Source of the DNA: Fodinibius salicampi
GTDB lineage: Bacteria; Bacteroidota; Rhodothermia; Balneolales; Balneolaceae
Assembly: GCF_039545095.1 (NCBI RefSeq)
Contig: NZ_BAABRS010000001.1
Span: 124,001 to 188,000, forward strand
Length of the DNA: 64,000 bases
Direction of reading: 5' to 3'
Shown one piece after another: positions 1 to 64,000 of the stretch. The position numbers and the translations under genes were made by a program. Within the stretch, counting starts at the first letter, position 1. Each line of letters starts with the position of its first letter. The notes under the pieces were generated by a model. The model saw nothing but the letters and a program-made list of their open reading frames with translations, did no database searches and was not told the DNA's origin.

Positions 1-1
1 T

Positions 2-727
2 CTTTATATCGATCGGGGACTAGCCGTCTTACAGAATGAGGAGGTAAAAGAGCAATCATTTTTTCAATCTGGTGATCCATTAGTGGAAGAAGCCCAAACC
101 TATCTTGACTTTTTATTATCAGGTAAACGTACAGAAGCTGGTGAATACATTGATAAGTTGGTAAAAGAGGGTGTTGCTATAAAGGATATTTATGAGCACA
201 TATTTCAAAAGAGTCAGTATGAAGTGGGAGCACTTTGGCAGTCCAATATAATTAGTGTGGCCCATGAACATTATTGTACGGCAGCAACCCAGCTTATAAT
301 GTCGCAGTTGTACCCCAAGATATTTTCCACGAAAAAGAAAGGATACAAGCTGGTAGCTTGCTCAGTGGCCGATGAACTACATGAAATAGGTATTCGCATG
401 GTGGCCGACTTCTTTGAAATGGAAGGGTGGGATACCTACTATATGGGTGCCAATATGCCGGCACATAACCTGGTTAGCGCTATAAAAGAGTATGAAGCCG
501 ATGTCTTAGCCGTTTCGGTTACTATGCCACTTCATCTTGATAAAGCCGGTAAACTGATTAAAACTATCCGCTCCGATTCGGAAATTAACGACCTCAAAAT
601 ACTGGTAGGCGGTTATCCATTTCGTATAGAACCTGAATTGTGGAAAAAGCTGGGAGCTGACGGATCAGCGACTTCTGCAAAAGAAGCTATCAAACTTGCA
701 ACAAAATTATCTACCCAAAAGTCATGA
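2..727 (+). CDS. B12-binding (CarH/MetH-type) sensory protein, 5' partial
   Basis: The frame is open from the first bases of the window, so the N-terminus lies upstream; the GTG at 83 is not the real start. The visible part has a helical B12-capping domain and a Rossmann cobalamin domain. The capping domain carries W-x9-EH (Trp at 236-238, then E-H), the signature of CarH-type adenosylcobalamin photoreceptors. The Rossmann domain carries ELHEIG (His at 380-382), the ExHxxG form typical of CarH/LitR. The stop overlaps the next start (ATGA, 724-727), so it is translationally coupled to a histidine kinase. Inferred role: light- or cobalamin-responsive input protein. A methyltransferase corrinoid protein is the alternative, but W-x9-EH argues against it. 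Confidence 0.85.
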   Translation, partial: LYIDRGLAVLQNEEVKEQSFFQSGDPLVEEAQTYLDFLLSGKRTEAGEYIDKLVKEGVAIKDIYEHIFQKSQYEVGALWQSNIISVAHEHYCTAATQLIMSQLYPKIFSTKKKGYKLVACSVADELHEIGIRMVADFFEMEGWDTYYMGANMPAHNLVSAIKEYEADVLAVSVTMPLHLDKAGKLIKTIRSDSEINDLKILVGGYPFRIEPELWKKLGADGSATSAKEAIKLATKLSTQKS

Positions 728-1914
728 AACATATAGCTAAAGGAATCGCTTTACTTCTAGATGAAACGGGGTTGATTACAGAAGTTATACAGGATAACAT
801 GGCGTTTTTTGAAGATAAAAACCCATGTGGAGCTCCGCTTACCGCCTATTTGTATGATGATAGTGTCCAAAAAAGCTTTGAACTTATTTACAGGATAAAA
901 AAAGAAGGGGCTGCGTTTGATTGGGAGATGCATGCCAGGGTAGGTGGAGGAAACCATTTTCTTACGTTTTCTGGTATTAAAATCGAGAACGGCATTATTA
1001 TGGTTGGGACTACCAGCTCGGAAGACACCGAAACGTTTTTAAATGGACTAATGGAGATAAATAATGAGCAGCTTAATAAGCTGCGTTATTTTATAAAGAA
1101 GAAAGGGGGACAGGAAGCTAAAATTGGAAATGATTTTTCGATGTATAACAATATGTCCAGCCTTAATAATGAGCTGGCCAATACGAAGCGAAAACTGATC
1201 AAAAAGACAACAGAGTTGGAACGTATTAATAAGCTGAAAGATCAAATGCTGGGAATGGCTGCCCATGATCTGCGTAATCCCCTGTCAGTTATTCAAAATT
1301 ATGCAGATTTTTTGATGGAAGATATACGAAAAGGAAGTGTCGGAAAAGAACAATACGAGCTGGCGAAAGAGATCAAAGAATCCAGTGAATATATGGTACA
1401 GATAGTGGAGGGCATGTTAGATATATCAGCGATAGAAAGCGGGAGCATTTCGCTTGACAGGGAAGATGTTGATTTACACAGACTCATTCAACGGGCGGTA
1501 TCTCTCAATCGCCCCTCAGCGGAAAAGAAAAATATTCGTTTGGACATCAGTCTGTGTGATGAGTCTTGTGATAAGTTGATTGATTATCACAAATTTCAGC
1601 AAGTATTGAATAATTTGATTAGTAACGCTATTAAATACTCAGAAGCGAATACGACTACCACTGTTGGGATAGAAAAAGATGAAGAAGAAATAATTATTTA
1701 CGTAGCTGATGAAGGGCAGGGGATACCAGAGGAAGACCGGCATAAATTGTTTCAACCCTTCGCTAAAATTGATGTAGAGGCCACTGCAGGTGAAAAGAGT
1801 ACGGGCTTGGGATTGGCCATTACAAAAAAAATCGTAGAAGCCCACGGTGGCACAATAGATGTAAAAACAAAGGTAGGTGAAGGAACCACTTTTTACGTGC
1901 GCCTTCCCGGCTAA
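724..1914 (+). CDS. Cytosolic sensor histidine kinase coupled to the B12 protein
   Basis: 396 aa with no membrane segment. Residues about 1-105 look like a degenerate PAS domain, 140-175 a coiled linker, then HisKA with the phospho-acceptor in AAHDLRNPLSVI (His181) and an HATPase_c domain: N box NLISNAIKYSEA, G1 DEGQGIPEE, F box LFQPFAKI, G2 STGLGLAI. Four-base overlap with the upstream B12-binding gene implies the two form one signalling unit, the B12 protein serving as sensor. No response regulator follows; the next gene is on the opposite strand, so the partner is unknown. Confidence 0.9.
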   Translation: MKHIAKGIALLLDETGLITEVIQDNMAFFEDKNPCGAPLTAYLYDDSVQKSFELIYRIKKEGAAFDWEMHARVGGGNHFLTFSGIKIENGIIMVGTTSSEDTETFLNGLMEINNEQLNKLRYFIKKKGGQEAKIGNDFSMYNNMSSLNNELANTKRKLIKKTTELERINKLKDQMLGMAAHDLRNPLSVIQNYADFLMEDIRKGSVGKEQYELAKEIKESSEYMVQIVEGMLDISAIESGSISLDREDVDLHRLIQRAVSLNRPSAEKKNIRLDISLCDESCDKLIDYHKFQQVLNNLISNAIKYSEANTTTTVGIEKDEEEIIIYVADEGQGIPEEDRHKLFQPFAKIDVEATAGEKSTGLGLAITKKIVEAHGGTIDVKTKVGEGTTFYVRLPG

Positions 1915-1932
1915 TTTTTAAGTATCAGTTTT

Positions 1933-2931
1933 TTAGTTGAATGACCTCTTGTTGTAGCTGGATGTCAAAAAGAAGAAAACTGCTATACCTGATAAGAAAG
2001 TTAACAGTGAAATTGCGATTAGATAGCCGGATGGCCGGATGATAAAAAATGCAGCTACAAACTGAGCAATTATAATAATATAAAGCATAACTGCTATAGT
2101 AATACGGTTGATTTTGGTAATAAGATATGCCCCGAATGGGGCTCCAAGCATTACAAAGGGAATACATACCAGCCAATAATTGAATGCTTCGGTCTGCATA
2201 TCACCAAGTAGAAAGATGTGTAACAGGGTGCCGACGATTGCATTCGAGGTCATCAGTACGACGGAAGTAGGGGTAGCTATTTTCTCTGATAGACCGTATT
2301 TCAATGTTACGAATGAAAAGGTGCAAATATCAATTCCATTACCAAATATTGCACTTAGGATGCCTCCAATTATACCTACTAATATCAGTTCCAATTGCTG
2401 ATAATTCGATAAATCCGGCAATGTCATCCGAGTATCTCTTTTTCGGATGTGATTTATTACAAAAAGCGCAATTCCAAAGCTTAACCAAAACGAGACAAAC
2501 ATCATTTTAGCATAATCGGGTGGGACCAATGGCGCAATCCAGATAGTGCCAATAATGATACCGGCCAGCCCTCCGAAGCCTGAAAGAAGAAGGTATGTTT
2601 TTTCAATAGAAATTCTTTTTGCGAGAATCCACAGTGTGGCCGCTGTCATTCCGATACTTTGAATAGCAAGACTGAAATTACGGGCCACATCAGGGGAAAT
2701 ATTGAACACAAGTGTCATAACTGGATAGGCGATGGCTCCGCCGCCTTCGGAACTGGCGCCGGCAATAAACGACCCGAAGATCATGGTAACAGACATAAAC
2801 CAATTATCCAGAAATAAGCTCCATTCCTGCATTTGGTACATGTACCCCAACCAAATGATGTACGTAACAAGTACAGGAAGACCAAACAGGAGTAAGGTTC
2901 TTCGCTCAGGAAAATATCCAGTGATGTTCAA
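1933..2931 (-). CDS. TSUP family (TauE/SafE) membrane exporter
   Basis: 332 aa with 8-9 hydrophobic segments. The first loop after TM2 has GSFIAGASSEGGGAIAYPV, and the second repeat has GGILSAIFGNGIDICTF, which is the duplicated glycine-rich hairpin pattern of TauE/SafE/YfcA proteins. These move sulfite, sulfoacetate or related organosulfur anions across the inner membrane; the substrate here cannot be told. The gene stands alone, convergent with the histidine kinase (18 bp between stops). No sulfur-metabolism gene is adjacent. Confidence 0.85.
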   Translation of the reverse strand: MNITGYFPERRTLLLFGLPVLVTYIIWLGYMYQMQEWSLFLDNWFMSVTMIFGSFIAGASSEGGGAIAYPVMTLVFNISPDVARNFSLAIQSIGMTAATLWILAKRISIEKTYLLLSGFGGLAGIIIGTIWIAPLVPPDYAKMMFVSFWLSFGIALFVINHIRKRDTRMTLPDLSNYQQLELILVGIIGGILSAIFGNGIDICTFSFVTLKYGLSEKIATPTSVVLMTSNAIVGTLLHIFLLGDMQTEAFNYWLVCIPFVMLGAPFGAYLITKINRITIAVMLYIIIIAQFVAAFFIIRPSGYLIAISLLTFLSGIAVFFFLTSSYNKRSFN

Positions 2932-3309
2932 CTGTAAGCTCTAACTATGTACTGAAATTTAATAATTTTAGTTACCTAATGAACTGTTTATCTCTTATCT
3001 ATGCAAATAATGCTTTAAATCCTTTGGCTTGGATGGATTAGTAAGTGAAAAATCAGATTATATTGTAAAATAACAAACGGATATTAACAGGATCCGAAGG
3101 AGAGGTGGTTCATTTAACGTTGTTAGATATTTGGGATTTTCTTGCCAACCTGATAACACCTAATGGAAAAAATATCTTTCTATGAAATGACATATGTAAA
3201 AATGAAAAACAAGAGGAGCATTTTCTTCTAAAACGGTATGAACTAAGTGGCTTCCTTCGTAATAAAACTATATGAGTATATCACATTTAAATCGCTACTG
3301 AAGAGTATA
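2932..3309. other. Intergenic region, AT-rich, no gene seen
   Basis: 378 bp between two leftward genes. It must hold the promoter of the TSUP gene and the 3' end of the symporter transcript. I see no ORF with a ribosome site, no strong hairpin with a T-run, and no copy of the 19-bp palindrome found elsewhere in the window. Confidence 0.5.
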
Positions 3310-4878
3310 TTACCGGAAGAGATAGACGATGAGAACAATAATAAAACAGACGAGGGCCCCGTAAAACTGATAGCTTCGGTACCATGGATTTTTTTTGCTC
3401 AGCGATAGCGTTCCGGTCAGCGAAAGTTGCCACACGCTGCCCGGAATGCTATGCTTTACTTTGTTTTTCGTAAAAATGCTGGTGATTATCATCACAGCCG
3501 AGCTGAAGATGAATATAATAGTGGCAGAATAGAGATAATGAATAGGAGGTACAAAATGATAAAAGTAGTTATTGATCATTAAGAATATTCCCATCAATCC
3601 ACCTAAGATTAATGAATAGAAGGAGCTGTTTGCAGTAGCCTTGCTCCAAAATAAGCCAAATATAAAACACGTCACTACGGGCGGACTTATATAAGACAGC
3701 ACCGCTTGTAAGTATTCCCAGAGCGTTGGGAATTGATTTATAAAAGGAGCCCATAATGAGGCAGCAAAAACGGCTACGAGGATAAATACTTTTCCTACCT
3801 TTATTAGGTGTTTCTGGCTGCTTCCGGGACGAACTTTTTTATAAAGATCTAGTGTGGCGATACTTGAAGCCGCGGTAAGTGCAGAATCGATACTCGACAT
3901 CAGAGCCGCTACAAAACCCGTTAAGACAATCCCCAGGATACCGGCGGGTAGAAAGTCCAGCATCAGCTCTGGAAATATTAGGTTGGGGTTTGCTAGGTCT
4001 GGATAAATAATTCGTCCAAGTGTTGCAGGGAGGACAATAATAAATAACAGGGGCAGTTTAAGAGCCGCTGCAAAAATTACTCCTTTACGTCCGGCATCAA
4101 TAGATTTTGCACCAAGTACGCGCTGAACCATATATTGGTTTGAACAGGCAAAGTAGAAACCAAGTATGGGCAGGCTAATCAAAAGGGTAGGCCAAGGAAT
4201 GACCTCATCATCCAACGGACGGATAAGACTTAGAAATTCGGGAGCAATCTGTTGTTGGATTTCATTCCATGAACCGACCTCATTATATACAATGGCAGCA
4301 ACCGCTATCGAACCGAATGTAAGCAGAATAGCCTGAATACTATCAGTTATTACAACGGCGCGAAGTCCTCCGGCTACCGTGTATAAGCCAGAGACCATAG
4401 CCATCCCTATAATAAAGACATAAAGGTCGATTTCCGGGAAAATACCTTTAAGAAAAAGACTGCTGGCATACAATGAACCGGCAATATCAATAAATACATT
4501 GATGGCGATAGAAATAAATGAAAAATAGGTGCGTGACCGGGAATCATACCTCCGTTCCAGGAATTCAGGCATGGTAATGAGCTGGTGCCTGAGATAATAG
4601 GGTACAATAAAGATAGCGAAAAGCACAAGGATGACGGAGCCTGTCCACTCATAATTAAAAACCGAAATACCGGTTTTATAGCCACTGCCGGCTAAGCCAA
4701 TAATACTACTGATCGAGATATTGGTGGCGTAAAGGGAGAGTCCGATTAGCGGCCAGCTTAGGGTATGATCAGCTAAGAAGAAATCATCCGTCGTGTTATG
4801 AGTTTGGGCTTCCTGAAATCCCCTCCAGGTTATAAACAGGAGATATAATGCAATGATTGTAAGATCTAGAGCTGACAA
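3310..4878 (-). CDS. Sodium:solute symporter (SSS family)
   Basis: 522 aa with about 14 membrane helices, the normal size for SSS transporters. It begins in TM1 and keeps the family core: NISISSIIGLAGSGYKTG in the unwound TM2 region, the amphipathic MPEFLERRYDSRSR loop, and ALMSSIDSALTAASSIATLDLYKK near TM9, where the serines form the Na2 site. Likely imports a sugar, inositol or another organic solute with Na+ (SglT-like); the substrate is not readable. Stands alone with about 290 bp downstream before the next leftward gene. Confidence 0.88.
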   Translation of the reverse strand: MSALDLTIIALYLLFITWRGFQEAQTHNTTDDFFLADHTLSWPLIGLSLYATNISISSIIGLAGSGYKTGISVFNYEWTGSVILVLFAIFIVPYYLRHQLITMPEFLERRYDSRSRTYFSFISIAINVFIDIAGSLYASSLFLKGIFPEIDLYVFIIGMAMVSGLYTVAGGLRAVVITDSIQAILLTFGSIAVAAIVYNEVGSWNEIQQQIAPEFLSLIRPLDDEVIPWPTLLISLPILGFYFACSNQYMVQRVLGAKSIDAGRKGVIFAAALKLPLLFIIVLPATLGRIIYPDLANPNLIFPELMLDFLPAGILGIVLTGFVAALMSSIDSALTAASSIATLDLYKKVRPGSSQKHLIKVGKVFILVAVFAASLWAPFINQFPTLWEYLQAVLSYISPPVVTCFIFGLFWSKATANSSFYSLILGGLMGIFLMINNYFYHFVPPIHYLYSATIIFIFSSAVMIITSIFTKNKVKHSIPGSVWQLSLTGTLSLSKKNPWYRSYQFYGALVCFIIVLIVYLFR

Positions 4879-4969
4879 TATTAAATGCTTTAAGCGTAAT
4901 TAGATACAGAAAGGAAGCCTGAATTTTAATTTCATAAAAAGCAACCTTACGAAAAGCCATTGTTAAATG

Positions 4970-4988
4970 AAAGTCTGAGGCAGACTTT
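4970..4988. repeat. Perfect 8-bp inverted repeat
   Basis: aaagtctg-agg-cagacttt between the PH/SHOCT gene and the symporter. No T-run follows on either strand, so a terminator role is uncertain; it could also be an operator or mRNA hairpin. The remaining intergenic sequence (4879-5172) shows no convincing gene. Confidence 0.4.
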
Positions 4989-5172
4989 GCTCAAATTTCA
5001 GCCTTTTATATTGGGTTAGCTGCTTCTATGAAATTTCTTGTGGAGAAGTTTTATTATTCTAGAAGCACAATCAGCAATTGGAAAGAAGTTGTTGAGTCGG
5101 GTAATTTCAAAACATGTAAAAAAGAAACCGACGTTGTGATAAAGTGATCAAATCTGGAAGACAGACTGTTTG

Positions 5173-5700
5173 TTACTCAAAGTGTTTGCGTTCTTTTTCA
5201 AACTCTTCGTTGGATACCAAGCCCTGTTGCCAAAGACCCGTCAGGTAGTCCATACGATCTTTAGTTCCCGGTTTCGTATCGGGTTCCGGTGTTTTTGTTT
5301 GTTTTTGTTGTTTCTGGAGTCTCTTTTGCTCAGCTATAGCCCGATCCAGCAGTCCCTTGAGGTTATAGGGATTTTCCATCCCATATAGCGTCATGGAGGT
5401 GGCGGAAGTGTGAAGCTCGAGGTCACCCACGTTTAGTTTCGCTTGCAGCCAGTTTTGTTGGACCTCAACCTTGTCTATATTTACGAGATCGACATTGCGC
5501 TGGTATTGACTGTCCCGCGAACTTATTTGGGTATCAGAAACGCGGTAGGTGATACGTTTCTGTCTTTTATAGACCCAATACAATCCCAGGAGTCCGATCC
5601 CAAACAAGGGGATAAGAAGCACGGAAAGTGCATAGCCCAGAAAATGATTTTTCCAACTGATACCCAGCGTTATAACCTTATCTTTCGATTGATCAGCCAT
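5173..5700 (-). CDS. PH-like domain membrane protein with C-terminal SHOCT domain
   Basis: 175 aa. One or two N-terminal membrane segments (about 18-45), then a bacterial PH-like domain (ITYRVSDTQISSRDSQYQRN...VNIDKVEVQQN), a charged Gln/Lys linker, and a C-terminal SHOCT motif (DYLTGLWQQGLVSNEEFEKERKHF). The PH part resembles YdbS/YdbT-like bPH_2 domains; SHOCT helices mediate oligomerisation. Function unknown. Single gene, divergent from the ccm operon with 160 bp between. Confidence 0.75.
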   Translation of the reverse strand: MADQSKDKVITLGISWKNHFLGYALSVLLIPLFGIGLLGLYWVYKRQKRITYRVSDTQISSRDSQYQRNVDLVNIDKVEVQQNWLQAKLNVGDLELHTSATSMTLYGMENPYNLKGLLDRAIAEQKRLQKQQKQTKTPEPDTKPGTKDRMDYLTGLWQQGLVSNEEFEKERKHFE

Positions 5701-5860
5701 AGTAAAAGAACCTGCTTTTAAAAGAATATTGTATAGAGTGTAAAGGTAGGTAAAATTTGGAAAATTCTAAGGTGAAAGGACTAAGTTTTCCAAAACAGAT
5801 TTCGTATATTACCACGCTATAATAATACTCTGCTGTATGTGGGCAAAATTTTAGTAATTA

Positions 5861-6529
5861 ATGAGTTTGAAACCCTGGAAATATATTGTTGCTGTATGGC
5901 TGACGGTTGTTATTGCAGCCGGCTTTCTGATTCCTATTCCTGAAATTGATATTTTACAGGAATCAGCCCGCAACCTCTTTCTGCATGTGCCCATGTGGTT
6001 TACCATGGCTGTCTGTTTTGCCGGGGGATTTATTTATAGCATTAAATATTTGAACAACCCTGATCCTGCAACAGACTTTAAAGCTGAGTCTTTGACACAG
6101 GTGGGACTATTATTTGGTATCTGTGGCTTGATTACCGGCTCAATATGGGCACGGTTTACCTGGGGTTCCTGGTGGACTTTTGCCGAACCGCGCATGAATC
6201 TGTCTGCGCTGGCAATGATGATATATGTAGCCTATTTTGTGCTCCGAACGGCTTTTGATAATCCTGAACAGCGGGCCAAGATAGCTGCAGTTTTTAATGT
6301 TTTTGCGGCTACGACCATACCTTTTTTACTTTATATAATACCGCGTCAGCTACCCAGTCTGCATCCGGGAGCGGAGGGCAACCCCGCTTTTAGTGAAATT
6401 ACAGCCCCGGAACTGCGATACGTCTTTTATCCTGCAGTTATAGGGTTTGTAGCCCTTTCGATTTGGCTGTACGATATTTTGTATCGCTACAAGAAAGTAA
6501 AGTATCAACTTGAACAACAACGAGCATGA
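5861..6529 (+). CDS. ccmC: Heme exporter CcmC (cytochrome c maturation)
   Basis: 222 aa, six predicted membrane helices. It has the tryptophan-rich periplasmic heme-handling motif TWGSWWTFAEPRMN, preceded by LFGICGLITGSIWARF, diagnostic of CcmC/CcsA-type proteins. CcmC presents heme to CcmE at the outer face of the inner membrane. First gene of the local ccm operon; its stop overlaps the next start. ccmA and ccmB (the ABC partner) are not adjacent. Confidence 0.93.
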   Translation: MSLKPWKYIVAVWLTVVIAAGFLIPIPEIDILQESARNLFLHVPMWFTMAVCFAGGFIYSIKYLNNPDPATDFKAESLTQVGLLFGICGLITGSIWARFTWGSWWTFAEPRMNLSALAMMIYVAYFVLRTAFDNPEQRAKIAAVFNVFAATTIPFLLYIIPRQLPSLHPGAEGNPAFSEITAPELRYVFYPAVIGFVALSIWLYDILYRYKKVKYQLEQQRA

Positions 6530-6801
6530 CTTTTTTACCTATTCAAACACAAGAAGATACGGTTGCAACCGTTGATACTCTTTCGGAGTCGTATGAAGGC
6601 TGGGAAGGTACCGCCGGTTTTGAAGATGCCAGCATGTTTATTCAGGCGGCGGCTTCGTACGATCTTATTTTTATTGTTCTGGGCGTAAGCCTGATTATTT
6701 GGTTTATCCTTCTTTTCTTTATTATTCGGGTTGATAAGAAAGTAGGAAGACTGGAAGACGAAATTCAACAATCCCAAAACTCTTCTTCTCATGAAACCTA
6801 A
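6526..6801 (+). CDS. ccmD: CcmD-like single-pass membrane protein
   Basis: 91 aa. One membrane helix (AASYDLIFIVLGVSLIIWFILLFFII) followed by a basic, coiled cytoplasmic tail (RVDKKVGRLEDEIQQ), which is the CcmD layout. The N-terminal 40 residues before the helix are longer than in classic CcmD (about 50-65 aa in total). CcmD stabilises CcmC-CcmE complexes and release of holo-CcmE. It overlaps ccmC by 4 bp and ccmE by 11 bp, supporting tight coupling. Identification rests mostly on position and topology. Confidence 0.75.
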   Translation: MTFLPIQTQEDTVATVDTLSESYEGWEGTAGFEDASMFIQAAASYDLIFIVLGVSLIIWFILLFFIIRVDKKVGRLEDEIQQSQNSSSHET

Positions 6802-7192
6802 GTTGATTCTTGGCATTATCGCCATCGTTGGTTTTACATCGTTATTGATGTACAACTTCGGAAACAGCATCAGTACCTACGTTAATTTTGAACAGGCCGT
6901 AGAAATGAATAATGCCCATGTAGTTGGCAGCTGGGATGATTCCAAAGATTATGGTTTCTCCATGGAGTCTAAACAGTTTTCATTCTATATGGAAGATGAG
7001 GATGGAAATATACGTCGTGTGGTATATCCCAAAGCTAAGCCTAATAACTTCGAAGAGGCCGATCAGCTAGTGGTAATCGGTGAGATGCAGGGTGAAGTTT
7101 TTTATGCCGATGAAATGCTGATGAAGTGCCCCTCCAAGTATAATAATGCTGATGAGGCGGAATTTGAAAAGGCAATGCCTGCTAACAGTTAA
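6791..7192 (+). CDS. ccmE: Heme chaperone CcmE, CXXXY type
   Basis: 133 aa. N-terminal membrane anchor (residues 5-25), then an OB-fold periplasmic domain (VVGSWDDSKDYGFSMESKQFSFYMEDEDG) and the heme-attachment loop near the C-terminus. Instead of the classic HxxxY the motif is MKCPSKYNN (Cys113, Tyr117), so heme would bind covalently through Cys, as reported for CXXXY CcmE of some sulfate reducers and archaea. Sits between ccmD and ccmF in the operon. Confidence 0.9.
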   Translation: MKPKLILGIIAIVGFTSLLMYNFGNSISTYVNFEQAVEMNNAHVVGSWDDSKDYGFSMESKQFSFYMEDEDGNIRRVVYPKAKPNNFEEADQLVVIGEMQGEVFYADEMLMKCPSKYNNADEAEFEKAMPANS

Positions 7193-7198
7193 TATTTT

Positions 7199-9685
7199 AT
7201 GATTAAGTTTTTCGGAGAGTTTTTTGTCAATGCGGCTTTTTTGACCTCAATTCTGGCCGCTATTGGCTACTTTGTGTATTCCCAAAGAGAGGAGAAACGG
7301 TATCTGAAGGTCTCTAACTGGTTGTTTGGTATTCAGGGCCTTTTTTTGCTGGTGGCTTCAGGTTTGCTACTCTATATTATTCTTACCCATCAGTTTAATT
7401 TTTATTATGTATATAATTATACCAGCAGCGACCTACAGCTAAGATACCTTATTTCAGCCTTTTGGGGTGGACAGGAGGGAAGTTTCATGCTCTGGATCCT
7501 GTTCTCTATCTTTATTGGGTTCGGACTGATGAAATGGGCCCGTGAACCTTATAGAGGTCCCGTACTTTTCTTCTTAACATTGACTCAGGTTTTCCTTTTT
7601 TCAATGATCGCCGGTATCCCATTTGGGGACTTTACACTGGGAGCATCCCCATTCCGGACGCTGGCAGAAGCCATGCCTAATGCACCTTTTTTACAGTCTA
7701 ATCCTGATTTCGTACCCCAGGATGGAAAGGGACTCAATGACCTGTTAAAGAGTCCCTGGATGATGATTCATCCCCCTATCCTTTTTGTCGGTTTTGCGAT
7801 GATGACCGTGCCTTACTGTTTTGCAATGGCGGCTCTGTGGAAACGCAAGTACAACGAGTGGGTTGGTCCCGCTTTGCCGTGGACGCTCGGCGCAAATGTG
7901 GCATTGTTAACCGCTATTTTTTTGGGCGGATACTGGGCATATGTGACGCTTTCCTTTGGCGGTTATTGGGCTTGGGATCCGGTAGAGAATGCTTCCTTTG
8001 TTCCCTGGCTGCTTGGCACAGCGGGCATCCATACCATGATTATCCAGCGAAAGAGCTCAACGTCTCAAAAGGCTTCCATTGTTTTTGCGATACTGGCTTA
8101 TGTAGCCATTGTATATGAAACTTTTTTAACCCGTTCGGGCGTATTGTCCGATTCTTCAGTCCACAGCTTTGTTGATTTGGGGCTGTATAATCAGCTGGTC
8201 GTTTTTATGGCGGCTGTAACGTTTATAGGATTAGGACTTTTTATCTACCGGTACAAAGAATTGCCCAAGCAGGAAAAGGAGTCGAAGCTGCTTAGCCGGG
8301 AATTTATGACCTTTGCAGGCGCGATGATGCTGTTTCTCATCGGTTTGGTCATTATTCTTGGAACGAGTTCCCCTATTATCGGTCGACTATTCGTAGATAA
8401 TCCTACCCCGCCGGAAGTCAGTTTCTATAATGATTGGACCATGCCGATGGCTATGATTGCAGCCATAATGACGGTATTGGGTCAGTATCTCTTTTGGAAG
8501 CGACAGGATGGGGAATCTCTTGCCCATGATCTCACGCTGCCGGTTGCGCTGACCTGCGTGGTCACTTTAGTCAGTATCTTTATGGGGGAAGTGCGTAACT
8601 TATATTATATGCTCTTTTTACTGACGGCCTGGTTTGCCGTAATAGGTAACGTTATCATTATGATTCGGCTGGCCAGAAAGAAACCAATGCTTATTGGCGG
8701 GACCCTTTCACATGTGGGGTTTGGAGTGCTTTTGCTGGGTATTTTGGCTTCTTCAGCCTATAATGCTAATCTTCTGGATGATGCCACCAAGAGATATAAT
8801 GCTGCGATTAAAAATGGAGAAATCACGGACGAGCAGGGATTCCGGAAAACCCAAACCGTTGACTTTTTGGAATTGGAGCTTAATGAACCCAAAGTAATTA
8901 ATGATAAATACCGGGTTACTTACGAAGGATATACATTAAAAAACCAGGAGCGACCGGGTCAGCAGGAATATAAAATTAAGTTTGAACCAGCTGGTGGCGA
9001 AGGGCAGCAGTTTACGTTAAATCCGCAGGTATATCCTATGTTGAGCTCGTCGACTGCCCAGGAGATCCAATGGTCGGTGGATCCGGATGTACGCAGCGGT
9101 TTATTTAGTGATATTTATCTGTATGTATCGGGAAGTTCTTTTGTAGAAAGAAAGAATGAACAGGCCAAACAGCAGGGAAATAATACAGCATCGGCTTCCG
9201 GAGGCATGGAGGATAGCGTGGCTGTCCAGAAAATTAAATTAGAGCGAGGAGACAGTACCTCCGTAGGTCCCTTTGATATTGTCTTGCGGGATTACCGGCA
9301 GGTTGAGGACCAGCAGCTTCAGGACAGTACCGTTGTGGCGGTACGAGCCTATATTGATATAGCCCAACGGGGCAGTGATAACAGTAGAGTTATTGATCCC
9401 CTTTATTCCATATATGTGGAGAACGGCCAAAACTGGTCGTATGCGCCCCCACAACAGATACCCGAGTATAATGGTACCGTGCAGTTCAGCAGTATCGATC
9501 CTACAACCGGTGAGGTAGAACTTACTTTCCGGGGAGTAAAGGAAGAGGTTGAGGAAGAGTGGGTGCTGTTGGTAGCAGAGGAAAAGCCGTTCATTTCGAT
9601 CGTTTGGTTTGGAACATTCCTGTTGATGGGAGGATTCAGCATATCCATCTTCCGGCATTGGGATAGAGAACGAAAGAAAAGTTAG
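7199..9685 (+). CDS. ccmF: CcmF/CcsA-family cytochrome c heme lyase
   Basis: 828 aa, larger than proteobacterial CcmF (about 650). Many membrane helices; the WWD heme-binding motif GGYWAWDPVENASFVPWL and upstream MIHPPILFVGF with its conserved His are present. A large soluble periplasmic domain (about residues 520-800) lies before the last helix, and the protein ends in a short basic tail. It joins heme from CcmE to apocytochromes. Six bases separate it from ccmE. CcmG/H-type thiol reductants are not nearby. It should serve the CxxCH cytochromes encoded at 46-49 and 62 kb. Confidence 0.92.
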   Translation: MIKFFGEFFVNAAFLTSILAAIGYFVYSQREEKRYLKVSNWLFGIQGLFLLVASGLLLYIILTHQFNFYYVYNYTSSDLQLRYLISAFWGGQEGSFMLWILFSIFIGFGLMKWAREPYRGPVLFFLTLTQVFLFSMIAGIPFGDFTLGASPFRTLAEAMPNAPFLQSNPDFVPQDGKGLNDLLKSPWMMIHPPILFVGFAMMTVPYCFAMAALWKRKYNEWVGPALPWTLGANVALLTAIFLGGYWAYVTLSFGGYWAWDPVENASFVPWLLGTAGIHTMIIQRKSSTSQKASIVFAILAYVAIVYETFLTRSGVLSDSSVHSFVDLGLYNQLVVFMAAVTFIGLGLFIYRYKELPKQEKESKLLSREFMTFAGAMMLFLIGLVIILGTSSPIIGRLFVDNPTPPEVSFYNDWTMPMAMIAAIMTVLGQYLFWKRQDGESLAHDLTLPVALTCVVTLVSIFMGEVRNLYYMLFLLTAWFAVIGNVIIMIRLARKKPMLIGGTLSHVGFGVLLLGILASSAYNANLLDDATKRYNAAIKNGEITDEQGFRKTQTVDFLELELNEPKVINDKYRVTYEGYTLKNQERPGQQEYKIKFEPAGGEGQQFTLNPQVYPMLSSSTAQEIQWSVDPDVRSGLFSDIYLYVSGSSFVERKNEQAKQQGNNTASASGGMEDSVAVQKIKLERGDSTSVGPFDIVLRDYRQVEDQQLQDSTVVAVRAYIDIAQRGSDNSRVIDPLYSIYVENGQNWSYAPPQQIPEYNGTVQFSSIDPTTGEVELTFRGVKEEVEEEWVLLVAEEKPFISIVWFGTFLLMGGFSISIFRHWDRERKKS

Positions 9686-9708
9686 CATTTGGATAGGAAT
9701 AAGAACAA

Positions 9709-10446
9709 ATGCCGCGTTATAAGTTAATTATTGAGTATCTGGGAACTGCTTATAGCGGTTGGCAAAAGCAACCGAATGCGGTGACAGTCGAAGAAACAAT
9801 AGAGTCGGCCTTGGAGCGCATTACAGGTGAGCCGGTCGATATTATTGGTCAGGGCCGAACCGACAGCGGAGTCCATGCCGAAGCCCAAACAGCCCACGTT
9901 GATTTTCCGGAACCCATAGACAAGGATGAGCTTCTTTATGCTCTGGTAGGAGTACTTCCAAAAGATGTTGCGGTGTGGGATATGGAAAAGGTTTCTCTTG
10001 ATTTTCACGCCCGTTTCGATGCAACTTATCGCCGATATCGCTACTGTATTGCCCGTCGGCCCCGTCCATTGTTTAAAGATACGACGACCACTGAATTTCG
10101 TGAACTGGATATAGAAGCCATGAACTATTGTGCTGATTTAATTGAAGGCACACATAATTTTGATAGCTTCACCAAACCAGATAATCAAAATCCCAGTTCG
10201 GAATGCGAGGTAAGTCATTCTACTCTCGAAGAATCAGAGGGTACGTTAATATATCGGATACAAGCTAACCGCTTTGTACGCCACTTGGTACGGCGGTTAG
10301 TGGGGACGATGCTACAGGTTGGTTTGGGAAAGCGTCCAGTAGAGGAGTTTGAGGATATGTTGTTGAATCCAAGTAAACATAAAAACGGACACGGGGCCCC
10401 GGCCATGGGTTTAATCCTGGAAAAGGTTGGATATAAAAAAGTTTGA
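9709..10446 (+). CDS. truA: tRNA pseudouridine(38-40) synthase TruA
   Basis: 245 aa, usual length. The catalytic motif GQGRTDSGVHAEAQ carries nucleophile Asp52; further family motifs are HARFDATYRRYRY and NRFVRHLVRRLVGTML. It isomerises uridines 38-40 of the tRNA anticodon arm in the cytoplasm. The 23-bp gap from ccmF allows co-transcription; tRNA-Asn follows 83 bp downstream. Confidence 0.96.
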   Translation: MPRYKLIIEYLGTAYSGWQKQPNAVTVEETIESALERITGEPVDIIGQGRTDSGVHAEAQTAHVDFPEPIDKDELLYALVGVLPKDVAVWDMEKVSLDFHARFDATYRRYRYCIARRPRPLFKDTTTTEFRELDIEAMNYCADLIEGTHNFDSFTKPDNQNPSSECEVSHSTLEESEGTLIYRIQANRFVRHLVRRLVGTMLQVGLGKRPVEEFEDMLLNPSKHKNGHGAPAMGLILEKVGYKKV

Positions 10447-10529
10447 AAAAGACCTTGACTTGAGTGAATATAAATAATTATATTTGTGCTCTGTTAAAAG
10501 CGGTTGAAATTTATACTGTTATCACATAA

Positions 10530-10604
10530 TCCTCGGTAGCTCAGCGGCAGAGCAATCGGCTGTTAACCGATCGGTCGTAGGTTCGAATCCTACCCGGGGA
10601 GCCA
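10530..10604 (+). tRNA. tRNA-Asn (anticodon GTT), CCA encoded
   Basis: 75 nt fold as a cloverleaf: acceptor tcctcgg/ccgggga (one T-G pair), D arm with agctcagcggcagagc, anticodon arm atcgg-ctgttaa-ccgat with GTT at the loop centre, T arm with gttcgaatc, discriminator G and encoded CCA. Its 3' end serves as the attachment-like site of the downstream island. Confidence 0.96.
10595..10604 (+). repeat. Putative att site copy 1 (tRNA-Asn 3' end)
   Basis: cggggagcca, the last ten bases of tRNA-Asn, recurs at 13913-13922. After both copies comes the same hairpin (aagtgcga...tcgcactt) and the same recombinase 3' end. This is the pattern left when integrative elements insert at a tRNA 3' end. Confidence 0.6.
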
Positions 10605-10614
10605 GGCATCCCTG

Positions 10615-10653
10615 AAGTGCGAACTTGGACTTTTCCAGGTTCGCACTTTTTTA
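10615..10653. terminator. Strong terminator downstream of tRNA-Asn
   Basis: 15-bp stem aagtgcgaacttgga / tccaggttcgcactt with one G-T pair, tetraloop cttt, then a T-run. It would end the tRNA transcript; a related but diverged hairpin occurs at 13932-13974. Confidence 0.85.
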
Positions 10654-10779
10654 TTTCAGTCCATTCTGCTTCCAGCTTTTTGTCAGCTAAAAAGTTGATC
10701 TCAATATCCCCAGTGTTATCATTGTCCACGTGAGAAATCAATGACTGTATTACTGTTTTCATCAGGTCTTCTCTCAGAA
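10620..10779 (-). pseudogene. Serine recombinase C-terminal remnant, copy 1
   Basis: Leftward frame encoding REDLMKTVIQSLISHVDN and the following IEINFLADKKLEAEW, nearly identical in DNA (a few substitutions in about 150 bp) to the C-terminal end of the fragment at 13927-14292. The homology stops abruptly near 10780, so only the last 50 or so codons survive. The frame runs on into the antisense of tRNA-Asn, which is not coding. A deletion scar of an integrated element. Confidence 0.7.
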
Positions 10780-10951
10780 TAGAATGTAAAATTATCAATG
10801 TTAATTGCACGTGCACCAGATTAGCGATACCTTAAGTACATATGATCCTTCCCCAAGATACCCGATTTTATAACTATTCTTGAAATCCTTGTAAAGAAAA
10901 GAAGTGGGAGAATGGGATTTCATTTTTTTCGATTAATTCTATAAGAATCGT

Positions 10952-12442
10952 ATGGAGACAGACAGTATTAAAGAACAAATTGACCAGTCCCAAAGTGGTG
11001 CTCCAGCAGGAGGACGGGCTGTACGTGATATATTTTCAACAGATGAAATTTTTCATCGCATTGTAGCCACAGCTGATGAGGATTTTAGCCGTTCTACTCG
11101 TCTTCTTTTTTTGAGTGGCTTGGCTGCAGGATTGTCCATTGGTCTTACGTTTGTAGCTCGTTCTGCGATGACGAGTGCTGTAGGGCCAGAGTCTTCTTTG
11201 TTCCTTGGAAACATGTTATACCCACTGGGATTTATACTAATTGTAGCCGGTAAATATCAGCTGTTTACCGAAAATACGCTTACTCCGGTTACGCATGTGC
11301 TCACGCGGATTGCCAGCATACCGGCGCTAATGCGAGTTTGGGGCGTTGTGCTATTTGCAAATGTAGTAGGTGCAGGGGCCTTGGCATATGTATTGGCCAA
11401 TACTGGGATCTTTGCAGCCGAAGTTGCCGAAGTGGCCCGGGGCTTTGGAGAACACGCCCTGAGTGTATCCTGGCATGATCTGTTCTGGAAAGGCGTATTA
11501 GCCGGATGGATTGTAGCCTCGATGGTATGGCTGACCCACGCCGTAAGAGATGCTATGGCTCGTATCGCTATTGTTTTTATCCTTATGTATCTCATTCCTA
11601 TAGCTGATTTATTCCATTGTATTATTGGTGCGTGTGAGGTGCTTTATTTGATTTTCCAGGGATTAGCAGGATGGGGCGAGTTCGGATATTTCTTTTCCGC
11701 AGTTACGCTTGGTAATACAGTGGGTGGAGTAATATTGGTGGCTATGCTTAATTATTCGCAAACACGGCAGAGTCGCTTTCCTGATAGGGACTGTGGTCAG
11801 TTAGAGCTTACATGGAAAGAATGGCTATTTGGTCGTAATACAATATTGCCGGATTTTATTCGTCGCCCGCATTCCAATCATGATCAGAAAGAAGAAACGG
11901 AGGATACACTGCAGCCCCCTGTCATTGAAGAAGACCATCAGCGTGGAAACCCGGATGCGGAAATTACTCTCTTACAGTATGGGGATTATGAGTGTGAAAC
12001 CAGTCTTAGAATCTATAAGATGGTAGATAATATAATGCAGGATGAAGATGGGGACATCCGATATATTTATCGTCACCTTCCGCTTAGCCGACGACATCCG
12101 CATGCCGAAAACGCGGGCATGGCGGCAGAGGCGGCTGCCGACCAAGGCAAATTTTGGGAAATGCATGACGAACTGTTTGACCATCAAAATCATCTGGAAG
12201 ATGAAAACCTGCTGAAATGTGCCCGTCACATAAATCTGGATACTGAACGATTTCAAAAAGAAATGTATGCCGAAAAAAACAGGAAGCGCGTGCTGGAGGA
12301 CCGGCGCTCCGGAGTACGTAGTGGAGTGAGCGATACTAATAATCTGTTTATCAATGGGCAGCGATTCGACAAAGCGATGGAAAAAGAGAACATTCAGCGG
12401 GAAATTGAGCGCATCAAAATGACGTTGACATCCGAAGTATAG
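10952..12442 (+). CDS. Formate/nitrite-type channel fused to DsbA-like domain (CxxS)
   Basis: 496 aa. Residues about 45-275 form an FNT channel domain with six helices (LFLSGLAAGLSIGLTF, GKYQLFTENTLTPV, ANVVGAGALAYVL). After a charged linker rich in Glu/Gln, residues 325-490 are a DsbA-like thioredoxin fold (PDAEITLLQYGDYECETS ... FINGQRF), cytoplasmic by topology. DsbA-type domains fused to transporters usually carry CPxC; here it is Cys348-E-T-Ser351, so only one redox cysteine remains. A reductase/oxidase cycle is unlikely; trapping or regulatory thiol chemistry is possible. Lies alone in the tRNA-Asn island. FNT substrate (formate, nitrite, hydrosulfide) unknown. Confidence 0.85.
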   Translation: METDSIKEQIDQSQSGAPAGGRAVRDIFSTDEIFHRIVATADEDFSRSTRLLFLSGLAAGLSIGLTFVARSAMTSAVGPESSLFLGNMLYPLGFILIVAGKYQLFTENTLTPVTHVLTRIASIPALMRVWGVVLFANVVGAGALAYVLANTGIFAAEVAEVARGFGEHALSVSWHDLFWKGVLAGWIVASMVWLTHAVRDAMARIAIVFILMYLIPIADLFHCIIGACEVLYLIFQGLAGWGEFGYFFSAVTLGNTVGGVILVAMLNYSQTRQSRFPDRDCGQLELTWKEWLFGRNTILPDFIRRPHSNHDQKEETEDTLQPPVIEEDHQRGNPDAEITLLQYGDYECETSLRIYKMVDNIMQDEDGDIRYIYRHLPLSRRHPHAENAGMAAEAAADQGKFWEMHDELFDHQNHLEDENLLKCARHINLDTERFQKEMYAEKNRKRVLEDRRSGVRSGVSDTNNLFINGQRFDKAMEKENIQREIERIKMTLTSEV

Positions 12443-12767
12443 AATGCATAGTTCTATGGCAATTCTCTGTGGTGATTAATAGTTTGTATGATAATAGTGA
12501 TGTTGGGATTAAGAACATGCTGGCGTTTTTTTGAGGAGTATTGATTGCAAATACTGGATTCCTCAATGGATCTGAATTAGTCTTCCTACAGTTTAGTGAG
12601 CTCGATACAATCAATAAACAACGTACAACGTACTATTCCTATCAATTTTAATTCCCACACTTCCGGCTTTAGGTGCATCGCCGTGCCCGTGTACGACCAT
12701 CTCCTTGTTGATGTATCCCCGAAAATGAGTGCTATTGGTGACCATCCTCAATAATGCGTTTCTGTTC
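12443..12767. other. Intergenic stretch inside the tRNA-Asn island
   Basis: 325 bp after the FNT-DsbA fusion. A leftward open frame (12611-12802) ends here but overlaps the SHOCT gene out of frame and has no ribosome site or recognisable domain, so I do not call it. The sequence near 12578-12596 ends in cctaca but lacks the other half of the 19-bp palindrome. Confidence 0.4.
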
Positions 12768-12947
12768 TTAATAATCTTCCTTTTCAATTTCCCCTCGCGC
12801 AAATCTTTTTTTCAAAATATCCAGAGGATCTTCACGGGAATTATAAGAACGATAGGGCAGGGTATTAAATACAATGAATAATATGATTAGCGTTACTACG
12901 ATCCACCAGACCGAGTGCATCCTGATAAAGTGATGATCATAAAACAT
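12768..12947 (-). CDS. SHOCT-domain membrane mini-protein
   Basis: 59 aa: a His-rich N-terminus (MFYDHHF), one membrane helix (WWIVVTLIILFIVFNTL), then a SHOCT helix pair (DPLDILKKRFARGEIEKEDY). This is the layout of the common short SHOCT proteins often found beside copper or heavy-metal genes. It sits 36 bp downstream of a Met/His-rich secreted peptide gene, so the two may be co-transcribed. Function unknown; the short length is normal for the group. Confidence 0.7.
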   Translation of the reverse strand: MFYDHHFIRMHSVWWIVVTLIILFIVFNTLPYRSYNSREDPLDILKKRFARGEIEKEDY

Positions 12948-12982
12948 GGTCCTTATTTTTTTCGGTCAATATTTGTGCATCA

Positions 12983-13177
12983 TTAATTGTGATGCTGTTG
13001 ATGTTTATTCCCTTTCTTTGATTCTTTGTTCATCATTCCTGTTTGATCCATCATGTCTCCCTGCATCATCTCCTGCATTTGCTGTTTCTTCTCACCCATA
13101 TCTCCTTGTTTTTGCTGAGCAAATGTTGTTCCGGCCATTAAAAGAGTAATTGAGAGCGTAAGGATTAAACGTTTCAT
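12983..13177 (-). CDS. Secreted Met/Gln/His-rich small protein
   Basis: 64 aa from the ATG at 13177 (a GTG three codons upstream is less likely because the signal peptide starts at MKRLILT). Signal peptide MKRLILTLSITLLMAGTTFA, cleavage after TFA, then a low-complexity chain rich in Gln, Met, Lys and ending KGNKHQQHHN. Met and His clusters of this kind often bind Cu or Ag in the periplasm, but no metal is proven here. Composition resembles the larger Met-rich protein at 17426-17896. Confidence 0.6.
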   Translation of the reverse strand: MKRLILTLSITLLMAGTTFAQQKQGDMGEKKQQMQEMMQGDMMDQTGMMNKESKKGNKHQQHHN

Positions 13178-13279
13178 AGTAGCCACCTAGAATTTTCTAT
13201 TGATTAGATTAACACTGATTGAATTTTTCTGTTCCCAATGTAATGATTGCTAACTTAAAGCAACCTTACATTGTTGCCG

Positions 13280-13579
13280 TTAATTGAGAATATCTGATCC
13301 CTGTTCATCATCTGGTATTCGGATAGCCTGTTCAATGGGAGTGACAAAAACAATACAGTCTCCTTTTCGTCCGGTATGTCCGTGTTTTTGGATCGTTTGA
13401 ACTATTGACTCTATATCTTCTGATTCCGCTGCCATTTCCAATTTTACTACATGCGTATGCATAGCGGGAAAATTCAGAGAGCCATGTTTATTCTTTGAAT
13501 CAGTGTATCGGACTGTTCCTTCGCCCTCAAAGACCGTCATTGAGCAATGCCCTCTATTTTCGAAGTTCTGTGTAGACAT
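13280..13579 (-). CDS. P-II-like protein lacking its N-terminal strand
   Basis: 99 aa from ATG at 13579 (an upstream in-frame start at 13639 lies inside the neighbouring HTH gene). It keeps the P-II features GHCSMTVFEGEGTV, HVVKLEMAAESEDIESIVQTIQKHGHTGRKGDCIVFVTPIEQAIRI, that is, the B-loop and C-loop regions. The first 15-20 residues (beta-1, normally KKIEAIIRPFKLEEV) are absent, and the upstream sequence is the HTH gene in another frame. So it looks truncated at its 5' end by a recombination event; it may be inactive, or may be a divergent P-II-like metal or anion sensor. Confidence 0.6.
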   Translation of the reverse strand: MSTQNFENRGHCSMTVFEGEGTVRYTDSKNKHGSLNFPAMHTHVVKLEMAAESEDIESIVQTIQKHGHTGRKGDCIVFVTPIEQAIRIPDDEQGSDILN

Positions 13580-13602
13580 CTTCAAGTAACATACGTTTGA
13601 TA

Positions 13603-13899
13603 TTATGATAATACCTTCGAAACCCAAGCACGAGAACAATCAAATTTACGAGCAATATCAGCTTGTGTATCTACCTTTCCAGAGGCCAACAAGGTCTGGA
13701 AGATTTCTCTTTGCTCTTCTCTACTTTTGGTCTTTTTCTTGGACTTTCGGTTAACAGAATTAACCGTTTTGTATTTGTTCGCATTGTCCCAATTTGGGTA
13801 CTCTTCGGCCAATTTTTCGTAGTGAATTTCATATTTTATTCCTTTTGGACCCCTGTTAACAGATCTGAGAGGCATTATTGCGGTAAAAAGTGTTCGCAT
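13603..13899 (-). CDS. Small HTH DNA-binding protein of the island
   Basis: 98 aa. The N-terminal half is basic and unassigned; the C-terminal half is a helix-turn-helix, EEQREIFQTLLASGKVDTQADIARKFDCSRAWVSKVLS, like the HTH at or next to serine recombinase ends. It starts 14 bp beyond the second attachment-like repeat. Role inferred as element regulator or recombination accessory protein. Its end overlaps the truncated P-II frame by about 37 bp only if the upstream P-II start is used. Confidence 0.55.
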   Translation of the reverse strand: MRTLFTAIMPLRSVNRGPKGIKYEIHYEKLAEEYPNWDNANKYKTVNSVNRKSKKKTKSREEQREIFQTLLASGKVDTQADIARKFDCSRAWVSKVLS

Positions 13900-13912
13900 T
13901 TCAGGGACTCGC

Positions 13913-13922
13913 GGGGAGCCAT
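13913..13922 (+). repeat. Putative att site copy 2
   Basis: cggggagcca identical to the 3' end of tRNA-Asn. The bases just upstream (gttcgcatttcagggactcg) faintly resemble the T-arm of the tRNA (gttcgaatcc), so this may be a worn partial tRNA copy left by an earlier integration. Confidence 0.55.
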
Positions 13923-13926
13923 CACA

Positions 13927-14310
13927 TTATGAAGTGCGAACTGATAGGTCTTTTTGCTTATCAGTGTCGCACTTTTTTATTTCAGCCCATTCTGCTTCCA
14001 GCTTTTTGTCAGCTAAAAAGTTGATCTCAATATCCCCGGTGTTATCATTATCCACGTGTGAAATTAATGACTGGATCACTGTTTTCATCAGGTCTTCTCT
14101 CACTCTGCTGTCAGACTTATCCCATAGTTTTATAAACTCATTGAGAATCGTTTTATAGGTATCATCATCTATCACTTTCCGGTTTTCAGGGGGATATCCT
14201 CCCAACCAATGTCCTTGTTTAGCAGTCTCTTTTCTTTTTTCACGAGTTCTTGCAACGTTCATCTCCCGCTCAAATTCAGCGAACATAACCATTATATTTT
14301 GAAAACTTTG
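13927..14310 (-). pseudogene. Serine recombinase fragment without catalytic domain, copy 2
   Basis: About 125 codons. It starts in the E-helix region (QNIMVMFAEFEREMNVART, a resolvase hallmark), continues through GHWLGGYPPENR where full-length proteins have the GxxPxGY turn, and ends in the alpha-helical tail also found at 10620-10779. The N-terminal catalytic domain with the nucleophilic Ser is absent: an in-frame stop lies just upstream (near 14320) and the sequence passes into a DUF932 fragment in another frame. The central DNA-binding domain is also shorter than in large serine recombinases. Not functional as an integrase. Confidence 0.75.
13932..13980. terminator. Hairpin terminator, diverged twin of 10615-10653
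   Basis: Stem aagtgcga-actgata / tatcagt-g-tcgcactt with one bulged base and a trailing T-run. The outer stem and T-run are conserved with the copy beyond tRNA-Asn while the inner stem has changed in a compensatory way (gaacttgga versus actgata), evidence that the hairpin was selected. Confidence 0.75.
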
Positions 14311-14591
14311 TAGTTGTTTTCACTCCCTGTATTTTTCAAATCTTCCTTTTGTGAGGATTTCTTCTTATAGGTGAGCACGCAGAACATTTTTTGTCCATCG
14401 GAGCTCAACGCATATTGGTCGCCATCGAACTGATAGCCGTTGAGTAGATCTGAGGCGATCGTCAGCACATTGACCGCAAAATCATAGTGATTAAGCGGCG
14501 TATAGGTTTTAGTTTTGGGCGGTTCCGGTACAGCTAGAATTTGCTCCAGCGAGCATCTTTCGGATCCACACTGTATTAATAATCCTTTCAT
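14292..14591 (-). pseudogene. DUF932-like N-terminal fragment
   Basis: From ATG 14591, with a good aaggag site upstream: MKGLLIQCGSERCSLEQI then PKTKTYTPLNHYDFAVNVL and DQYALSSDGQKMFCVLTY. This matches the start of DUF932-type (plasmid/phage-associated) proteins, which run to about 230-300 aa; here homology ends after 80 residues and the frame closes in a lysine-rich tail fused to the recombinase scar. Typical cargo of integrative elements, now truncated. Confidence 0.55.
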
Positions 14592-15116
14592 AGTATTCTC
14601 CTTTTGTAATTGTTTAAAATTGGATATAAAGCTGGTAAAGGGGCAAATGCTTAGATTGGGTGTTTGGCAAGAAGGGCCTAAAAACAAAAAGACCGCCTGT
14701 TAGGAGCGATCTTTGTTGTTGTCTTCAGGATTTTCTCCCAAAAAAATAGTTGATAAAACAGCTTCGAGAAAATCGATACCTGTTCGTAATATCTCTTTCA
14801 TGATCGTTTACCTCCGGTGATTATGATGACAATCACCTTTATGATTAACTTTTTTAAGATGGGCATAAGTCGGGTTGGGATTGACGTTAATAAAGCCCAG
14901 CTGTTGTATAGCCTTGCTTCACTATTCTTATACCAAGAAATGGAGGAAAATTTGATATAGAGGTTATTGAGGGGGGATGCCAAAGGTTGAACAATTTAAA
15001 TTGGAATGGTTCTTTCTTTTATTTAAAAAAGGGGCTGCCCTTTTACTAATGAAAAGGATAGCTTAACAACTTTGATTCCATATTAACCCTACTAATAACC
15101 TTTCATTCATAGCGCT
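14592..15116. other. Non-coding remnant sequence
   Basis: 525 bp with no supported gene. A short imperfect hairpin (aaagaccgc...gcgatcttt near 14690-14716) may end transcription. A 61-codon leftward frame at 14798-14983 has no ribosome site or domain. The region probably derives from the older integrated element. Confidence 0.4.
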
Positions 15117-15302
15117 ATGGCTAAATGTAATTTTGATATTGACTATTCACAAGAAATGAATTAGGCTAAAAACATCATCACTTATGAGATCACCAGCAAT
15201 AACGAAGACATTCAGACTAATGATGATACCGCGGTGTTCTCGATCTCAGTGCCGGGCGGCGAGGTTACAGGTAGTATGGCATTTGAAGACAATCTCAGTT
15301 AG
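15117..15302 (+). pseudogene. Small conserved hypothetical, two in-frame stops
   Basis: The frame reads MAKCNFDIDYSQEMN, TAG at 15162, AKNIITYEITSN, then DDTAVFSISVPGGEVTGSM, TAG at 15300. This resembles a widespread short soluble family (MAxxxFxIxFxGSAExLxxKAKxAI...FSxSTPxGxIxGxY). Two amber codons and loss of the C-terminal part make it dead. Recognition is from memory of the pattern and moderate. Confidence 0.45.
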
Positions 15303-15342
15303 TATGTAGTCTTTCCTGAAAAGTTAAAATTTACAGCTATTA

Positions 15343-15588
15343 TCAATGGTGTGATAGTATGTCTATTTCTGCCTCCAAATAGAGTTGTCCGTCTTCGACA
15401 ATAATTTCACAGTCCAAGACTTCGAATATTTCCTTTTTATGCAAGGGCAGATCAGGATGTGATATGGGAAGTGGACTTTCAGATGGTGATCCCCCTTCGT
15501 TTTCCCACCGATTGACCTCTTCCGGGTCAAAATCAGTGACTATATTGTGTTCAATTTTGACTTTTATACGCGGATTTGTTGACTTCAT
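15343..15588 (-). CDS. Small hypothetical protein, acidic
   Basis: 81 aa, acidic, no signal peptide or membrane helix; segments such as NRWENEGGSPSESPLPISHPDLPLHKKEIFEVLDCEIIVEDGQLYLEAEIDI look like a real soluble protein, but I recognise no family. The ribosome site is weak. Lies just downstream of a leftward UspA gene (104 bp), so it may ride on that transcript. Confidence 0.5.
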   Translation of the reverse strand: MKSTNPRIKVKIEHNIVTDFDPEEVNRWENEGGSPSESPLPISHPDLPLHKKEIFEVLDCEIIVEDGQLYLEAEIDILSHH

Positions 15589-15692
15589 AATGATTGTAAT
15601 ATTCTTATTTCAAGTTTGTTGGTCAGCTCAGGAGAGTTATGTAAGATGCTGGATCAATCACATATACACCATTTTATTATTGATAACAGTAC

Positions 15693-16535
15693 TTATTTGT
15701 TTTTTTGACCGGGCAAAACCAAGAGTGGAGCTTGAATATAATAGCTCATATCTTTTGACTGTTTTTTCTGTCCGATCAGAGAAAATGGTTTACTATAACG
15801 GATCATAACAACTAATGACATATTATGTCTTTCTATTTGATTAGCCACTCCTTCAAAAAAAGTGATCGATTTTTCCTCTTCGAAATCAATATTTTCGTAT
15901 GATATGGATTCTTTAACTAGCTCCTTGAACCCATAGAACATGCATTTAGTTTTGAGAGTACTTTCAAGAGCTGTATGAAATACTCTGATTCTTGATTTAA
16001 AGAGCTTAGCCAGCTCGACTGTATATTGTAGCGCTTCCAAGTCTCCATCATGGTAATCAGTAGTAAATAAAATTTGATCAAAGCCGGTTACAGGGGCATT
16101 TTTAGGAATTGCCAATACAGGTATTTTTGACTCCTGAATGACTTCTGCTGTAGTGCTTCCAAAAAGTAGTTTTTCCAATCCGGTTCTTCCTTTTGTGCCC
16201 ATTACAATGAGGTCGGATTCAAACGACTGACCAGCCTCTAAAATAGTATTTATCGCCCGTCCCGTTTGGATGTGGGTTTTAATAGGTATATCGGAGTAGA
16301 TTTCATCTTCATTTATTTCCTGCAGTAATTCTGCAAAAAGCCTTTTGACTTTATTTGTCACCCCTTCTTTTATTTCCTGGGCGAGGGGAGCAAAATCATA
16401 GGGTTCTTCAATAGAATGAAGAATATGAATTGTAGCTCTGGTCTTTTTAGCAATATTCAGGGCAAAGGGTAAAGCCTGTCGGGTATTAAGCGAAAAATCA
16501 GTTGGGAATAGTATATTGTTAATCATTGTGTCCAT
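15693..16535 (-). CDS. Two-domain universal stress protein (UspA)
   Basis: 280 aa, tandem Usp folds. Domain 1 (about 1-145) starts NILFPTDFSLNTRQALPFAL and holds the ATP-binding loop MGTKGRTGLEKLLFGSTTAEV (G-x2-G-x9-G-S/T). Domain 2 (about 150-278) starts FDQILFTTDYHDGDLEALQY but lacks the G-x2-G-x9-G loop, so binds ATP poorly if at all. Cytoplasmic stress factor. Closest in the window to the Usp at 22593-23456 (both read HSIEEPY..F). A weak copy of the 19-bp palindrome lies 83 bp upstream of its start (16618-16636). Confidence 0.92.
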   Translation of the reverse strand: MDTMINNILFPTDFSLNTRQALPFALNIAKKTRATIHILHSIEEPYDFAPLAQEIKEGVTNKVKRLFAELLQEINEDEIYSDIPIKTHIQTGRAINTILEAGQSFESDLIVMGTKGRTGLEKLLFGSTTAEVIQESKIPVLAIPKNAPVTGFDQILFTTDYHDGDLEALQYTVELAKLFKSRIRVFHTALESTLKTKCMFYGFKELVKESISYENIDFEEEKSITFFEGVANQIERHNMSLVVMIRYSKPFSLIGQKKQSKDMSYYIQAPLLVLPGQKNK

Positions 16536-16617
16536 GTCCTACTAAATTATTTTAAAATTAGAAATTTTGATGTTAGCCAGATGCAAATAGTGAGAGCAAT
16601 GAGATCTATCCGGCATA

Positions 16618-16636
16618 TGTAGGGTTTTTGTGTATT
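16618..16636. promoter_or_regulatory. 19-bp palindrome, weak copy (upstream of UspA)
   Basis: TGTAGGGTTTTTGTGTATT: left half perfect, right half poor, central base T. Lies 83 bp upstream of the leftward UspA start, the position seen for the good copies. Confidence 0.4.
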
Positions 16637-16637
16637 C

Positions 16638-17132
16638 TTATATATCTCGTTGCCAGAATACCCTGATCAGATGCTCATCGTCATAATTATAATTTAGATA
16701 TCCTTCATAGGCCTTAACCAGGGAATCTCCGATTCTTCGTGCCAGATGAATACCGGTAGTTGTTATAATCGTTTTATCCTTCTTTTCGCTAATATTAATA
16801 AATCGCTCAAGTGGATGTTCGGAGATTTCCATGTCCTTGATATTATGGATCATATTCATGATTTCGTCTCGATGGTCATCGAAAAAAGTCCCCTGAAGCT
16901 GAATAAGTCCCGCAGGATAATTATCCTCAGTGCGCTGACAGGCCGGACAGGTTACCTCTGACGCCTCTTCCGGGATATCATCCCAGGTCCACCGTCCATT
17001 TGTATAGAGCGAACCGCAAACCGAACAAATGGTAGGGTCAGGATGTTTTTTATTTGTTCGGTAGGCATCATGCCTTTGATTATCGAATATTCGTGTTCGT
17101 TCCTGTTTAAAATTGGTATCAATATTTTTCAT
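16638..17132 (-). CDS. BCAM0308-type zinc-ribbon protein
   Basis: 164 aa, soluble. Two CxxC knuckles, CSVCGSLYTNGRW and CPACQRTEDNYPAG, form an NMD3-like zinc ribbon; the rest (HPLERFINISEKKDKTIITTTGIHLARRIGDSLVKAYEG) matches the BCAM0308 family, often named NMD-like and found with Usp, Hsp20 and other low-oxygen stress genes. A role in ribosome or RNA handling is only suggested by the ribbon. Upstream lies the pair of palindromes at 17263-17310. Confidence 0.8.
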   Translation of the reverse strand: MKNIDTNFKQERTRIFDNQRHDAYRTNKKHPDPTICSVCGSLYTNGRWTWDDIPEEASEVTCPACQRTEDNYPAGLIQLQGTFFDDHRDEIMNMIHNIKDMEISEHPLERFINISEKKDKTIITTTGIHLARRIGDSLVKAYEGYLNYNYDDEHLIRVFWQRDI

Positions 17133-17262
17133 TAGAGATAATGTTAAATGAAAAAGAGAATCATCTTCTGCTGTTAGTATATATATGTTGTTATGATCAT
17201 TATTTCACTCATAGAATAGCTTTTTTAGAAAGAGTGTAACGTAAGTATTGTTCGTTTAGGTC

Positions 17263-17281
17263 TGTGAGGGAAAATACTGCA
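17263..17281. promoter_or_regulatory. 19-bp palindrome, degenerate copy
   Basis: TGTGAGGGAAAATACTGCA, central A. Its start is 29 bp from the start of the next copy, close to three helical turns. Lies between the divergent BCAM0308 and Met-rich genes. Confidence 0.5.
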
Positions 17282-17291
17282 AAGAGTAGCC

Positions 17292-17310
17292 TGTCGTAGA
17301 TTACCCTACA
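17292..17310. promoter_or_regulatory. 19-bp palindrome upstream of Met-rich gene
   Basis: TGTCGTAGATTACCCTACA, right half CCTACA intact, central T. 116 bp before the Met-rich protein start at 17426 and 160 bp before the divergent BCAM0308 gene. Confidence 0.6.
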
Positions 17311-17425
17311 GTCAAAACGTATAGTTGAACTACAAAAAGTCTGGGAAAGATGGCTACAAATACTCTTTGTTTAAAAGCAGAAATTTTATTGTTAGTAAAA
17401 ATCTCAATAAAATAGAATTGGTGTT

Positions 17426-17896
17426 ATGAAGATGCTCAAAGGATTAATTGGCCTGATTGTCGGAGTATTGATGCTGGGAAATATAACCTTGGCCCAGCAA
17501 CAGTCTCAGCAGAAAATGATGCAGCAGCAGATGAAGGAAATGCAAGATATGAATCAGCGTATGAACCAGATGAATGAACGTGTTCATATGATGAATCAAG
17601 AGATGTCGCGCATGATGAAAAAGACGCAAAATGAACAGATGCAGAACCAGTACCAGATGATGCATCGAATGGGCGAACAGGTTGGGCTCATGCTTGGTAA
17701 TATGAAAAATGCAGCCGAACGCTGCAACCTTATGCTACAAGATCGTCAAATGATGCAGGATGGTGAGATGAGAAAGGATATGGATCAGGTTCGCCAGCAT
17801 ATGCAAGAGATGACCGGCCAGCTTGAAGAAACGGTACAAACGATGGAGCGGATGACCAAAAGACTGCGAGAACATCAGCCGGACCAGCAAAATTAA
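17426..17896 (+). CDS. Periplasmic Met/Gln-rich coiled-coil protein
   Basis: 156 aa. Signal peptide (MKMLKGLIGLIVGVLMLGNITLA), cleavage after TLA, then a continuous helix-forming chain with Met roughly every fifth or sixth residue (MMQQQMKEMQDMNQRMNQMNERVHMMNQEM) and a single Cys. Such Met-rich helical proteins can bind Cu(I) or act as methionine-oxidant sinks; neither is shown. 29 bp separate it from the outer-membrane barrel gene downstream, so they likely form an operon, with two palindrome copies upstream. Confidence 0.75.
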   Translation: MKMLKGLIGLIVGVLMLGNITLAQQQSQQKMMQQQMKEMQDMNQRMNQMNERVHMMNQEMSRMMKKTQNEQMQNQYQMMHRMGEQVGLMLGNMKNAAERCNLMLQDRQMMQDGEMRKDMDQVRQHMQEMTGQLEETVQTMERMTKRLREHQPDQQN

Positions 17897-17925
17897 ACCT
17901 TCAAGAATACTAGTGCATCGACATT

Positions 17926-18795
17926 ATGAACTATAAAATATGGATGATGTTTCTGGGATTTCTGTTCGGTGGATTAATGGGAGCTGCCCAGGTTTCGGGA
18001 CAACCGTTCTATTATTATAAAGGCGGTATGCAGTTGGCAAGCGGCTCCTACTTTTTTGTAGAGGATACCCGGAGTTTTTATTTGACGAATGGTCTGGATG
18101 TAAGAAACAGCCGATATGGTATATCTGTTGATTTCCCCTTTATTGTACAAAATTCCCCGTGGATCTCATACAGTCGCTATGGAGGGATACCAACCGGAGG
18201 CCCCCAACACGAGTCGGTGGGTCAGCACTACGGACGCGGAACGGACCAAAATATGAGAGGAGGTCGCAGGCAGCATATAGACTTGGTGGATACGGCTTCG
18301 TATACACAGTCTGGCTTCAGTGATCCATCGCTATTCTTGCAGTATCAGGCCCTGGGATTTGAATCCGGTACAACGGCGTTGTATATCAATACATCGATCA
18401 AATTTCCTTTTGCCGACCCTGTAAATGGATTTGGGACCGGGGCCTGGGATATGGGAGTTGGAGGTTCCCTGTCCAGGCGTTTTAATACATGGTTTATCAC
18501 AGCCAATTTCATGTACTGGCATTTTGGGGACATGCCCGATCTGGAACTGAATTCTTCGTTGAACTACGGAGTGGGAATCGGTAAATCTTTATCCGGTGGA
18601 CACTGGTTGTTGCTTGGATCTTTAAACGGAATGACAGAAATCATTGAAGGAGTGACTCCTCCAATGTCGGCCGCTCTGGGCATAGGTTATCAGGTGGATA
18701 AACGGAGGAGTCTGAATATTAGTACTACTTTCGGTTTATCAGAATCTTCTGCTGATGTAGCATTTGGCGTGGGATGGCAGGTAAAGCTGAATTAA
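17926..18795 (+). CDS. Outer-membrane beta-barrel protein
   Basis: 289 aa. Signal peptide ending near GAAQVSGQ, then alternating amphipathic strands rich in Gly, Tyr and Trp and a C-terminal strand ending in an aromatic-rich segment (VAFGVGWQVKLN). Resembles transporter-like barrels of the phenol-degradation MetA type. No plug domain. Likely paired with the preceding Met-rich periplasmic protein. Substrate unknown. Confidence 0.65.
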   Translation: MNYKIWMMFLGFLFGGLMGAAQVSGQPFYYYKGGMQLASGSYFFVEDTRSFYLTNGLDVRNSRYGISVDFPFIVQNSPWISYSRYGGIPTGGPQHESVGQHYGRGTDQNMRGGRRQHIDLVDTASYTQSGFSDPSLFLQYQALGFESGTTALYINTSIKFPFADPVNGFGTGAWDMGVGGSLSRRFNTWFITANFMYWHFGDMPDLELNSSLNYGVGIGKSLSGGHWLLLGSLNGMTEIIEGVTPPMSAALGIGYQVDKRRSLNISTTFGLSESSADVAFGVGWQVKLN

Positions 18796-18855
18796 TGGAT
18801 CCATTTAGACAATTACTAGGAAATAATCCGATCAAATAGCGTAATGATCCGCTGA

Positions 18856-18874
18856 TGTAAGAGTATTCCCTACA
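18856..18874. promoter_or_regulatory. 19-bp palindrome upstream of flavoprotein gene
   Basis: TGTAAGAGTATTCCCTACA, both half sites good, central A. 105 bp before the start of the SQR/NDH-2-like gene. Confidence 0.7.
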
Positions 18875-18978
18875 TATCTAAAATGAATATTAACTACATC
18901 ACAGTCAGGTTTCTAGTCTCAATACAAAAGCCCTCAAATGAATATAATTAATAAAACATTAATTCAATTCAGATTACT

Positions 18979-20256
18979 ATGGCTGTGCACCCCCATATTC
19001 TTGTGTTAGGATGTAACTTCGCCGGGCTAACGACCGCTCGCTATATACGTGAGTTTGCGGGCGAACAGGTAAAGATTACCTGCATCGATCGGAAGCCGTA
19101 TCTATCGTTTATCCCGAATATTCCTATCGAGGTGTGGAATAATAATAATCCCGCTACGGAACTCCATCTACCTTTTATAAAGTTCCTTGACCGGGACAAA
19201 ATCCGGTTTATTCAGGGCGACATTCGGAATATCGATGTGGAACAAAAAGAAATTGGCTATATCCCTGCTGAGCGGCCCGGTTCTGCCAGTGAAAACATAT
19301 CCTATGATTATCTGGTTATTGCGCTTGGAAATCATCTGGCTTTTGATAAGATCGAAGGTTTTGCAGAGCATGGTCATACTTTTACGGATACCTTTTATGG
19401 GGATGAGATTCGAAGGTATCTCCATGAGGGAGGATATAAAGGCGGTCCCATTGCCATTGGTTCAGACCGGTTTATACAAGGTAAAAGCGATAAACTTCCG
19501 GAAGGATTGCCAGTGGCAGAGGCAGCTTGCGAAGGGCCACCGGTAGAGGTGGCTTTTTCACTGGCTGATTGGCTTCAGAAGCGAGGACAGGGAGGAGCTG
19601 AAAACATTACGCTGTTTACTCCAGCCGAAGTCATTGCTGAGGATGCAGGAGAACAAATTCTCGATCAGCTGTTGCCCATGATGCAAGAGATGGGGTACGG
19701 ATACAAAGCTGATACCAAAGGAATTAGCAAAGTTCACAAAGATGGTATCGAATTTAAAGACGGCAGCAGCGTTGAGGCGGAACTGAAAATTATTTTTCCA
19801 AACTGGGAAGGACACTCTTTCTTGAAAAACTTACCAATCTCGGATGATCAGGGGTTTATCATTACGGATATGTATATGCGCAATCCCGATTATCCGGAGG
19901 TTTTTGCTGTTGGTGATGCAGCATCAATTACGGTCCCGAAGCTGGGATCACTCGGACATATGGAAGCTGAGGTTTTAGCACGTGTAATCGGACAGGAGGT
20001 GGGCAACTACAATCCTGAGGGAGAGATAGATCCGATGGAATTTATGCTTATATGCATGGGCGACATGGGAAGTCACAAGGGATTTTATATGCACACCGAT
20101 GAATGGTGGGGTGGAGATACCAGTATCCTGAAGATGGGATATACACCCCATATGCTCAAAATGGGTTTTAAATCGATGTACTATACAACGGGTGGAAAGA
20201 TACCTTCTTGGGGCTTGCCGCTTTCTGAGTTTATCGCTGACCGCACGGTCATTTAA
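18979..20256 (+). CDS. FAD/NAD(P) oxidoreductase, SQR/NDH-2-like
   Basis: 425 aa. N-terminal FAD-binding Rossmann fold HILVLGCNFAGLTTARYI, second motif VFAVGDAASI near the C-terminus. Cys residues include ACEGPPVEVAF, the place where sulfide:quinone oxidoreductases have one of their catalytic cysteines, and ICMGDMGSHKGF. Membrane-associated quinone reduction with NADH or sulfide is the likely role; the SQR second and third cysteines cannot be assigned with confidence. Followed by two small membrane genes in the same direction (21 and 70 bp gaps), with the 19-bp palindrome upstream. Confidence 0.75.
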   Translation: MAVHPHILVLGCNFAGLTTARYIREFAGEQVKITCIDRKPYLSFIPNIPIEVWNNNNPATELHLPFIKFLDRDKIRFIQGDIRNIDVEQKEIGYIPAERPGSASENISYDYLVIALGNHLAFDKIEGFAEHGHTFTDTFYGDEIRRYLHEGGYKGGPIAIGSDRFIQGKSDKLPEGLPVAEAACEGPPVEVAFSLADWLQKRGQGGAENITLFTPAEVIAEDAGEQILDQLLPMMQEMGYGYKADTKGISKVHKDGIEFKDGSSVEAELKIIFPNWEGHSFLKNLPISDDQGFIITDMYMRNPDYPEVFAVGDAASITVPKLGSLGHMEAEVLARVIGQEVGNYNPEGEIDPMEFMLICMGDMGSHKGFYMHTDEWWGGDTSILKMGYTPHMLKMGFKSMYYTTGGKIPSWGLPLSEFIADRTVI

Positions 20257-20277
20257 TACAAAAGGAGAAGATTAAAT

Positions 20278-20733
20278 ATGGATTTGAATACAAAAGAAGT
20301 GATAAGAAATTTGCAAATATGGGGCGGAGGTCTTGTCCTGTTGACCATAGGTGGGATAGTTTATTCGATTTCGAAAGGGGTTATGCGTATAAAAAAATAC
20401 CATAGGCAATTTGATCCGGATAATGTCGAGGAATTTGAAGGCAATATCCTGGAAATTATTACAGAAAGTAGCCAGAATCATGAGAAACGAGGTGTTATTC
20501 TTATTGTGGAAACAGAAAACAAAAAGATTATCCCAGTTCACCTAGGTCCGGAGTGGTATATCAGTCACCAGCAAAGCAGACTCAAAGATGGTCAAAAGGT
20601 TAGAGTGGTTGGGTCGCGCGTTAAATATGAAGATAATCCTGCTATAATAGCTGCCCAAATTGAACACGGCAATAGCAAGCTGATTCTGAGAGATGAAAAA
20701 GGGCGACCCCGATGGCAAAGCTGGATAGACTAA
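20278..20733 (+). CDS. Membrane-anchored OB-fold-like protein
   Basis: 151 aa. One N-terminal helix (LQIWGGGLVLLTIGGIVYSI), then a soluble beta domain with VHLGPEWYISHQQSRLKDGQKVRVVGSRV and LRDEKGRPRW. That arrangement recurs in small OB-fold proteins next to redox membrane genes. The aggag ribosome site follows the flavoprotein stop closely (21-bp gap). Function unknown; probable partner of the flavoprotein. Confidence 0.6.
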   Translation: MDLNTKEVIRNLQIWGGGLVLLTIGGIVYSISKGVMRIKKYHRQFDPDNVEEFEGNILEIITESSQNHEKRGVILIVETENKKIIPVHLGPEWYISHQQSRLKDGQKVRVVGSRVKYEDNPAIIAAQIEHGNSKLILRDEKGRPRWQSWID

Positions 20734-20803
20734 AGTTTCAAAAATCGAAGCAAAATAATTACAGATCAAACAGACTATCTTTTAACAAAAAACGTATAAA
20801 ATT

Positions 20804-21355
20804 ATGGATGCTGCACACTTACATTTGTTAACGAATCATATTCCAATACTGTTGACGTTTCTTTCTGTTGCCATGCTGGTATGGGCGGTTATTAGTAAAA
20901 ACAGTGAACATTATAAAATTGCTTTTATAGGATTTATCATCGCTGGTCTTGCAGTTATTGTTGTATTCCAGAGTGGGGAAGGCGCTGAAGATATTGTAGA
21001 GGAAATTGCCGGAGTTACACATGATTCTATTGAAGCGCATGAAGAAGCAGCAGATATCGCCTGGTGGCTGACCGTGATTTTGGGAGGAGGTGGTATTGCA
21101 GGATTATTTATGAATAGGAAGAGGGTAAAAGGTTTTAAACCTTTTGTATGGGTTTTGCTAGTCTATGCTTTACTGACTGCCGGATATCTCGCTTATACAG
21201 GGAATCTCGGAGGACATATACGTCATACTGAACTAACAACTGATGAGCAACAGGCCAGCGCTGTAATTCCAAATTCGCGGTCCAAAGAGGATGAGGAAAG
21301 GATGTACTTCTACTTCGAAATGACAAAGGAGAACCGTTTTGGGATCGGAGGGTGA
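20804..21355 (+). CDS. Four-helix membrane protein (DUF2231-like)
   Basis: 183 aa. Starts MDAAHLHLLTNHIPILLTF; His residues in TM1 and near TM4 (GNLGGHIRHTEL) are placed as in DUF2231-type possible di-heme membrane proteins. Four hydrophobic segments and a charged tail. Third gene of the flavoprotein cluster; a quinone or heme partner is plausible but not proven. Confidence 0.6.
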   Translation: MDAAHLHLLTNHIPILLTFLSVAMLVWAVISKNSEHYKIAFIGFIIAGLAVIVVFQSGEGAEDIVEEIAGVTHDSIEAHEEAADIAWWLTVILGGGGIAGLFMNRKRVKGFKPFVWVLLVYALLTAGYLAYTGNLGGHIRHTELTTDEQQASAVIPNSRSKEDEERMYFYFEMTKENRFGIGG

Positions 21356-21472
21356 GAAAATAAATCTTGCCGACTGGAATAAAATGATATTGAATATTTA
21401 TTTACTATAAACAAACATCATAAATAAAAATATACCCAAACAAAGGATAATTATAGATCAAGGATAAAAAAA

Positions 21473-21769
21473 ATGTCAAAAACAAACCGCGAGAAATACA
21501 TCGATAAACTGGCAGCACAGCTGAAAAAATGGGATCACGAGCTGGAAGAATTCGAAGAGCAGAATAAAAAACGGTTCTCCGAATTTAAACAGGATATGAC
21601 TAAAAGGTTGAATAATTTAAAAACCAAAAGAAGTAAGTTAGACCAAAAAATGGATCAGCTTGAAGAGGTGGGGGAAACAACCTATCAAAGTGTTAGGAAA
21701 GATGCCGAAAAATTGTGGAAAGATCTCAAAGATGGGTTTTCATCGCTGCGCAAGAAGGTAAAGAAATAG
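21473..21769 (+). CDS. Coiled-coil stress protein (sll1863-like)
   Basis: 98 aa, nearly all helical and highly charged: EKYIDKLAAQLKKWDHELEEFEEQ, then DAEKLWKDLKDGFSSLRKKVKK. Matches the short sll1863-type stress proteins. No signal peptide. Faces two leftward Usp genes (stop-to-stop 21 bp). Confidence 0.6.
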   Translation: MSKTNREKYIDKLAAQLKKWDHELEEFEEQNKKRFSEFKQDMTKRLNNLKTKRSKLDQKMDQLEEVGETTYQSVRKDAEKLWKDLKDGFSSLRKKVKK

Positions 21770-21790
21770 TTAATACTCTATAACATTCAT

Positions 21791-22585
21791 TTACTTTTCT
21801 TTGTCAAGTGTCTCTTCTCCTGGTAAAACAAGAAGGGGCACTTTTGAATAAACGGTCTGCTGTATGTGATCTTGATTGAGAAGAGACTGAATTAAAGTCT
21901 TTTTAGTACGTGTCATTACCAGAAGTTGTCCCTTCTTTCTATTCAATGAAGAGAATATGCCACGGGTAAAATCTTTATCAATAATGAGTTTGAAATTTAT
22001 TTTTTCAGGATTATCAATGTTTTCTTCGGCTAACTTTTTAAAACCCCTAAAATTAATACTGGATTCCAGATTATCTTCGGGAGTGATATGCAGGACAGTG
22101 ATTTCAGCATCAAATAGCTTAGCCCATGTAGTCAGCTCACCTAAAATTTCCAGGTCTCTTTCCCGGTAATCGGTTGCAAAGATCAAGTGACTGAAAGTGG
22201 AATAAGGTTGATCTGTAGGGGCGATGAGTACAGGAATTTTTGAATTGAGCAAAATTTCGGATGATACACTTCCAAACAATACTTTGCCCATATTGGTTTT
22301 TCCCGTTGATCCCATGACAATTAAGTCACCAGAAAATTTTAATATATTTGATACGGTATCACCGAATTCGATAGTGGGTTCTATATGTAAATCTTTGTAT
22401 TCGTCATTATAAACTGCTTCCTGCATCTTGATTTCCGAGCCATAGGCGTAGGGGAGCTTCGAGGAATGCATGACAACTATTTTGGCGTTAACCTTTAGAG
22501 CTATTTCACGGGTATAGGTGAAAGCATTTTTAGCAGGTTTGGAAAAATCAGTTGGATGAAGTATCTCGTTGATGTTAAGTAGCAT
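21791..22585 (-). CDS. Two-domain universal stress protein
   Basis: 264 aa. Domain 1: EILHPTDFSKPAKNAFTYTR with ATP loop MGSTGKTNMGKVLFGSVSSE. Domain 2: HLIFATDYRERDLEILGEL, without the glycine loop. Second gene of a two-Usp operon (7-bp gap from the upstream Usp). By sequence it groups with the Usp at 45243. Confidence 0.9.
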   Translation of the reverse strand: MLLNINEILHPTDFSKPAKNAFTYTREIALKVNAKIVVMHSSKLPYAYGSEIKMQEAVYNDEYKDLHIEPTIEFGDTVSNILKFSGDLIVMGSTGKTNMGKVLFGSVSSEILLNSKIPVLIAPTDQPYSTFSHLIFATDYRERDLEILGELTTWAKLFDAEITVLHITPEDNLESSINFRGFKKLAEENIDNPEKINFKLIIDKDFTRGIFSSLNRKKGQLLVMTRTKKTLIQSLLNQDHIQQTVYSKVPLLVLPGEETLDKEK

Positions 22586-22592
22586 AACAGGA

Positions 22593-23456
22593 TTATCTCT
22601 TAGTATTTGCCAGTTCTTTACCCGGCAGCACCAAGAGGGGAACTTCTGAGTAATGACTCATTTCTTTTGATTGTTGCTTAGGGAGTGGGGGGAAGGATTT
22701 TTCATAATGTACCATTACAAGTAATGAGACGTTCTGTTGTTCAACTTTATTGATCGCTGCTTCAAGAAAGTGGGTAGATTTATCTTCTTCAAATTCAATG
22801 TTTTTATACGAAATTTTTTCGGTTACAAGTTCTTTGAATCCCCGAAACATAATTTCAGATTTGAGATCAGTTTTAAGTATGGAATGATAAACTATGAGTT
22901 TTGAATTGAATAACTTTGCCAATTCGACTACGAATTGCAGTGCTTTGAGATCTCCATCCTGATAGTCGGTGGCGAAGGTGATCCGGTTAAAATCTTTATA
23001 TACTGCCTCGTGTGGCAGGACTAAAACGGGTACATTGGAACGTTGTATTACTTCGGCTGTAGTGCTGCCGAAAAGGACCTCTTTTAACCCGGTCCGTCCC
23101 TGGGCGCCCATAATAATCATGTCAACGTTTCGGGTTTTTGTTTCCTCGAGAATAGTGTATACAGCCCGTCCGGTTTGTATGCTGGTTTCAATATTCAGCT
23201 CTTTGTATTTGCTATCTCCCAGGATCTCATCCTCCAGGTTTTCGAACAATTTCTTAACTGTTTGGCTTAGGCTTCGATTGACTTCCGTATTTTTAGCTGT
23301 TTCATCCGGCATGGTGAAATTATAGGGCTCTTCAATGGAATGCATGATATGTAATTTACCATCACAAGCCCGGGCTATTTCCAGGGCAAAAGTGAGCGCT
23401 TCACGGGTATTCTCAGAAAAATCAGTCGGAAATAAAATGTTTTTGATATCAGCCAT
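22593..23456 (-). CDS. Two-domain universal stress protein
   Basis: 287 aa. Domain 1: NILFPTDFSENTREALTFAL with MGAQGRTGLKEVLFGSTTAE; domain 2 starts RITFATDYQDGDLKALQFV and has lost the ATP loop. Close paralogue of the Usp at 15693. Leads a two-gene operon whose upstream region has two palindromes (94 and 172 bp before the start). Confidence 0.92.
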   Translation of the reverse strand: MADIKNILFPTDFSENTREALTFALEIARACDGKLHIMHSIEEPYNFTMPDETAKNTEVNRSLSQTVKKLFENLEDEILGDSKYKELNIETSIQTGRAVYTILEETKTRNVDMIIMGAQGRTGLKEVLFGSTTAEVIQRSNVPVLVLPHEAVYKDFNRITFATDYQDGDLKALQFVVELAKLFNSKLIVYHSILKTDLKSEIMFRGFKELVTEKISYKNIEFEEDKSTHFLEAAINKVEQQNVSLLVMVHYEKSFPPLPKQQSKEMSHYSEVPLLVLPGKELANTKR

Positions 23457-23549
23457 GATGAATTTTCAGGTCAATTGTATTAAAGTTCATACGTATTTAA
23501 TTAAATCATTTTAGAAGAAAAATAATGTAGTGATATAGTATCTATCAAT

Positions 23550-23568
23550 TGTAGGGGTTTACTGGTAT
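23550..23568. promoter_or_regulatory. 19-bp palindrome, left half strong
   Basis: TGTAGGGGTTTACTGGTAT, central T. 94 bp upstream of the two-Usp operon. Confidence 0.5.
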
Positions 23569-23627
23569 GGTATAAGATTTACTATTTCTTACGCTCTAGG
23601 ATATACTATTGTGGTAGTGAATATTTT

Positions 23628-23646
23628 TGTAAGAAAATGCACTACA
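23628..23646. promoter_or_regulatory. 19-bp palindrome between Usp operon and AI-2E gene
   Basis: TGTAAGAAAATGCACTACA, both halves recognisable, central A. 172 bp from the Usp start and 328 bp from the AI-2E transporter start. Confidence 0.6.
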
Positions 23647-23973
23647 TGAATAATTCCTATCCAACTACAATATGGCCGTGGGTTATAACTTATAATGAAA
23701 AATATTTGGTAGCTAGTTATAAGTTAACGGCTAATATTTAACTCATGCGTAAAGAAAGACGCTATAATAGTACGAAGTAAAGCGCGGTAATCTTTATAAA
23801 TGTTTCATCGGAGCTACCCCTTAAGGTGTAATTTTAACACATTGTAATGCTGAATTAATAAAAATGGCTTTTCAGAATCTAAAAAATAGGTGATTTAAAT
23901 TTGAAGTAACGTCGTTTAAAGAACTAAAAACAAAAAAACTAGCAGACAGGTACCCATTGTTTAATAATCGATA

Positions 23974-25056
23974 ATGAAAGAAGCGAATAGCTATATAATA
24001 AATATTGCCGCCTTTTTATTGGTGGGAGTGCTGCTGGTGCATATTTTGACGAATGCCCAGCTAATATTACTTCCTTTGGCATGGGCTCTATTTATTGCCC
24101 TGTTTATTTTACCGATGACGCAATGGTTAGAGAAGAAGAAAGTTCCCCGTTCCGCAGCAATAATATCAGTATTGGTGATAGTAACTGCTATGATAGGCCT
24201 AGTACTGTATATCCTTTCTTTTCAGATTGTTGGTCTATTGAAGGACGCCCCGGCCGTTACCAATAAATTAAATGAGTGGATTTTGTCTCTCCAAGAGATA
24301 GCTGAGAAAGCCTTTGGTATTACAAATGAAACGATAGCTCGGCAGGTTTCTAATTCGCTCTCGGGTATTATCAATAATTCATTGGGTGTATTGCAGAATT
24401 CACTTTTTTCTGCATTTCAAACAATCACCTTGATTACAGTGATCCCCCTGTACATTTATTTCATGCTTTACTACCGGGATCTTTTCTATGATGGATTTCT
24501 TGGGTTGGTTAAAAATTACCGGACAAAGACTTCTGATATTATCAGTAAAGTAAATAATGTAGTTCAACAGTATATGGTTGGACTGATGGGGGTAACCGTA
24601 ATAATCGGAATCCTTTTCTACATAACATTATCTCTACTGGGAATTAATTATGCTTTATTTTTTGCGGTATTACTGGCTGTTTTTAATCTCGTACCATATA
24701 TCGGAGTAATTATTGCTTCACTTGCTGTTATCTTATATACCATAGCTACAACGGATTCGCTGTTCTACCCTATTGCTGTGCTTGCCTCGCTTTGGTTTAT
24801 TCAACTGGTGGAAAATAATTTAATAACTCCTTATATCCTGGGATCACAGGTTCGATTAAATCCTATGGCAGCGCTCATTGCCATATTTGTTGGTGGGAGT
24901 ATCTGGGGGATATCAGGAATGATTTTATTTATTCCCCTGCTGGGAGTCTTGAAAGTTGTATTTGATGAGTTTGACGAATTGAAACCTCTTGCATTGCTCC
25001 TGGGTAGCTATAAGACTCAAAAAAGAATGAAGGGGCAGGAATCTTCGGAAAAATAA
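23974..25056 (+). CDS. AI-2E family transporter (TqsA/PerM-like)
   Basis: 360 aa with seven or eight membrane helices; PLAWALFIALFILPMTQWLEKKKVPRSAA near the start, a central soluble helix-rich segment, and the family signature NLVPYIGVIIA, followed by ENNLITPYILGSQVRLNPMAALIAIFVGG. Family members export small molecules or run Na+/H+ exchange; function here open. Convergent with the MgtC/DUF4010 gene, 28 bp apart. Confidence 0.88.
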   Translation: MKEANSYIINIAAFLLVGVLLVHILTNAQLILLPLAWALFIALFILPMTQWLEKKKVPRSAAIISVLVIVTAMIGLVLYILSFQIVGLLKDAPAVTNKLNEWILSLQEIAEKAFGITNETIARQVSNSLSGIINNSLGVLQNSLFSAFQTITLITVIPLYIYFMLYYRDLFYDGFLGLVKNYRTKTSDIISKVNNVVQQYMVGLMGVTVIIGILFYITLSLLGINYALFFAVLLAVFNLVPYIGVIIASLAVILYTIATTDSLFYPIAVLASLWFIQLVENNLITPYILGSQVRLNPMAALIAIFVGGSIWGISGMILFIPLLGVLKVVFDEFDELKPLALLLGSYKTQKRMKGQESSEK

Positions 25057-25084
25057 CAAACGTTTTTAATTGTAGCCTCTGATT

Positions 25085-26353
25085 TTAAAGAAAGGGAAGA
25101 AGGCTGATAAACCCGGCAATGGAAATCCCAAAAATAATCCAGATCAGCACTTTGTTTTTTTGAAAACCCGCCCAGAAAATAAAGAGGCCGGCTTTAACTA
25201 GGGCATTCGAGATGACGGATAAAATAATTCCGGAAACGGCCACATCGGAACTAATTTTTGCCATGGCCATTCGAGAGAGCGAAAGGGTGATGGCATCCAC
25301 ATCCATAAGTCCGGATAGCAAAGCCAGTAGATAAATGCCTTCGTCTCCATACCATTGTTGCATGGCTGCAGCAAGGACTAAAATAACCGCTAACAGTAAA
25401 CCAAACTGGATCGCTGTGAAAAATTGAAGTGGGTTTTTAAGGGCGATATCCGGCTGCTTATCTGGTGAATTTTCCGATTTCTTCCATAGCCATATCGCAG
25501 CAATACCTGTAGACACCAACATGATTGTAAGCGGTATCCATAAGGGATATAACAACCCAGGATTTACAATTAATACTTCAATGGCAACTCGTACATACAT
25601 AATGGATGAAGCGACAAGCACCCCGGCCATAAAGAGGTAATGCGAGTTGAGCTTTTCTTGTTGCCGTGCTAGTTGGGCAAGGCTAAGCGTTACGGCTGTA
25701 GAAGATGCCAGTCCACCGGTAATGGCTGTTAATAATGTGCCATGGCGCCTGCCCAAATATTTGATGAGGATATATCCTACAAAAGAAAGTCCGGATATAA
25801 GTACCACCATCCACCAGATCCAGTAGGGATTCAGGCTTTGCCAAGGACCGTAACCCTGATTGGGAAGGAGGGGCAACAGGATCACTGAAATTACCAGCAG
25901 TTTAATGCCCGCATATATTTCTTTGACTTCAATTTCTTCTAGCCACCGGTGTAGTACCGGTTTCAAACTAAGTAGTGTAATGACGATAACCGTCACGACC
26001 AATGCATACAAATGGTATCCCAATGCCGCCCATGCCCCCAGCGAGAAAGTGAGCAGCAGGGCTATCTCCGTGGTGATACCCAGATCATTATCCTCTTTTG
26101 TATCTATAATATACGAGGTAATAATCAGCGCGGTGAGCGAGAGAAAAATAATCGGAAGAACCCAGTCACTCGTAAAATGGCTCAACTCAGCCCAAACTCC
26201 TCCCAGCAGTCCCACCAGGCTAAACGTACGAATACCCGCTACCCGATCCCCTTCGTCCTCTTTACGGCCAGACCACCCCCGTTCAATACCTATGAGCAAC
26301 CCGATTCCCAGAGCTGACAGAGTATCCCAAATGATTTGCAGCTGTAGTTCCAT
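25085..26353 (-). CDS. MgtC/SapB N-domain plus DUF4010 membrane protein
   Basis: 422 aa with 11-13 helices. The first 140 residues have the MgtC/SapB signature ALGIGLLIGIERGW and GIRTFSLVGLLGG; the remainder is DUF4010 (KYLGRRHGTLLTAITGGLASSTAVTLSLAQ). Inner-membrane protein, possibly tied to ion or Mg2+ homeostasis. Upstream on the same strand is a metal ATPase gene (140-bp gap). Confidence 0.85.
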   Translation of the reverse strand: MELQLQIIWDTLSALGIGLLIGIERGWSGRKEDEGDRVAGIRTFSLVGLLGGVWAELSHFTSDWVLPIIFLSLTALIITSYIIDTKEDNDLGITTEIALLLTFSLGAWAALGYHLYALVVTVIVITLLSLKPVLHRWLEEIEVKEIYAGIKLLVISVILLPLLPNQGYGPWQSLNPYWIWWMVVLISGLSFVGYILIKYLGRRHGTLLTAITGGLASSTAVTLSLAQLARQQEKLNSHYLFMAGVLVASSIMYVRVAIEVLIVNPGLLYPLWIPLTIMLVSTGIAAIWLWKKSENSPDKQPDIALKNPLQFFTAIQFGLLLAVILVLAAAMQQWYGDEGIYLLALLSGLMDVDAITLSLSRMAMAKISSDVAVSGIILSVISNALVKAGLFIFWAGFQKNKVLIWIIFGISIAGFISLLPFL

Positions 26354-26493
26354 TGATTTGTTGCGGAGCTATTTTTTTGTCCAACGAGAAAACCCAAGCT
26401 AACAGATTTAAAGGTCAAAACCATATGTTAGCACAGTAAAACAAAAAATAGTTTATTTAACAGGTTTTAATGTCGTTGCGTCTAATACCCTTA

Positions 26494-28392
26494 TTATTTT
26501 TTGAGCAAACGCAATCCGTTTAGAACTACCAGCAGGGTACTTCCTTCGTGTCCCACAACACCGATAGGAAGAGGCAACGCAAAGAGAAATACTGAGGCTA
26601 CCAACATGGCAATGACTGCCAGACTAAAGATGATATTTTGCCAGACAATTCTCCGAGACTTGCGCGCAAGTTCAATCAGGTAGGGCAATTTGTTAAGGTC
26701 GTCTCCCATCAATACAACATCGGCTGTTTCCAAAGCTACATCAGTACCTGCTGTGCCCATGGCGATGCCCATGTGGCTGGCTGCCAGTGCCGGGGCGTCA
26801 TTGACGCCATCACCCACCATGGCTACAGAGCCTTCTTGGACTAGCTGTTTGATAAAATCAACCTTTTCGTCGGGTAGCAGCTCTGCGTGAAATTCATTCA
26901 TATTAATCTGATCAGCGATAGAACGAGCGACACCTGTCGTGTCCCCGGTCAGCATCAGCAGACGGTTGATTTGAAGAGCTTTTAATTTCTTTATCGCCGC
27001 TGGCGCCTGCTCTCGAATTTCATCAGCTACGGCAATTAAGCCAGCTGGTTTATCATCGATAACAACATAAATTACCGTTTTGGCTTGCATTTTTAGTTTA
27101 TCAGCTTCTTCCTGTATTCCGTTTTCCCAGTATTTGCTGTTGGTATTAAAGAGTTTTTCGTTGCCTACTTGAATGGTTTTACCTTTCAATTGTGCGGAAA
27201 TGCCTTTTCCGGCCTCTGACTGCACTTGGCTAGCAGAGCCATATTCTATATTTTTTTCGCCCGCTTTTTTTAGAATGGCAGCAGCCAGGTGATGCTCAGA
27301 ATGCTCTTCAGCTGATGCTGCCATTGAAAGCAGTTCAGATTCTGAAATTGCATCGCTGTTACCGTTTTTGAAAGGAGTAATATCCGTTACCGCCAGATTA
27401 CCTTTAGTCAGAGTTCCTGTTTTATCAAAGGCAATAATGTCAATTGAAGCGGCCTGTTCAAGGTAGGCGCCGCCTTTAAATAGGATGCCATTTTTTGCTG
27501 CATTGGCGATAGCCGAAAGAACAGATGCTGGCGTGCTGATCACCAGTGCACAGGGAGAAGCTACCACTAGTACCGTCATGGCTTGGTAAAATATATCATC
27601 GAAAGGTTGGTTCGAAAAGAACCATGGAAATAGGATGAGAAGAATAACCGCAATAATTACCCCCGTCGCATACCAAGGTTCAAAATCATCTAAGAATCGC
27701 TGGGTAGCGGCTTTACTGCCTTGTGCCTGCTCAACCATTTTAATGATTTTGGCCAGGGTTGTTTCGTCGGCCAGCTTGGTAACCCGTACAGAAATAACTC
27801 CATTTTCATTGAGGCTGGCAGCAAAGACATCATCTCCCGGTTCCTTTTTTACAGGTATGCTTTCACCCGTTATTGCTGCCTGATTTATCGACGTATTTCC
27901 GTCTGTTATCTCTCCGTCGATGGGAATGCGTTCTCCGGGTCTGACAATTATGATATCACCTTTTGAAAGGTCTTCAACCGGCCGTTTTATTTCTGAGCCA
28001 TCGGGATTGCGAACCAGCGCTTCATCAGGGCGGAGTTTCATCAGCGATTTTATTTCACGCCGGCTTTTTCCAAGAGCATAGTCCTGAAGGGTATTGCTCA
28101 ATGAAAATAGAAAAAGCAAAATAGCCCCTTCCATCCATTCTCCAATAGTGGCCGCTCCCAGAGCCGCGAGTATCATGAGCACATCTACGTTGATGTTAAA
28201 CTTCATGAGAGCCTTGATGCTCTCGACTGTTCCTGCGTATCCACCGCTTAGATAGGCAAGAATATAGAAAACGATCGTAGTTTGTTCTTGCAGCCAACCC
28301 GTCCAGTCACCTACAGCTCCAATGAGCAAGGTAATGGCACAGATCGCCGTCAAAAATGCCTTAAACTTGTTAGTCGAAATAGATATTTTCAC
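26494..28392 (-). CDS. P1B-4-type metal-exporting ATPase
   Basis: 632 aa, no N-terminal metal-binding domain, few helices. SPC motif (residues 279-281) in VVASPCALVIS, phosphorylation site FDKTGTLTKGN (Asp323), TGES, hinge MVGDGVNDAPALAASHMGIAMG and a C-terminal GHEGSTLLVVLNGLRLL. SPC together with HEGxS/T defines the P1B-4 group (Co2+, Fe2+, Zn2+; e.g. CoaT, PfeT), so it exports such a divalent ion rather than Cu+. The gene for a DUF892 ferritin-like protein lies just upstream on the same strand. Confidence 0.9.
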   Translation of the reverse strand: MKISISTNKFKAFLTAICAITLLIGAVGDWTGWLQEQTTIVFYILAYLSGGYAGTVESIKALMKFNINVDVLMILAALGAATIGEWMEGAILLFLFSLSNTLQDYALGKSRREIKSLMKLRPDEALVRNPDGSEIKRPVEDLSKGDIIIVRPGERIPIDGEITDGNTSINQAAITGESIPVKKEPGDDVFAASLNENGVISVRVTKLADETTLAKIIKMVEQAQGSKAATQRFLDDFEPWYATGVIIAVILLILFPWFFSNQPFDDIFYQAMTVLVVASPCALVISTPASVLSAIANAAKNGILFKGGAYLEQAASIDIIAFDKTGTLTKGNLAVTDITPFKNGNSDAISESELLSMAASAEEHSEHHLAAAILKKAGEKNIEYGSASQVQSEAGKGISAQLKGKTIQVGNEKLFNTNSKYWENGIQEEADKLKMQAKTVIYVVIDDKPAGLIAVADEIREQAPAAIKKLKALQINRLLMLTGDTTGVARSIADQINMNEFHAELLPDEKVDFIKQLVQEGSVAMVGDGVNDAPALAASHMGIAMGTAGTDVALETADVVLMGDDLNKLPYLIELARKSRRIVWQNIIFSLAVIAMLVASVFLFALPLPIGVVGHEGSTLLVVLNGLRLLKK

Positions 28393-28475
28393 AACCTGTA
28401 TTTAGAATAAACATACTTAGACATTCATAATTATTTATAGTTTGCTATAAAATAAAAAACTAATTTTTCAGCTGG

Positions 28476-29033
28476 CTACAGTTGTGAGGTTGACTCTTTC
28501 CCCGACTTTTGTACAATGGCCGTCCATTTTGCGTCCGGATTGATTCGATCCTGGGCAAGGTCACTTAATCCCATATCGGCTCTTTTTTCTTCTCGCAGGG
28601 TATCGAGCAAAATTTCAGCGATATCGTGGTTGTCATGGGCTTTGGCATAAGAGATCGCGGTCCCATATCCGGCTATTTCATAATGATTGATATGCTGTAT
28701 GGCTGTAACCAGTGCAGCATCAAGAACTTCCGGATTCATACAGCGATCGCTAAGTTTCAATGCTTCGTCAATAATTCCCCTAATTCCATCGCATGACTCA
28801 CCAGTTGGTTCTTCACTGAGCATATTGAACACCTCTTCCAAACGACCTAATTGCTTTTTTGTTTCTCTGCGATGCATCTGAATAATTTCATCGAGTTCAA
28901 AAGAGTTTGCTTGCTCATCCGCCTTTAAAAGATAATTGAGCTGCTGACGTTCACCGTCATATAGGTCACGAAGTTGTTCAAGCATTAAATCGTATAAGTC
29001 AAATATTTCAGTTTCTTTATTTTTAATAGTCAT
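28476..29033 (-). CDS. Ferritin-like DUF892 (YciE/YciF) stress protein
   Basis: 185 aa, four-helix bundle with the DUF892 pattern: LYDLMLEQLRDLYDGERQQLNYL, E/H metal-ligand candidates in IQHINHYEIAGYG and in DTLREEKRADMGL. Cytoplasmic; members rise under osmotic or starvation stress. Divergent from the FixL-like kinase gene, and one palindrome (29135-29153) lies about 102 bp from each start. Confidence 0.88.
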   Translation of the reverse strand: MTIKNKETEIFDLYDLMLEQLRDLYDGERQQLNYLLKADEQANSFELDEIIQMHRRETKKQLGRLEEVFNMLSEEPTGESCDGIRGIIDEALKLSDRCMNPEVLDAALVTAIQHINHYEIAGYGTAISYAKAHDNHDIAEILLDTLREEKRADMGLSDLAQDRINPDAKWTAIVQKSGKESTSQL

Positions 29034-29134
29034 GATATATATATTTGATTTTAAGATATCTATATTATTTATGCATTTATGTTTAAATCTACTGTTTCAA
29101 TACAAAATTATAGAGAAGAAAGCACAGTAAATAG

Positions 29135-29153
29135 GGTAGGGGATATCCTTACA
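29135..29153. promoter_or_regulatory. 19-bp palindrome between DUF892 and sensor kinase genes
   Basis: GGTAGGGGATATCCTTACA, central T. 102 bp from the DUF892 start and 103 bp from the kinase start, so one site could serve both and would allow autoregulation of the kinase-regulator pair. Confidence 0.65.
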
Positions 29154-29255
29154 AAAGTGTGGGGGAGTAGAGTAAGGCAAACTCCCTTTAATTATGGTAT
29201 GATAGCAAAAAATTGATTTCTGTGTATCGAGTAAAAAGTAATTGGACAAATAATT

Positions 29256-30683
29256 ATGAACAGGGCAGAATTTAGAACAGATCTTTCCTTTGAAGACCTT
29301 GAAATAATCCTGGATAATGTCCCAAGATTAGTAATGCTGATAGACTTGGATGGAACCATCCTGTATTGGAATGGGGGTGGTGAGGAGGTGTTCGGATATA
29401 AACCGGAAGAAGCTGAGGGTAAACCTGTTTGGTTTCTTTATCCCGATCGTAGACTGGATAACTTCGAGGAAGACCTAATCCAATTGGAAAAGGGTGAAAA
29501 CCTTTCATTAGAGATAGAGGGCCATCATAAGGATGGTTACGCTATATGGCTGGATGTAAAGAGAACTATGATTGAAGATAGTCGGGGTGAGAAGGTTATT
29601 CTGGGGACTGCCAGCGACATCAGCTTACAGAAAAAAACGGAGCTGGAGCTGGCTGAGAGCCAAGCGCGGATCAAGGCAGTTCTGGAAACCGCTGTAGAAG
29701 GAATTATTACCATCGATAAGGAAGGACTCATCCAGAGCTTTAACAGGTCGGCTGAAGAAATGTTTGGCTATTCTTCAGAGGAAGTAATTGGGGAAAATAT
29801 AAGCATGCTTATGCCATCTCCCTACCAGGAGGAACATGACCAGTACATGAAAAATTATCTTGAGACAGGAGAGCGTAAAATTATAGACATTGGCAGAGAA
29901 GTAAGAGGCAAACGAAAGGACGGAAGTATATTTCCAATTGAACTGGCGGTAAGTGAGGTTAAGTTTGAAGATGAAATAATTTTTACTGGGTTAATAAAAG
30001 ATATCAGTGGGCGACGTAAGCTTGAAAATGAGATCCTTCAAATAGCTGAAGATGAACGCCTTCGCATTGGACATGAACTTCATGATGGGTTGGGACAGAT
30101 GCTTTCGGGCATAAGTCTAATCAGTAGGAATTTGGCACGGAAGCTGGAAGCTAATGGCCTGCCAGCTGCTAAGGAGGTGTTGGAAATTTCTAAGATGATC
30201 AGAGAAGCAGATGAACAGGCACGTAAGTTGGCTCACGGATTGGCTCATATTGAGCTGGATAATGAGGGGCTTCAGGTTGCCATGGGTCGACTTTGTGAGC
30301 GAATTGAAGTACTAACAAAGACAACTTGTACCTTTAAATGTCCTAAGGATATTGAAATTGAAAATTCTAGTATTGCGTTGCATCTGTACCGCATTGTACA
30401 AGAATCTATTAACAATGCTGTGAAGCATGGTAAGGCTACAAAAATATTTGTTCGATTGGAAGTCAGTAAAAATAAATTACAGCTTGTTATTGAAGATAAT
30501 GGGGTAGGATTTTCGGAGACAGAAAAAAATAGTAAGTACAATAAAGGGATGGGGATTCATACGATGGAATACCGGTCTCATATATTAGGTGGGAAATTGA
30601 ATATAACTGAAACTCCTGAAGGTTTAACCCGGGTAATATGCAGTATTCCATCTTCAAATATCGAAACTATAAACAAAATATAA
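29256..30683 (+). CDS. FixL-like heme-PAS sensor histidine kinase (HisKA_3)
   Basis: 475 aa, no membrane segment. PAS1 at about 12-125 without a heme ligand; PAS2 at about 135-255 is close to FixL: ITIDKEGLIQSFNRSAEEMF, MLMPSPYQEEHDQYMKNYL with His194 at the FixL heme-ligand position, and GERKIIDIGREVRGKRKDG with Arg214 exactly 20 residues on, matching the O2-signalling Arg220 of FixL. Kinase is NarX/DevS-type: ERLRIGHELHDGLGQ (phospho-His276) and a HATPase domain VQESINNAVKHGKA, DNGVGF, GMGIHTM. Followed 15 bp later by its response regulator. Predicted oxygen sensor; heme binding is inferred from residues only. Confidence 0.88.
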   Translation: MNRAEFRTDLSFEDLEIILDNVPRLVMLIDLDGTILYWNGGGEEVFGYKPEEAEGKPVWFLYPDRRLDNFEEDLIQLEKGENLSLEIEGHHKDGYAIWLDVKRTMIEDSRGEKVILGTASDISLQKKTELELAESQARIKAVLETAVEGIITIDKEGLIQSFNRSAEEMFGYSSEEVIGENISMLMPSPYQEEHDQYMKNYLETGERKIIDIGREVRGKRKDGSIFPIELAVSEVKFEDEIIFTGLIKDISGRRKLENEILQIAEDERLRIGHELHDGLGQMLSGISLISRNLARKLEANGLPAAKEVLEISKMIREADEQARKLAHGLAHIELDNEGLQVAMGRLCERIEVLTKTTCTFKCPKDIEIENSSIALHLYRIVQESINNAVKHGKATKIFVRLEVSKNKLQLVIEDNGVGFSETEKNSKYNKGMGIHTMEYRSHILGGKLNITETPEGLTRVICSIPSSNIETINKI

Positions 30684-30698
30684 TCACCTTTATTAATT

Positions 30699-31370
30699 AT
30701 GGGTAACGACTCGAAAACAAAAATTATAGTAGTGGATGATCATCCGATGATGCGCAAAGGATTGTCGATGACACTGGATTCGGAACTTGGTTATGAAGTC
30801 ATAGCACAGGTTGAACGGGCTGAAGAAGTCGTGGAAAAATATGATGAACTTTCGCCTGATCTGGCTATCATAGATATTTCCCTGCCCGGCATGGGGGGGC
30901 TGGAGCTGGTAAAGCATCTTGCTGCACAGGATCCCAATCTAAAGATACTAGTGGTATCGCGACATGAGGAAAATTTATATGCAGAACGGGTACTACGGGC
31001 CGGTGCCAAGGGTTATGTTATGAAGCAAGAGGCCGGGGAGGTACTGATCAAGGCAGTAAGGAAAATACTCAATGGACGAATCTATGTAAGTGATGCTATC
31101 AATGAAAAATTATTGTTGGGCATGGCAAGTGGTCAAAAAAATCTTAATAAATCACCGCTTGACCTATTGAGTGATCGTGAGCTGGAGGTTTTTGAACTTA
31201 CCGGTAAAGGAAATAATACCCGGGAAATTGCTGAAAAATTACATCTTGCTGTCAAAACCGTGGAATCCTATCGTGCTAGGATCAAAACTAAACTTAACCT
31301 TGAAAATGCTACGGAACTCATGATGCATGCGGTGAAATGGGTTGAGACCGAAGACACAAAACTGGATTAA
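30699..31370 (+). CDS. NarL/FixJ-family response regulator
   Basis: 223 aa. Receiver domain: KIIVVDDHPMMRKGL, phospho-acceptor Asp59 in LAIIDISLPGMGG, and switch Lys in GYVMKQEAG. C-terminal LuxR HTH: LSDRELEVFELTGKGNNTREIAEKLHLAVKTVESYRARI. Co-transcribed with the FixL-like kinase (15-bp gap). Dimers of such proteins bind inverted repeats, so it is the best candidate for the 19-bp palindrome, though that link is inference. Confidence 0.93.
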   Translation: MGNDSKTKIIVVDDHPMMRKGLSMTLDSELGYEVIAQVERAEEVVEKYDELSPDLAIIDISLPGMGGLELVKHLAAQDPNLKILVVSRHEENLYAERVLRAGAKGYVMKQEAGEVLIKAVRKILNGRIYVSDAINEKLLLGMASGQKNLNKSPLDLLSDRELEVFELTGKGNNTREIAEKLHLAVKTVESYRARIKTKLNLENATELMMHAVKWVETEDTKLD

Positions 31371-31734
31371 TAACACTGAGTTTTAACTTCATCAAAGGAG
31401 ATACCATCTTGTACTATAGCCTCTGGTCTTTGTTGAGCACAAAGTTTCGGTTTCTATGTTGGCATTAATTGACAATGTGAGGAAAAAAGAGTTATACCCT
31501 ATCTAAAAAGAATACCTGCTGACAAACGATGATTATTAGTGGGTTTCAGCTTCGTCATTACTTGTAGGGGAATCCCCTATCATTAGAATTACTGCTTTCC
31601 TACAAGATTCAATAAGATCATACTGCATATCCGTGTCCTTATAATTCCGTACTTGTAATCAAGAGATAAGCAGATTCGAACGATTAAGAAGAAGCTGTTT
31701 ATGGAATTAGTAATAGTAATAAGGAGGAGTAATT
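31371..31734. other. hsp20 upstream region
   Basis: 364 bp without a gene. Holds the palindrome at 31563-31581, an isolated right half (cctaca at 31599-31604) 23 bp further on, and a strong ribosome site (aaggagg) just before hsp20. Confidence 0.5.
31563..31581. promoter_or_regulatory. 19-bp palindrome upstream of hsp20
   Basis: TGTAGGGGAATCCCCTATC, nearly perfect inner symmetry (gggg-a-atcccc), central A. 154 bp before the hsp20 start. Confidence 0.65.
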
Positions 31735-32184
31735 ATGAAAGCAATACAAAAAAGATCAGATTTATCGCCAATTGAGTCTATTCGGCGGGAGATGGATCGT
31801 TTTTTTGATGATATAGTGCCTTTCTCGCGAAGAACAGGTAACGGTGGAGTGAACATGGAATTATGGGCACCTGATACGGATGTCAGTGAAACGGATGAAG
31901 AATATATCGTATCAGTAGATCTGCCCGGCATTTCTAAAGAAGATGTAGAAGTAAGCTATAAAGAGAACAGGCTGACAATCAGCGGTGAACGTCAACATGA
32001 AGAAAAAGAAGAAAAGGAAAATTTTCTTCGCAGGGAGCGGTATCATGGTAGCTTTACGCGTTCATTTACGCTGCCTTCGGCAGGTAAGGATGATAAAATT
32101 AAAGCTCGATTTAAAGATGGGGTCCTAAAAGTAACGGTTCCAAAAGCAGAGGTTCAGAAGCCAAAGACCGTACCAATAGACTAA
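31735..32184 (+). CDS. Small heat shock protein Hsp20
   Basis: 149 aa. Alpha-crystallin domain from about 45 to 140: DTDVSETDEEYIVSVDLPGISKEDVEVSYKENRLTISGER, and the C-terminal FKDGVLKVTVPKAE. Ends with a short extension (KPKTVPID) that supplies an IxI/V-like motif. ATP-independent holdase. An 11-bp inverted repeat follows the gene. Confidence 0.95.
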   Translation: MKAIQKRSDLSPIESIRREMDRFFDDIVPFSRRTGNGGVNMELWAPDTDVSETDEEYIVSVDLPGISKEDVEVSYKENRLTISGERQHEEKEEKENFLRRERYHGSFTRSFTLPSAGKDDKIKARFKDGVLKVTVPKAEVQKPKTVPID

Positions 32185-32203
32185 CTATCTATAAGAGAAA
32201 TTG

Positions 32204-32240
32204 AGACCGGCAAAACTGGTAACCATCACTTTGCCGGTCT
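32204..32240. terminator. Hairpin after hsp20
   Basis: Perfect 11-bp stem agaccggcaaa / tttgccggtct with a 15-nt loop. No T-run follows, so termination may be incomplete and the downstream DUF2892-SDR genes could be read through. Confidence 0.55.
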
Positions 32241-32266
32241 ATCAAATCTAATAATGTAATACCATC

Positions 32267-32491
32267 ATGAAAACTAATATAAGTAAGACCGATACAATTA
32301 TACGATTGATAATAGCAGTAATTTTTATTGCCTATGGCATTATGTATCAAAGCTGGTGGGGATTGGTAGGAGTTATCCCCTTAATGACTGCCTTAATAGG
32401 GGTATGTCCCATTTATGGCATGTTGGGCTTTTCAACGAGTAAAAATTCTAGAATATTCAGTAGCCCTAAAAAAATAAACTATGAAAAATAA
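32267..32491 (+). CDS. DUF2892 (YgaP-type) membrane protein
   Basis: 74 aa: two hydrophobic helices, with TDTIIRLIIAVIFIAYGIMYQSWW and the CPIYGMLG segment typical of the DUF2892 rhodanese-associated membrane domain. No rhodanese is attached. Ends 11 bp into the SDR gene. Confidence 0.8.
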   Translation: MKTNISKTDTIIRLIIAVIFIAYGIMYQSWWGLVGVIPLMTALIGVCPIYGMLGFSTSKNSRIFSSPKKINYEK

Positions 32492-33233
32492 AGTGGCTTT
32501 AATTACGGGCGCGGCTACGGGTATTGGCAGAGAAACCGCCATTGCTTTTGCGCGAAAGGGAGCTAATGTCGTAATCTCTGATATCAACGATGAAAAACTT
32601 AAGGAAACCCAGAAACTGATAGAAGAGAAAAGAGTTAAGGTTCTATCTGTAAAAGCGGATATATCGAAAGAGGATGATATCCGAAATATGGTTAAAAAAG
32701 CCGTAGAACAATTTGGGCGGCTTGATATTGCCTGCAATAATGCTGGCATCGCTGGGGAATCTGCGACTACCGGTGAATATAGCATCGAGGGATGGGACAA
32801 AGTGCTCAATGTTAATCTCAGAGGGCAATTCATTTGTATGAAATATGAAATCGAAGCAATGATCAAGAATGGGAGCGGCTCGATTGTTAATATCTCCTCT
32901 ATCCTTGGTCATGTGGGCTTTGCGGAAGCACCGGCCTATGTTGCATCAAAACACGGACTTCTTGGGCTTACAAAAACCGCAGCAATTGAATACGCATCGC
33001 AAGGTATACGGATTAATGCCGTATGTCCGGGCTTTATAGAAACACCAATGTTGGAAGATGCGGGTATTACAACCGTAGAAGAAACCAAGCAATACATTAT
33101 TTCACTGCATCCAGCAGGGCGGTTGGGCAAGCCGCGCGAGGTAGCTGATGCCATCGTGTGGTTGGCTTCCGATGAAGCATCTTTTGTTACTGGTCACCCG
33201 TTGTTAGTTGACGGAGGATATGTGGCGTGGTAG
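32481..33233 (+). CDS. Short-chain dehydrogenase/reductase
   Basis: 250 aa, classical SDR. Cofactor loop TGAATGIGRE, DISKEDD after beta-4, NNAG, catalytic Ser in NISSILG, Tyr153-x3-Lys157 (YVASKHG), and the C-terminal GHPLLVDGGYVAW. An aspartate at the end of beta-2 (VISDIND) suggests NAD+ preference. Substrate unknown. Overlaps DUF2892 by 11 bp. Confidence 0.93.
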   Translation: MKNKVALITGAATGIGRETAIAFARKGANVVISDINDEKLKETQKLIEEKRVKVLSVKADISKEDDIRNMVKKAVEQFGRLDIACNNAGIAGESATTGEYSIEGWDKVLNVNLRGQFICMKYEIEAMIKNGSGSIVNISSILGHVGFAEAPAYVASKHGLLGLTKTAAIEYASQGIRINAVCPGFIETPMLEDAGITTVEETKQYIISLHPAGRLGKPREVADAIVWLASDEASFVTGHPLLVDGGYVAW

Positions 33234-33315
33234 TTAGGCAGTGACTTATTAAAGTTTGCAGAATCTGTTAATCGCAGACTCTGGGCTATATCTTTTTTAA
33301 AATTTAGTTCGCAAT

Positions 33316-35721
33316 TTGAAAATGAGCAATCCATTATCTCCCTATATCCTTTGGTTTGAAGAGGTTGGAATAGACGATGTTGGTTTGGTCGGTGGAAAGA
33401 ACGCTTCCCTTGGTGAAATGATTAAGCATCTGAAACCGCTGGGCATTAATGTTCCCAATGGGTTTGCCACCACCGCAGAAGCCTACTGGGCTTTTATGAA
33501 AGAAAACAACCTGAATGCCCCTATTAGTGAGGAAATTAGCAGATATCAGAAGGGAGAGATATCTCTGAAAGAGACCGGCCTTTCTATTCGGCAGATGATT
33601 AATAAGGGGGTATTTCCGATTCCATTGGCTGAGAAAATTAGATCGGCGTATTCTGAATTATCCGAGAAGTACGATGTGAAGGATGTGGATGTGGCTGTTC
33701 GAAGCAGTGCAACCGCAGAGGACCTTCCAAATGCCAGTTTTGCGGGACAACAGGAGACCTACCTAAACATCCGAGGGGGAGATGAATTAGTGGGTGTCTG
33801 TAAAAAGTGTTTTGCATCTCTCTTTACCGATCGGGCCATCTCTTATCGGGAGGAAAAAGGGTTTGATCATATGAAGGTGGCTTTGTCCATCGGAGTCCAG
33901 AAAATGGTCAGAGCAGACAAGGCTAGTTCCGGGGTCATCTTTACCGTGGATACAGAATCAGGGTTCCCAAATGTGGTGCTTATCAATGGTTCGTGGGGGC
34001 TGGGAGAAAATATTGTGCAAGGTACCGTTAATCCAGACCAGTTTTTTGTCTTCAAACCATTTCTAAATGATGATAAGAAGCGTCCCATTATCGAAAAAAT
34101 AAAAGGCAGCAAAGAGCTTAAAATGGTGTATGCAACCGACGGGGAAAATAACACGAAAAATTTGCCTACTTCCATGATGGAGCGGCATTCATATGTGCTT
34201 GAGGATGAAGAGGTACTCCAGCTGGCCCGATGGGCTACTGATATCGAAGAACATTACGGGAAGCCGATGGATATCGAGTGGGTGAAGGAAGATTCTACCA
34301 ATCAGCTTTATATCGTACAGGCTCGTCCCGAGACCGTTCACTCACAACAGCTTGATGGAATTTTTAAAACCTATAGACTGCACGAAAATAGAGCCCCTGT
34401 GTTGGTAAAGGGACTAAGTATTGGCAACAGTATCGTTCACGGTATTATCAAGCATGTACATGATATCACTGATCTTAAAGATCTGCAGCCTGACCATATA
34501 CTCGTTACTGAAATGACAGAACCCGACTGGGTACCATCGCTGAAGAAAGTAGCCGGTATTATTACCGATTTCGGGGGACGAACCTGTCACGCGGCCATTG
34601 TTAGTCGCGAGCTGGGAATTTCTGCCGTAGTGGGTACGGGAGAAGCGACAAAGGTGCTTAAAGAAGGACAAGAGGTAACGCTTTCAAGCGGAGAGGGAGA
34701 AGAAGGAAAGATTTATAAGGGAATGGTTGAATTCGATGTTAATGAGGTTGATCTGAGCAATCTTCCTGAACCTCAAACGGATATCATGTTAAATATGGCC
34801 ACCCCAGAGTCGGCTTTTAAATGGTGGCGGCTTCCGGTCCGCGGTGTAGGACTGGCCCGTATGGAATTTATTATCAGTCAGCATATTCGCATCCATCCAA
34901 TGGCTCTGGCCCATCCCGAACGAGTTAATAATGAGGATGAGTTTGCTAAAATCAGAAAGCTAACCAAGGGGTATAGTGATCTTGAGGAATATTTTGTGGA
35001 TAAACTTTCCAGCGGCATCGCAAAAATAGCCGCCTCTCAACACCCGCATCCGGTAATCGTGCGAACCAGTGATTTCAAGACCAACGAGTACGCTGATCTG
35101 ATTGGGGGTAATGAGTTTGAACCTGATGAGCAGAATCCAATGCTGGGATGGCGGGGCGCCTCGCGTTATTACAGTGATGGATACCGGGATGGATTTGCCC
35201 TGGAGTGTCGGGCACTTAAGAAAGTACGTGCAGATATAGGACTTGAAAATGTGATAATTATGATCCCCTTTTGCCGTACACTGACTGAAGCAAAAAAGGT
35301 ATTGAAACAGATGGAAGCCTTCGGGTTGCGGCGCGGTGAGAATGGCCTCCAAATCTATATGATGTGTGAAATTCCGAGTAACTACATCCTTACGGAAGAA
35401 TATGCAGAATTATTTGATGGATTTTCTATTGGCTCGAACGATCTGACACAACTTATTCTGGGAGTGGATCGGGACTCGGCGGAATTGGCCTACCTGTTTG
35501 ATGAGAATGATCCGGCCGTTAAAAAAGCAATCCGTGATGTAATCAGCCGTACTCACCAGGCAGGACTCAGAATCGGTTTCTGTGGGCAGGCTCCGAGCGA
35601 TGATACTGATTACGCGGCTTTTCTCGTCGAATGTGGAATTGATTCTATTTCGCTAAACCCGGATAGCGTAATAAATGTAATCAAAAAAGTATACCAGGCC
35701 GAACAAAAACGCTCTACTTGA
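33316..35721 (+). CDS. ppsA: Phosphoenolpyruvate synthase
   Basis: 801 aa, full length. N-terminal ATP-grasp domain (LVGGKNASLGEMI, VAVRSSATAEDLPNASFAGQQETYLN), central swivelling His domain with GGRTCHAAIVSREL (His425), and the C-terminal PEP/pyruvate TIM barrel (GSNDLTQLILGVDRD, GFCGQAPSD). Converts pyruvate plus ATP to PEP plus AMP and phosphate in gluconeogenesis. Lies 10 bp before the N-ATPase operon, so may share its transcript; linkage with Hsp20, Usp and N-ATPase is common in stress clusters. Confidence 0.95.
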   Translation: MKMSNPLSPYILWFEEVGIDDVGLVGGKNASLGEMIKHLKPLGINVPNGFATTAEAYWAFMKENNLNAPISEEISRYQKGEISLKETGLSIRQMINKGVFPIPLAEKIRSAYSELSEKYDVKDVDVAVRSSATAEDLPNASFAGQQETYLNIRGGDELVGVCKKCFASLFTDRAISYREEKGFDHMKVALSIGVQKMVRADKASSGVIFTVDTESGFPNVVLINGSWGLGENIVQGTVNPDQFFVFKPFLNDDKKRPIIEKIKGSKELKMVYATDGENNTKNLPTSMMERHSYVLEDEEVLQLARWATDIEEHYGKPMDIEWVKEDSTNQLYIVQARPETVHSQQLDGIFKTYRLHENRAPVLVKGLSIGNSIVHGIIKHVHDITDLKDLQPDHILVTEMTEPDWVPSLKKVAGIITDFGGRTCHAAIVSRELGISAVVGTGEATKVLKEGQEVTLSSGEGEEGKIYKGMVEFDVNEVDLSNLPEPQTDIMLNMATPESAFKWWRLPVRGVGLARMEFIISQHIRIHPMALAHPERVNNEDEFAKIRKLTKGYSDLEEYFVDKLSSGIAKIAASQHPHPVIVRTSDFKTNEYADLIGGNEFEPDEQNPMLGWRGASRYYSDGYRDGFALECRALKKVRADIGLENVIIMIPFCRTLTEAKKVLKQMEAFGLRRGENGLQIYMMCEIPSNYILTEEYAELFDGFSIGSNDLTQLILGVDRDSAELAYLFDENDPAVKKAIRDVISRTHQAGLRIGFCGQAPSDDTDYAAFLVECGIDSISLNPDSVINVIKKVYQAEQKRST

Positions 35722-37556
<1,835 letters not shown>

Positions 37557-37570
37557 TAGAAACGCCCGAA

Positions 37571-37867
37571 ATGACTGAAAAATCAAACAATAAAAATGAG
37601 TTCGCTGATACGGTCCGAAAAAAAACAACGCGCAAGATTCGTTCTCGTGAAGAGGGTGATAAAGGGCTGTGGTATGGATTGGGAATGTTCGGTTTAGTGG
37701 GATGGTCGGTGTCGATACCCACCATCTTATTCTTGTTGCTGGGTATCTGGATCGACAGCACCTACAAGAGTACGTATTCATGGACGCTCATGATGCTGAT
37801 TGTAGGAATTTTTATCGGATGTATGAACGCCTGGTATTGGGTGAAAAAAGAATCAAAAGGAGGATAA
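37571..37867 (+). CDS. N-type ATPase accessory AtpQ (AtpI/AtpZ-like)
   Basis: 98 aa: basic N-terminus, then two membrane helices (GLGMFGLVGWSVSIPTILFLLLGIWID and YSWTLMMLIVGIFIGCMNAWYWV). Position between epsilon and AtpR identifies it as AtpQ of the N-ATPase operon; it probably helps assemble the rotor ring or delivers ions, like AtpI. Confidence 0.75.
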   Translation: MTEKSNNKNEFADTVRKKTTRKIRSREEGDKGLWYGLGMFGLVGWSVSIPTILFLLLGIWIDSTYKSTYSWTLMMLIVGIFIGCMNAWYWVKKESKGG

Positions 37868-37868
37868 G

Positions 37869-38162
37869 ATGACGTATCTGCAAATGTTTTTTTATGTGAC
37901 GGCAGCTGGAGGTGGAGTTGTACTTGGACTAATTTATTTTGGAGGACTCTGGATCACCGTTAAGAAAGTAAACAACGCGCGGCGCCCTTATCTTCTCTTG
38001 GCAAGCAGTTTTTTAGTACGAACAGCTCTGGTATTGGCGGGGTTTTACTTACTTCTGCTTTACAACTGGATATACTTGGTGTTGGCTATGATTACTTTTA
38101 TCGTTACCCGCCATTTTTTGATTCAGCGCAAAGGCAAGTCTTCTGAATTGATATACGGCTGA
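37869..38162 (+). CDS. N-type ATPase accessory AtpR
   Basis: 97 aa with three hydrophobic helices and a conserved Arg in the membrane (LASSFLVRTALVLAGFYLLL), the hallmark of AtpR (N-ATPase RnfG-like small protein). One base separates it from AtpQ. AtpR is found only in N-ATPase operons, so it confirms the type. Confidence 0.8.
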   Translation: MTYLQMFFYVTAAGGGVVLGLIYFGGLWITVKKVNNARRPYLLLASSFLVRTALVLAGFYLLLLYNWIYLVLAMITFIVTRHFLIQRKGKSSELIYG

Positions 38163-38166
38163 TGCC

Positions 38167-38886
38167 ATGGAAATTGATATCGATCAAATTATTTATTGGG
38201 AATGGGGCTTTCTTAAGCTGAATGCCACCCTTCTGTTTTCATGGTTGGTGATGCTGTTTATGATCGGTATATCGATTATGATTACCCGCAAGCTAACATC
38301 CAAAACAGGGATGTCGCGCGGGCAGGCCCTTCTGGAATCATTGGTGGTACTCATTGAAGAACAGATCGAGGAGGCCACCGGTGAAAAAGCGGAGAAGTAT
38401 ATCCCGTTTATCAGTACGCTATTTCTATTTATTGTAGTTTCAAATACGATTAACGTAATTCCGGGCTTCCACGCCCCGACCGCTTCTTTGTCCACCACAG
38501 CAGCTTTGGCCCTGTGCGTTTTTGTGGCGGTGCCTGTGTTTGGTATTAGTTCAGCGGGACTTAAAAATTATTTTCGCTATTACATTGAGCCTACCCCTCT
38601 GATGCTCCCGTTCAATATTATCGGGGAGCTCTCGCGTACGCTTGCCTTGGCTATCCGACTCTTTGGAAACATCATGAGCGGGAGTCTCATTGTAGCCATA
38701 CTGCTTAGTCTGACGCCCCTCTTTTTTCCGGTTGTCATGCAGGCCTTTGGACTGCTGATCGGGATCATACAAGCGTATGTATTTGCCATTTTAGCACTTG
38801 TTTATGTGGCTTCGGCCGGACGTATTCGCGAAAATAAGGAACAGTCTGAATACGAAAATAACTCTTACAATCATCAAACATCCTGA
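38167..38886 (+). CDS. atpB: N-type ATPase subunit a
   Basis: 239 aa, about five or six helices. The essential stator Arg lies in ELSRTLALAIRLFGNIMSG, followed by the helix AFGLLIGIIQAYVFAILALVYV. Forms the two ion half-channels. Four bases after AtpR. Confidence 0.93.
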   Translation: MEIDIDQIIYWEWGFLKLNATLLFSWLVMLFMIGISIMITRKLTSKTGMSRGQALLESLVVLIEEQIEEATGEKAEKYIPFISTLFLFIVVSNTINVIPGFHAPTASLSTTAALALCVFVAVPVFGISSAGLKNYFRYYIEPTPLMLPFNIIGELSRTLALAIRLFGNIMSGSLIVAILLSLTPLFFPVVMQAFGLLIGIIQAYVFAILALVYVASAGRIRENKEQSEYENNSYNHQTS

Positions 38887-38890
38887 CATC

Positions 38891-39160
38891 ATGGAAAGTA
38901 TAAGTATCATTGGAATGGTATCCATCATTACGGCCGGCCTTACGATAGCCATAGGCTCTATCGCACCCGCCCTGGGGGAAGGGCGCGCGCTGGCACAGGC
39001 CCTGCTGGCTATAGCGCAACAGCCGGATGAAAGTCCGACCATAACACGAACCCTGTTTGTGGGACTGGCAATGATCGAGTCGACCGCTATTTACTGCTTT
39101 GTTGTTGCCCTCATTATAATGTTCGCAAATCCCTTCTGGGATTTTGTAGCCGGAGGATAA
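38891..39160 (+). CDS. atpE: N-type ATPase rotor subunit c
   Basis: 89 aa from the ATG at 38891 (an upstream frame extension is inside atpB and rejected). Two helices: SIAPALGEGRALAQALLAIA and FVGLAMIESTAIYCFVVAL. Glu63-Ser-Thr with Tyr68 is the Na+-binding signature, and helix 1 has Glu30 where Na+ ATP synthases such as that of Ilyobacter have Gln, giving two carboxylates 33 residues apart per hairpin. Ion: Na+ suggested by Glu-Ser-Thr-x2-Tyr; the second Glu makes H+ or a two-carboxylate coupling possible. Confidence 0.92.
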   Translation: MESISIIGMVSIITAGLTIAIGSIAPALGEGRALAQALLAIAQQPDESPTITRTLFVGLAMIESTAIYCFVVALIIMFANPFWDFVAGG

Positions 39161-39161
39161 C

Positions 39162-39926
39162 GTGCAAATCGATTGGTTCACATTTTCTGCCCAGATTATA
39201 AATTTTCTGATCCTGCTGTGGCTCTTACGGAAATTCCTGTATGGTCCGCTGCTCAATGTCATGAAAAGCAGAGAGGAGAAAATTTCTTCTAGGCTAAAGG
39301 AGGCAAGTACCAAACTCAAAGAAGCGGAGCTCAAGTCACAGAAATATGAAAAAAAAATAATTGAGTTGGAAAAGCAGAAATCCACTTGGCTTGAAGAGGC
39401 CAAAAAAGAAGCAGAATCATTCAAGTTGGAACTGATCCAGGAAGCAAGGAATGAAGTGGAGAAGGTTCGGGATAAATGGATGAAGGCGGTAGAAACCGAA
39501 AAAAAGATGTTTCTGGAGGAACTTGAAGAACAGTCCTTCCAGAAGGTTATGGATATCGTTGAGAATATTGTAACGGACTTGGCAGATATTACACTTGAAA
39601 AACAGGCGGTCAATCGATTCATCAGTCAGTTAAAGGAGATGAAGGAAAAGGACAGACGGCGGATGACCAAAGCGGTGGATGCTGACCAGCTCGAAGTTGC
39701 AACGGCCTTTCCGATTGAGGAGGAGGATCGCGAACAAATTGATGCCACTATTCGTCAGCTGCTGGACAGAAAGGACGGCTGCCGGTATAAACATGATCCT
39801 GAGCTGGGATTTGGTATTGAAGTACGCAGCAATGGCTGGAAAATAGGCTGGAATATGAAAGGTTATCTCGAGGAGCTGAGATCAGAGGTCAAAACGGTTT
39901 TAGGCCAGCTGGAAGACGATACCTGA
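39162..39926 (+). CDS. atpF: N-type ATPase subunit b with delta-like C-terminus
   Basis: 254 aa from GTG at 39162, right after the c stop. N-terminal membrane anchor (FSAQIINFLILLWLLRKFLYGPL), long charged coiled coil (40-150), then a C-terminal domain (ATAFPIEEEDREQIDATIRQLL...GIEVRSNGWKIGWNMKGYLEELRSEV) resembling the delta subunit. No separate delta gene is present in the operon, so this fusion must supply the peripheral stalk, as usual for N-ATPases. Confidence 0.88.
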   Translation: MQIDWFTFSAQIINFLILLWLLRKFLYGPLLNVMKSREEKISSRLKEASTKLKEAELKSQKYEKKIIELEKQKSTWLEEAKKEAESFKLELIQEARNEVEKVRDKWMKAVETEKKMFLEELEEQSFQKVMDIVENIVTDLADITLEKQAVNRFISQLKEMKEKDRRRMTKAVDADQLEVATAFPIEEEDREQIDATIRQLLDRKDGCRYKHDPELGFGIEVRSNGWKIGWNMKGYLEELRSEVKTVLGQLEDDT

Positions 39927-39984
39927 AAGAAACCCGATGTGCATAATGAGCTCTAACATCTATAGTAGCATGTGAGATAGTAAA

Positions 39985-41535
39985 ATGACTGCCCCAATAC
40001 TTAATTCGATACTTGAAAAATCCATGACCCGGCTGGATAGGGTGCTCCAGGGAGAACCGAATATACGGCTTCGGGAGTACGGAATCGTGACATCGGTGGG
40101 GGAAGGGTTTATCCGCGTTCGGGGGTTACCGCATGTCGGAACTGATGAGCTGGTATACGTAGATGCGCGACAGCGCCGTGTGCCGGGACTGGTTTACAAC
40201 TTGGATGCCGGAGAAGCCGGTATTATCCTTCTTGATGAAGAGCGATATGTGGAAGCCGGAGATGAAGTTCACCGGTCATCTGATATATTAAGTGTTCCTG
40301 TCGGCGATCAGCTTCTGGGTAGGGTAGTGGACAGCATTGGTCGTCCCCTAGACGGCAAAAAGCTGCTGAACACAAATGAAACCCTGCCGGTAGAACGTCC
40401 AGCCCCGCCCATCATGCACCGAAGTCCCGTCGAAACTCCACTACAGACGGGTATTAAAGTGATCGATGCCCTGTTTCCGATTGGACGGGGTCAACGCGAA
40501 TTGATTATAGGTGATCGGCAGATCGGCAAGACGGCAATAGCTGTGGATACTATAATCAATCAGCATGACAAAAACGTAATCTGTATTTATTGTGGTATAG
40601 GCAAGCAAAAAGCAGCGGTAGCCCGGGTTATAACAGATCTACAAAAACACGGAGCCATGGATTATTCGATTGTTGTTACGGCCGGGAGTGAAGATCCGGT
40701 AGGTCTGCAATATATTGCTCCATATGCAGCTACTAGTATCGGTGAATATTTTATGGAGCAGGGCAAGGATGTATTGGTGGTTTATGATGATTTGACTTGG
40801 CACGCCCGGGCTTATCGCGAACTGGCATTGTTACTTCGTCGTCCACCAGGTCGCGAAGCCTATCCGGGTGATATTTTTTATATTCATTCGCGACTGTTGG
40901 AGAGGTCTACTCGGCTTAAACCAGAATACGGGGGCGGATCGCTGACAGCCTTGCCCATAGTGGAGACACAGTCTCAAAATATATCGGCATTTATACCTAC
41001 CAACCTGATTTCCATTACCGATGGACAGCTCTATCTGTCTCCAGAACTTTTCCAAAAAGATGTGATGCCGGCCATTGACTCCGGGAAGTCGGTCTCCCGG
41101 GTCGGCGGTGCGGCCCAGCGGCCAGCCTACCGTTCTGTAACCAAAAAGATCCGGTTAGCCTATGCCCAATTCGAAGAACTGGAAGCATTTTCGCGGTTTA
41201 GCTCGCGGCTTGATGAAGATACCAAGAGGACCATTGAGCGCGGTCGCCTAATTCGTGAGAGTTTAAAACAGCCACAATTTGAACCCCTAAATATTGGGGA
41301 ACAAATTTTACTGCTGCTGGCGGTGACCTCAGGGTTGATGGATGACATTCCGCTCGCCCGACTTGAAGAAGCCAAACGGCAGATCCGAGAAACCTACCGA
41401 GAGCATTCCGATGCACTGGATCAAAAAATTGACTGGCAGGAAGATATTACGGAAGATGAACGAACATATTTGCTAGATTTGGTAGAAACAGCGTTTGAAT
41501 CGTTAAAAGAAGAGCAGGAGCATGCAGAAACTTGA
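39985..41535 (+). CDS. atpA: N-type ATPase alpha subunit
   Basis: 516 aa. Beta-barrel start, Walker A GDRQIGKTAIAVDT, VVYDDLTWHARAYRELALLLRRPPGREAYPGD, and ISITDGQLYLSPELF. Non-catalytic nucleotide-binding subunit. The 58-bp gap after subunit b is the longest within the operon. Overlaps gamma by 14 bp. Confidence 0.95.
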   Translation: MTAPILNSILEKSMTRLDRVLQGEPNIRLREYGIVTSVGEGFIRVRGLPHVGTDELVYVDARQRRVPGLVYNLDAGEAGIILLDEERYVEAGDEVHRSSDILSVPVGDQLLGRVVDSIGRPLDGKKLLNTNETLPVERPAPPIMHRSPVETPLQTGIKVIDALFPIGRGQRELIIGDRQIGKTAIAVDTIINQHDKNVICIYCGIGKQKAAVARVITDLQKHGAMDYSIVVTAGSEDPVGLQYIAPYAATSIGEYFMEQGKDVLVVYDDLTWHARAYRELALLLRRPPGREAYPGDIFYIHSRLLERSTRLKPEYGGGSLTALPIVETQSQNISAFIPTNLISITDGQLYLSPELFQKDVMPAIDSGKSVSRVGGAAQRPAYRSVTKKIRLAYAQFEELEAFSRFSSRLDEDTKRTIERGRLIRESLKQPQFEPLNIGEQILLLLAVTSGLMDDIPLARLEEAKRQIRETYREHSDALDQKIDWQEDITEDERTYLLDLVETAFESLKEEQEHAET

Positions 41536-42430
41536 ACAGCTACAGCGCAAAGTTAAGAATGCGGAAGACCTACAATCTATTGTGCGGACGATGAAACTAA
41601 TGGCTTCGGTGGGCATTCATCAGTTTGAGGATGCTGTCGATTCGCTTGGTGACTATTACAATACCCTTGAACGGGGTCTGCAGGTTGTGCTTTCCAAAGA
41701 ATTCAGTGAGGCTCGCCCTTTCCTCTCATCGGGTAATGAGGGTTCAGCCGGGATCATTGTTATTGGTTCAAGCCAGTCGCTGTGCGGACCATTTGATGAG
41801 TCGATTCTGACTTATACGTTGGATAAGATCAGAGAAGATGAAAAAAAGGGGGCGCAGTTCTTTGTATTGGGAGAACGGCTGACCGGTTATTTTAGGCAGG
41901 AGGAGGAAGTGTTGATAAGCAAACAGTTTATTTTGCCCGGTTCGGCAGGCGGGATCAATGGACTGGTGCTGGATCTACTGACCGGTATTGAAGAGTGGCA
42001 AGCAACACAGGATATCCGTTCGATAAGGGTATTGCATAACAAGCTGACTGGCAAGGAAGGTTACACGCCTCGCAGCCAGCATCTTCTGCCATTAAATAAA
42101 CAGTGGTTGGAACAGCTTATTGATCAGCCTTGGCCGTCCAATAATTTGCCCCAATATTCGGCAGATGGGCATGCTTTATTTCTTTCGCTGCTGAGACAAT
42201 ATCTGTTTGTCTCCCTTTATCGCGCCGTTGCCGAATCGCTTGCTGCCGAGTATAGCAGTCGCTTGTTTGCCATGCAGCAGGCTGAAAAGAAAATAGACGA
42301 GCGTTTGGAGAAATTGAATCGGGCTTATACTCATGAGCGCCAGTCATCGATCACCAGTGAGCTACTGGATATTATGGCAGGTTTTGAGGCAGCTCAGTCT
42401 ATGGATGATTGTAATAGCGAGACAGGTTAG
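41522..42430 (+). CDS. atpG: N-type ATPase gamma subunit
   Basis: 302 aa. N-terminal helix QRKVKNAEDLQSIVRTMKLMASVGIHQFEDAV and C-terminal helix EYSSRLFAMQQAEKKIDERLEKLNRAYTHERQSSITSELLDI make the central shaft; between them SSQSLCGPFDESI replaces the usual SDRGLCG motif. Divergent from housekeeping gamma subunits, as expected for N-ATPases. Last gene of the operon. Confidence 0.92.
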   Translation: MQKLEQLQRKVKNAEDLQSIVRTMKLMASVGIHQFEDAVDSLGDYYNTLERGLQVVLSKEFSEARPFLSSGNEGSAGIIVIGSSQSLCGPFDESILTYTLDKIREDEKKGAQFFVLGERLTGYFRQEEEVLISKQFILPGSAGGINGLVLDLLTGIEEWQATQDIRSIRVLHNKLTGKEGYTPRSQHLLPLNKQWLEQLIDQPWPSNNLPQYSADGHALFLSLLRQYLFVSLYRAVAESLAAEYSSRLFAMQQAEKKIDERLEKLNRAYTHERQSSITSELLDIMAGFEAAQSMDDCNSETG

Positions 42431-42540
42431 TTGAATACTATCAACAGCAACCATGAATGAACGGCTCACGTTGTGTAAGATAATTCCAACTGGAAATAGT
42501 TCATTTTATTTAAATTTAATAATTTCTCCAGTACACCCTT

Positions 42541-44436
42541 ATGAGTAAAAAAGAACAAAAGAATTCAAAGCCAACCGGCAAGCGTCTTGCCATTTTAAGT
42601 CTTGGAGCAATTGGAGTTGTATATGGGGATATCGGCACAAGTCCGATTTACGCTATTAAAGAATCGTTTCACTCTTCTTATGGGCTTGCTGCCAGCCCGG
42701 CAAATATTATGGGGGTGCTGTCTTTAATATTTTGGTCTCTAATTCTGGTTATCTCTGTTAAATACCTTTTGCTGGTTTTACGTGCTGATAACAAGGGTGA
42801 AGGCGGCATTATAGCACTCACAGCACTTGTTAGTCCGCCTACAGAAAAGGCTGAGGGACGTCGGTGGTTTCTGGTTCTAACCGGCTTGTTTGGCGCTGCA
42901 TTGCTATATGGAGACAGCATGATTACCCCTGCGATATCCGTGGTAAGTGCTATTGAGGGTCTTCAGGTTGCCACTCCGTTTTTTGAACCATACATCATTC
43001 CAATTACCATCGGGATACTCATTGCACTCTTTGCGGTTCAGTCGAAAGGGACAGCCGGTATAGGTGCCATATTTGGTCCTATTACACTCACCTGGTTTTT
43101 AACGTTGGCAATTCTTGGAATCATTCAAATAGTGCAGCATCCAAATGTGCTTCAAGCTCTTAATCCAGCTTTTGGCTTTAATTTTTTTATTCAAAACGGT
43201 TGGGCGGGATTCTTAGTGCTTGGTTCGGTATTTCTGGTAGTAACAGGTGGAGAAGCTCTTTATGCTGATATCGGACATTTTGGTCTAAGGCCTATACGAA
43301 TTACTTGGTTTTGTGTGGTACTACCTTCACTTCTTCTGAACTACTTCGGGCAGGGTGCACTTGTTATAAATAATCCGGAATTTATTGAGCATCCATTTTT
43401 CCATATGATTCCAAGGTGGGGGCTTTACCCGCTTGTTATTATTGCTACAGTAGCTACGATTATTGCTTCCCAAGCTGTTATATCCGGTGCTTTCTCACTT
43501 ACTCGGCAGGCTGTACAGCTGGGCTACATGCCCCGTCTTAAGGTTAGGCAGACCTCAGAAAAACAATTTGGGCAAATCTATATTCCTGTTATTAACTGGA
43601 TTCTTATGATCTCATGTATTGGATTAGTACTGGGTTTTAGGTCATCCAGCAATCTTGCATCGGCTTATGGCGTTGCGGTTACCACAGACATGGTATTCAC
43701 AACCATTCTATTTGGTGTCGTTGCACTAACACGGTGGAACTGGAGTAAATGGATTGTCAGCATTATGGCCTTGGCACTGCTAGCGATCGATCTTTCATTT
43801 TGGGGTGCCAATCTGGTTAAAATACCAACTGGTGGCTGGTTCCCACTTGTAATTGCCGGTATTATGTTTACAGTGATGACCACTTGGAAGCATGGACGCA
43901 GAATACTGGGCGATAGGCTGCAAGATAAAATTGTACCTCATGAAGAATTTATTGAAAGAGTTCATAAAAAAAATCCGGAAAGAATTAAAGGTACTGCCGT
44001 GTTTATGGATTCAAATCCGGAGGGTACTCCTCAGGCTTTATTGCATAACCTCGAACACAATAAGGTGATTCACGAACGGATCATTTTACTTTCTCTCATC
44101 ATGCGAGAAATACCCAAGGTACCGGATGAAGAGCGTATGGAAATCAAGCCGCTTGGAGAGAATGTTTTTCGCGTTAATGTGGATATTGGATTTTCAGAAG
44201 AACCTAACGTTCCAGTTTTACTTCGTAGCTGTGATATTGGTGACTCCGAATTTAAGCTGGAAGAAACAACATTCTTTTTGGGTAGAGAGACAATGCTTGC
44301 AACCCAAAAACCGGGGATGGCTATGTGGAGAGAAAAGCTATTTGCCTGGATGTCACGCAATGCCGAACGGGCAGCCTCATATTTTCATATTCCTTCAGAT
44401 AGAGTGATAGAAATCGGTACACAAATTGAACTTTAG
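42541..44436 (+). CDS. kup: KUP potassium uptake protein
   Basis: 631 aa, about 12 helices in the first 450 residues then a cytoplasmic tail. Starts with the KUP signature GAIGVVYGDIGTSPIYAIKESF and contains GDSMITPAISVVSAIEGL, GEALYADIGHFG. H+/K+ symport. A partial palindrome (TGTAAG half only) sits about 50 bp upstream. K+ import beside an N-ATPase fits a salt- or acid-stress module (inference). Confidence 0.95.
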   Translation: MSKKEQKNSKPTGKRLAILSLGAIGVVYGDIGTSPIYAIKESFHSSYGLAASPANIMGVLSLIFWSLILVISVKYLLLVLRADNKGEGGIIALTALVSPPTEKAEGRRWFLVLTGLFGAALLYGDSMITPAISVVSAIEGLQVATPFFEPYIIPITIGILIALFAVQSKGTAGIGAIFGPITLTWFLTLAILGIIQIVQHPNVLQALNPAFGFNFFIQNGWAGFLVLGSVFLVVTGGEALYADIGHFGLRPIRITWFCVVLPSLLLNYFGQGALVINNPEFIEHPFFHMIPRWGLYPLVIIATVATIIASQAVISGAFSLTRQAVQLGYMPRLKVRQTSEKQFGQIYIPVINWILMISCIGLVLGFRSSSNLASAYGVAVTTDMVFTTILFGVVALTRWNWSKWIVSIMALALLAIDLSFWGANLVKIPTGGWFPLVIAGIMFTVMTTWKHGRRILGDRLQDKIVPHEEFIERVHKKNPERIKGTAVFMDSNPEGTPQALLHNLEHNKVIHERIILLSLIMREIPKVPDEERMEIKPLGENVFRVNVDIGFSEEPNVPVLLRSCDIGDSEFKLEETTFFLGRETMLATQKPGMAMWREKLFAWMSRNAERAASYFHIPSDRVIEIGTQIEL

Positions 44437-44937
44437 CAAGTTCACAGACCAAATATTTAAGCAATGTGTCATATATGTCCCGGTAGATTTTAAAATGATT
44501 AGGTCGTGAGAATATAATGTATAGTGATTCAAAAGAAATGCAGTTATTAGTGAGGATGGACTGATCCTGATATTGGAATTCCTGGTGGATTTGGAACGGG
44601 GATTGAGTTTCAGAAAAAGGGTATAGTGAACAAACCCGGGGATCAGAATATCCACCCTGATTGCGATGACAGGAGGCTTATCGATAATCTTATAGGAGTA
44701 GGTTGGAGGAATTTACACTTGGAATTGTACTGTTAGGTTTTACGCCGATAATCATGGCTAGATATTTTCAGTATACCCGTAAAACGGGTAAGCTGTATCT
44801 TTTTAAGGAAATAGCCGTTTCTTTGACCTTTTCTGTCGGTATAGCTGTAAATAATAGGATACATTATACTTATCAAGGATTACTATAATATCCGATAGAT
44901 ATTTGCCAATATATGAATAGTTAAAGAGGGAAAAGGC

Positions 44938-44956
44938 TGTAGGTAAATCTCCCACA
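44938..44956. promoter_or_regulatory. 19-bp palindrome, distal copy upstream of UspA
   Basis: TGTAGGTAAATCTCCCACA, central A. 287 bp before the Usp start; shares the core TAGGTAAAT with the copies at 45157 and 49502. Confidence 0.6.
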
Positions 44957-45156
44957 AAGTTCTAATACGAGTAGACGATTTATTTCGTGGAAATCACTAT
45001 AAAAAGGCGTTTCAGTATTTTGCATTTAATTATGATTAATGCCATGGTAAATATAAATCAAAGATAATCATGGACTCATGACTTCACAACTACGTATTCT
45101 GGTTTATAATTCTCATGATATCAATTAGATTTATATCGCTTTTTGACTCACGATAT

Positions 45157-45175
45157 TTTAGGTAAATGACCTACA
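45157..45175. promoter_or_regulatory. 19-bp palindrome, proximal copy upstream of UspA
   Basis: TTTAGGTAAATGACCTACA, central A. 68 bp before the Usp start. Confidence 0.65.
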
Positions 45176-45242
45176 AATAAATACGCTTTATCAGCCTAGT
45201 TTGCGATAGGTTAAACAAATAATTTTAAAAACATGTGACAAT

Positions 45243-46061
45243 ATGAATATCCAAAAAATTCTGGTACCCATAGATTTCTCGGAATGTTCAAAAACGGCAA
45301 CTTTATTTAGCTTTGAATTAGCAATAAAGCTTGATGCTCGATTATATTTAATGCACTCAATGGACAATATTTTTTCTATGCCATTAGAAGAATTTAAGGA
45401 AGAGTTAACTAAAAATGAGCGTTTCCAGCAAGTAAAAGTAAAGACCATAACAGAAGTCGGGGATCCTGATTTGTCAATACTTACAGAAGCGCAGGTATTG
45501 GATGCGGATCTCATCGTAATGGGAAGCAAGGGTAGTTCCGGTGGCAAAAAACTGTTGGGAAGCACGACCACAAGAGTTGTTTCTAAATCCAATATCCCGG
45601 TACTTGCTATACCCCAGAACAATTCATATGCCGATTTTGAGGATATGGTGTTTATGACTGATTTCAAAGAAGGAGACTTATCCGCATTGTTGGAAATATC
45701 ACATTGGGCCCGGTATTTTAATGCCAATCTGCATGTTCTTCATATTTTTACTGATGATTCTCTTGAGGAATTGATCAAATTCAGAGGATTTAAGGAAGTC
45801 GCTAGAGAACAGGTAGTCTATGAAAAGCTATTCTTTGAGCGGATTTTTAACTCATCTTTTGAAGAGGGATTTTTTAATTATTTAAAAACGCGCAATTCCA
45901 ATCTGTTTATTTTGCCGCGATACAAAAAAGCCCCCTTTCAAAAACTGATAAAAAAAGATCACGCTCGACAAATTGAGTTCGAGTCCAACATACCCTTTCT
46001 CAGTTTACCAGCAGAAAAATTTATAGGGAAGGAACAACAGCACAATACTCTCAAACAATAG
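45243..46061 (+). CDS. Two-domain universal stress protein
   Basis: 272 aa. Domain 1: KILVPIDFSECSKTATLFSF with MGSKGSSGGKKLLGSTTTR (ATP loop, one residue shorter spacing than consensus); domain 2: DMVFMTDFKEGDLSALLEI without the loop, ending IPFLSLPAEKF. Fourth two-domain Usp of the window and most like the one at 21791. Two palindromes lie upstream. Confidence 0.9.
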   Translation: MNIQKILVPIDFSECSKTATLFSFELAIKLDARLYLMHSMDNIFSMPLEEFKEELTKNERFQQVKVKTITEVGDPDLSILTEAQVLDADLIVMGSKGSSGGKKLLGSTTTRVVSKSNIPVLAIPQNNSYADFEDMVFMTDFKEGDLSALLEISHWARYFNANLHVLHIFTDDSLEELIKFRGFKEVAREQVVYEKLFFERIFNSSFEEGFFNYLKTRNSNLFILPRYKKAPFQKLIKKDHARQIEFESNIPFLSLPAEKFIGKEQQHNTLKQ

Positions 46062-46067
46062 AGTGTT

Positions 46068-46252
46068 TCACTCTTTCCATTTAAATTCGATCTTAATACT
46101 AGTGGAAGTAACATCAGATTTAGTACGACGGTCTACATCTATATTTAAAATTACATTTTTGGGTATATCCAGCTTAAAATCATCAGGAAACGCAATATTA
46201 CCTTACCGGAGACTACTGATCCAAAACCTCAAATATCCCGAGTTCCGATCAT
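46068..46252 (-). pseudogene. C-terminal fragment of an unidentified protein
   Basis: The leftward frame reads DRNSGYLRFWISSLR, stop (TAA, 46203-46205), then NIAFPDDFKLDIPKNVILNI...TSTSIKIEFKWKE and a stop at 46068. The alternating strand pattern and aromatic end suggest the tail of a beta-rich, possibly outer-membrane protein. It lies directly after the pentaheme cytochrome gene with no upstream part. A relic, low certainty. Confidence 0.35.
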
Positions 46253-47929
46253 TTATTTTAAAGTAATTTTTGTACTCGCCAAAGCTACAGAAGTACTTTT
46301 CGACATAGAATCATAATAATTTACAAAGCGGTTGGTTTCGGGGGAGTCATAGGGCGCCAGATTTTGAGCCCATCGAAATGCTATGGGCTGGTAATATAAT
46401 TTAGTATCGATTTGCAATGGTCCTTCTATATCCTTCAGATTTATACGGAATCGGATACGATCGGTCCCGCCAATGAAATCCTCATCATCAAATGCCTGAC
46501 CCTGTACCGCAATATCTTCTTTAGCTGTGGATTTGTCGAAGCCATCTGGCAGAATCCTGTTGTCTTTAATAAATTGGATTGCGGTTAGCAGACCCGTGGT
46601 CACCTTACCATCAGGGTCGGCCATAATAGCTTCGTAAACTTGTACTTGGTCCTGACTTGTTATTTCTGAATAGTGCGGTTCATATTTTCCATCGTTATCA
46701 TCGTTGGCATTACCAACAATTGAACCATCCGGACGGACCGCTCCGGATTCAAAAACGATACTACCGTTTCGATCGGTAACGGAAAAATGAATCCAAACAC
46801 GTCTGGATGGATATGCTGTCGGCAATTTATGGCCTGCCAGATTATTGATAGTAACATCAACTATGGCCTGATTATTTTCCATATAAGCGTTTGCTATCGA
46901 AATTTGAGCAGATTTGGTTTGCAGGTGATCTATGGTACGATTGATAGCAGCGTCCATTTCTTGAGGTAAAGCCTGTACGCCCAGTTCATCACGGTATCGA
47001 TTAAGCATACTCATCATAAAAAAGTTACCACCCCGGAAGGAGTGTCGGGAGACATTTTTGCGGGGTTGTCCCCATACCGAAGATATAACTGTGCTGTCTT
47101 GTACTTCAGGCATGTGACAGGATTGACAGCTTTGATCGTCAACAAAACTGCTGTGTTTCCACTCCAAATAGGGGACCTGCTCGGGAAGTTCACCTATAAC
47201 CTCACCTTCGGAATCAAGTGTGTGGGTGTAGAGAGTATGACAAGTAGCACACATTTCGGACTGTTGAATATGCTTCGATTCTTTTTGCTGAAATCCGGAT
47301 GAAGAATGCATGATTTTAGATCTGCCGGCATCTACGGGATATGGGCCATAAACTTCTCGTTGTCCCATTGGCTGCAGCGTATCAATAAGGAACCCGCCTA
47401 CAAAACTTTCACGTTTACCAAAGTTGTCACCCTGGATCTGATGACAGGTTGTACAGGACACACCATCTATAGCAAGCAGATTCTGTTGCGTTACGGCTTT
47501 ATTTGTAGGAAGGTTTGTAAATACTTCTGTCATCTTTCCGTTTGCATTGGCCTGGTAGTGGGCCATGGGCATATGACAGGTAGAACATTCATTTTCAATA
47601 AATGCTTGTGATTCGGGATGATCCATAACTTCACGGCGCACGGCGGCGTGCCAATATGGATCGCGGGCTGAATTGGCCATCATAGAAGCACGCCAGCTTG
47701 ATCCAAAAGAAATATCCTCTCCCGAAGAAGTTATAAGGTTGTTATGGCAGCTCAAGCAGTTGTCTGCTGTCTGGAAAAGCAGGTGATTTGCTATGGTTAC
47801 ATCCATCCCATGAACCTGTGGCACAGAAACAGAATCTGATGTTCCGAAATTAAAGCTTATCCCTAAAGAAATTACCAACACCGGGAGTATAATAATGAAA
47901 ATTAAATGTTTATTTACAGATTTTGCCAT
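46253..47929 (-). CDS. Secreted pentaheme cytochrome c
   Basis: 558 aa. Signal anchor (HLIFIIILPVLVISLGISF), then five heme motifs in the first 300 residues: CLSCH, CSTCH, CTTCH, CATCH, CQSCH. The C-terminal part (about 340-560) is a beta-rich domain with a GHKLPTAYPSRRVWIHF strand. Probable periplasmic or surface electron carrier or oxidoreductase such as the cytochrome c554-like group. 25 bp downstream of the cytochrome-barrel gene, so in one operon under the palindrome at 49241. Confidence 0.88.
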   Translation of the reverse strand: MAKSVNKHLIFIIILPVLVISLGISFNFGTSDSVSVPQVHGMDVTIANHLLFQTADNCLSCHNNLITSSGEDISFGSSWRASMMANSARDPYWHAAVRREVMDHPESQAFIENECSTCHMPMAHYQANANGKMTEVFTNLPTNKAVTQQNLLAIDGVSCTTCHQIQGDNFGKRESFVGGFLIDTLQPMGQREVYGPYPVDAGRSKIMHSSSGFQQKESKHIQQSEMCATCHTLYTHTLDSEGEVIGELPEQVPYLEWKHSSFVDDQSCQSCHMPEVQDSTVISSVWGQPRKNVSRHSFRGGNFFMMSMLNRYRDELGVQALPQEMDAAINRTIDHLQTKSAQISIANAYMENNQAIVDVTINNLAGHKLPTAYPSRRVWIHFSVTDRNGSIVFESGAVRPDGSIVGNANDDNDGKYEPHYSEITSQDQVQVYEAIMADPDGKVTTGLLTAIQFIKDNRILPDGFDKSTAKEDIAVQGQAFDDEDFIGGTDRIRFRINLKDIEGPLQIDTKLYYQPIAFRWAQNLAPYDSPETNRFVNYYDSMSKSTSVALASTKITLK

Positions 47930-47954
47930 GAGGTTTCCTTTTCATTGTGATTCT

Positions 47955-49142
47955 TTACCAGCCTTCAAAGATTCCCCCGTCAAACCAGTCCCACAGGATA
48001 TACACCATAAGTTGGGTATCCCGCTCAGGGTCGTCCGCCGGAATTCGCACCCCAATATTCAGCATAATATGTTGTCGGGTGTTAAGAGTCACCTGCATTT
48101 GGGGTGCAATGTCCCACTGTGTAACAGCTCCTGATTCAATTTCCCTGGAGCCGAGAATCTCAACCATGGGCGACCACGTTCGTCCCCAGGGGATTGGATT
48201 AAAACTCTTGCCTATCGCAGCTCGCCAAAAAGCTTCGTCCTCTGCTTTGTCACGGAGCAGGGGATATTCTAGGCCGGTTTGAAGGTGAAAAAATCCTCCA
48301 CGGGGGAGGATCTGGCCGTAGGATGCAAAAGGCTCCAGCACCGTCGTCCCAATTCCGTATCTGGTAGCTTCATCGCCGGTGGGGACAATAACTTCTCCAG
48401 TTAAACTAAAGATGGATCCGCTGTTGAGGTTATGATAGAGCGTTCTTTTTACTCCCAGAGCCATATCTCCAAGGTGTCCACCACTCCAGCCACCATTGCG
48501 TTGCTGGGTATATCCGAAAGGAAAAACAATTTCAAGCTGATTCCGGGCGCCAAACCGACGTTCATATACGATTTCATTATTGACAGCGCCTTCATTTTCC
48601 ATATCAATGGAGGTGGAAAAAACCGCTTCGTCTTCGGGGTATGCCTTTTCCGTAACCAGGGGGCGAGGCAGATTTAGCTCTCCACGTGGCCAGTTGTCAT
48701 CAGTGCAAAAGGTTCGAAGATGGTCCATGATTTTTTTTAGATCCCGTTCCGACAAAGCTTTGCCAAAGGCAGGCATCTCCTTTGAGAACCCCCGGGTAGG
48801 TCCACCTTGATGTGCTATGGCTATCCAGTCTCCATCGGGTTCCCGGGTGGCAAAATTACATTCAGTGAAGTCGGGCGGAGCCACTTCAAGTCCCAGCTGA
48901 GTTGTGGAAGTACCTTTGCCGTCGGCTCCGTGGCAATTGGCACATGCCTTCTTATAAAGTTCCGCACCTGTTTTCGGAGGGTTTGCTATCGAGGAGTCGT
49001 ACGTTAGCGTTGAGTATGCTTTGTCGCTGGAATGAAACTGGAAATTATCTTGCTGGGTATGGGTAACCGACGTAAAGGCAAAAAATACCAGTGTTACCGT
49101 GGTGATGAATAAAATTCTTCTGAACGGATAAATTTTTCCCAT
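47955..49142 (-). CDS. Monoheme cytochrome c fused to outer-membrane beta-barrel
   Basis: 395 aa. Signal peptide (about 1-30), cytochrome c domain (55-145) with AELYKKACANCHGADGKG and the axial Met candidate in EMPAFGKALSERDLKKIMDHL; then residues 165-395 are amphipathic strands (ARNQLEIVFPFGYTQQ, GDMALGVKRTLYHNL, IMLNIGVRIPADD) ending in an aromatic-rich strand (VYILWDWFDGGIFEGW), a barrel-like domain. Heme domain and barrel in one chain, next to a pentaheme cytochrome, suggests electron transfer across the outer membrane (inference). Confidence 0.8.
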   Translation of the reverse strand: MGKIYPFRRILFITTVTLVFFAFTSVTHTQQDNFQFHSSDKAYSTLTYDSSIANPPKTGAELYKKACANCHGADGKGTSTTQLGLEVAPPDFTECNFATREPDGDWIAIAHQGGPTRGFSKEMPAFGKALSERDLKKIMDHLRTFCTDDNWPRGELNLPRPLVTEKAYPEDEAVFSTSIDMENEGAVNNEIVYERRFGARNQLEIVFPFGYTQQRNGGWSGGHLGDMALGVKRTLYHNLNSGSIFSLTGEVIVPTGDEATRYGIGTTVLEPFASYGQILPRGGFFHLQTGLEYPLLRDKAEDEAFWRAAIGKSFNPIPWGRTWSPMVEILGSREIESGAVTQWDIAPQMQVTLNTRQHIMLNIGVRIPADDPERDTQLMVYILWDWFDGGIFEGW

Positions 49143-49240
49143 CGCATGCTCCTACCTAATAATTATTAAATCCTTTCATCTGTTATTACAATTAAACAGC
49201 TATCAGGTCTCAATTATTAAGAAGGAATGTTGATTTCTCT

Positions 49241-49259
49241 TGTAGGTATTATCCTTACA
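49241..49259. promoter_or_regulatory. 19-bp palindrome upstream of cytochrome operon
   Basis: TGTAGGTATTATCCTTACA, one of the best copies, central T. 99 bp upstream of the cytochrome-barrel start. Confidence 0.75.
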
Positions 49260-49501
49260 ACAGGTTTTAAGATTGGCAGAATATTCTGATTAGTAACATC
49301 TCAATTACACTAAGTCCTTATCTGATACCGATCGCAGTTATTAAAGAAATTATATCCTTTTAAAGTTAATTTTGTCCTGTGGTGATAAATGCAGCTAAGA
49401 CGTGAGATGTGTTTTCCAGAGCATTAAACTTTTTGATATATGTTTTACTTGTGAATTATGATTAAATCGGTGTCACGAAGTAAACTTAATTCCTACAGTT
49501 G

Positions 49502-49520
49502 TTTAGGTAAATCCCTTACA
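49502..49520. promoter_or_regulatory. 19-bp palindrome upstream of DUF6567 gene
   Basis: TTTAGGTAAATCCCTTACA, central A. 61 bp before the DUF6567 lipoprotein start. Confidence 0.7.
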
Positions 49521-49580
49521 TCTTCGGAAATGGAAATTTGTTAAATAGGTTTAAATTTATAACCCAAAGGAGAAGCTATC

Positions 49581-49991
49581 TTGAAAAACATTTTGATACC
49601 AACACTACTACTGGCAATGTTACTTACCGCATGTACCAGCTCAGGGGCTTTTTTATCGGCTAATCAAACAATTGTCAATCTGAATGAGGGCAACTATGCT
49701 TTATCGGCAACAAATGTCGCCGGAGAGGCAGAGTCCGCCTACCTGCTCGGGTTAAGTTATTCAACCGGTTTTACGGCCAGTACTTTGGCTATTGCCAGGG
49801 TTGAAGGTACAGGAATGCTGTATGCCGAAGCTCTGGAAAATCTGTGGGAAAATTATGAAAATGAATATGGGGCGATTTCAGGTCAAAAGCTGGCGCTTAC
49901 CAATGTTCGATACGATACGGATATCCTGAATCTTGTACTTTACACAAAAGTGAAAGTTATGGTGAGAGCCGATATTGTTGAATTTGAATGA
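49581..49991 (+). CDS. DUF6567-like lipoprotein
   Basis: 136 aa from a TTG start preceded by aaaggag. Lipobox LLTAC at residues 14-18 marks a lipoprotein. The body fits the DUF6567 pattern: ANQTIVNLNEGNYALSATNV, LGLSYSTGF, GMLYAEALENLWENYENEYG, KLALTNVRYD, and a final VMVRADIVEF. Function unknown; common in Bacteroidota-like genomes. Palindrome 61 bp upstream. Confidence 0.75.
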   Translation: MKNILIPTLLLAMLLTACTSSGAFLSANQTIVNLNEGNYALSATNVAGEAESAYLLGLSYSTGFTASTLAIARVEGTGMLYAEALENLWENYENEYGAISGQKLALTNVRYDTDILNLVLYTKVKVMVRADIVEFE

Positions 49992-50240
49992 TCTGCCTGT
50001 AGTAAAGAGTGTTTTGGAAAATCACGCATTTTGATCAGTATTAAAGCGTGAGGAAATTCAAAATCGTACCATAGAAAGGCATATGTGTGGGTTTTGAATT
50101 TGTGAAAATGCAGGGATTAGCTAAAAGAACGGTTTTGCAAAGGCTCTATAAAATGATAATAGTTCGGATGGCAAGGACGCATCAATAGTAGGTCTAAAGT
50201 AATCTTAAGCCGGGCGTGGGGTTCTATTGGATCTCATTTT

Positions 50241-51331
50241 TCAGTTCTCGGAGTAAAGAAAAGAATAGCTAAAAGTATCAATTTGAGCAGCATGACTGTG
50301 TCCCACAGAAATATTGGACAAAACGATCACTCCTTTTCTATTGTCTGCATCCAATACCATGGAAGAGCGGTAAGCCCCTGTCCCCCCATTGTGCCAATAC
50401 CATGTTGTGGTTGAATCCCGCCTTAGGATAAACCAACCCAGCGCAATATCCATTTTTTTGCTTATACTGAATGTCTTTTCCCGTTGTAATTTCAAAATTA
50501 CATCATCCTTGTCAAAATTGGCCTGACCGAATTTGACCAGATCCTCCGAAGTGGAAAGAATAGCTCCGGCCCCCGGAATGGCCCCCAGATCCCAGTTGCT
50601 GGCAGTTTTCCCGCGCTTACTTAATCCCGGTATAAGTTTATCCTCAACCAATGATCGTTGCTTCGTGGATTATTGCATATCCAATGGTTGGAAGATCACT
50701 TGTTGTAACATCTCCTCGTATGATTGATCTTCAAACTGGGTCAACACATATCCAAGGATGCCGGCCCCGATATTGGAATACTGAAATACTTTACCCCGTT
50801 CGTTTTCTGATTCCATTTTGTTGCTCATATAGTTTCGGAGTTTTTCTTCATCATAATCTTTATAGGGATTATCCATGTGCCATAGTAATTCCCTTATAAA
50901 GCCAGAAGGACTTCTGGGCAGACCTAACATATGATTTACGAGCTCTTTGAAAGTAATCTGCAAGCTGTCTTTTAGCGGGAAGTTTGAGTAATGCTGTATT
51001 GGCTGATCAAGCAGTAGTTTATCACGATAAGCCAGATTGGCAAGCAGGGTAGAGGTAAATATTTTCGAAAGGGATCCTATTTCAAATACGCGTCTTTTGT
51101 TGTCAATCGTTTGTATCGTATCAGCTGTACGGATACCCCATAAAATACCGTGGATGTGTCATCAATGAATGCGATCGACAGTTGGGTCTGGTTGGGATAG
51201 TAACGTAGTGTGTTAAAAACATGGTCTATCTGTGCCTCGGATACCCCGGGTGAGTGCTGAAGGTTATTTATGGCTACTTCAGGATTGCTGACACTTCCAA
51301 AGGCAGTAACCATTATGATTAATTTCATCAT
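50241..51331 (-). pseudogene. Class C beta-lactamase-like serine hydrolase, broken
   Basis: Reading leftward: signal-like start and STVFYGV, then a frameshift near 51125-51150 into IRTADTIQTIDNKRRVFEIG followed by SLSKIFTS (SxxK motif), FQYSNIG (YxN) and PLDMQ, an in-frame TAA at 50670-50672, then STKQRSLVEDKLIPGL and HNGGTGAYRS (KTG-equivalent). All three catalytic motifs survive, but one frameshift and one nonsense codon break the gene. Recent decay is likely because the motifs are intact. Confidence 0.8.
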
Positions 51332-51485
51332 AAATTCCTCTTGTTTTATTAGTTAAATGGTGTGTTTGTGAACTTCAGATTTAGTTAAGTCTAAGTAAGT
51401 CGTTCGCTTTTAGTGTACCATTTTATGATTCTACAGTATGTTAGCAGTCCTGCTAAATCTGCTGTGGGAATTTGGCATGCACGGA

Positions 51486-51504
51486 TATAAGTGATTTACC
51501 TACA
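51486..51504. promoter_or_regulatory. 19-bp palindrome upstream of DUF6064 gene
   Basis: TATAAGTGATTTACCTACA, right half intact, central T. 82 bp before the DUF6064 start. Confidence 0.55.
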
Positions 51505-51585
51505 TTGATTTGGTGCTTTCCCTTCCAACGGTATAATCAAGGATCTCATAAGTTTTTTTATCAATGAAAACATGAAAGACATGAA

Positions 51586-52249
51586 ATGAGGGAACTGCCG
51601 TTTACGATAGATCAATTTTTACAGGTATTTGAAGTCTATAACCGAGCTATTTGGCCAACACAATTTGTTGCTTATCTGCTTGGTACAGTGGTGATATGGC
51701 TTGTAATAAAACAGGGTCTATCCTCCGAAATATATATAAACCGAATAATTGGTTTATTCTGGATTTGGATGGGAGTAATTTATCACATCATCTTTTTTGC
51801 AGTGATAAATCCTGCAGCTTATATCTTTGGAGCTCTGTTTATCCTGCAGGGGGGGCATTCTAGTGACTGAAATAAAAGATGTCCAACTACGATATAGATT
51901 TGGAAAAGATATTTATAGTGTAACAGGTATTATTTTTATCCTGTATAGCATAATTATTTATCCGCTGCTCGGATATAGTTTTGGCCACGTCTATCCGCAG
52001 TCGCCTGTGTTTGGACTTGCCCCCTGTCCAACAACCATATTTACCTTTGGAATACTTCTCCAGGCCAAAGGGAGAATCCCCCTTTGGCTCATAGCCATAC
52101 CCGGAATCTGGTCGCTCGTAGGCTTTTCTGCCGCATTCCAACTTGGGATCTACGAAGATATTGGATTGATCGTAGCAGGAGTGTTGGGAGTAGGTATGCT
52201 GATGTTCAAAAATCATAAATCAAAATTTGATATTGCATATGGAACGTAA
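51586..52249 (+). pseudogene. DUF6064 membrane protein, frameshifted at a G7 run
   Basis: The N-terminal part (LPFTIDQFLQVFEVYNRAIWPTQ ... YHIIFFAVINPAAYIFGALFILQGG) and the C-terminal part (IKDVQLRYRFGKDIYSVTGIIF ... PCPTTIFTFGILLQAKGRIPLWLIAIPGIWS) are the two halves of one DUF6064 protein of about 220 aa but lie in different frames. The shift falls at seven G residues (51849-51855); removing one G restores ILQGGILVTEIKDVQ. Either real slippage (phase variation or decay) or a base-calling error. Confidence 0.8.
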
Positions 52250-52691
52250 CAGATTCATTAAATCCGGCAAAAGTTTTTATATCCTGATGGGATTGATCCT
52301 ATTTCAGGGAATAAGCGGAATTTTTGGAGGAGGCGCATTAATACTGGATTCCAGCGGTGCTATATTGCAAATGCCACTCAGTATGCTTAGAGGTTCACCT
52401 TTTGAAACATTTTTGGTACCCGGAGTCATCCTCTTTTTTGTATTGGGGATTTTCCCATTGATCGTGTTTTCAGGGCTCTGGAAGAGAAAGTCATGGGCAT
52501 GGACAGGAGCACTACTGGTGAGTATCGCTCTTATAATTTGGATTAGTGTTGAAATCGCCTTGGTAGGATATCACTCCGAACCGCCCCTGCAGTTGATGTA
52601 TGGGTTAGTGGGAGTGGCTTTATTGTTGCTAACGCTGATGTCTTCTGTTCAGCATAGGCTTAGAAGTGATGCTTTTCGCGCTAAAAAGTAA
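52239..52691 (+). CDS. Four-helix membrane protein, unknown
   Basis: 150 aa from ATG 52239 (an in-frame ATG at 52227 is possible). Four hydrophobic helices, e.g. SFYILMGLILFQGISGIFGGGALIL and TFLVPGVILFFVLGIFPLIVFSGLW; WAWTGALLVSIALIIWISVEIALVGY. Overlaps the DUF6064 end by about 11 bp. Resembles small integral proteins with no assigned role. Confidence 0.65.
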   Translation: MERNRFIKSGKSFYILMGLILFQGISGIFGGGALILDSSGAILQMPLSMLRGSPFETFLVPGVILFFVLGIFPLIVFSGLWKRKSWAWTGALLVSIALIIWISVEIALVGYHSEPPLQLMYGLVGVALLLLTLMSSVQHRLRSDAFRAKK

Positions 52692-52699
52692 AATTTACT

Positions 52700-53041
52700 A
52701 TGGGGAAAATAATCTTCTCGCTTGTCATAGTTATCCATGGGTTAATTCACTTGTTGGGATTTGTAAAAGCCTATGATTTGGCACCCGTTGAACAGCTAAC
52801 CGAAAATATATCTAAAACAGCGGGGCTGATCTGGCTGCTGGTATGCATACTGTTCTTGGTCACAGTATTTCTTTACTTTACTCAGAACGATGTCTGGTGG
52901 GTAGTAGGACTAGTGGCGGTTATTATTTCGCAGGTGCTTATTATTCTTTCCTGGAGCGATGCCAAAGCGGGGACAATTGCTAATATTATCATTGTGATAC
53001 CTATCATTATAGCTATTGCCGATCATCTCCCAGATAACTAA
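52700..53041 (+). CDS. Small membrane protein, unknown
   Basis: 113 aa with three or four helices; HGLIHLLGFVKAYDLAPVEQLTENISKTAGLIWLLVCILF is a recurring pattern in short hypothetical membrane proteins of this phylum. 8-bp gap from the previous gene, so same transcript. Confidence 0.65.
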   Translation: MGKIIFSLVIVIHGLIHLLGFVKAYDLAPVEQLTENISKTAGLIWLLVCILFLVTVFLYFTQNDVWWVVGLVAVIISQVLIILSWSDAKAGTIANIIIVIPIIIAIADHLPDN

Positions 53042-53047
53042 TGCTTA

Positions 53048-53289
53048 TTATTTGATGTCAAAAGATGGCAAGAATCGATAACTCATCACATAAAACTGCT
53101 TTACCGGGTAGGCAGTACTGCCACGTTTCTCGCGCTTGGATTTAACGTGGTTGATGTGGCACTGGGGATCGGTAAGGCGAACTTATTTTTCCTGGAGCAA
53201 GAGAGGCTGTCGGTGGTTTGCTGACTATCACATGGTTTCTTCTTACGGCACTTAGGTTATTCAAATTGAGTGAATCTAGAATTGGGTGA
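53048..53289 (+). pseudogene. Membrane-protein relic with internal loss
   Basis: One frame gives WQESITHHIKLLYRVGSTATFLALGFN and VVDVALGIG; another gives GAREAVGGLLTITWFLLTALRLFKLSES and a stop at 53287-53289. Together they look like the first and last helices of a DUF4386-like membrane protein with the middle missing. Weak evidence. Confidence 0.3.
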
Positions 53290-53665
53290 AAATAGTTACC
53301 CGCAAGTGATCATTCTAAGAGTAAAGAAAACCCCTACAAATTTTTTATGATTTGTCTTGCAGGGGGCGCCTGAAAAACTGGTAAAATTCAGTAGTGATAA
53401 TTTAGAATACAAAAGAGGAAGTCTTATGGAAAGTTTTACAAAAAGTTAGAAAATGGGAAAAGTTATAACTCTGAATGAGCCCAAAATTACCAATCATCGG
53501 TGGCAAAGGCTCTCTAAGCTCGGTGGGCGGCTTATACAGATCTGCAACATCCTACAGAGATCGATACCGGGTAAAGAGTAAAAATCCTTCTGATTTGAAT
53601 TAATCGTCCAGATAAATTGAACAGCAAGTCAAAAGAATCAATTCAACTAAAATACCTATCCAAAA
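53290..53665. other. Gene-poor stretch before the MMPL exporter
   Basis: 376 bp. A 42-codon rightward frame (53453-53581, MGKVITLNEPKITNHRWQRLSKLGG...) has no clear ribosome site or family. An imperfect inverted repeat with ccccta/aggggg ends spans about 53331-53367. A half palindrome lies at 53320-53338. Confidence 0.35.
53320..53338. promoter_or_regulatory. Possible 19-bp palindrome, right half only
   Basis: AGTAAAGAAAACCCCTACA, central A; left half poor. 328 bp before the MMPL gene, unlike the usual distance, so doubtful. Confidence 0.25.
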
Positions 53666-56188
53666 ATGCTTGAATCCCTTTTTGAATATCTAAAACCTGC
53701 AATACGCTTCTGTATACGATTCCCGTCAATCGTTCTTGGTACAGGCTTTTTGCTGGCTGCAGTTGGATTGCTTCTTGCTCTGAACCTCCGCATTGATAAC
53801 GATTTCTCAAAATTACTTCCGGAAAGCTATCCTAGTGTGCAGTCACTTGAGAAACTGAGGGAACAGGTTGGTACTCCCAATGAAGTGGCTGTAATAATTA
53901 ATAGTACTTCTTTTGAACTGAATAAGGAGTTTGCGCAACGGCTTATACCGGAAGTAATGAAAATGAAGAACCGATCGGACGATTCTCCCTATTTTAGCAG
54001 GGTCTTATTTCGAAAAGAAACAGATTTCCTGAAATCTAATGCCCTGTGGTTTGCCACTGATCAGGAATTAAGTCTTATTGAATCCTACCTCGACGAGGAG
54101 ATTGAACTTGCACGGATGAGGGCCAATCCTTTCTATTTTGAACTGGATGATGATACGGCTGCGTCTGATTCACTTGGAACTGAGCTTCAACAGGCCTATG
54201 ACGAACTTATCGGATCGGAATACCCGATTTCGGCTGACTCTCTGACCATGGCTGTCCGCTTTTATCCTGCCGGTTCCCAAACCGATATCCGGTATATTCG
54301 TGAACTTTACGAAGACCTTAAGCTCCTTACTACCCGGCTTGCGAAAGAATTCGGTCAGGAGGATCTAAACCTGGTCTTGGCAGGGCGACTTCTCCGCTCT
54401 CTCATCGAAATCGACAGTATATATCTTGATGTGCGCGATTCCTTCTGGGCAGGTACGATCATGCTTTTGTTATTGGTTATGGGCTATTTTTTTTACAAAA
54501 ATTACCACATTCGTACAGGGGGAGTCCACTCTCTGAAAGTTTTTGTATCCGAACTATTCAGGCTTCCGGTTACAGCATTAATCATGGCGGTCCCCCTGAT
54601 TGTGAGTCTCTGCTGGACATTCGGCATTACCTGGTTGACTTTCGAAACCCTGAATATCATGACTTCTACTCTGGGTTTGTTGCTGTTTGGTATGGGAATT
54701 GACTTTGGTATCCATTTTTATGCCCGCTATATCGAAGAGCGCGGTGAAGGTAATCCGATTGAAAAAGCGATTGAAACAACTTTTATGACGACCGGACAGG
54801 CGATAGCATCGGTAGGTATTACTACTTCAGTGGCATTTTTCATATTAATGATCGCTGATTTTAAGGGTTTCAGTGAATTTGGTGCCATTGCCGGTATAGG
54901 GTTACTCTTCTCTATCTTTTCCATGATATTTCTGTTGCCTGCATTGATAATACTGTTGGAAAAAATGGGTTTTCTGAAAACTTTAATGTCTGTCAATACA
55001 TTTCAAAAAAAAGATAATAACAGTTTGTCTAAGCCGGATATTGACAGAAGAATACTTGCAACCGGTGTTATCCTGATATGCCTGGCAGCCACTGTTTTGT
55101 CGGGCTGGCATGCCCGCGGCCTAGACTTTGAATATGATTTCGGAAAACTTGAACCGGTCTATGAATCGTATAACATTGTTGCACAAGAAGCCCGTAAAGT
55201 ATATAGCGACCGGAAAACCAGAAATGCGGCCTATATTATTGCCGATAATCCGGAAGATGCCATTGAATTACGAAATGTGTTGTTAGAACGAATCTCTTCA
55301 GATACACTTACTTCAACGATAGAGTCGGCTGAGATATTCCAGGACCGTTATCCTTTTTCTGATGCAGAACAGCAACAAAAACTTGCCAGAATTGAAGGAG
55401 TTCGGGACAGGCTCGATGACTCATTTCTACGAACCAGTGATTCTGAGCAACTTCATCGATTGAAGCGGGCGGCATCTACTGTTGAATCGATTCATCTTGA
55501 GCAGGTCCCCGATTTTCTATTGGAACCGTTTACCGCTAAAGACGGGTCGATTGGAAACCTGGTTATCATCTATCCGTCGGTCCCGTTATCCGACGGACGC
55601 AACTCGATGAATTTTGCAGATGACCTATCTAATATCGAATTGAGCAATGGAAAAATCTATAACGCGGCTTCGACCTCAATTGTAGCTTCCGATATGTTGC
55701 GACTGATGATTCATGAAACGCCCCGTATGGTTGCTATCACACTTACGTTCATTATTTTGATAAAGCTGATCATTTTCAGGAGCGTGAAATGGATGGTTCT
55801 TGCACTGTTTCCATTGGCTGCCAGTTTTCTCTGGCTGTTCGGTTTTATGGAAATTGCAGGGTGGAAACTCAACTTTTACAACATTGTCGTGCTTCCTACA
55901 ATACTAGGCATTGGAGATGATAGTGGTATTCATATCATCCATCGCTACCTTGAGGAAGGCAGGGGATCTATCTACAAAGTGATCCGTTCCACGGGAGAAC
56001 ATGTTACGGTGAGTTCGCTTACTACGATGCTGGGCTTCGCCGGGTTGTTGTTCTCCACTCATCCGGGGATGAGATCGATTGGAGAACTTGCCGTGGCCGG
56101 TATCGGCCTGATGCTGTTTGCATCTTTGGTTTTATTGCCCTCTATTTTATACATCCTGGAAAGATGGAATAAAATCAGAATCCGTTAG
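53666..56188 (+). CDS. MMPL/RND-superfamily exporter
   Basis: 840 aa, two repeats of one helix, a large periplasmic loop and five helices. Repeat 1: RIDNDFSKLLPESYPSVQSLEKL and FGMGIDFGIHFYARYIEERG; repeat 2: FEYDFGKLEPVYESYN and LGIGDDSGIHIIHRYLEEG, both with the GxxxDxxxH-type TM4 motif in which Asp residues carry protons. Likely exports lipids, hopanoid-like or other hydrophobic molecules (HpnN-like). Intact amid decayed neighbours. Confidence 0.85.
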   Translation: MLESLFEYLKPAIRFCIRFPSIVLGTGFLLAAVGLLLALNLRIDNDFSKLLPESYPSVQSLEKLREQVGTPNEVAVIINSTSFELNKEFAQRLIPEVMKMKNRSDDSPYFSRVLFRKETDFLKSNALWFATDQELSLIESYLDEEIELARMRANPFYFELDDDTAASDSLGTELQQAYDELIGSEYPISADSLTMAVRFYPAGSQTDIRYIRELYEDLKLLTTRLAKEFGQEDLNLVLAGRLLRSLIEIDSIYLDVRDSFWAGTIMLLLLVMGYFFYKNYHIRTGGVHSLKVFVSELFRLPVTALIMAVPLIVSLCWTFGITWLTFETLNIMTSTLGLLLFGMGIDFGIHFYARYIEERGEGNPIEKAIETTFMTTGQAIASVGITTSVAFFILMIADFKGFSEFGAIAGIGLLFSIFSMIFLLPALIILLEKMGFLKTLMSVNTFQKKDNNSLSKPDIDRRILATGVILICLAATVLSGWHARGLDFEYDFGKLEPVYESYNIVAQEARKVYSDRKTRNAAYIIADNPEDAIELRNVLLERISSDTLTSTIESAEIFQDRYPFSDAEQQQKLARIEGVRDRLDDSFLRTSDSEQLHRLKRAASTVESIHLEQVPDFLLEPFTAKDGSIGNLVIIYPSVPLSDGRNSMNFADDLSNIELSNGKIYNAASTSIVASDMLRLMIHETPRMVAITLTFIILIKLIIFRSVKWMVLALFPLAASFLWLFGFMEIAGWKLNFYNIVVLPTILGIGDDSGIHIIHRYLEEGRGSIYKVIRSTGEHVTVSSLTTMLGFAGLLFSTHPGMRSIGELAVAGIGLMLFASLVLLPSILYILERWNKIRIR

Positions 56189-56235
56189 GTTGATCAGTAT
56201 AAGAAGGACAGATGAATTTTTACAATCAAAAAATT

Positions 56236-56466
56236 TTAGCCATCTAATACCCTGTAAAATCGTTTCTTGAACCACTCCGTGGCCCAAAGATATACAAGGC
56301 CGATCAACACCATTGAGAAAAACATTATACCTCCAAGTGGAACAAATCCAGTTATATCATAGATAGGGAGATAAATCAGGATTATGGTGGCTACAATGGT
56401 TACAATTGAGGTACTAACCAAGCCACGTGAGATGGCCGGCCTGAAAAAACAGACTTGCGGGATTTT
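56236..56466 (-). pseudogene. C-terminal fragment of Mg2+-type P-type ATPase (MgtA)
   Basis: Last 70-75 codons only: FFRPAISRGLVSTSIVTIVATIILIYLPI, GFVPLGGIMFF, LIGLVYLWATEWFKKRFYR. This corresponds to the last helices of MgtA/MgtB ATPases (RPSxxLxxT...IYLPxxxxxGFVPLPxxYF). Upstream of 56466 the sequence changes to another broken gene on the opposite strand, so the other 800 codons were deleted. Confidence 0.6.
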
Positions 56467-56469
56467 GTG

Positions 56470-56848
56470 AGAGGTTGTGTGTAGCTGAAGAGGCGGAAGG
56501 TGCACTGGCAATTTGGTTACGAGTTTCATGGGCCGGTGCATTCAACATTGGGATTGCTTTTTTGGAAGGGCGGGTATCCCCCGAAGTTATAGCATTCGGA
56601 GTGTTTGCGAATTTCTATGTCTTTCCTCTCGTCTCAGGTGCTATGAATGGCATCATCATGATCAGTGCTACCGTGGTGATTCTTCGAACCGGTGTCTTCT
56701 GGCGATGGCTGGGCTGTTCCGGAATCTTGATCGGCATTAGGCTATCGGCGGGTTTGCAGCGTTTGTTGAAAACAACCCCGGCGGACTGTTTGCAACCATT
56801 AGTGCTTTCGTCTGTCTTGCTTACTTTTTGTGGATTGCGGCGGTGTAG
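56470..56848 (+). pseudogene. Membrane-protein fragment (DUF4386-like), frameshifted
   Basis: Starts abruptly at the mgtA junction. One frame gives FNIGIAFLEGRVSPEVIAFG, ANFYVFPLVSGAMNGIIMIS and ILRTGVFWRWLGCSGILIGI; near 56745 it shifts to GGFAAFVENNPGGLFATISA, FVCLAYFLWIAAV and a TAG at 56846. The end is typical of DUF4386-type proteins (LRTGxLPRWLGWxGxxLG). N-terminus missing and frame broken. Confidence 0.55.
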
Positions 56849-57048
56849 ATTGAATTGGTACGGGCTAAAATATGACGATATCAAACAGCCTTGATATTTA
56901 AATAAAAAGAAACAAACTGATCAACTGAAAACTTTATGTCATTGTCCCAAAAGATAATCAATACCCTTACTTCAACAACAATTAACCTACCTACATAGGG
57001 TGAGCAGTGGCTTGGCGTATCTTTTTAAAATATATAAGCAAAAAATTG

Positions 57049-57580
57049 ATGAAAGGTCTGGACATATATCTAATATGATGGGTAATTTCCAACATTGTTG
57101 GTATTCTGATGTTCTGGGCAGCTTATAAAAAGCCCAAGCTGGCTAGGGGAATGTTTTTCCTGTTGTTTGGATGGGCAAGCTGGTTCAATTACACTACAGC
57201 TCATACAACCCCTGAAGTATATCTTGACTATGCCTCAATGTCGGTGGATTTGTGCAGTGAATCTATATTGGGCTGGTTCAGCCATCAATATCATTCCTGT
57301 CATTTCAGTAATACCTGTTGGTCATGGTATTATAGCTCTCGGTATGATATTCAGGGGTCTGTGGGTTAAACTGTCTTGCACAGGTGCGATTATATTTTTG
57401 CTGAGTATAGCACCGCTCGGCGTGGGTACGGGATTTCCGTTTTCCATCACAGTTTCAATTGCTGCTTACCTGATCAATTGCAAGGAAGGTTATGATTATT
57501 TATGGATATCCCCAAAACAGAATGCCATAAACAGCCATCTCTTTGAGACGTTAATATCATCAAGTAGTGAATTCCCTTAG
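57049..57580 (+). pseudogene. Small membrane protein with nonsense and frameshift
   Basis: MKGLDIYLI, TGA (57076), WVISNIVGILMFWAAYKKPK, MFFLLFGWASWFNYTTAHTT, GWFSHQ, then a +1 shift near 57287 into IIPVISVIPVGHGIIALGMI and AIIFLLSIAPLGVGTGFPFS. The joined product would be a four-helix protein of about 150 aa. A right-half palindrome at 56977-56995 was not accepted. Confidence 0.6.
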
Positions 57581-57585
57581 TTGAA

Positions 57586-57604
57586 CAGACATATATGACC
57601 TACA
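57586..57604. promoter_or_regulatory. 19-bp palindrome, right half only
   Basis: CAGACATATATGACCTACA, central A. 93 bp before the broken CCPRF/CPKC gene, the usual distance, but the left half is poor. Confidence 0.35.
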
Positions 57605-57696
57605 GTAATTCAATCTGACATCGGGTTAATTAGATATATAATGAGCTGGAAAAAGATAAGTACGGTTCTCAAAAGTTAATCATAAGTGGATATGCA

Positions 57697-58220
57697 ATGG
57701 AACTGAATAAACTACCGTTTTATGACGTCTCCGATAATCCGACCGGTTGTTGTCCACGGTTTAAAGCCGAAGGGTGGGACAGACAGGAGCTACATTTCAG
57801 CATAAACCATTTGTTAAGGCTACAACCCGAAGCCTGTTCCACATCCCGCTGAATATGGGTCGTGTGTTTTCGAAAACTTTTGATACCATAGAGAAAGCGG
57901 GAGCTCTTGAAAAAGATCAGTTTGTTGTGTTAACCCGCGATCTTTCTCCATGGAAAAGCGAGCACTATTTTTCAGTTAACAAAGAAGTGACGGGAGAGGA
58001 GATGGAATATATCAGCGGAGATTTCCGCACTCGTGTATTCGAGGGGCCCTACCGCGAAGCCGGTAGATGGTATTATGAACTGAAGGTCGAGATCAGTCAG
58101 TCGGGAAAACATCCGGAAGCAATATATTTTTACTATACAACATGTCCCAAGTGTGCCAAATATTATGGCAAGAATTATGTAGTCGGTTTCGCCAAAATGA
58201 ATAATGAGAGAGTCAATTAA
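57697..58220 (+). pseudogene. CCPRF/CPKC family protein, frameshifted
   Basis: N-terminal NPTGCCPRFKAEGWDRQELHF lies in one frame from ATG 57697; the rest (HKPFVKATTRSLFHIPLNMG, FEGPYREAGRWYYELKV, IYFYYTTCPKCAKYYGKNYV) continues in another from about 57805. Together they match a conserved soluble family, often named hydrolase, with CC near the start and CPKC near the end (possible metal site). A single indel breaks it. Confidence 0.7.
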
Positions 58221-58234
58221 CGAGTAACAGGCAA

Positions 58235-58912
58235 ATGAATAACAAATATTTTTTTAATCTGAAGAAATACGCGTTATCGGATTACGGCAGGGAGCTCGAA
58301 GAGGGGGAACTGTTTCTGGGTAGGAGACTTCTCCAGGAGAATACTAAGGAGCGATTCAAAAAGCTCAGTGACAGAGGTATCAGTAACCTTGATGAGCTGG
58401 CAGAAATTCTAAAATCCAAAGGAAAGATAGATCAACTGGCAGATGAGTCAGGAGTTCCTGCAGAGTACCTGAAAATTCTTAAAAGGGAACTTAATCGGCT
58501 TTTGCCCAAGCCGGTCTATCTGAATAATTTTCCGGGCATTCCTGTATCTGTCATTGCTAATCTGGAAAAGTATGGTATCAAAAATACATTCCAGCTATTT
58601 GAACAGGCCGATACAATCGAAAAAAGGGACAAGCTTTCAAAGTAAGCAGACATAAGTCTTGCTTCTATTAATGAACTGCTCAAATTATCTGATCTTTCCA
58701 GAATATGGGGCGTAGGATCTGTGTTCTGCAGAATTTTTTTTAAGGCTGGTTTTGATTCGGTCGGCAAAGTGGCAGAGGCCGAAACATCAGAATTATATGA
58801 AGCGCTGACAGAAACCAACAGAAATGGAAACTATACAAAGGCCAGATTTACGGTTAAAGATGTGGCGTCCTGCATTGAATTTGCGCGGCAGCTGCCAATA
58901 ATCATTAAATAA
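58235..58912 (+). pseudogene. DUF4332 protein interrupted by one stop codon
   Basis: A single frame apart from TAA at 58643-58645. Before it: KYALSDYGRELEEGELFLGR, NFPGIPVSVIANLEKYGIKN; after it: INELLKLSDLSRIWGVGSVF and FFKAGFDSVGKVAEAETSEL, the helix-hairpin-helix-like repeats of DUF4332. Restored length about 225 aa. Only one lesion, so inactivation is recent or the 136-aa front half may still be made. Confidence 0.7.
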
Positions 58913-58931
58913 AAATTTTAACACAGAAGCA

Positions 58932-59660
58932 ATGGATACGAACAACATTCTGAATGAAGTTCGAAGGGAGCTGAAACAAAACAGCGAGCCTGAAAACAGG
59001 AAAATCGGCAAGACCTTCTTCAAAGAGGAGGTCCGGTTGTATGGAGTTAAAACGGCAACCGTAACACAAATAGCAAAGAAATATTTCAAAGAGATCAGTG
59101 ATCAAAAGAAATCTGAAGTATTTGGGCTGTGCGAACAGCTTTGGCAGTCGGGTTACACGGAGGAATCCTATATCGCCTGCAACTGGGCGTATGCTCTACG
59201 TAAAGATTATGAGCCGGATGATTTCATCATATTCGAAAAGTGGCTTCATCTATATGTAGTAAACTGGGCCTCGTGTGATACGCTCTGCAATCATACAATT
59301 GGTACCTTCATCGAGATGTATCCTGAATATCTGCCAGAATTAAAACTGTGGGCTAAAGCGGAAAATCGGTGGGTGAGACGCGGATCTGCCGTCACGTTAA
59401 TTGTCCCAGCTCGAGATGGCAAATTTCTGAAGGAAGTTCTGGAGATCTCCGAACTGCTGCTTATGGATGACGATGACCTGGTGCAGAAAGGGTACGGTTG
59501 GTTAATGAAAGCAGCCAGTGAATCCCATCAAAAAGAGATTTTTGATTATGTAATGAGCAAAAAAGAGATCATGTCGCGGACGGCCTTGCGGTATGCTATT
59601 GAAAAGATGCCGGATGAACTGCGAGCGGCGGCAATGGATCGGGCGTCAAAATCAGCATAA
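58932..59660 (+). CDS. alkD: AlkD-type DNA alkylation repair protein
   Basis: 242 aa of HEAT-like repeats. Residues known in Bacillus cereus AlkD to grip DNA are placed as expected: NWASCD (Trp112, Asp116), RWVRRGSAV (Arg149/150) and GYGWLMK (Trp190). Removes alkylated bases without base flipping. Intact, 19 bp after the broken DUF4332 gene. Confidence 0.9.
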   Translation: MDTNNILNEVRRELKQNSEPENRKIGKTFFKEEVRLYGVKTATVTQIAKKYFKEISDQKKSEVFGLCEQLWQSGYTEESYIACNWAYALRKDYEPDDFIIFEKWLHLYVVNWASCDTLCNHTIGTFIEMYPEYLPELKLWAKAENRWVRRGSAVTLIVPARDGKFLKEVLEISELLLMDDDDLVQKGYGWLMKAASESHQKEIFDYVMSKKEIMSRTALRYAIEKMPDELRAAAMDRASKSA

Positions 59661-59709
59661 CTAATAGTGTGCGTGAGATTAATGGGAAAACTAAGAGAAG
59701 GATAAAACC

Positions 59710-60380
59710 ATGGAACAACAAAATTCGCATAAGACAGTTGGATATTGGGCTGCCATCTTTGCCAGCGTGTTCAGTATTGCTTATTTCGTAGCGCAGCTTT
59801 TCGAATGGATGGGAATGCTGGGATCGCACGGGGACCTGAAAGCTCTAGTACTCCGATGGGCATTGTACTATTGCTGACGCCTTCATTGCTGCTGGGCGTA
59901 TCTTTTGTGGTATTGATGGCTGCCGTGCACTATCAGGCTTCGGAGGAGAGAAGAATCTGGAGTCACATCGGCTTGAGTTTCGCAACGGTCTATCTCACGC
60001 TGATCGGAATTGTTTACTTCGTTCAGCTTGTGCTGGTTTTGCCACGTATTATGCGTGGTGAACTTGAGGGTATTGAGTTTCTTGTTTTCGTTCCTTTTGA
60101 TTCGTTCCTATATGCCGTTGACATTCTTGGCTACAGTTTTATGAGCCTGTCGACCTTGTTTGCAGCAATGGCTTTTACCGGTGATGGACTGGAACGAATC
60201 GTACGGCGGTTTATGATTGCTAACGGGCTTATTTTACCTTTCCTGGTTTTTCAAATGTACTTTCATCCTCTTATTTGGATTGCCAGCCTCTGGGCGATCA
60301 CCTTCCCGGGGTCGACGATATCACTGTGGCTGTTGTTCAAGAGGAAGGTACCGAAATTGAATAGATTCGGAGCTGTTTAG
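59710..60380 (+). pseudogene. Six-helix membrane protein, frameshift in a G run
   Basis: From ATG 59710 (agaagg upstream): GYWAAIFASVFSIAYFVAQL, FEWMGMLGSHG, then the frame is lost at gcacggggacc (59828-59833); one more G would give GSHGGPESSSTPMGIVLLLT and continue through VDILGYSFMSLSTLFAAMAF to KRKVPKLNRFGAV. Family unassigned. Either a real lesion or a base-calling error in the G tract. Confidence 0.65.
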
Positions 60381-60442
60381 CCCACTAACCTCTAATATGG
60401 TATAGAATGGGTAAGCGAATCAAATATTCTTCAATAAGAACA

Positions 60443-60532
60443 ATGGACTGGAAACGAAAACTTATTGTGCTTGTAGGTCTGTCGGTGATAGTGATTGTTG
60501 CTTATTTTCAGATACCACCGGTCCATATTTGA
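60443..60532 (+). pseudogene. 29-codon N-terminal relic
   Basis: MDWKRKLIVLVGLSVIVIVAYFQIPPVHI: a start, basic residues and one membrane helix that then stops. Looks like the front end of a lost membrane or secreted protein; too short to identify. Confidence 0.25.
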
Positions 60533-60603
60533 TGACTTATGGCTCATCCAATCTTCCATAAGATGTTCAACTTCTTTTGTCCGGGTATTCTGCACTCGTT
60601 CTG

Positions 60604-61164
60604 TCATTTGTTTATAGAATTCTTGGTTTGGATTTTTACCATTTCTTTTTCCAGTTTATCCAGCAATTCTTTCACCTGGTTCCAGTCGGTGTATTCGGTA
60701 TCTTTTGACGTATCGGTACTTCCTCCGCTTTTCTGGGCAATCATTCGCATAATGATTTTTTTAAAAAAGTTATATTTTGTATAGCGAAGTGCGCCGGCCA
60801 CCTGCTCTACAAAGGTCGGATTCCATCCCGTTTTGTCAAAAAAATTATTAGCGATTTTTTCAAGCTCTTTTTGGTTTTGGGAATCATCATAAACAGCCGT
60901 CAAACTTACCGATAAGAAACCCGTGGGCATTTTATTTAAAGATTTGTGATGTTCTTGAACGTAGTGTTCAACAGAATATTGGTATTTTTCAGCATGAAGC
61001 GAAGCTCCGATAATAGTCGCATCAAAACTATTTGGATTTACATCGGGGCCGGTGGCATCCACAATCGTAACCTGATGGCCATTATCTACGGCTTTGCCAC
61101 GCAGATAGTTGCAAATTTTTCTTGTTTGTCCTTCCGTTGTACCGTATACAATTAGCAATTTCAT
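60604..61164 (-). CDS. Flavodoxin-domain protein (HemG-like)
   Basis: 186 aa. FMN loop at the start: LLIVYGTTEGQTRKICNYL; then TIIGASLHAEKYQYSVEHYV, the pattern of flavodoxin_5/HemG-type proteins, which oxidise protoporphyrinogen IX with menaquinone or act as low-potential carriers. C-terminal 35 residues are a charged extension. The palindrome at 61258 is 94 bp upstream. Heme demand of the cytochromes makes a HemG role plausible. Confidence 0.75.
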   Translation of the reverse strand: MKLLIVYGTTEGQTRKICNYLRGKAVDNGHQVTIVDATGPDVNPNSFDATIIGASLHAEKYQYSVEHYVQEHHKSLNKMPTGFLSVSLTAVYDDSQNQKELEKIANNFFDKTGWNPTFVEQVAGALRYTKYNFFKKIIMRMIAQKSGGSTDTSKDTEYTDWNQVKELLDKLEKEMVKIQTKNSINK

Positions 61165-61495
61165 GGCGAATTGAATAGTTGGTTATCAAGCTAGTTTGTT
61201 TATAGTAAAATATAGGTGTCTTTTGCTGACAAGGTAGAAGGATAAATAGAAGATTAGGGTAGGCATTTTCCCTACAATAGTGTTGGCAAGCAACGGAACT
61301 ATAAGGGATCGAGAGAATTTTTGCAGCTTGGAACGTGTATCTAAAACAAAGATGCAGATTAAAGAGTGTAGTATTTGAACTGACAGCATGCGGGGAAATG
61401 AACTACATTCTCTTCAGTAAATTACACTGATACGCTGGATTAAATAATTTTGTATCCTAGGCTTAAAATTGAACTATTATATCAATTCATGAGAT
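61165..61495. other. Divergent promoter region of flavodoxin and YkuD genes
   Basis: 331 bp. Contains the palindrome at 61258-61276. The half closer to the L,D-transpeptidase gene shows nothing recognisable. Confidence 0.5.
61258..61276. promoter_or_regulatory. 19-bp palindrome upstream of flavodoxin gene
   Basis: GGTAGGCATTTTCCCTACA, central T. 94 bp before the leftward flavodoxin start. Confidence 0.7.
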
Positions 61496-62401
61496 ATGGC
61501 ATCATCCAGAAATATATTGTTCCTCTTGGTTACGACAGTGATTCTTTTCCTTTATTCCAACAAAAAAGAATCCATTGCCTCTTTTGAAGTTTCAGCCCCA
61601 GAAATGGCAGAAATTATTTACACTTTTGAAGATACAGTAAAGATTAAGGACTATTTTAAGGTGATGGACAACATTGTAAACCGCTATGACTCTTTGCTCA
61701 CTTATCCAGTTTCGGAACATTTGATTGTCCGAAATAACCCTTGGGTTGTCGATTCGCTTGCTGCCACTGATTATTATGGATTAAAGGAACGGGGTATTAC
61801 CAGTTTGAAGATTAAAGAACGCACCATATTCAAACCGGGAGATTCTCTGCTTATTCCCGATTCCGCAGCGGTTGATAGTCTGAATCGGATTTTTGAACAG
61901 ACCTGGCTGGATATCAATCTTCCGGAATTTATACTACGAATTAGACAGGATAATAGCATAACCTATGAATTTCCAGTACGTATAGGACGTAATGAACGCA
62001 AATACCTGGCCATGGCTGGCAGGGTAGTGGATCTACGCACTCATACCGGAGAGGGAATCATTGTCCAGCACAGCAAAAATCCAAACTTCATCAATCCCAG
62101 CAATAACCGCGCCTACCACGTCACCCGTCGGGACGATGGGGTAGTGACGGATTTGCCCAATGTTCCCTGGCTCGTAACTGAGATCAATGGTATACACTAT
62201 GGTGAGCTTATACATCCCACCACCAATATTGAGACTCTGGGCAAGGCGTACTCGAACGGCTGTATCGGTACTTCGGAGGCGGCCGCCTGGTACATTTATT
62301 ATCACGCACCCTTAGGCACACGCATCGTTATTCGATACGATTTGGAGATTGTTAATGAAAAGGGAGATACCCTGAAACTGGAAAATATCTACAATCGGTA
62401 G
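61496..62401 (+). CDS. L,D-transpeptidase (YkuD)
   Basis: 301 aa. N-terminal membrane anchor (ILFLLVTTVILFLYS), a periplasmic region and a YkuD domain from about 140: NLPEFILRIRQDNSITYEFPV, VGxN-like VRIGRNE, and the catalytic block with His240 (GELIHPTTNIETLGK) and Cys256 in SNGCIGTSEAA. The usual SHGCxR has become SNGCIG, losing the arginine. Cross-links peptidoglycan or attaches proteins to it. Confidence 0.88.
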   Translation: MASSRNILFLLVTTVILFLYSNKKESIASFEVSAPEMAEIIYTFEDTVKIKDYFKVMDNIVNRYDSLLTYPVSEHLIVRNNPWVVDSLAATDYYGLKERGITSLKIKERTIFKPGDSLLIPDSAAVDSLNRIFEQTWLDINLPEFILRIRQDNSITYEFPVRIGRNERKYLAMAGRVVDLRTHTGEGIIVQHSKNPNFINPSNNRAYHVTRRDDGVVTDLPNVPWLVTEINGIHYGELIHPTTNIETLGKAYSNGCIGTSEAAAWYIYYHAPLGTRIVIRYDLEIVNEKGDTLKLENIYNR

Positions 62402-62456
62402 CCTGCTTAAAATCCTTCGCTCCGGCGGCCATACATACTTGGCTGTACTTGGCTGT

Positions 62457-63074
62457 CTATTTATCCTCTTGATTGAAATAATTCGCCGGAAATTGAATAC
62501 TCCAGATTCCCCTTAGCTCACCGATCTCAAAACCGGTGGCCATATCCTCGGGATACAACTCTTGAATGATCTCAACATCTGATTGTGAGATATCCGTCCC
62601 GGGACTGCCGTGACAACTCAAGCACAGTTGTCCTTGAATGCGAATAGGGGCGTGATAAATGATGGCATTTTCCCGGGTGTAGGTTACCGGTTTTAATTCA
62701 CGGCCTTGCTCGATATTTCGTATATATTCTTTTATAGCTATCATTTCCAGTGAATCAGCTTTATTGACCGGATTTCTGGGCTGGTGAGACGCCCGCTGAA
62801 GCTCAATGCCGTAATGGGAAGCAAGGGAATCGGTAAGAGGCATTGCTTTTATATTACAAAATTCAAGGGCGTTGGATACACCTCCTTCACTCATGGCCTT
62901 TTGTAAATTACTACTTAGCGTCTTAAAAGATGCCGTAGTAATTTCCTTAGCTGCTTCGACCACTGCTGTTGTATCAATATTAACAACTTTGTCTATACTC
63001 TCGGATTGCCGATTATCATTTTCGGGGCTACAACTTAGTAGAAGCAGAAAAAAAGAAAGAATGGCAAATCGCAT
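62457..63074 (-). CDS. DUF3365 (Tll0287-like) heme lipoprotein
   Basis: 205 aa. Lipobox LLLLSC at the start; then the Tll0287-like pattern: AVVEAAKEITTASFKTLSSNLQKAM, EFCNIKAMPLTDSLASHYGI, a heme motif CLSCH in IRIQGQLCLSCHGSPG, and ATGFEIGELRGIWSIQF. Periplasm-facing, membrane-anchored c-type heme protein, probably a redox or gas sensor. Palindrome 88 bp upstream. Confidence 0.85.
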   Translation of the reverse strand: MRFAILSFFLLLLSCSPENDNRQSESIDKVVNIDTTAVVEAAKEITTASFKTLSSNLQKAMSEGGVSNALEFCNIKAMPLTDSLASHYGIELQRASHQPRNPVNKADSLEMIAIKEYIRNIEQGRELKPVTYTRENAIIYHAPIRIQGQLCLSCHGSPGTDISQSDVEIIQELYPEDMATGFEIGELRGIWSIQFPANYFNQEDK

Positions 63075-63161
63075 AATAGGATAGTTTTTTATGTAATGGT
63101 TGAACTATCCGTAAAATACGGCAGAAAGTCTTTTGGGAATTACAGTTAAGGATGAAACAGA

Positions 63162-63180
63162 TGTAGTCTAAATCCTTACA
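63162..63180. promoter_or_regulatory. 19-bp palindrome upstream of DUF3365 gene
   Basis: TGTAGTCTAAATCCTTACA, both halves good, central A. 88 bp upstream of the DUF3365 start. Confidence 0.7.
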
Positions 63181-63183
63181 TTT

Positions 63184-63543
63184 TTACATCTCCCAGATCT
63201 GATCTACGGGCAGCTTGTTGTTTTGGCACCATTCCCGGACGGTGTCTTTGTTTCCGTAATGGGTTACTAGGATAAAATCAGCGTCCCATCGTTCATACCC
63301 CAGTTTAATAATTTTTTGTAGCGGTCGCTTGAGTCTTTTTAAATCTTTTGGATTATCTTCGATAAATTCAAAATAGTAAATGATTTCATTTTTTTGGGCC
63401 ATTAGCGGAGGCGTATATCCCATCTCCTTTATGAGGGTATGATTGACTTGCGGATCTGGATATTCTGAATCATTGTTAATGCGTATATCCGAAAAATTTA
63501 GGTGCCTGAGCAACCGCGTAAGATTTTTAGTCAGCTCATCCAT
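63184..63543 (-). CDS. Hypothetical soluble protein
   Basis: 119 aa, soluble, mixed alpha/beta (YTPPLMAQKNEIIYYFEFIE, RWDADFILVTHYGNKDTVREWC). No family recognised; the pattern resembles small nuclease-like or restriction-fold proteins but no catalytic motif is clear. Leftward, ending just upstream of the palindrome at 63162. Confidence 0.5.
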   Translation of the reverse strand: MDELTKNLTRLLRHLNFSDIRINNDSEYPDPQVNHTLIKEMGYTPPLMAQKNEIIYYFEFIEDNPKDLKRLKRPLQKIIKLGYERWDADFILVTHYGNKDTVREWCQNNKLPVDQIWEM

Positions 63544-63759
63544 TGGGCATGGGATTCTTAAACGTTATATGGGTAACCTTTCTCTCAATTTTACTAGATA
63601 ATAAAAGTCTACAGAATTAATAATTAGTTAGCAATATCATTTTAAAATTGATGGATTAAAAATCTCCAATATTATCGGGTATTTCATTACAACACGGTAA
63701 ATAAGAAACGCTTATAATTTATTACAAAATAATCTTCACCTTCTTAAAAGGAGGTCCAA

Positions 63760-64000
63760 ATGATCGTATTAAGTGGAACAGCAATTTTTTGGTTTACCGC
63801 ATTGGGGCTGGTGATCGGCTCGCTTTATGGACTTATTATAAAAAAAGAAGGGATTTCAGTCATCGGAAATATAATATGGGGCGTGATTTCATCAGTTTTA
63901 ACCGGATCACTTGGTATCTGGCTTAACTTTGGCGATGGACTGTTATTCGCTTTTATGTATACCATTGCCTTCCTGTTTATTGTGAATGTGTTTCACCAAC
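63760..64000 (+). CDS. GlsB/YeaQ/YmgE-type stress membrane protein, 3' partial
   Basis: Starts with a perfect aaaggagg site seven bases before ATG. Three hydrophobic segments (AIFWFTALGLVIGSLYGLII, SVIGNIIWGVISSVLTGSLG, LLFAFMYTIAFLFIVNVF) with the small-residue-rich pattern of GlsB/YeaQ transglycosylase-associated proteins. The frame runs off the window end after 80 codons, near the usual length. Confidence 0.65.
   Translation, partial: MIVLSGTAIFWFTALGLVIGSLYGLIIKKEGISVIGNIIWGVISSVLTGSLGIWLNFGDGLLFAFMYTIAFLFIVNVFHQ

Follow-up and report, generated by a model that had tools for sequence, protein, structure and literature searches.

A FixL-like PAS sensor on a HisKA_3 kinase core and its predicted local stress regulon in Fodinibius salicampi

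INTRODUCTION

Which signal does a histidine kinase read, and which genes does it command, when its sensor half resembles FixL and its catalytic half belongs to another family? The question is raised by a kinase-regulator pair lying in a 64,000-nucleotide stretch of the Fodinibius salicampi genome (contig NZ_BAABRS010000001.1, positions 124,001 to 188,000; hereafter the window, along which positions are numbered). A first-pass annotation made from the letters alone had read the pair as a FixL sensor joined to a DosRST/NarXL-type output, and had placed it amid genes that bear a palindrome, with a DosR-like hypoxia or dormancy system as the simplest interpretation. Here we follow up that reading in the window, in the rest of the genome and in related and control genomes.

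RESULTS

Domain make-up of the kinase and its regulator

The pair consists of the following features.

29256..30683, + strand: sensor histidine kinase gene, 475 aa (translation and Pfam)
29310..29624, + strand: PAS1, residues 19-123 (Pfam)
29667..30005, + strand: PAS2, residues 138-250, FixL-type heme PAS (Pfam, PDB sequence match, predicted fold)
29835..29837, + strand: codon of His194, counterpart of the FixL heme ligand (alignment with FixL)
29895..29897, + strand: codon of Arg214, counterpart of the FixL distal Arg (alignment with FixL)
30054..30248, + strand: HisKA_3 phosphoacceptor domain, ELHDGLGQ (Pfam)
30378..30653, + strand: HATPase_c of the kinase (Pfam)
30699..31370, + strand: NarL/FixJ-family response regulator (REC and GerE), 223 aa (Pfam)

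Pfam assigns two PAS domains, HisKA_3 and HATPase_c to the kinase. The HisKA_3 score (45.3 bits against a cut-off of 24) bears out the earlier claim that a core of this type stands in place of the FixL-type HisKA; the whole genome holds four HisKA_3 matches. By reading, PAS1 lacks the FixL heme motif. The best PDB sequence matches of PAS2 are FixL heme domains (1d06, E = 1.4e-31; 1dp6, E = 2.4e-27), and the heme-ligand His, the Ile at +15 and the Arg at +20 that had been noticed in this domain are all found, His194, Ile209 and Arg214 aligning with the FixL residues in both entries. The position of Sinorhizobium meliloti FixL Arg200, which forms a salt bridge with a heme propionate, is occupied by Asn in the PAS2 alignment; FixL Arg200 variants retain heme spectra but autoxidize in air (PMC10765370).

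The predicted fold of PAS2 agrees with three BjFixL heme-domain entries at TM 0.90-0.92, and the predicted model (mean pLDDT 81.7, pTM 0.38) reaches a target TM of 0.69-0.75 against the FixL tandem-PAS structure 8js5. Residues 210-212, directly before Arg214, have pLDDT < 50, so the heme pocket is not settled by the model. Leu230 and Val232 are also kept and, like His194 and Arg214, vary little or not at all in two alignments with rows picked by hand, A1 and A3, the latter taking in Verrucomicrobia and Planctomycetes. His194 and Arg214 are present in 12/12 rows of A1 and 14/14 rows of A3, and Ile209 is frequent, though variable, across both. Within the genome, eight PAS2-like matches lie outside the kinase; one of them (L102) gave no alignment, and in none of the seven that realigned (L107 partially) do the FixL His and Arg occur together. 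The heme motif by itself is not rare, since FixL-type heme PAS domains are widespread, with >9700 sequences, or 60% of the FixL cluster of one survey, keeping the His (PMC10468136). From residues and fold, PAS2 most likely binds heme through His194 and would sense oxygen.

The regulator gene neighbours the kinase gene on the same strand, and its Response_reg and GerE domains give it the make-up of the NarL/FixJ superfamily, in line with the NarL-type regulator proposed for this place. It matches the NCBIfam FixJ model with a score below the cut-off, and the solved structures nearest to it are VraR and DevR (DosR). FixJ, too, belongs to the LuxR-type regulators of this superfamily, so that the true departure from FixLJ is the kinase core.

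The combination was seen outside this genome as well. PAS and HisKA_3 were found by Pfam in 10/10 chosen kinases, and a scan of named genomes detected FixL-type PAS on HisKA_3 in records of Verrucomicrobia, Kiritimatiellia, Planctomycetota and Rhodothermales; in the open-access literature searched, we found no description of it.

Genes around the pair

The neighbourhood includes the following genes.

26494..28392, - strand: P-type metal ATPase gene (Pfam)
28476..29033, - strand: DUF892 protein gene, divergent from the kinase (Pfam)
31735..32184, + strand: Hsp20 gene, probable target (Pfam, upstream motif)
32481..35721, + strand: SDR and PPDK/PEP-synthase-like genes, possibly in one transcription unit with hsp20 (Pfam, gene order)
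35731..42430, + strand: operon of an alternate (N-type) F1Fo ATPase, whose place behind hsp20 and the PEP synthase-like gene is conserved
46253..49142, - strand: cytochrome c and multiheme cytochrome genes, probable targets

The beta subunit of the alternate ATPase just passes TIGR03305, with a score of 752.2 (cut-off 752). Together, Hsp20, Usp, the PEP synthase-like protein, the alternate ATPase, the cytochromes, the metal ATPase and DUF892 would suit survival in an energy-poor or hypoxic state.

A palindrome clustered at promoters of the window

A 14-bp form of the palindrome, its arms 4 bases apart, was discarded, its 15 matches against 20.1 expected being no better than chance, and was replaced by the 17-bp GTARGG-N5-CCYTAC, which is very probably the operator of the regulator. 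The window holds these predicted operators, all from motif matches and given without strand.

18857..18873: upstream of a weakly SQR-like oxidoreductase (18979); conserved in the relative G011
23629..23645: weaker, 2 mismatches, between usp and an AI-2E-family gene
29136..29152: perfect match, between the DUF892 and kinase genes
31564..31580: upstream of hsp20; in a comparable place in most relatives
49242..49258: upstream of the cytochrome c and multiheme genes
49503..49519: weaker, 2 mismatches, upstream of 49581; G011 has a similar site
53321..53337: 329 bp upstream of an MMPL gene
61259..61275: between flavodoxin and YkuD genes; conserved in G011
63163..63179: weaker, 2 mismatches, upstream of a Tll0287-like gene; similar in G011

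With at most one mismatch the genome contains 17 sites, six of them within the 64-kb window where 0.28 would be expected (P = 4.9e-7). All six fall between genes, 95-329 bp from the closest start codon, and the three weaker copies at 23629, 49503 and 63163 are intergenic too. Fifteen of the 17 sites were inspected with their neighbours; among the nine of these outside the window, seven lie inside genes and two are intergenic, one 18 bp from a called start. The perfect match at 29136-29152, between the kinase and the divergent DUF892 gene, agrees with the copy claimed for the pair's own promoter region. A genome-wide regulon was considered and the counts speak against it: 17 sites stand against 41 for a reversed-pattern control here, and 9-20 against 42-65 in six relatives. 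In these six, many near-matches fall outside the cluster among the matches listed, and their neighbours were viewed in 12 chosen stretches. The shared palindrome thus holds up in its 17-bp form as a clustered and conserved element, but not as one enriched across the genome.

In the absence of a genome-wide excess, the meaning of the motif rests on clustering, promoter position and conservation. Since it was first found in the window, its clustering there is partly circular, and the independent test comes from the relatives, themselves related to one another.

The predicted operator accompanies the regulator in relatives

Stretches around the pair were compared in relatives with two mismatches allowed in the motif. 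In 20 of the 30 regulator-linked loci it follows the regulator by no more than 400 bp, while 119 permuted half-sites gave a mean of 2.0 and a maximum of 17, the latter from a near-copy of the motif. The spacing is specific as well: a gap of 5 yields 20 loci, against at most 5 for every other gap from 0 to 11. Upstream of the kinase the motif is seen in only 9/28 loci (permutations: mean 1.3, maximum 8).

For hsp20 genes linked to the regulator, 15/18 have the motif upstream; the site is missing in G030, G002 and G005, and that of G003 lies just within the called hsp20 start. The control comprised 27 genomes chosen for having no kinase match at 1e-60, two of which, G004 and G010, turned out to possess a regulator orthologue (E <= 1e-45). 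Of 58 hsp20 matches 30 were seen as loci, some sharing a genome, and the motif was present at two of these 30 inspected copies, namely those of G004 and G010. After reassignment of both to the linked group, 28 unlinked copies are left, all lacking the motif (15/18 versus 0/28; Fisher P = 1.6e-9). The copies without the motif are 31-46% identical to the window Hsp20, compared with 49-100% for the regulator-linked ones, and may therefore be paralogues, not true counterparts.

Several genomes share the order kinase - regulator - motif - hsp20 - PEP synthase - alternate ATPase, mostly with SDR. In G001 the cytochrome genes are on a separate contig, and the motif is still present there. Some genomes carry a second kinase-regulator pair followed by a conserved 423-451-aa protein, and here the motif follows the regulator in 7/8 loci (all except L122). 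We rejected the possibility that the motif is a property of hsp20 itself, as it is absent at the 28 unlinked hsp20 copies and present after the regulator with other operons. Taken together, the loci of relatives, the hsp20 control, the second pairs and the G001 cytochromes tie the predicted operator to the regulator and not to any single target gene.

The pairs with the 423-451-aa protein behind them are found in L124 (11832-15501), L112, L114, L115, L116, L117, L121 and L122. The protein is 57-74% identical to the L124 copy in the seven other loci; neither Pfam nor NCBIfam matches the 423-aa L124 protein, the PDB offers nothing usable for it, and two YceI-like proteins come after it.

A second arm next to some operators

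Two extra half-sites accompany operators near the pair.

29159..29164, no strand: GTGGGG at +23, the left half of a further, degenerate palindrome (sequence)
31599..31604, no strand: CCTACA, the right half of a further, degenerate palindrome (sequence)

Of 85 site-gene pairs, 28 have YTAC towards the gene, its T falling at +37/38 (shuffled sequences: 1.5 on average, 5 at most), and 10 have GTRGG at +22 to +24 (shuffled sequences: 0.28 on average, 2 at most). Sites between divergent genes are counted twice in the 85 pairs and orthologous promoters are not independent, so these numbers somewhat overstate the evidence. Six of the ten GTRGG cases precede kinase or regulator genes. Within the window, the sites at 18857, 31564 and 57564 have the +37/38 arm, and the site at 29136 has the other. 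Each arm would make up one half of a further palindrome ~23 bp downstream, an arrangement reminiscent of a pair of adjoining dimers. The same fractions rule out a second arm at every operator.

Sensor turnover

Among 49 listed kinase matches, 30 were obtained as loci and aligned. The heme His is present in 25/30 and missing in G002, G005, G003, G008 and G014. The regulator still adjoins the kinase in all five, and in all of these genomes but G005 the motif lies next to the kinase, the regulator or both; G014 retains the full gene order and the motifs. On the kinase-core tree the loss needs two changes, forced by well-supported branches, with the position of G014 less sure because its row is long. 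The alignment and tree thus indicate at least two losses of the heme His. With the His gone in 5/30 and the regulator still alongside, the regulon need not always be oxygen-driven, which qualifies the DosR-like hypoxia or dormancy reading; the Usp, Hsp20, metal ATPase and cytochrome genes nearby speak for it.

In G010 and G004 the regulator, motif and targets are present and the adjoining kinase is not. The protein that best matches the kinase there has 576-583 aa (L126, L127) and is located ~16-22 kb away, past the ATPase genes; by reading, it starts with a hydrophobic stretch, has a HisKA_3-like H-box and lacks the FixL motif. A role for this protein in driving the regulator is conjecture. 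Overall, the sensor input looks exchangeable: the regulator has been retained, in most cases together with its operators and targets.

DISCUSSION

Sequence and fold place the pair between well-studied systems. To rhizobial FixL-FixJ it is similar in the tandem PAS with a heme PAS, the His/Arg/Ile pocket and the LuxR-type regulator; the proximal His with distal Arg and Ile is found here at the level of residues and fold. FixL has a core of HisKA type, in contrast to HisKA_3 here, and the NCBIfam FixL model covers residues 77-259 only, with 170.3 bits against a cut-off of 850. FixLJ acts on fixK/nif, whereas the putative targets here form a local stress cluster.

DosS and DosT of Mycobacterium carry a heme sensor on a HisKA_3-type core, and the DosR regulon contains Hsp20, many Usp and a P-type ATPase. 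Core type and LuxR-type regulator are shared and so, as predicted from sequence, is autoregulation. The heme of DosS and DosT sits in a GAF domain, however, while here it would sit in a PAS domain and Pfam finds no GAF in the kinase. For the DosR regulon, ten Usp and the alpha-crystallin parallel are documented (PMC6127331). As in that regulon, a LuxR-type regulator goes with a palindrome shared by hsp20, stress genes and its own operon, a resemblance at the sequence level.

NreB of Staphylococcus combines PAS with a NarX-type core, and the NreC box is TAGGG-N4-CCCTA; the present pair likewise unites a PAS plus NarX-type core kinase with a regulator and a palindromic site. NreB-NreC is an oxygen-sensing kinase with a regulator binding GC-rich palindromes, and NreB senses through a [4Fe-4S] cluster (PMC8139620). 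The sensor half here differs in being devoid of cysteine, and with no Cys in kinase residues 1-260 an NreB-type iron-sulfur sensor is ruled out. The low-oxygen-activated (lxa) locus of Burkholderia cenocepacia is a comparable low-oxygen stress cluster, with six Usp and induction at low oxygen (PMC9104464) and an alpha-crystallin gene (PMC6127331); the consulted parts of these two sources mention no such kinase-regulator pair or palindrome.

The sensor is thus FixL-like, the kinase core NarX/DosS-like and the predicted regulon DosR-like, and the union of a FixL sensor with a DosRST/NarXL-type output proposed at first pass is upheld in its domain make-up. Lacking one defining feature of each named kinase family, the pair would be a variant heme-based two-component system, neither FixL nor DosS.

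We consider it fairly probable that the pair is an oxygen-responsive switch with a local regulon. PAS2 would bind heme b through His194 and, by analogy with FixL, oxygen leaving the heme would cause a change passed through the coiled coil to the HisKA_3 core, turning the kinase on. The activated core would phosphorylate the regulator, which may then bind GTARGG-N5-CCYTAC, often as two dimers ~23 bp apart. We infer that regulation is positive, bound regulator turning on its own operon and hsp20-SDR-PEP synthase, possibly with the alternate ATPase; DUF892, the cytochromes, the oxidoreductase at 18979, flavodoxin and usp are further candidate targets.

Other readings of the sensor have to be weighed against this scheme. 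The true signal of a heme-bound PAS2 may be NO, CO or heme redox state instead of oxygen, as gas ligands are not separable from sequence and the cytochromes, flavodoxin and oxidoreductase would equally fit redox or respiratory inhibition; we regard this as unlikely, given that the distal Arg and Ile match those of the oxygen sensor FixL and that the neighbour genes are similar to hypoxia regulons. It seems rather improbable that PAS2 is heme-free in this organism, its motif a residue and the pair sensing something else. The relatives that keep the regulator without the heme His would fit such a state, as would the ~40% of FixL-cluster PAS domains lacking the His in one survey (PMC10468136), but His194, Arg214, Leu230 and Val232 are all kept here and conserved in A1 and A3, along with Ile209, which is common there.

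On the output side, some near-matches in relatives lie far from the pair, and the palindrome might belong to another stress-cluster regulator that merely has its sites nearby. We give this very little credence: the motif remains after the regulator even where the next operon differs, the control genomes have it at hsp20 in the two with the regulator and at none of the others' inspected copies, and the inverted repeat is of the size expected for a LuxR-type dimer. We therefore keep the pair's own regulator as the probable reader of the palindrome.

As to history, we tentatively suggest, at a little under an even chance, that a DosR-like regulon arose separately here: the regulator and its compound operator would be the fixed part and the sensor the exchangeable one, with a FixL-type heme PAS ancestral, the heme ligand lost at least twice, and another kinase of the cluster perhaps taking over in two genomes. 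The system also points to more than one origin of dormancy-like regulons. One natural protein unites two well-studied oxygen-sensing designs and can reveal how a HisKA_3 core is driven by a heme PAS of FixL type. A readable operator code, a probable target set and natural relatives without the heme ligand make the role of heme in the output testable without designed mutants.

Two further observations concern the DNA itself. In the window at 50241-50963, two frames resemble by reading pieces of one broken serine-hydrolase (beta-lactamase-fold) gene. A tRNA at 10530-10601 is followed by a 141-bp repeat whose copies, at 10636-10776 and 13962-14102, are 94% identical and could be the ends of an inserted element.
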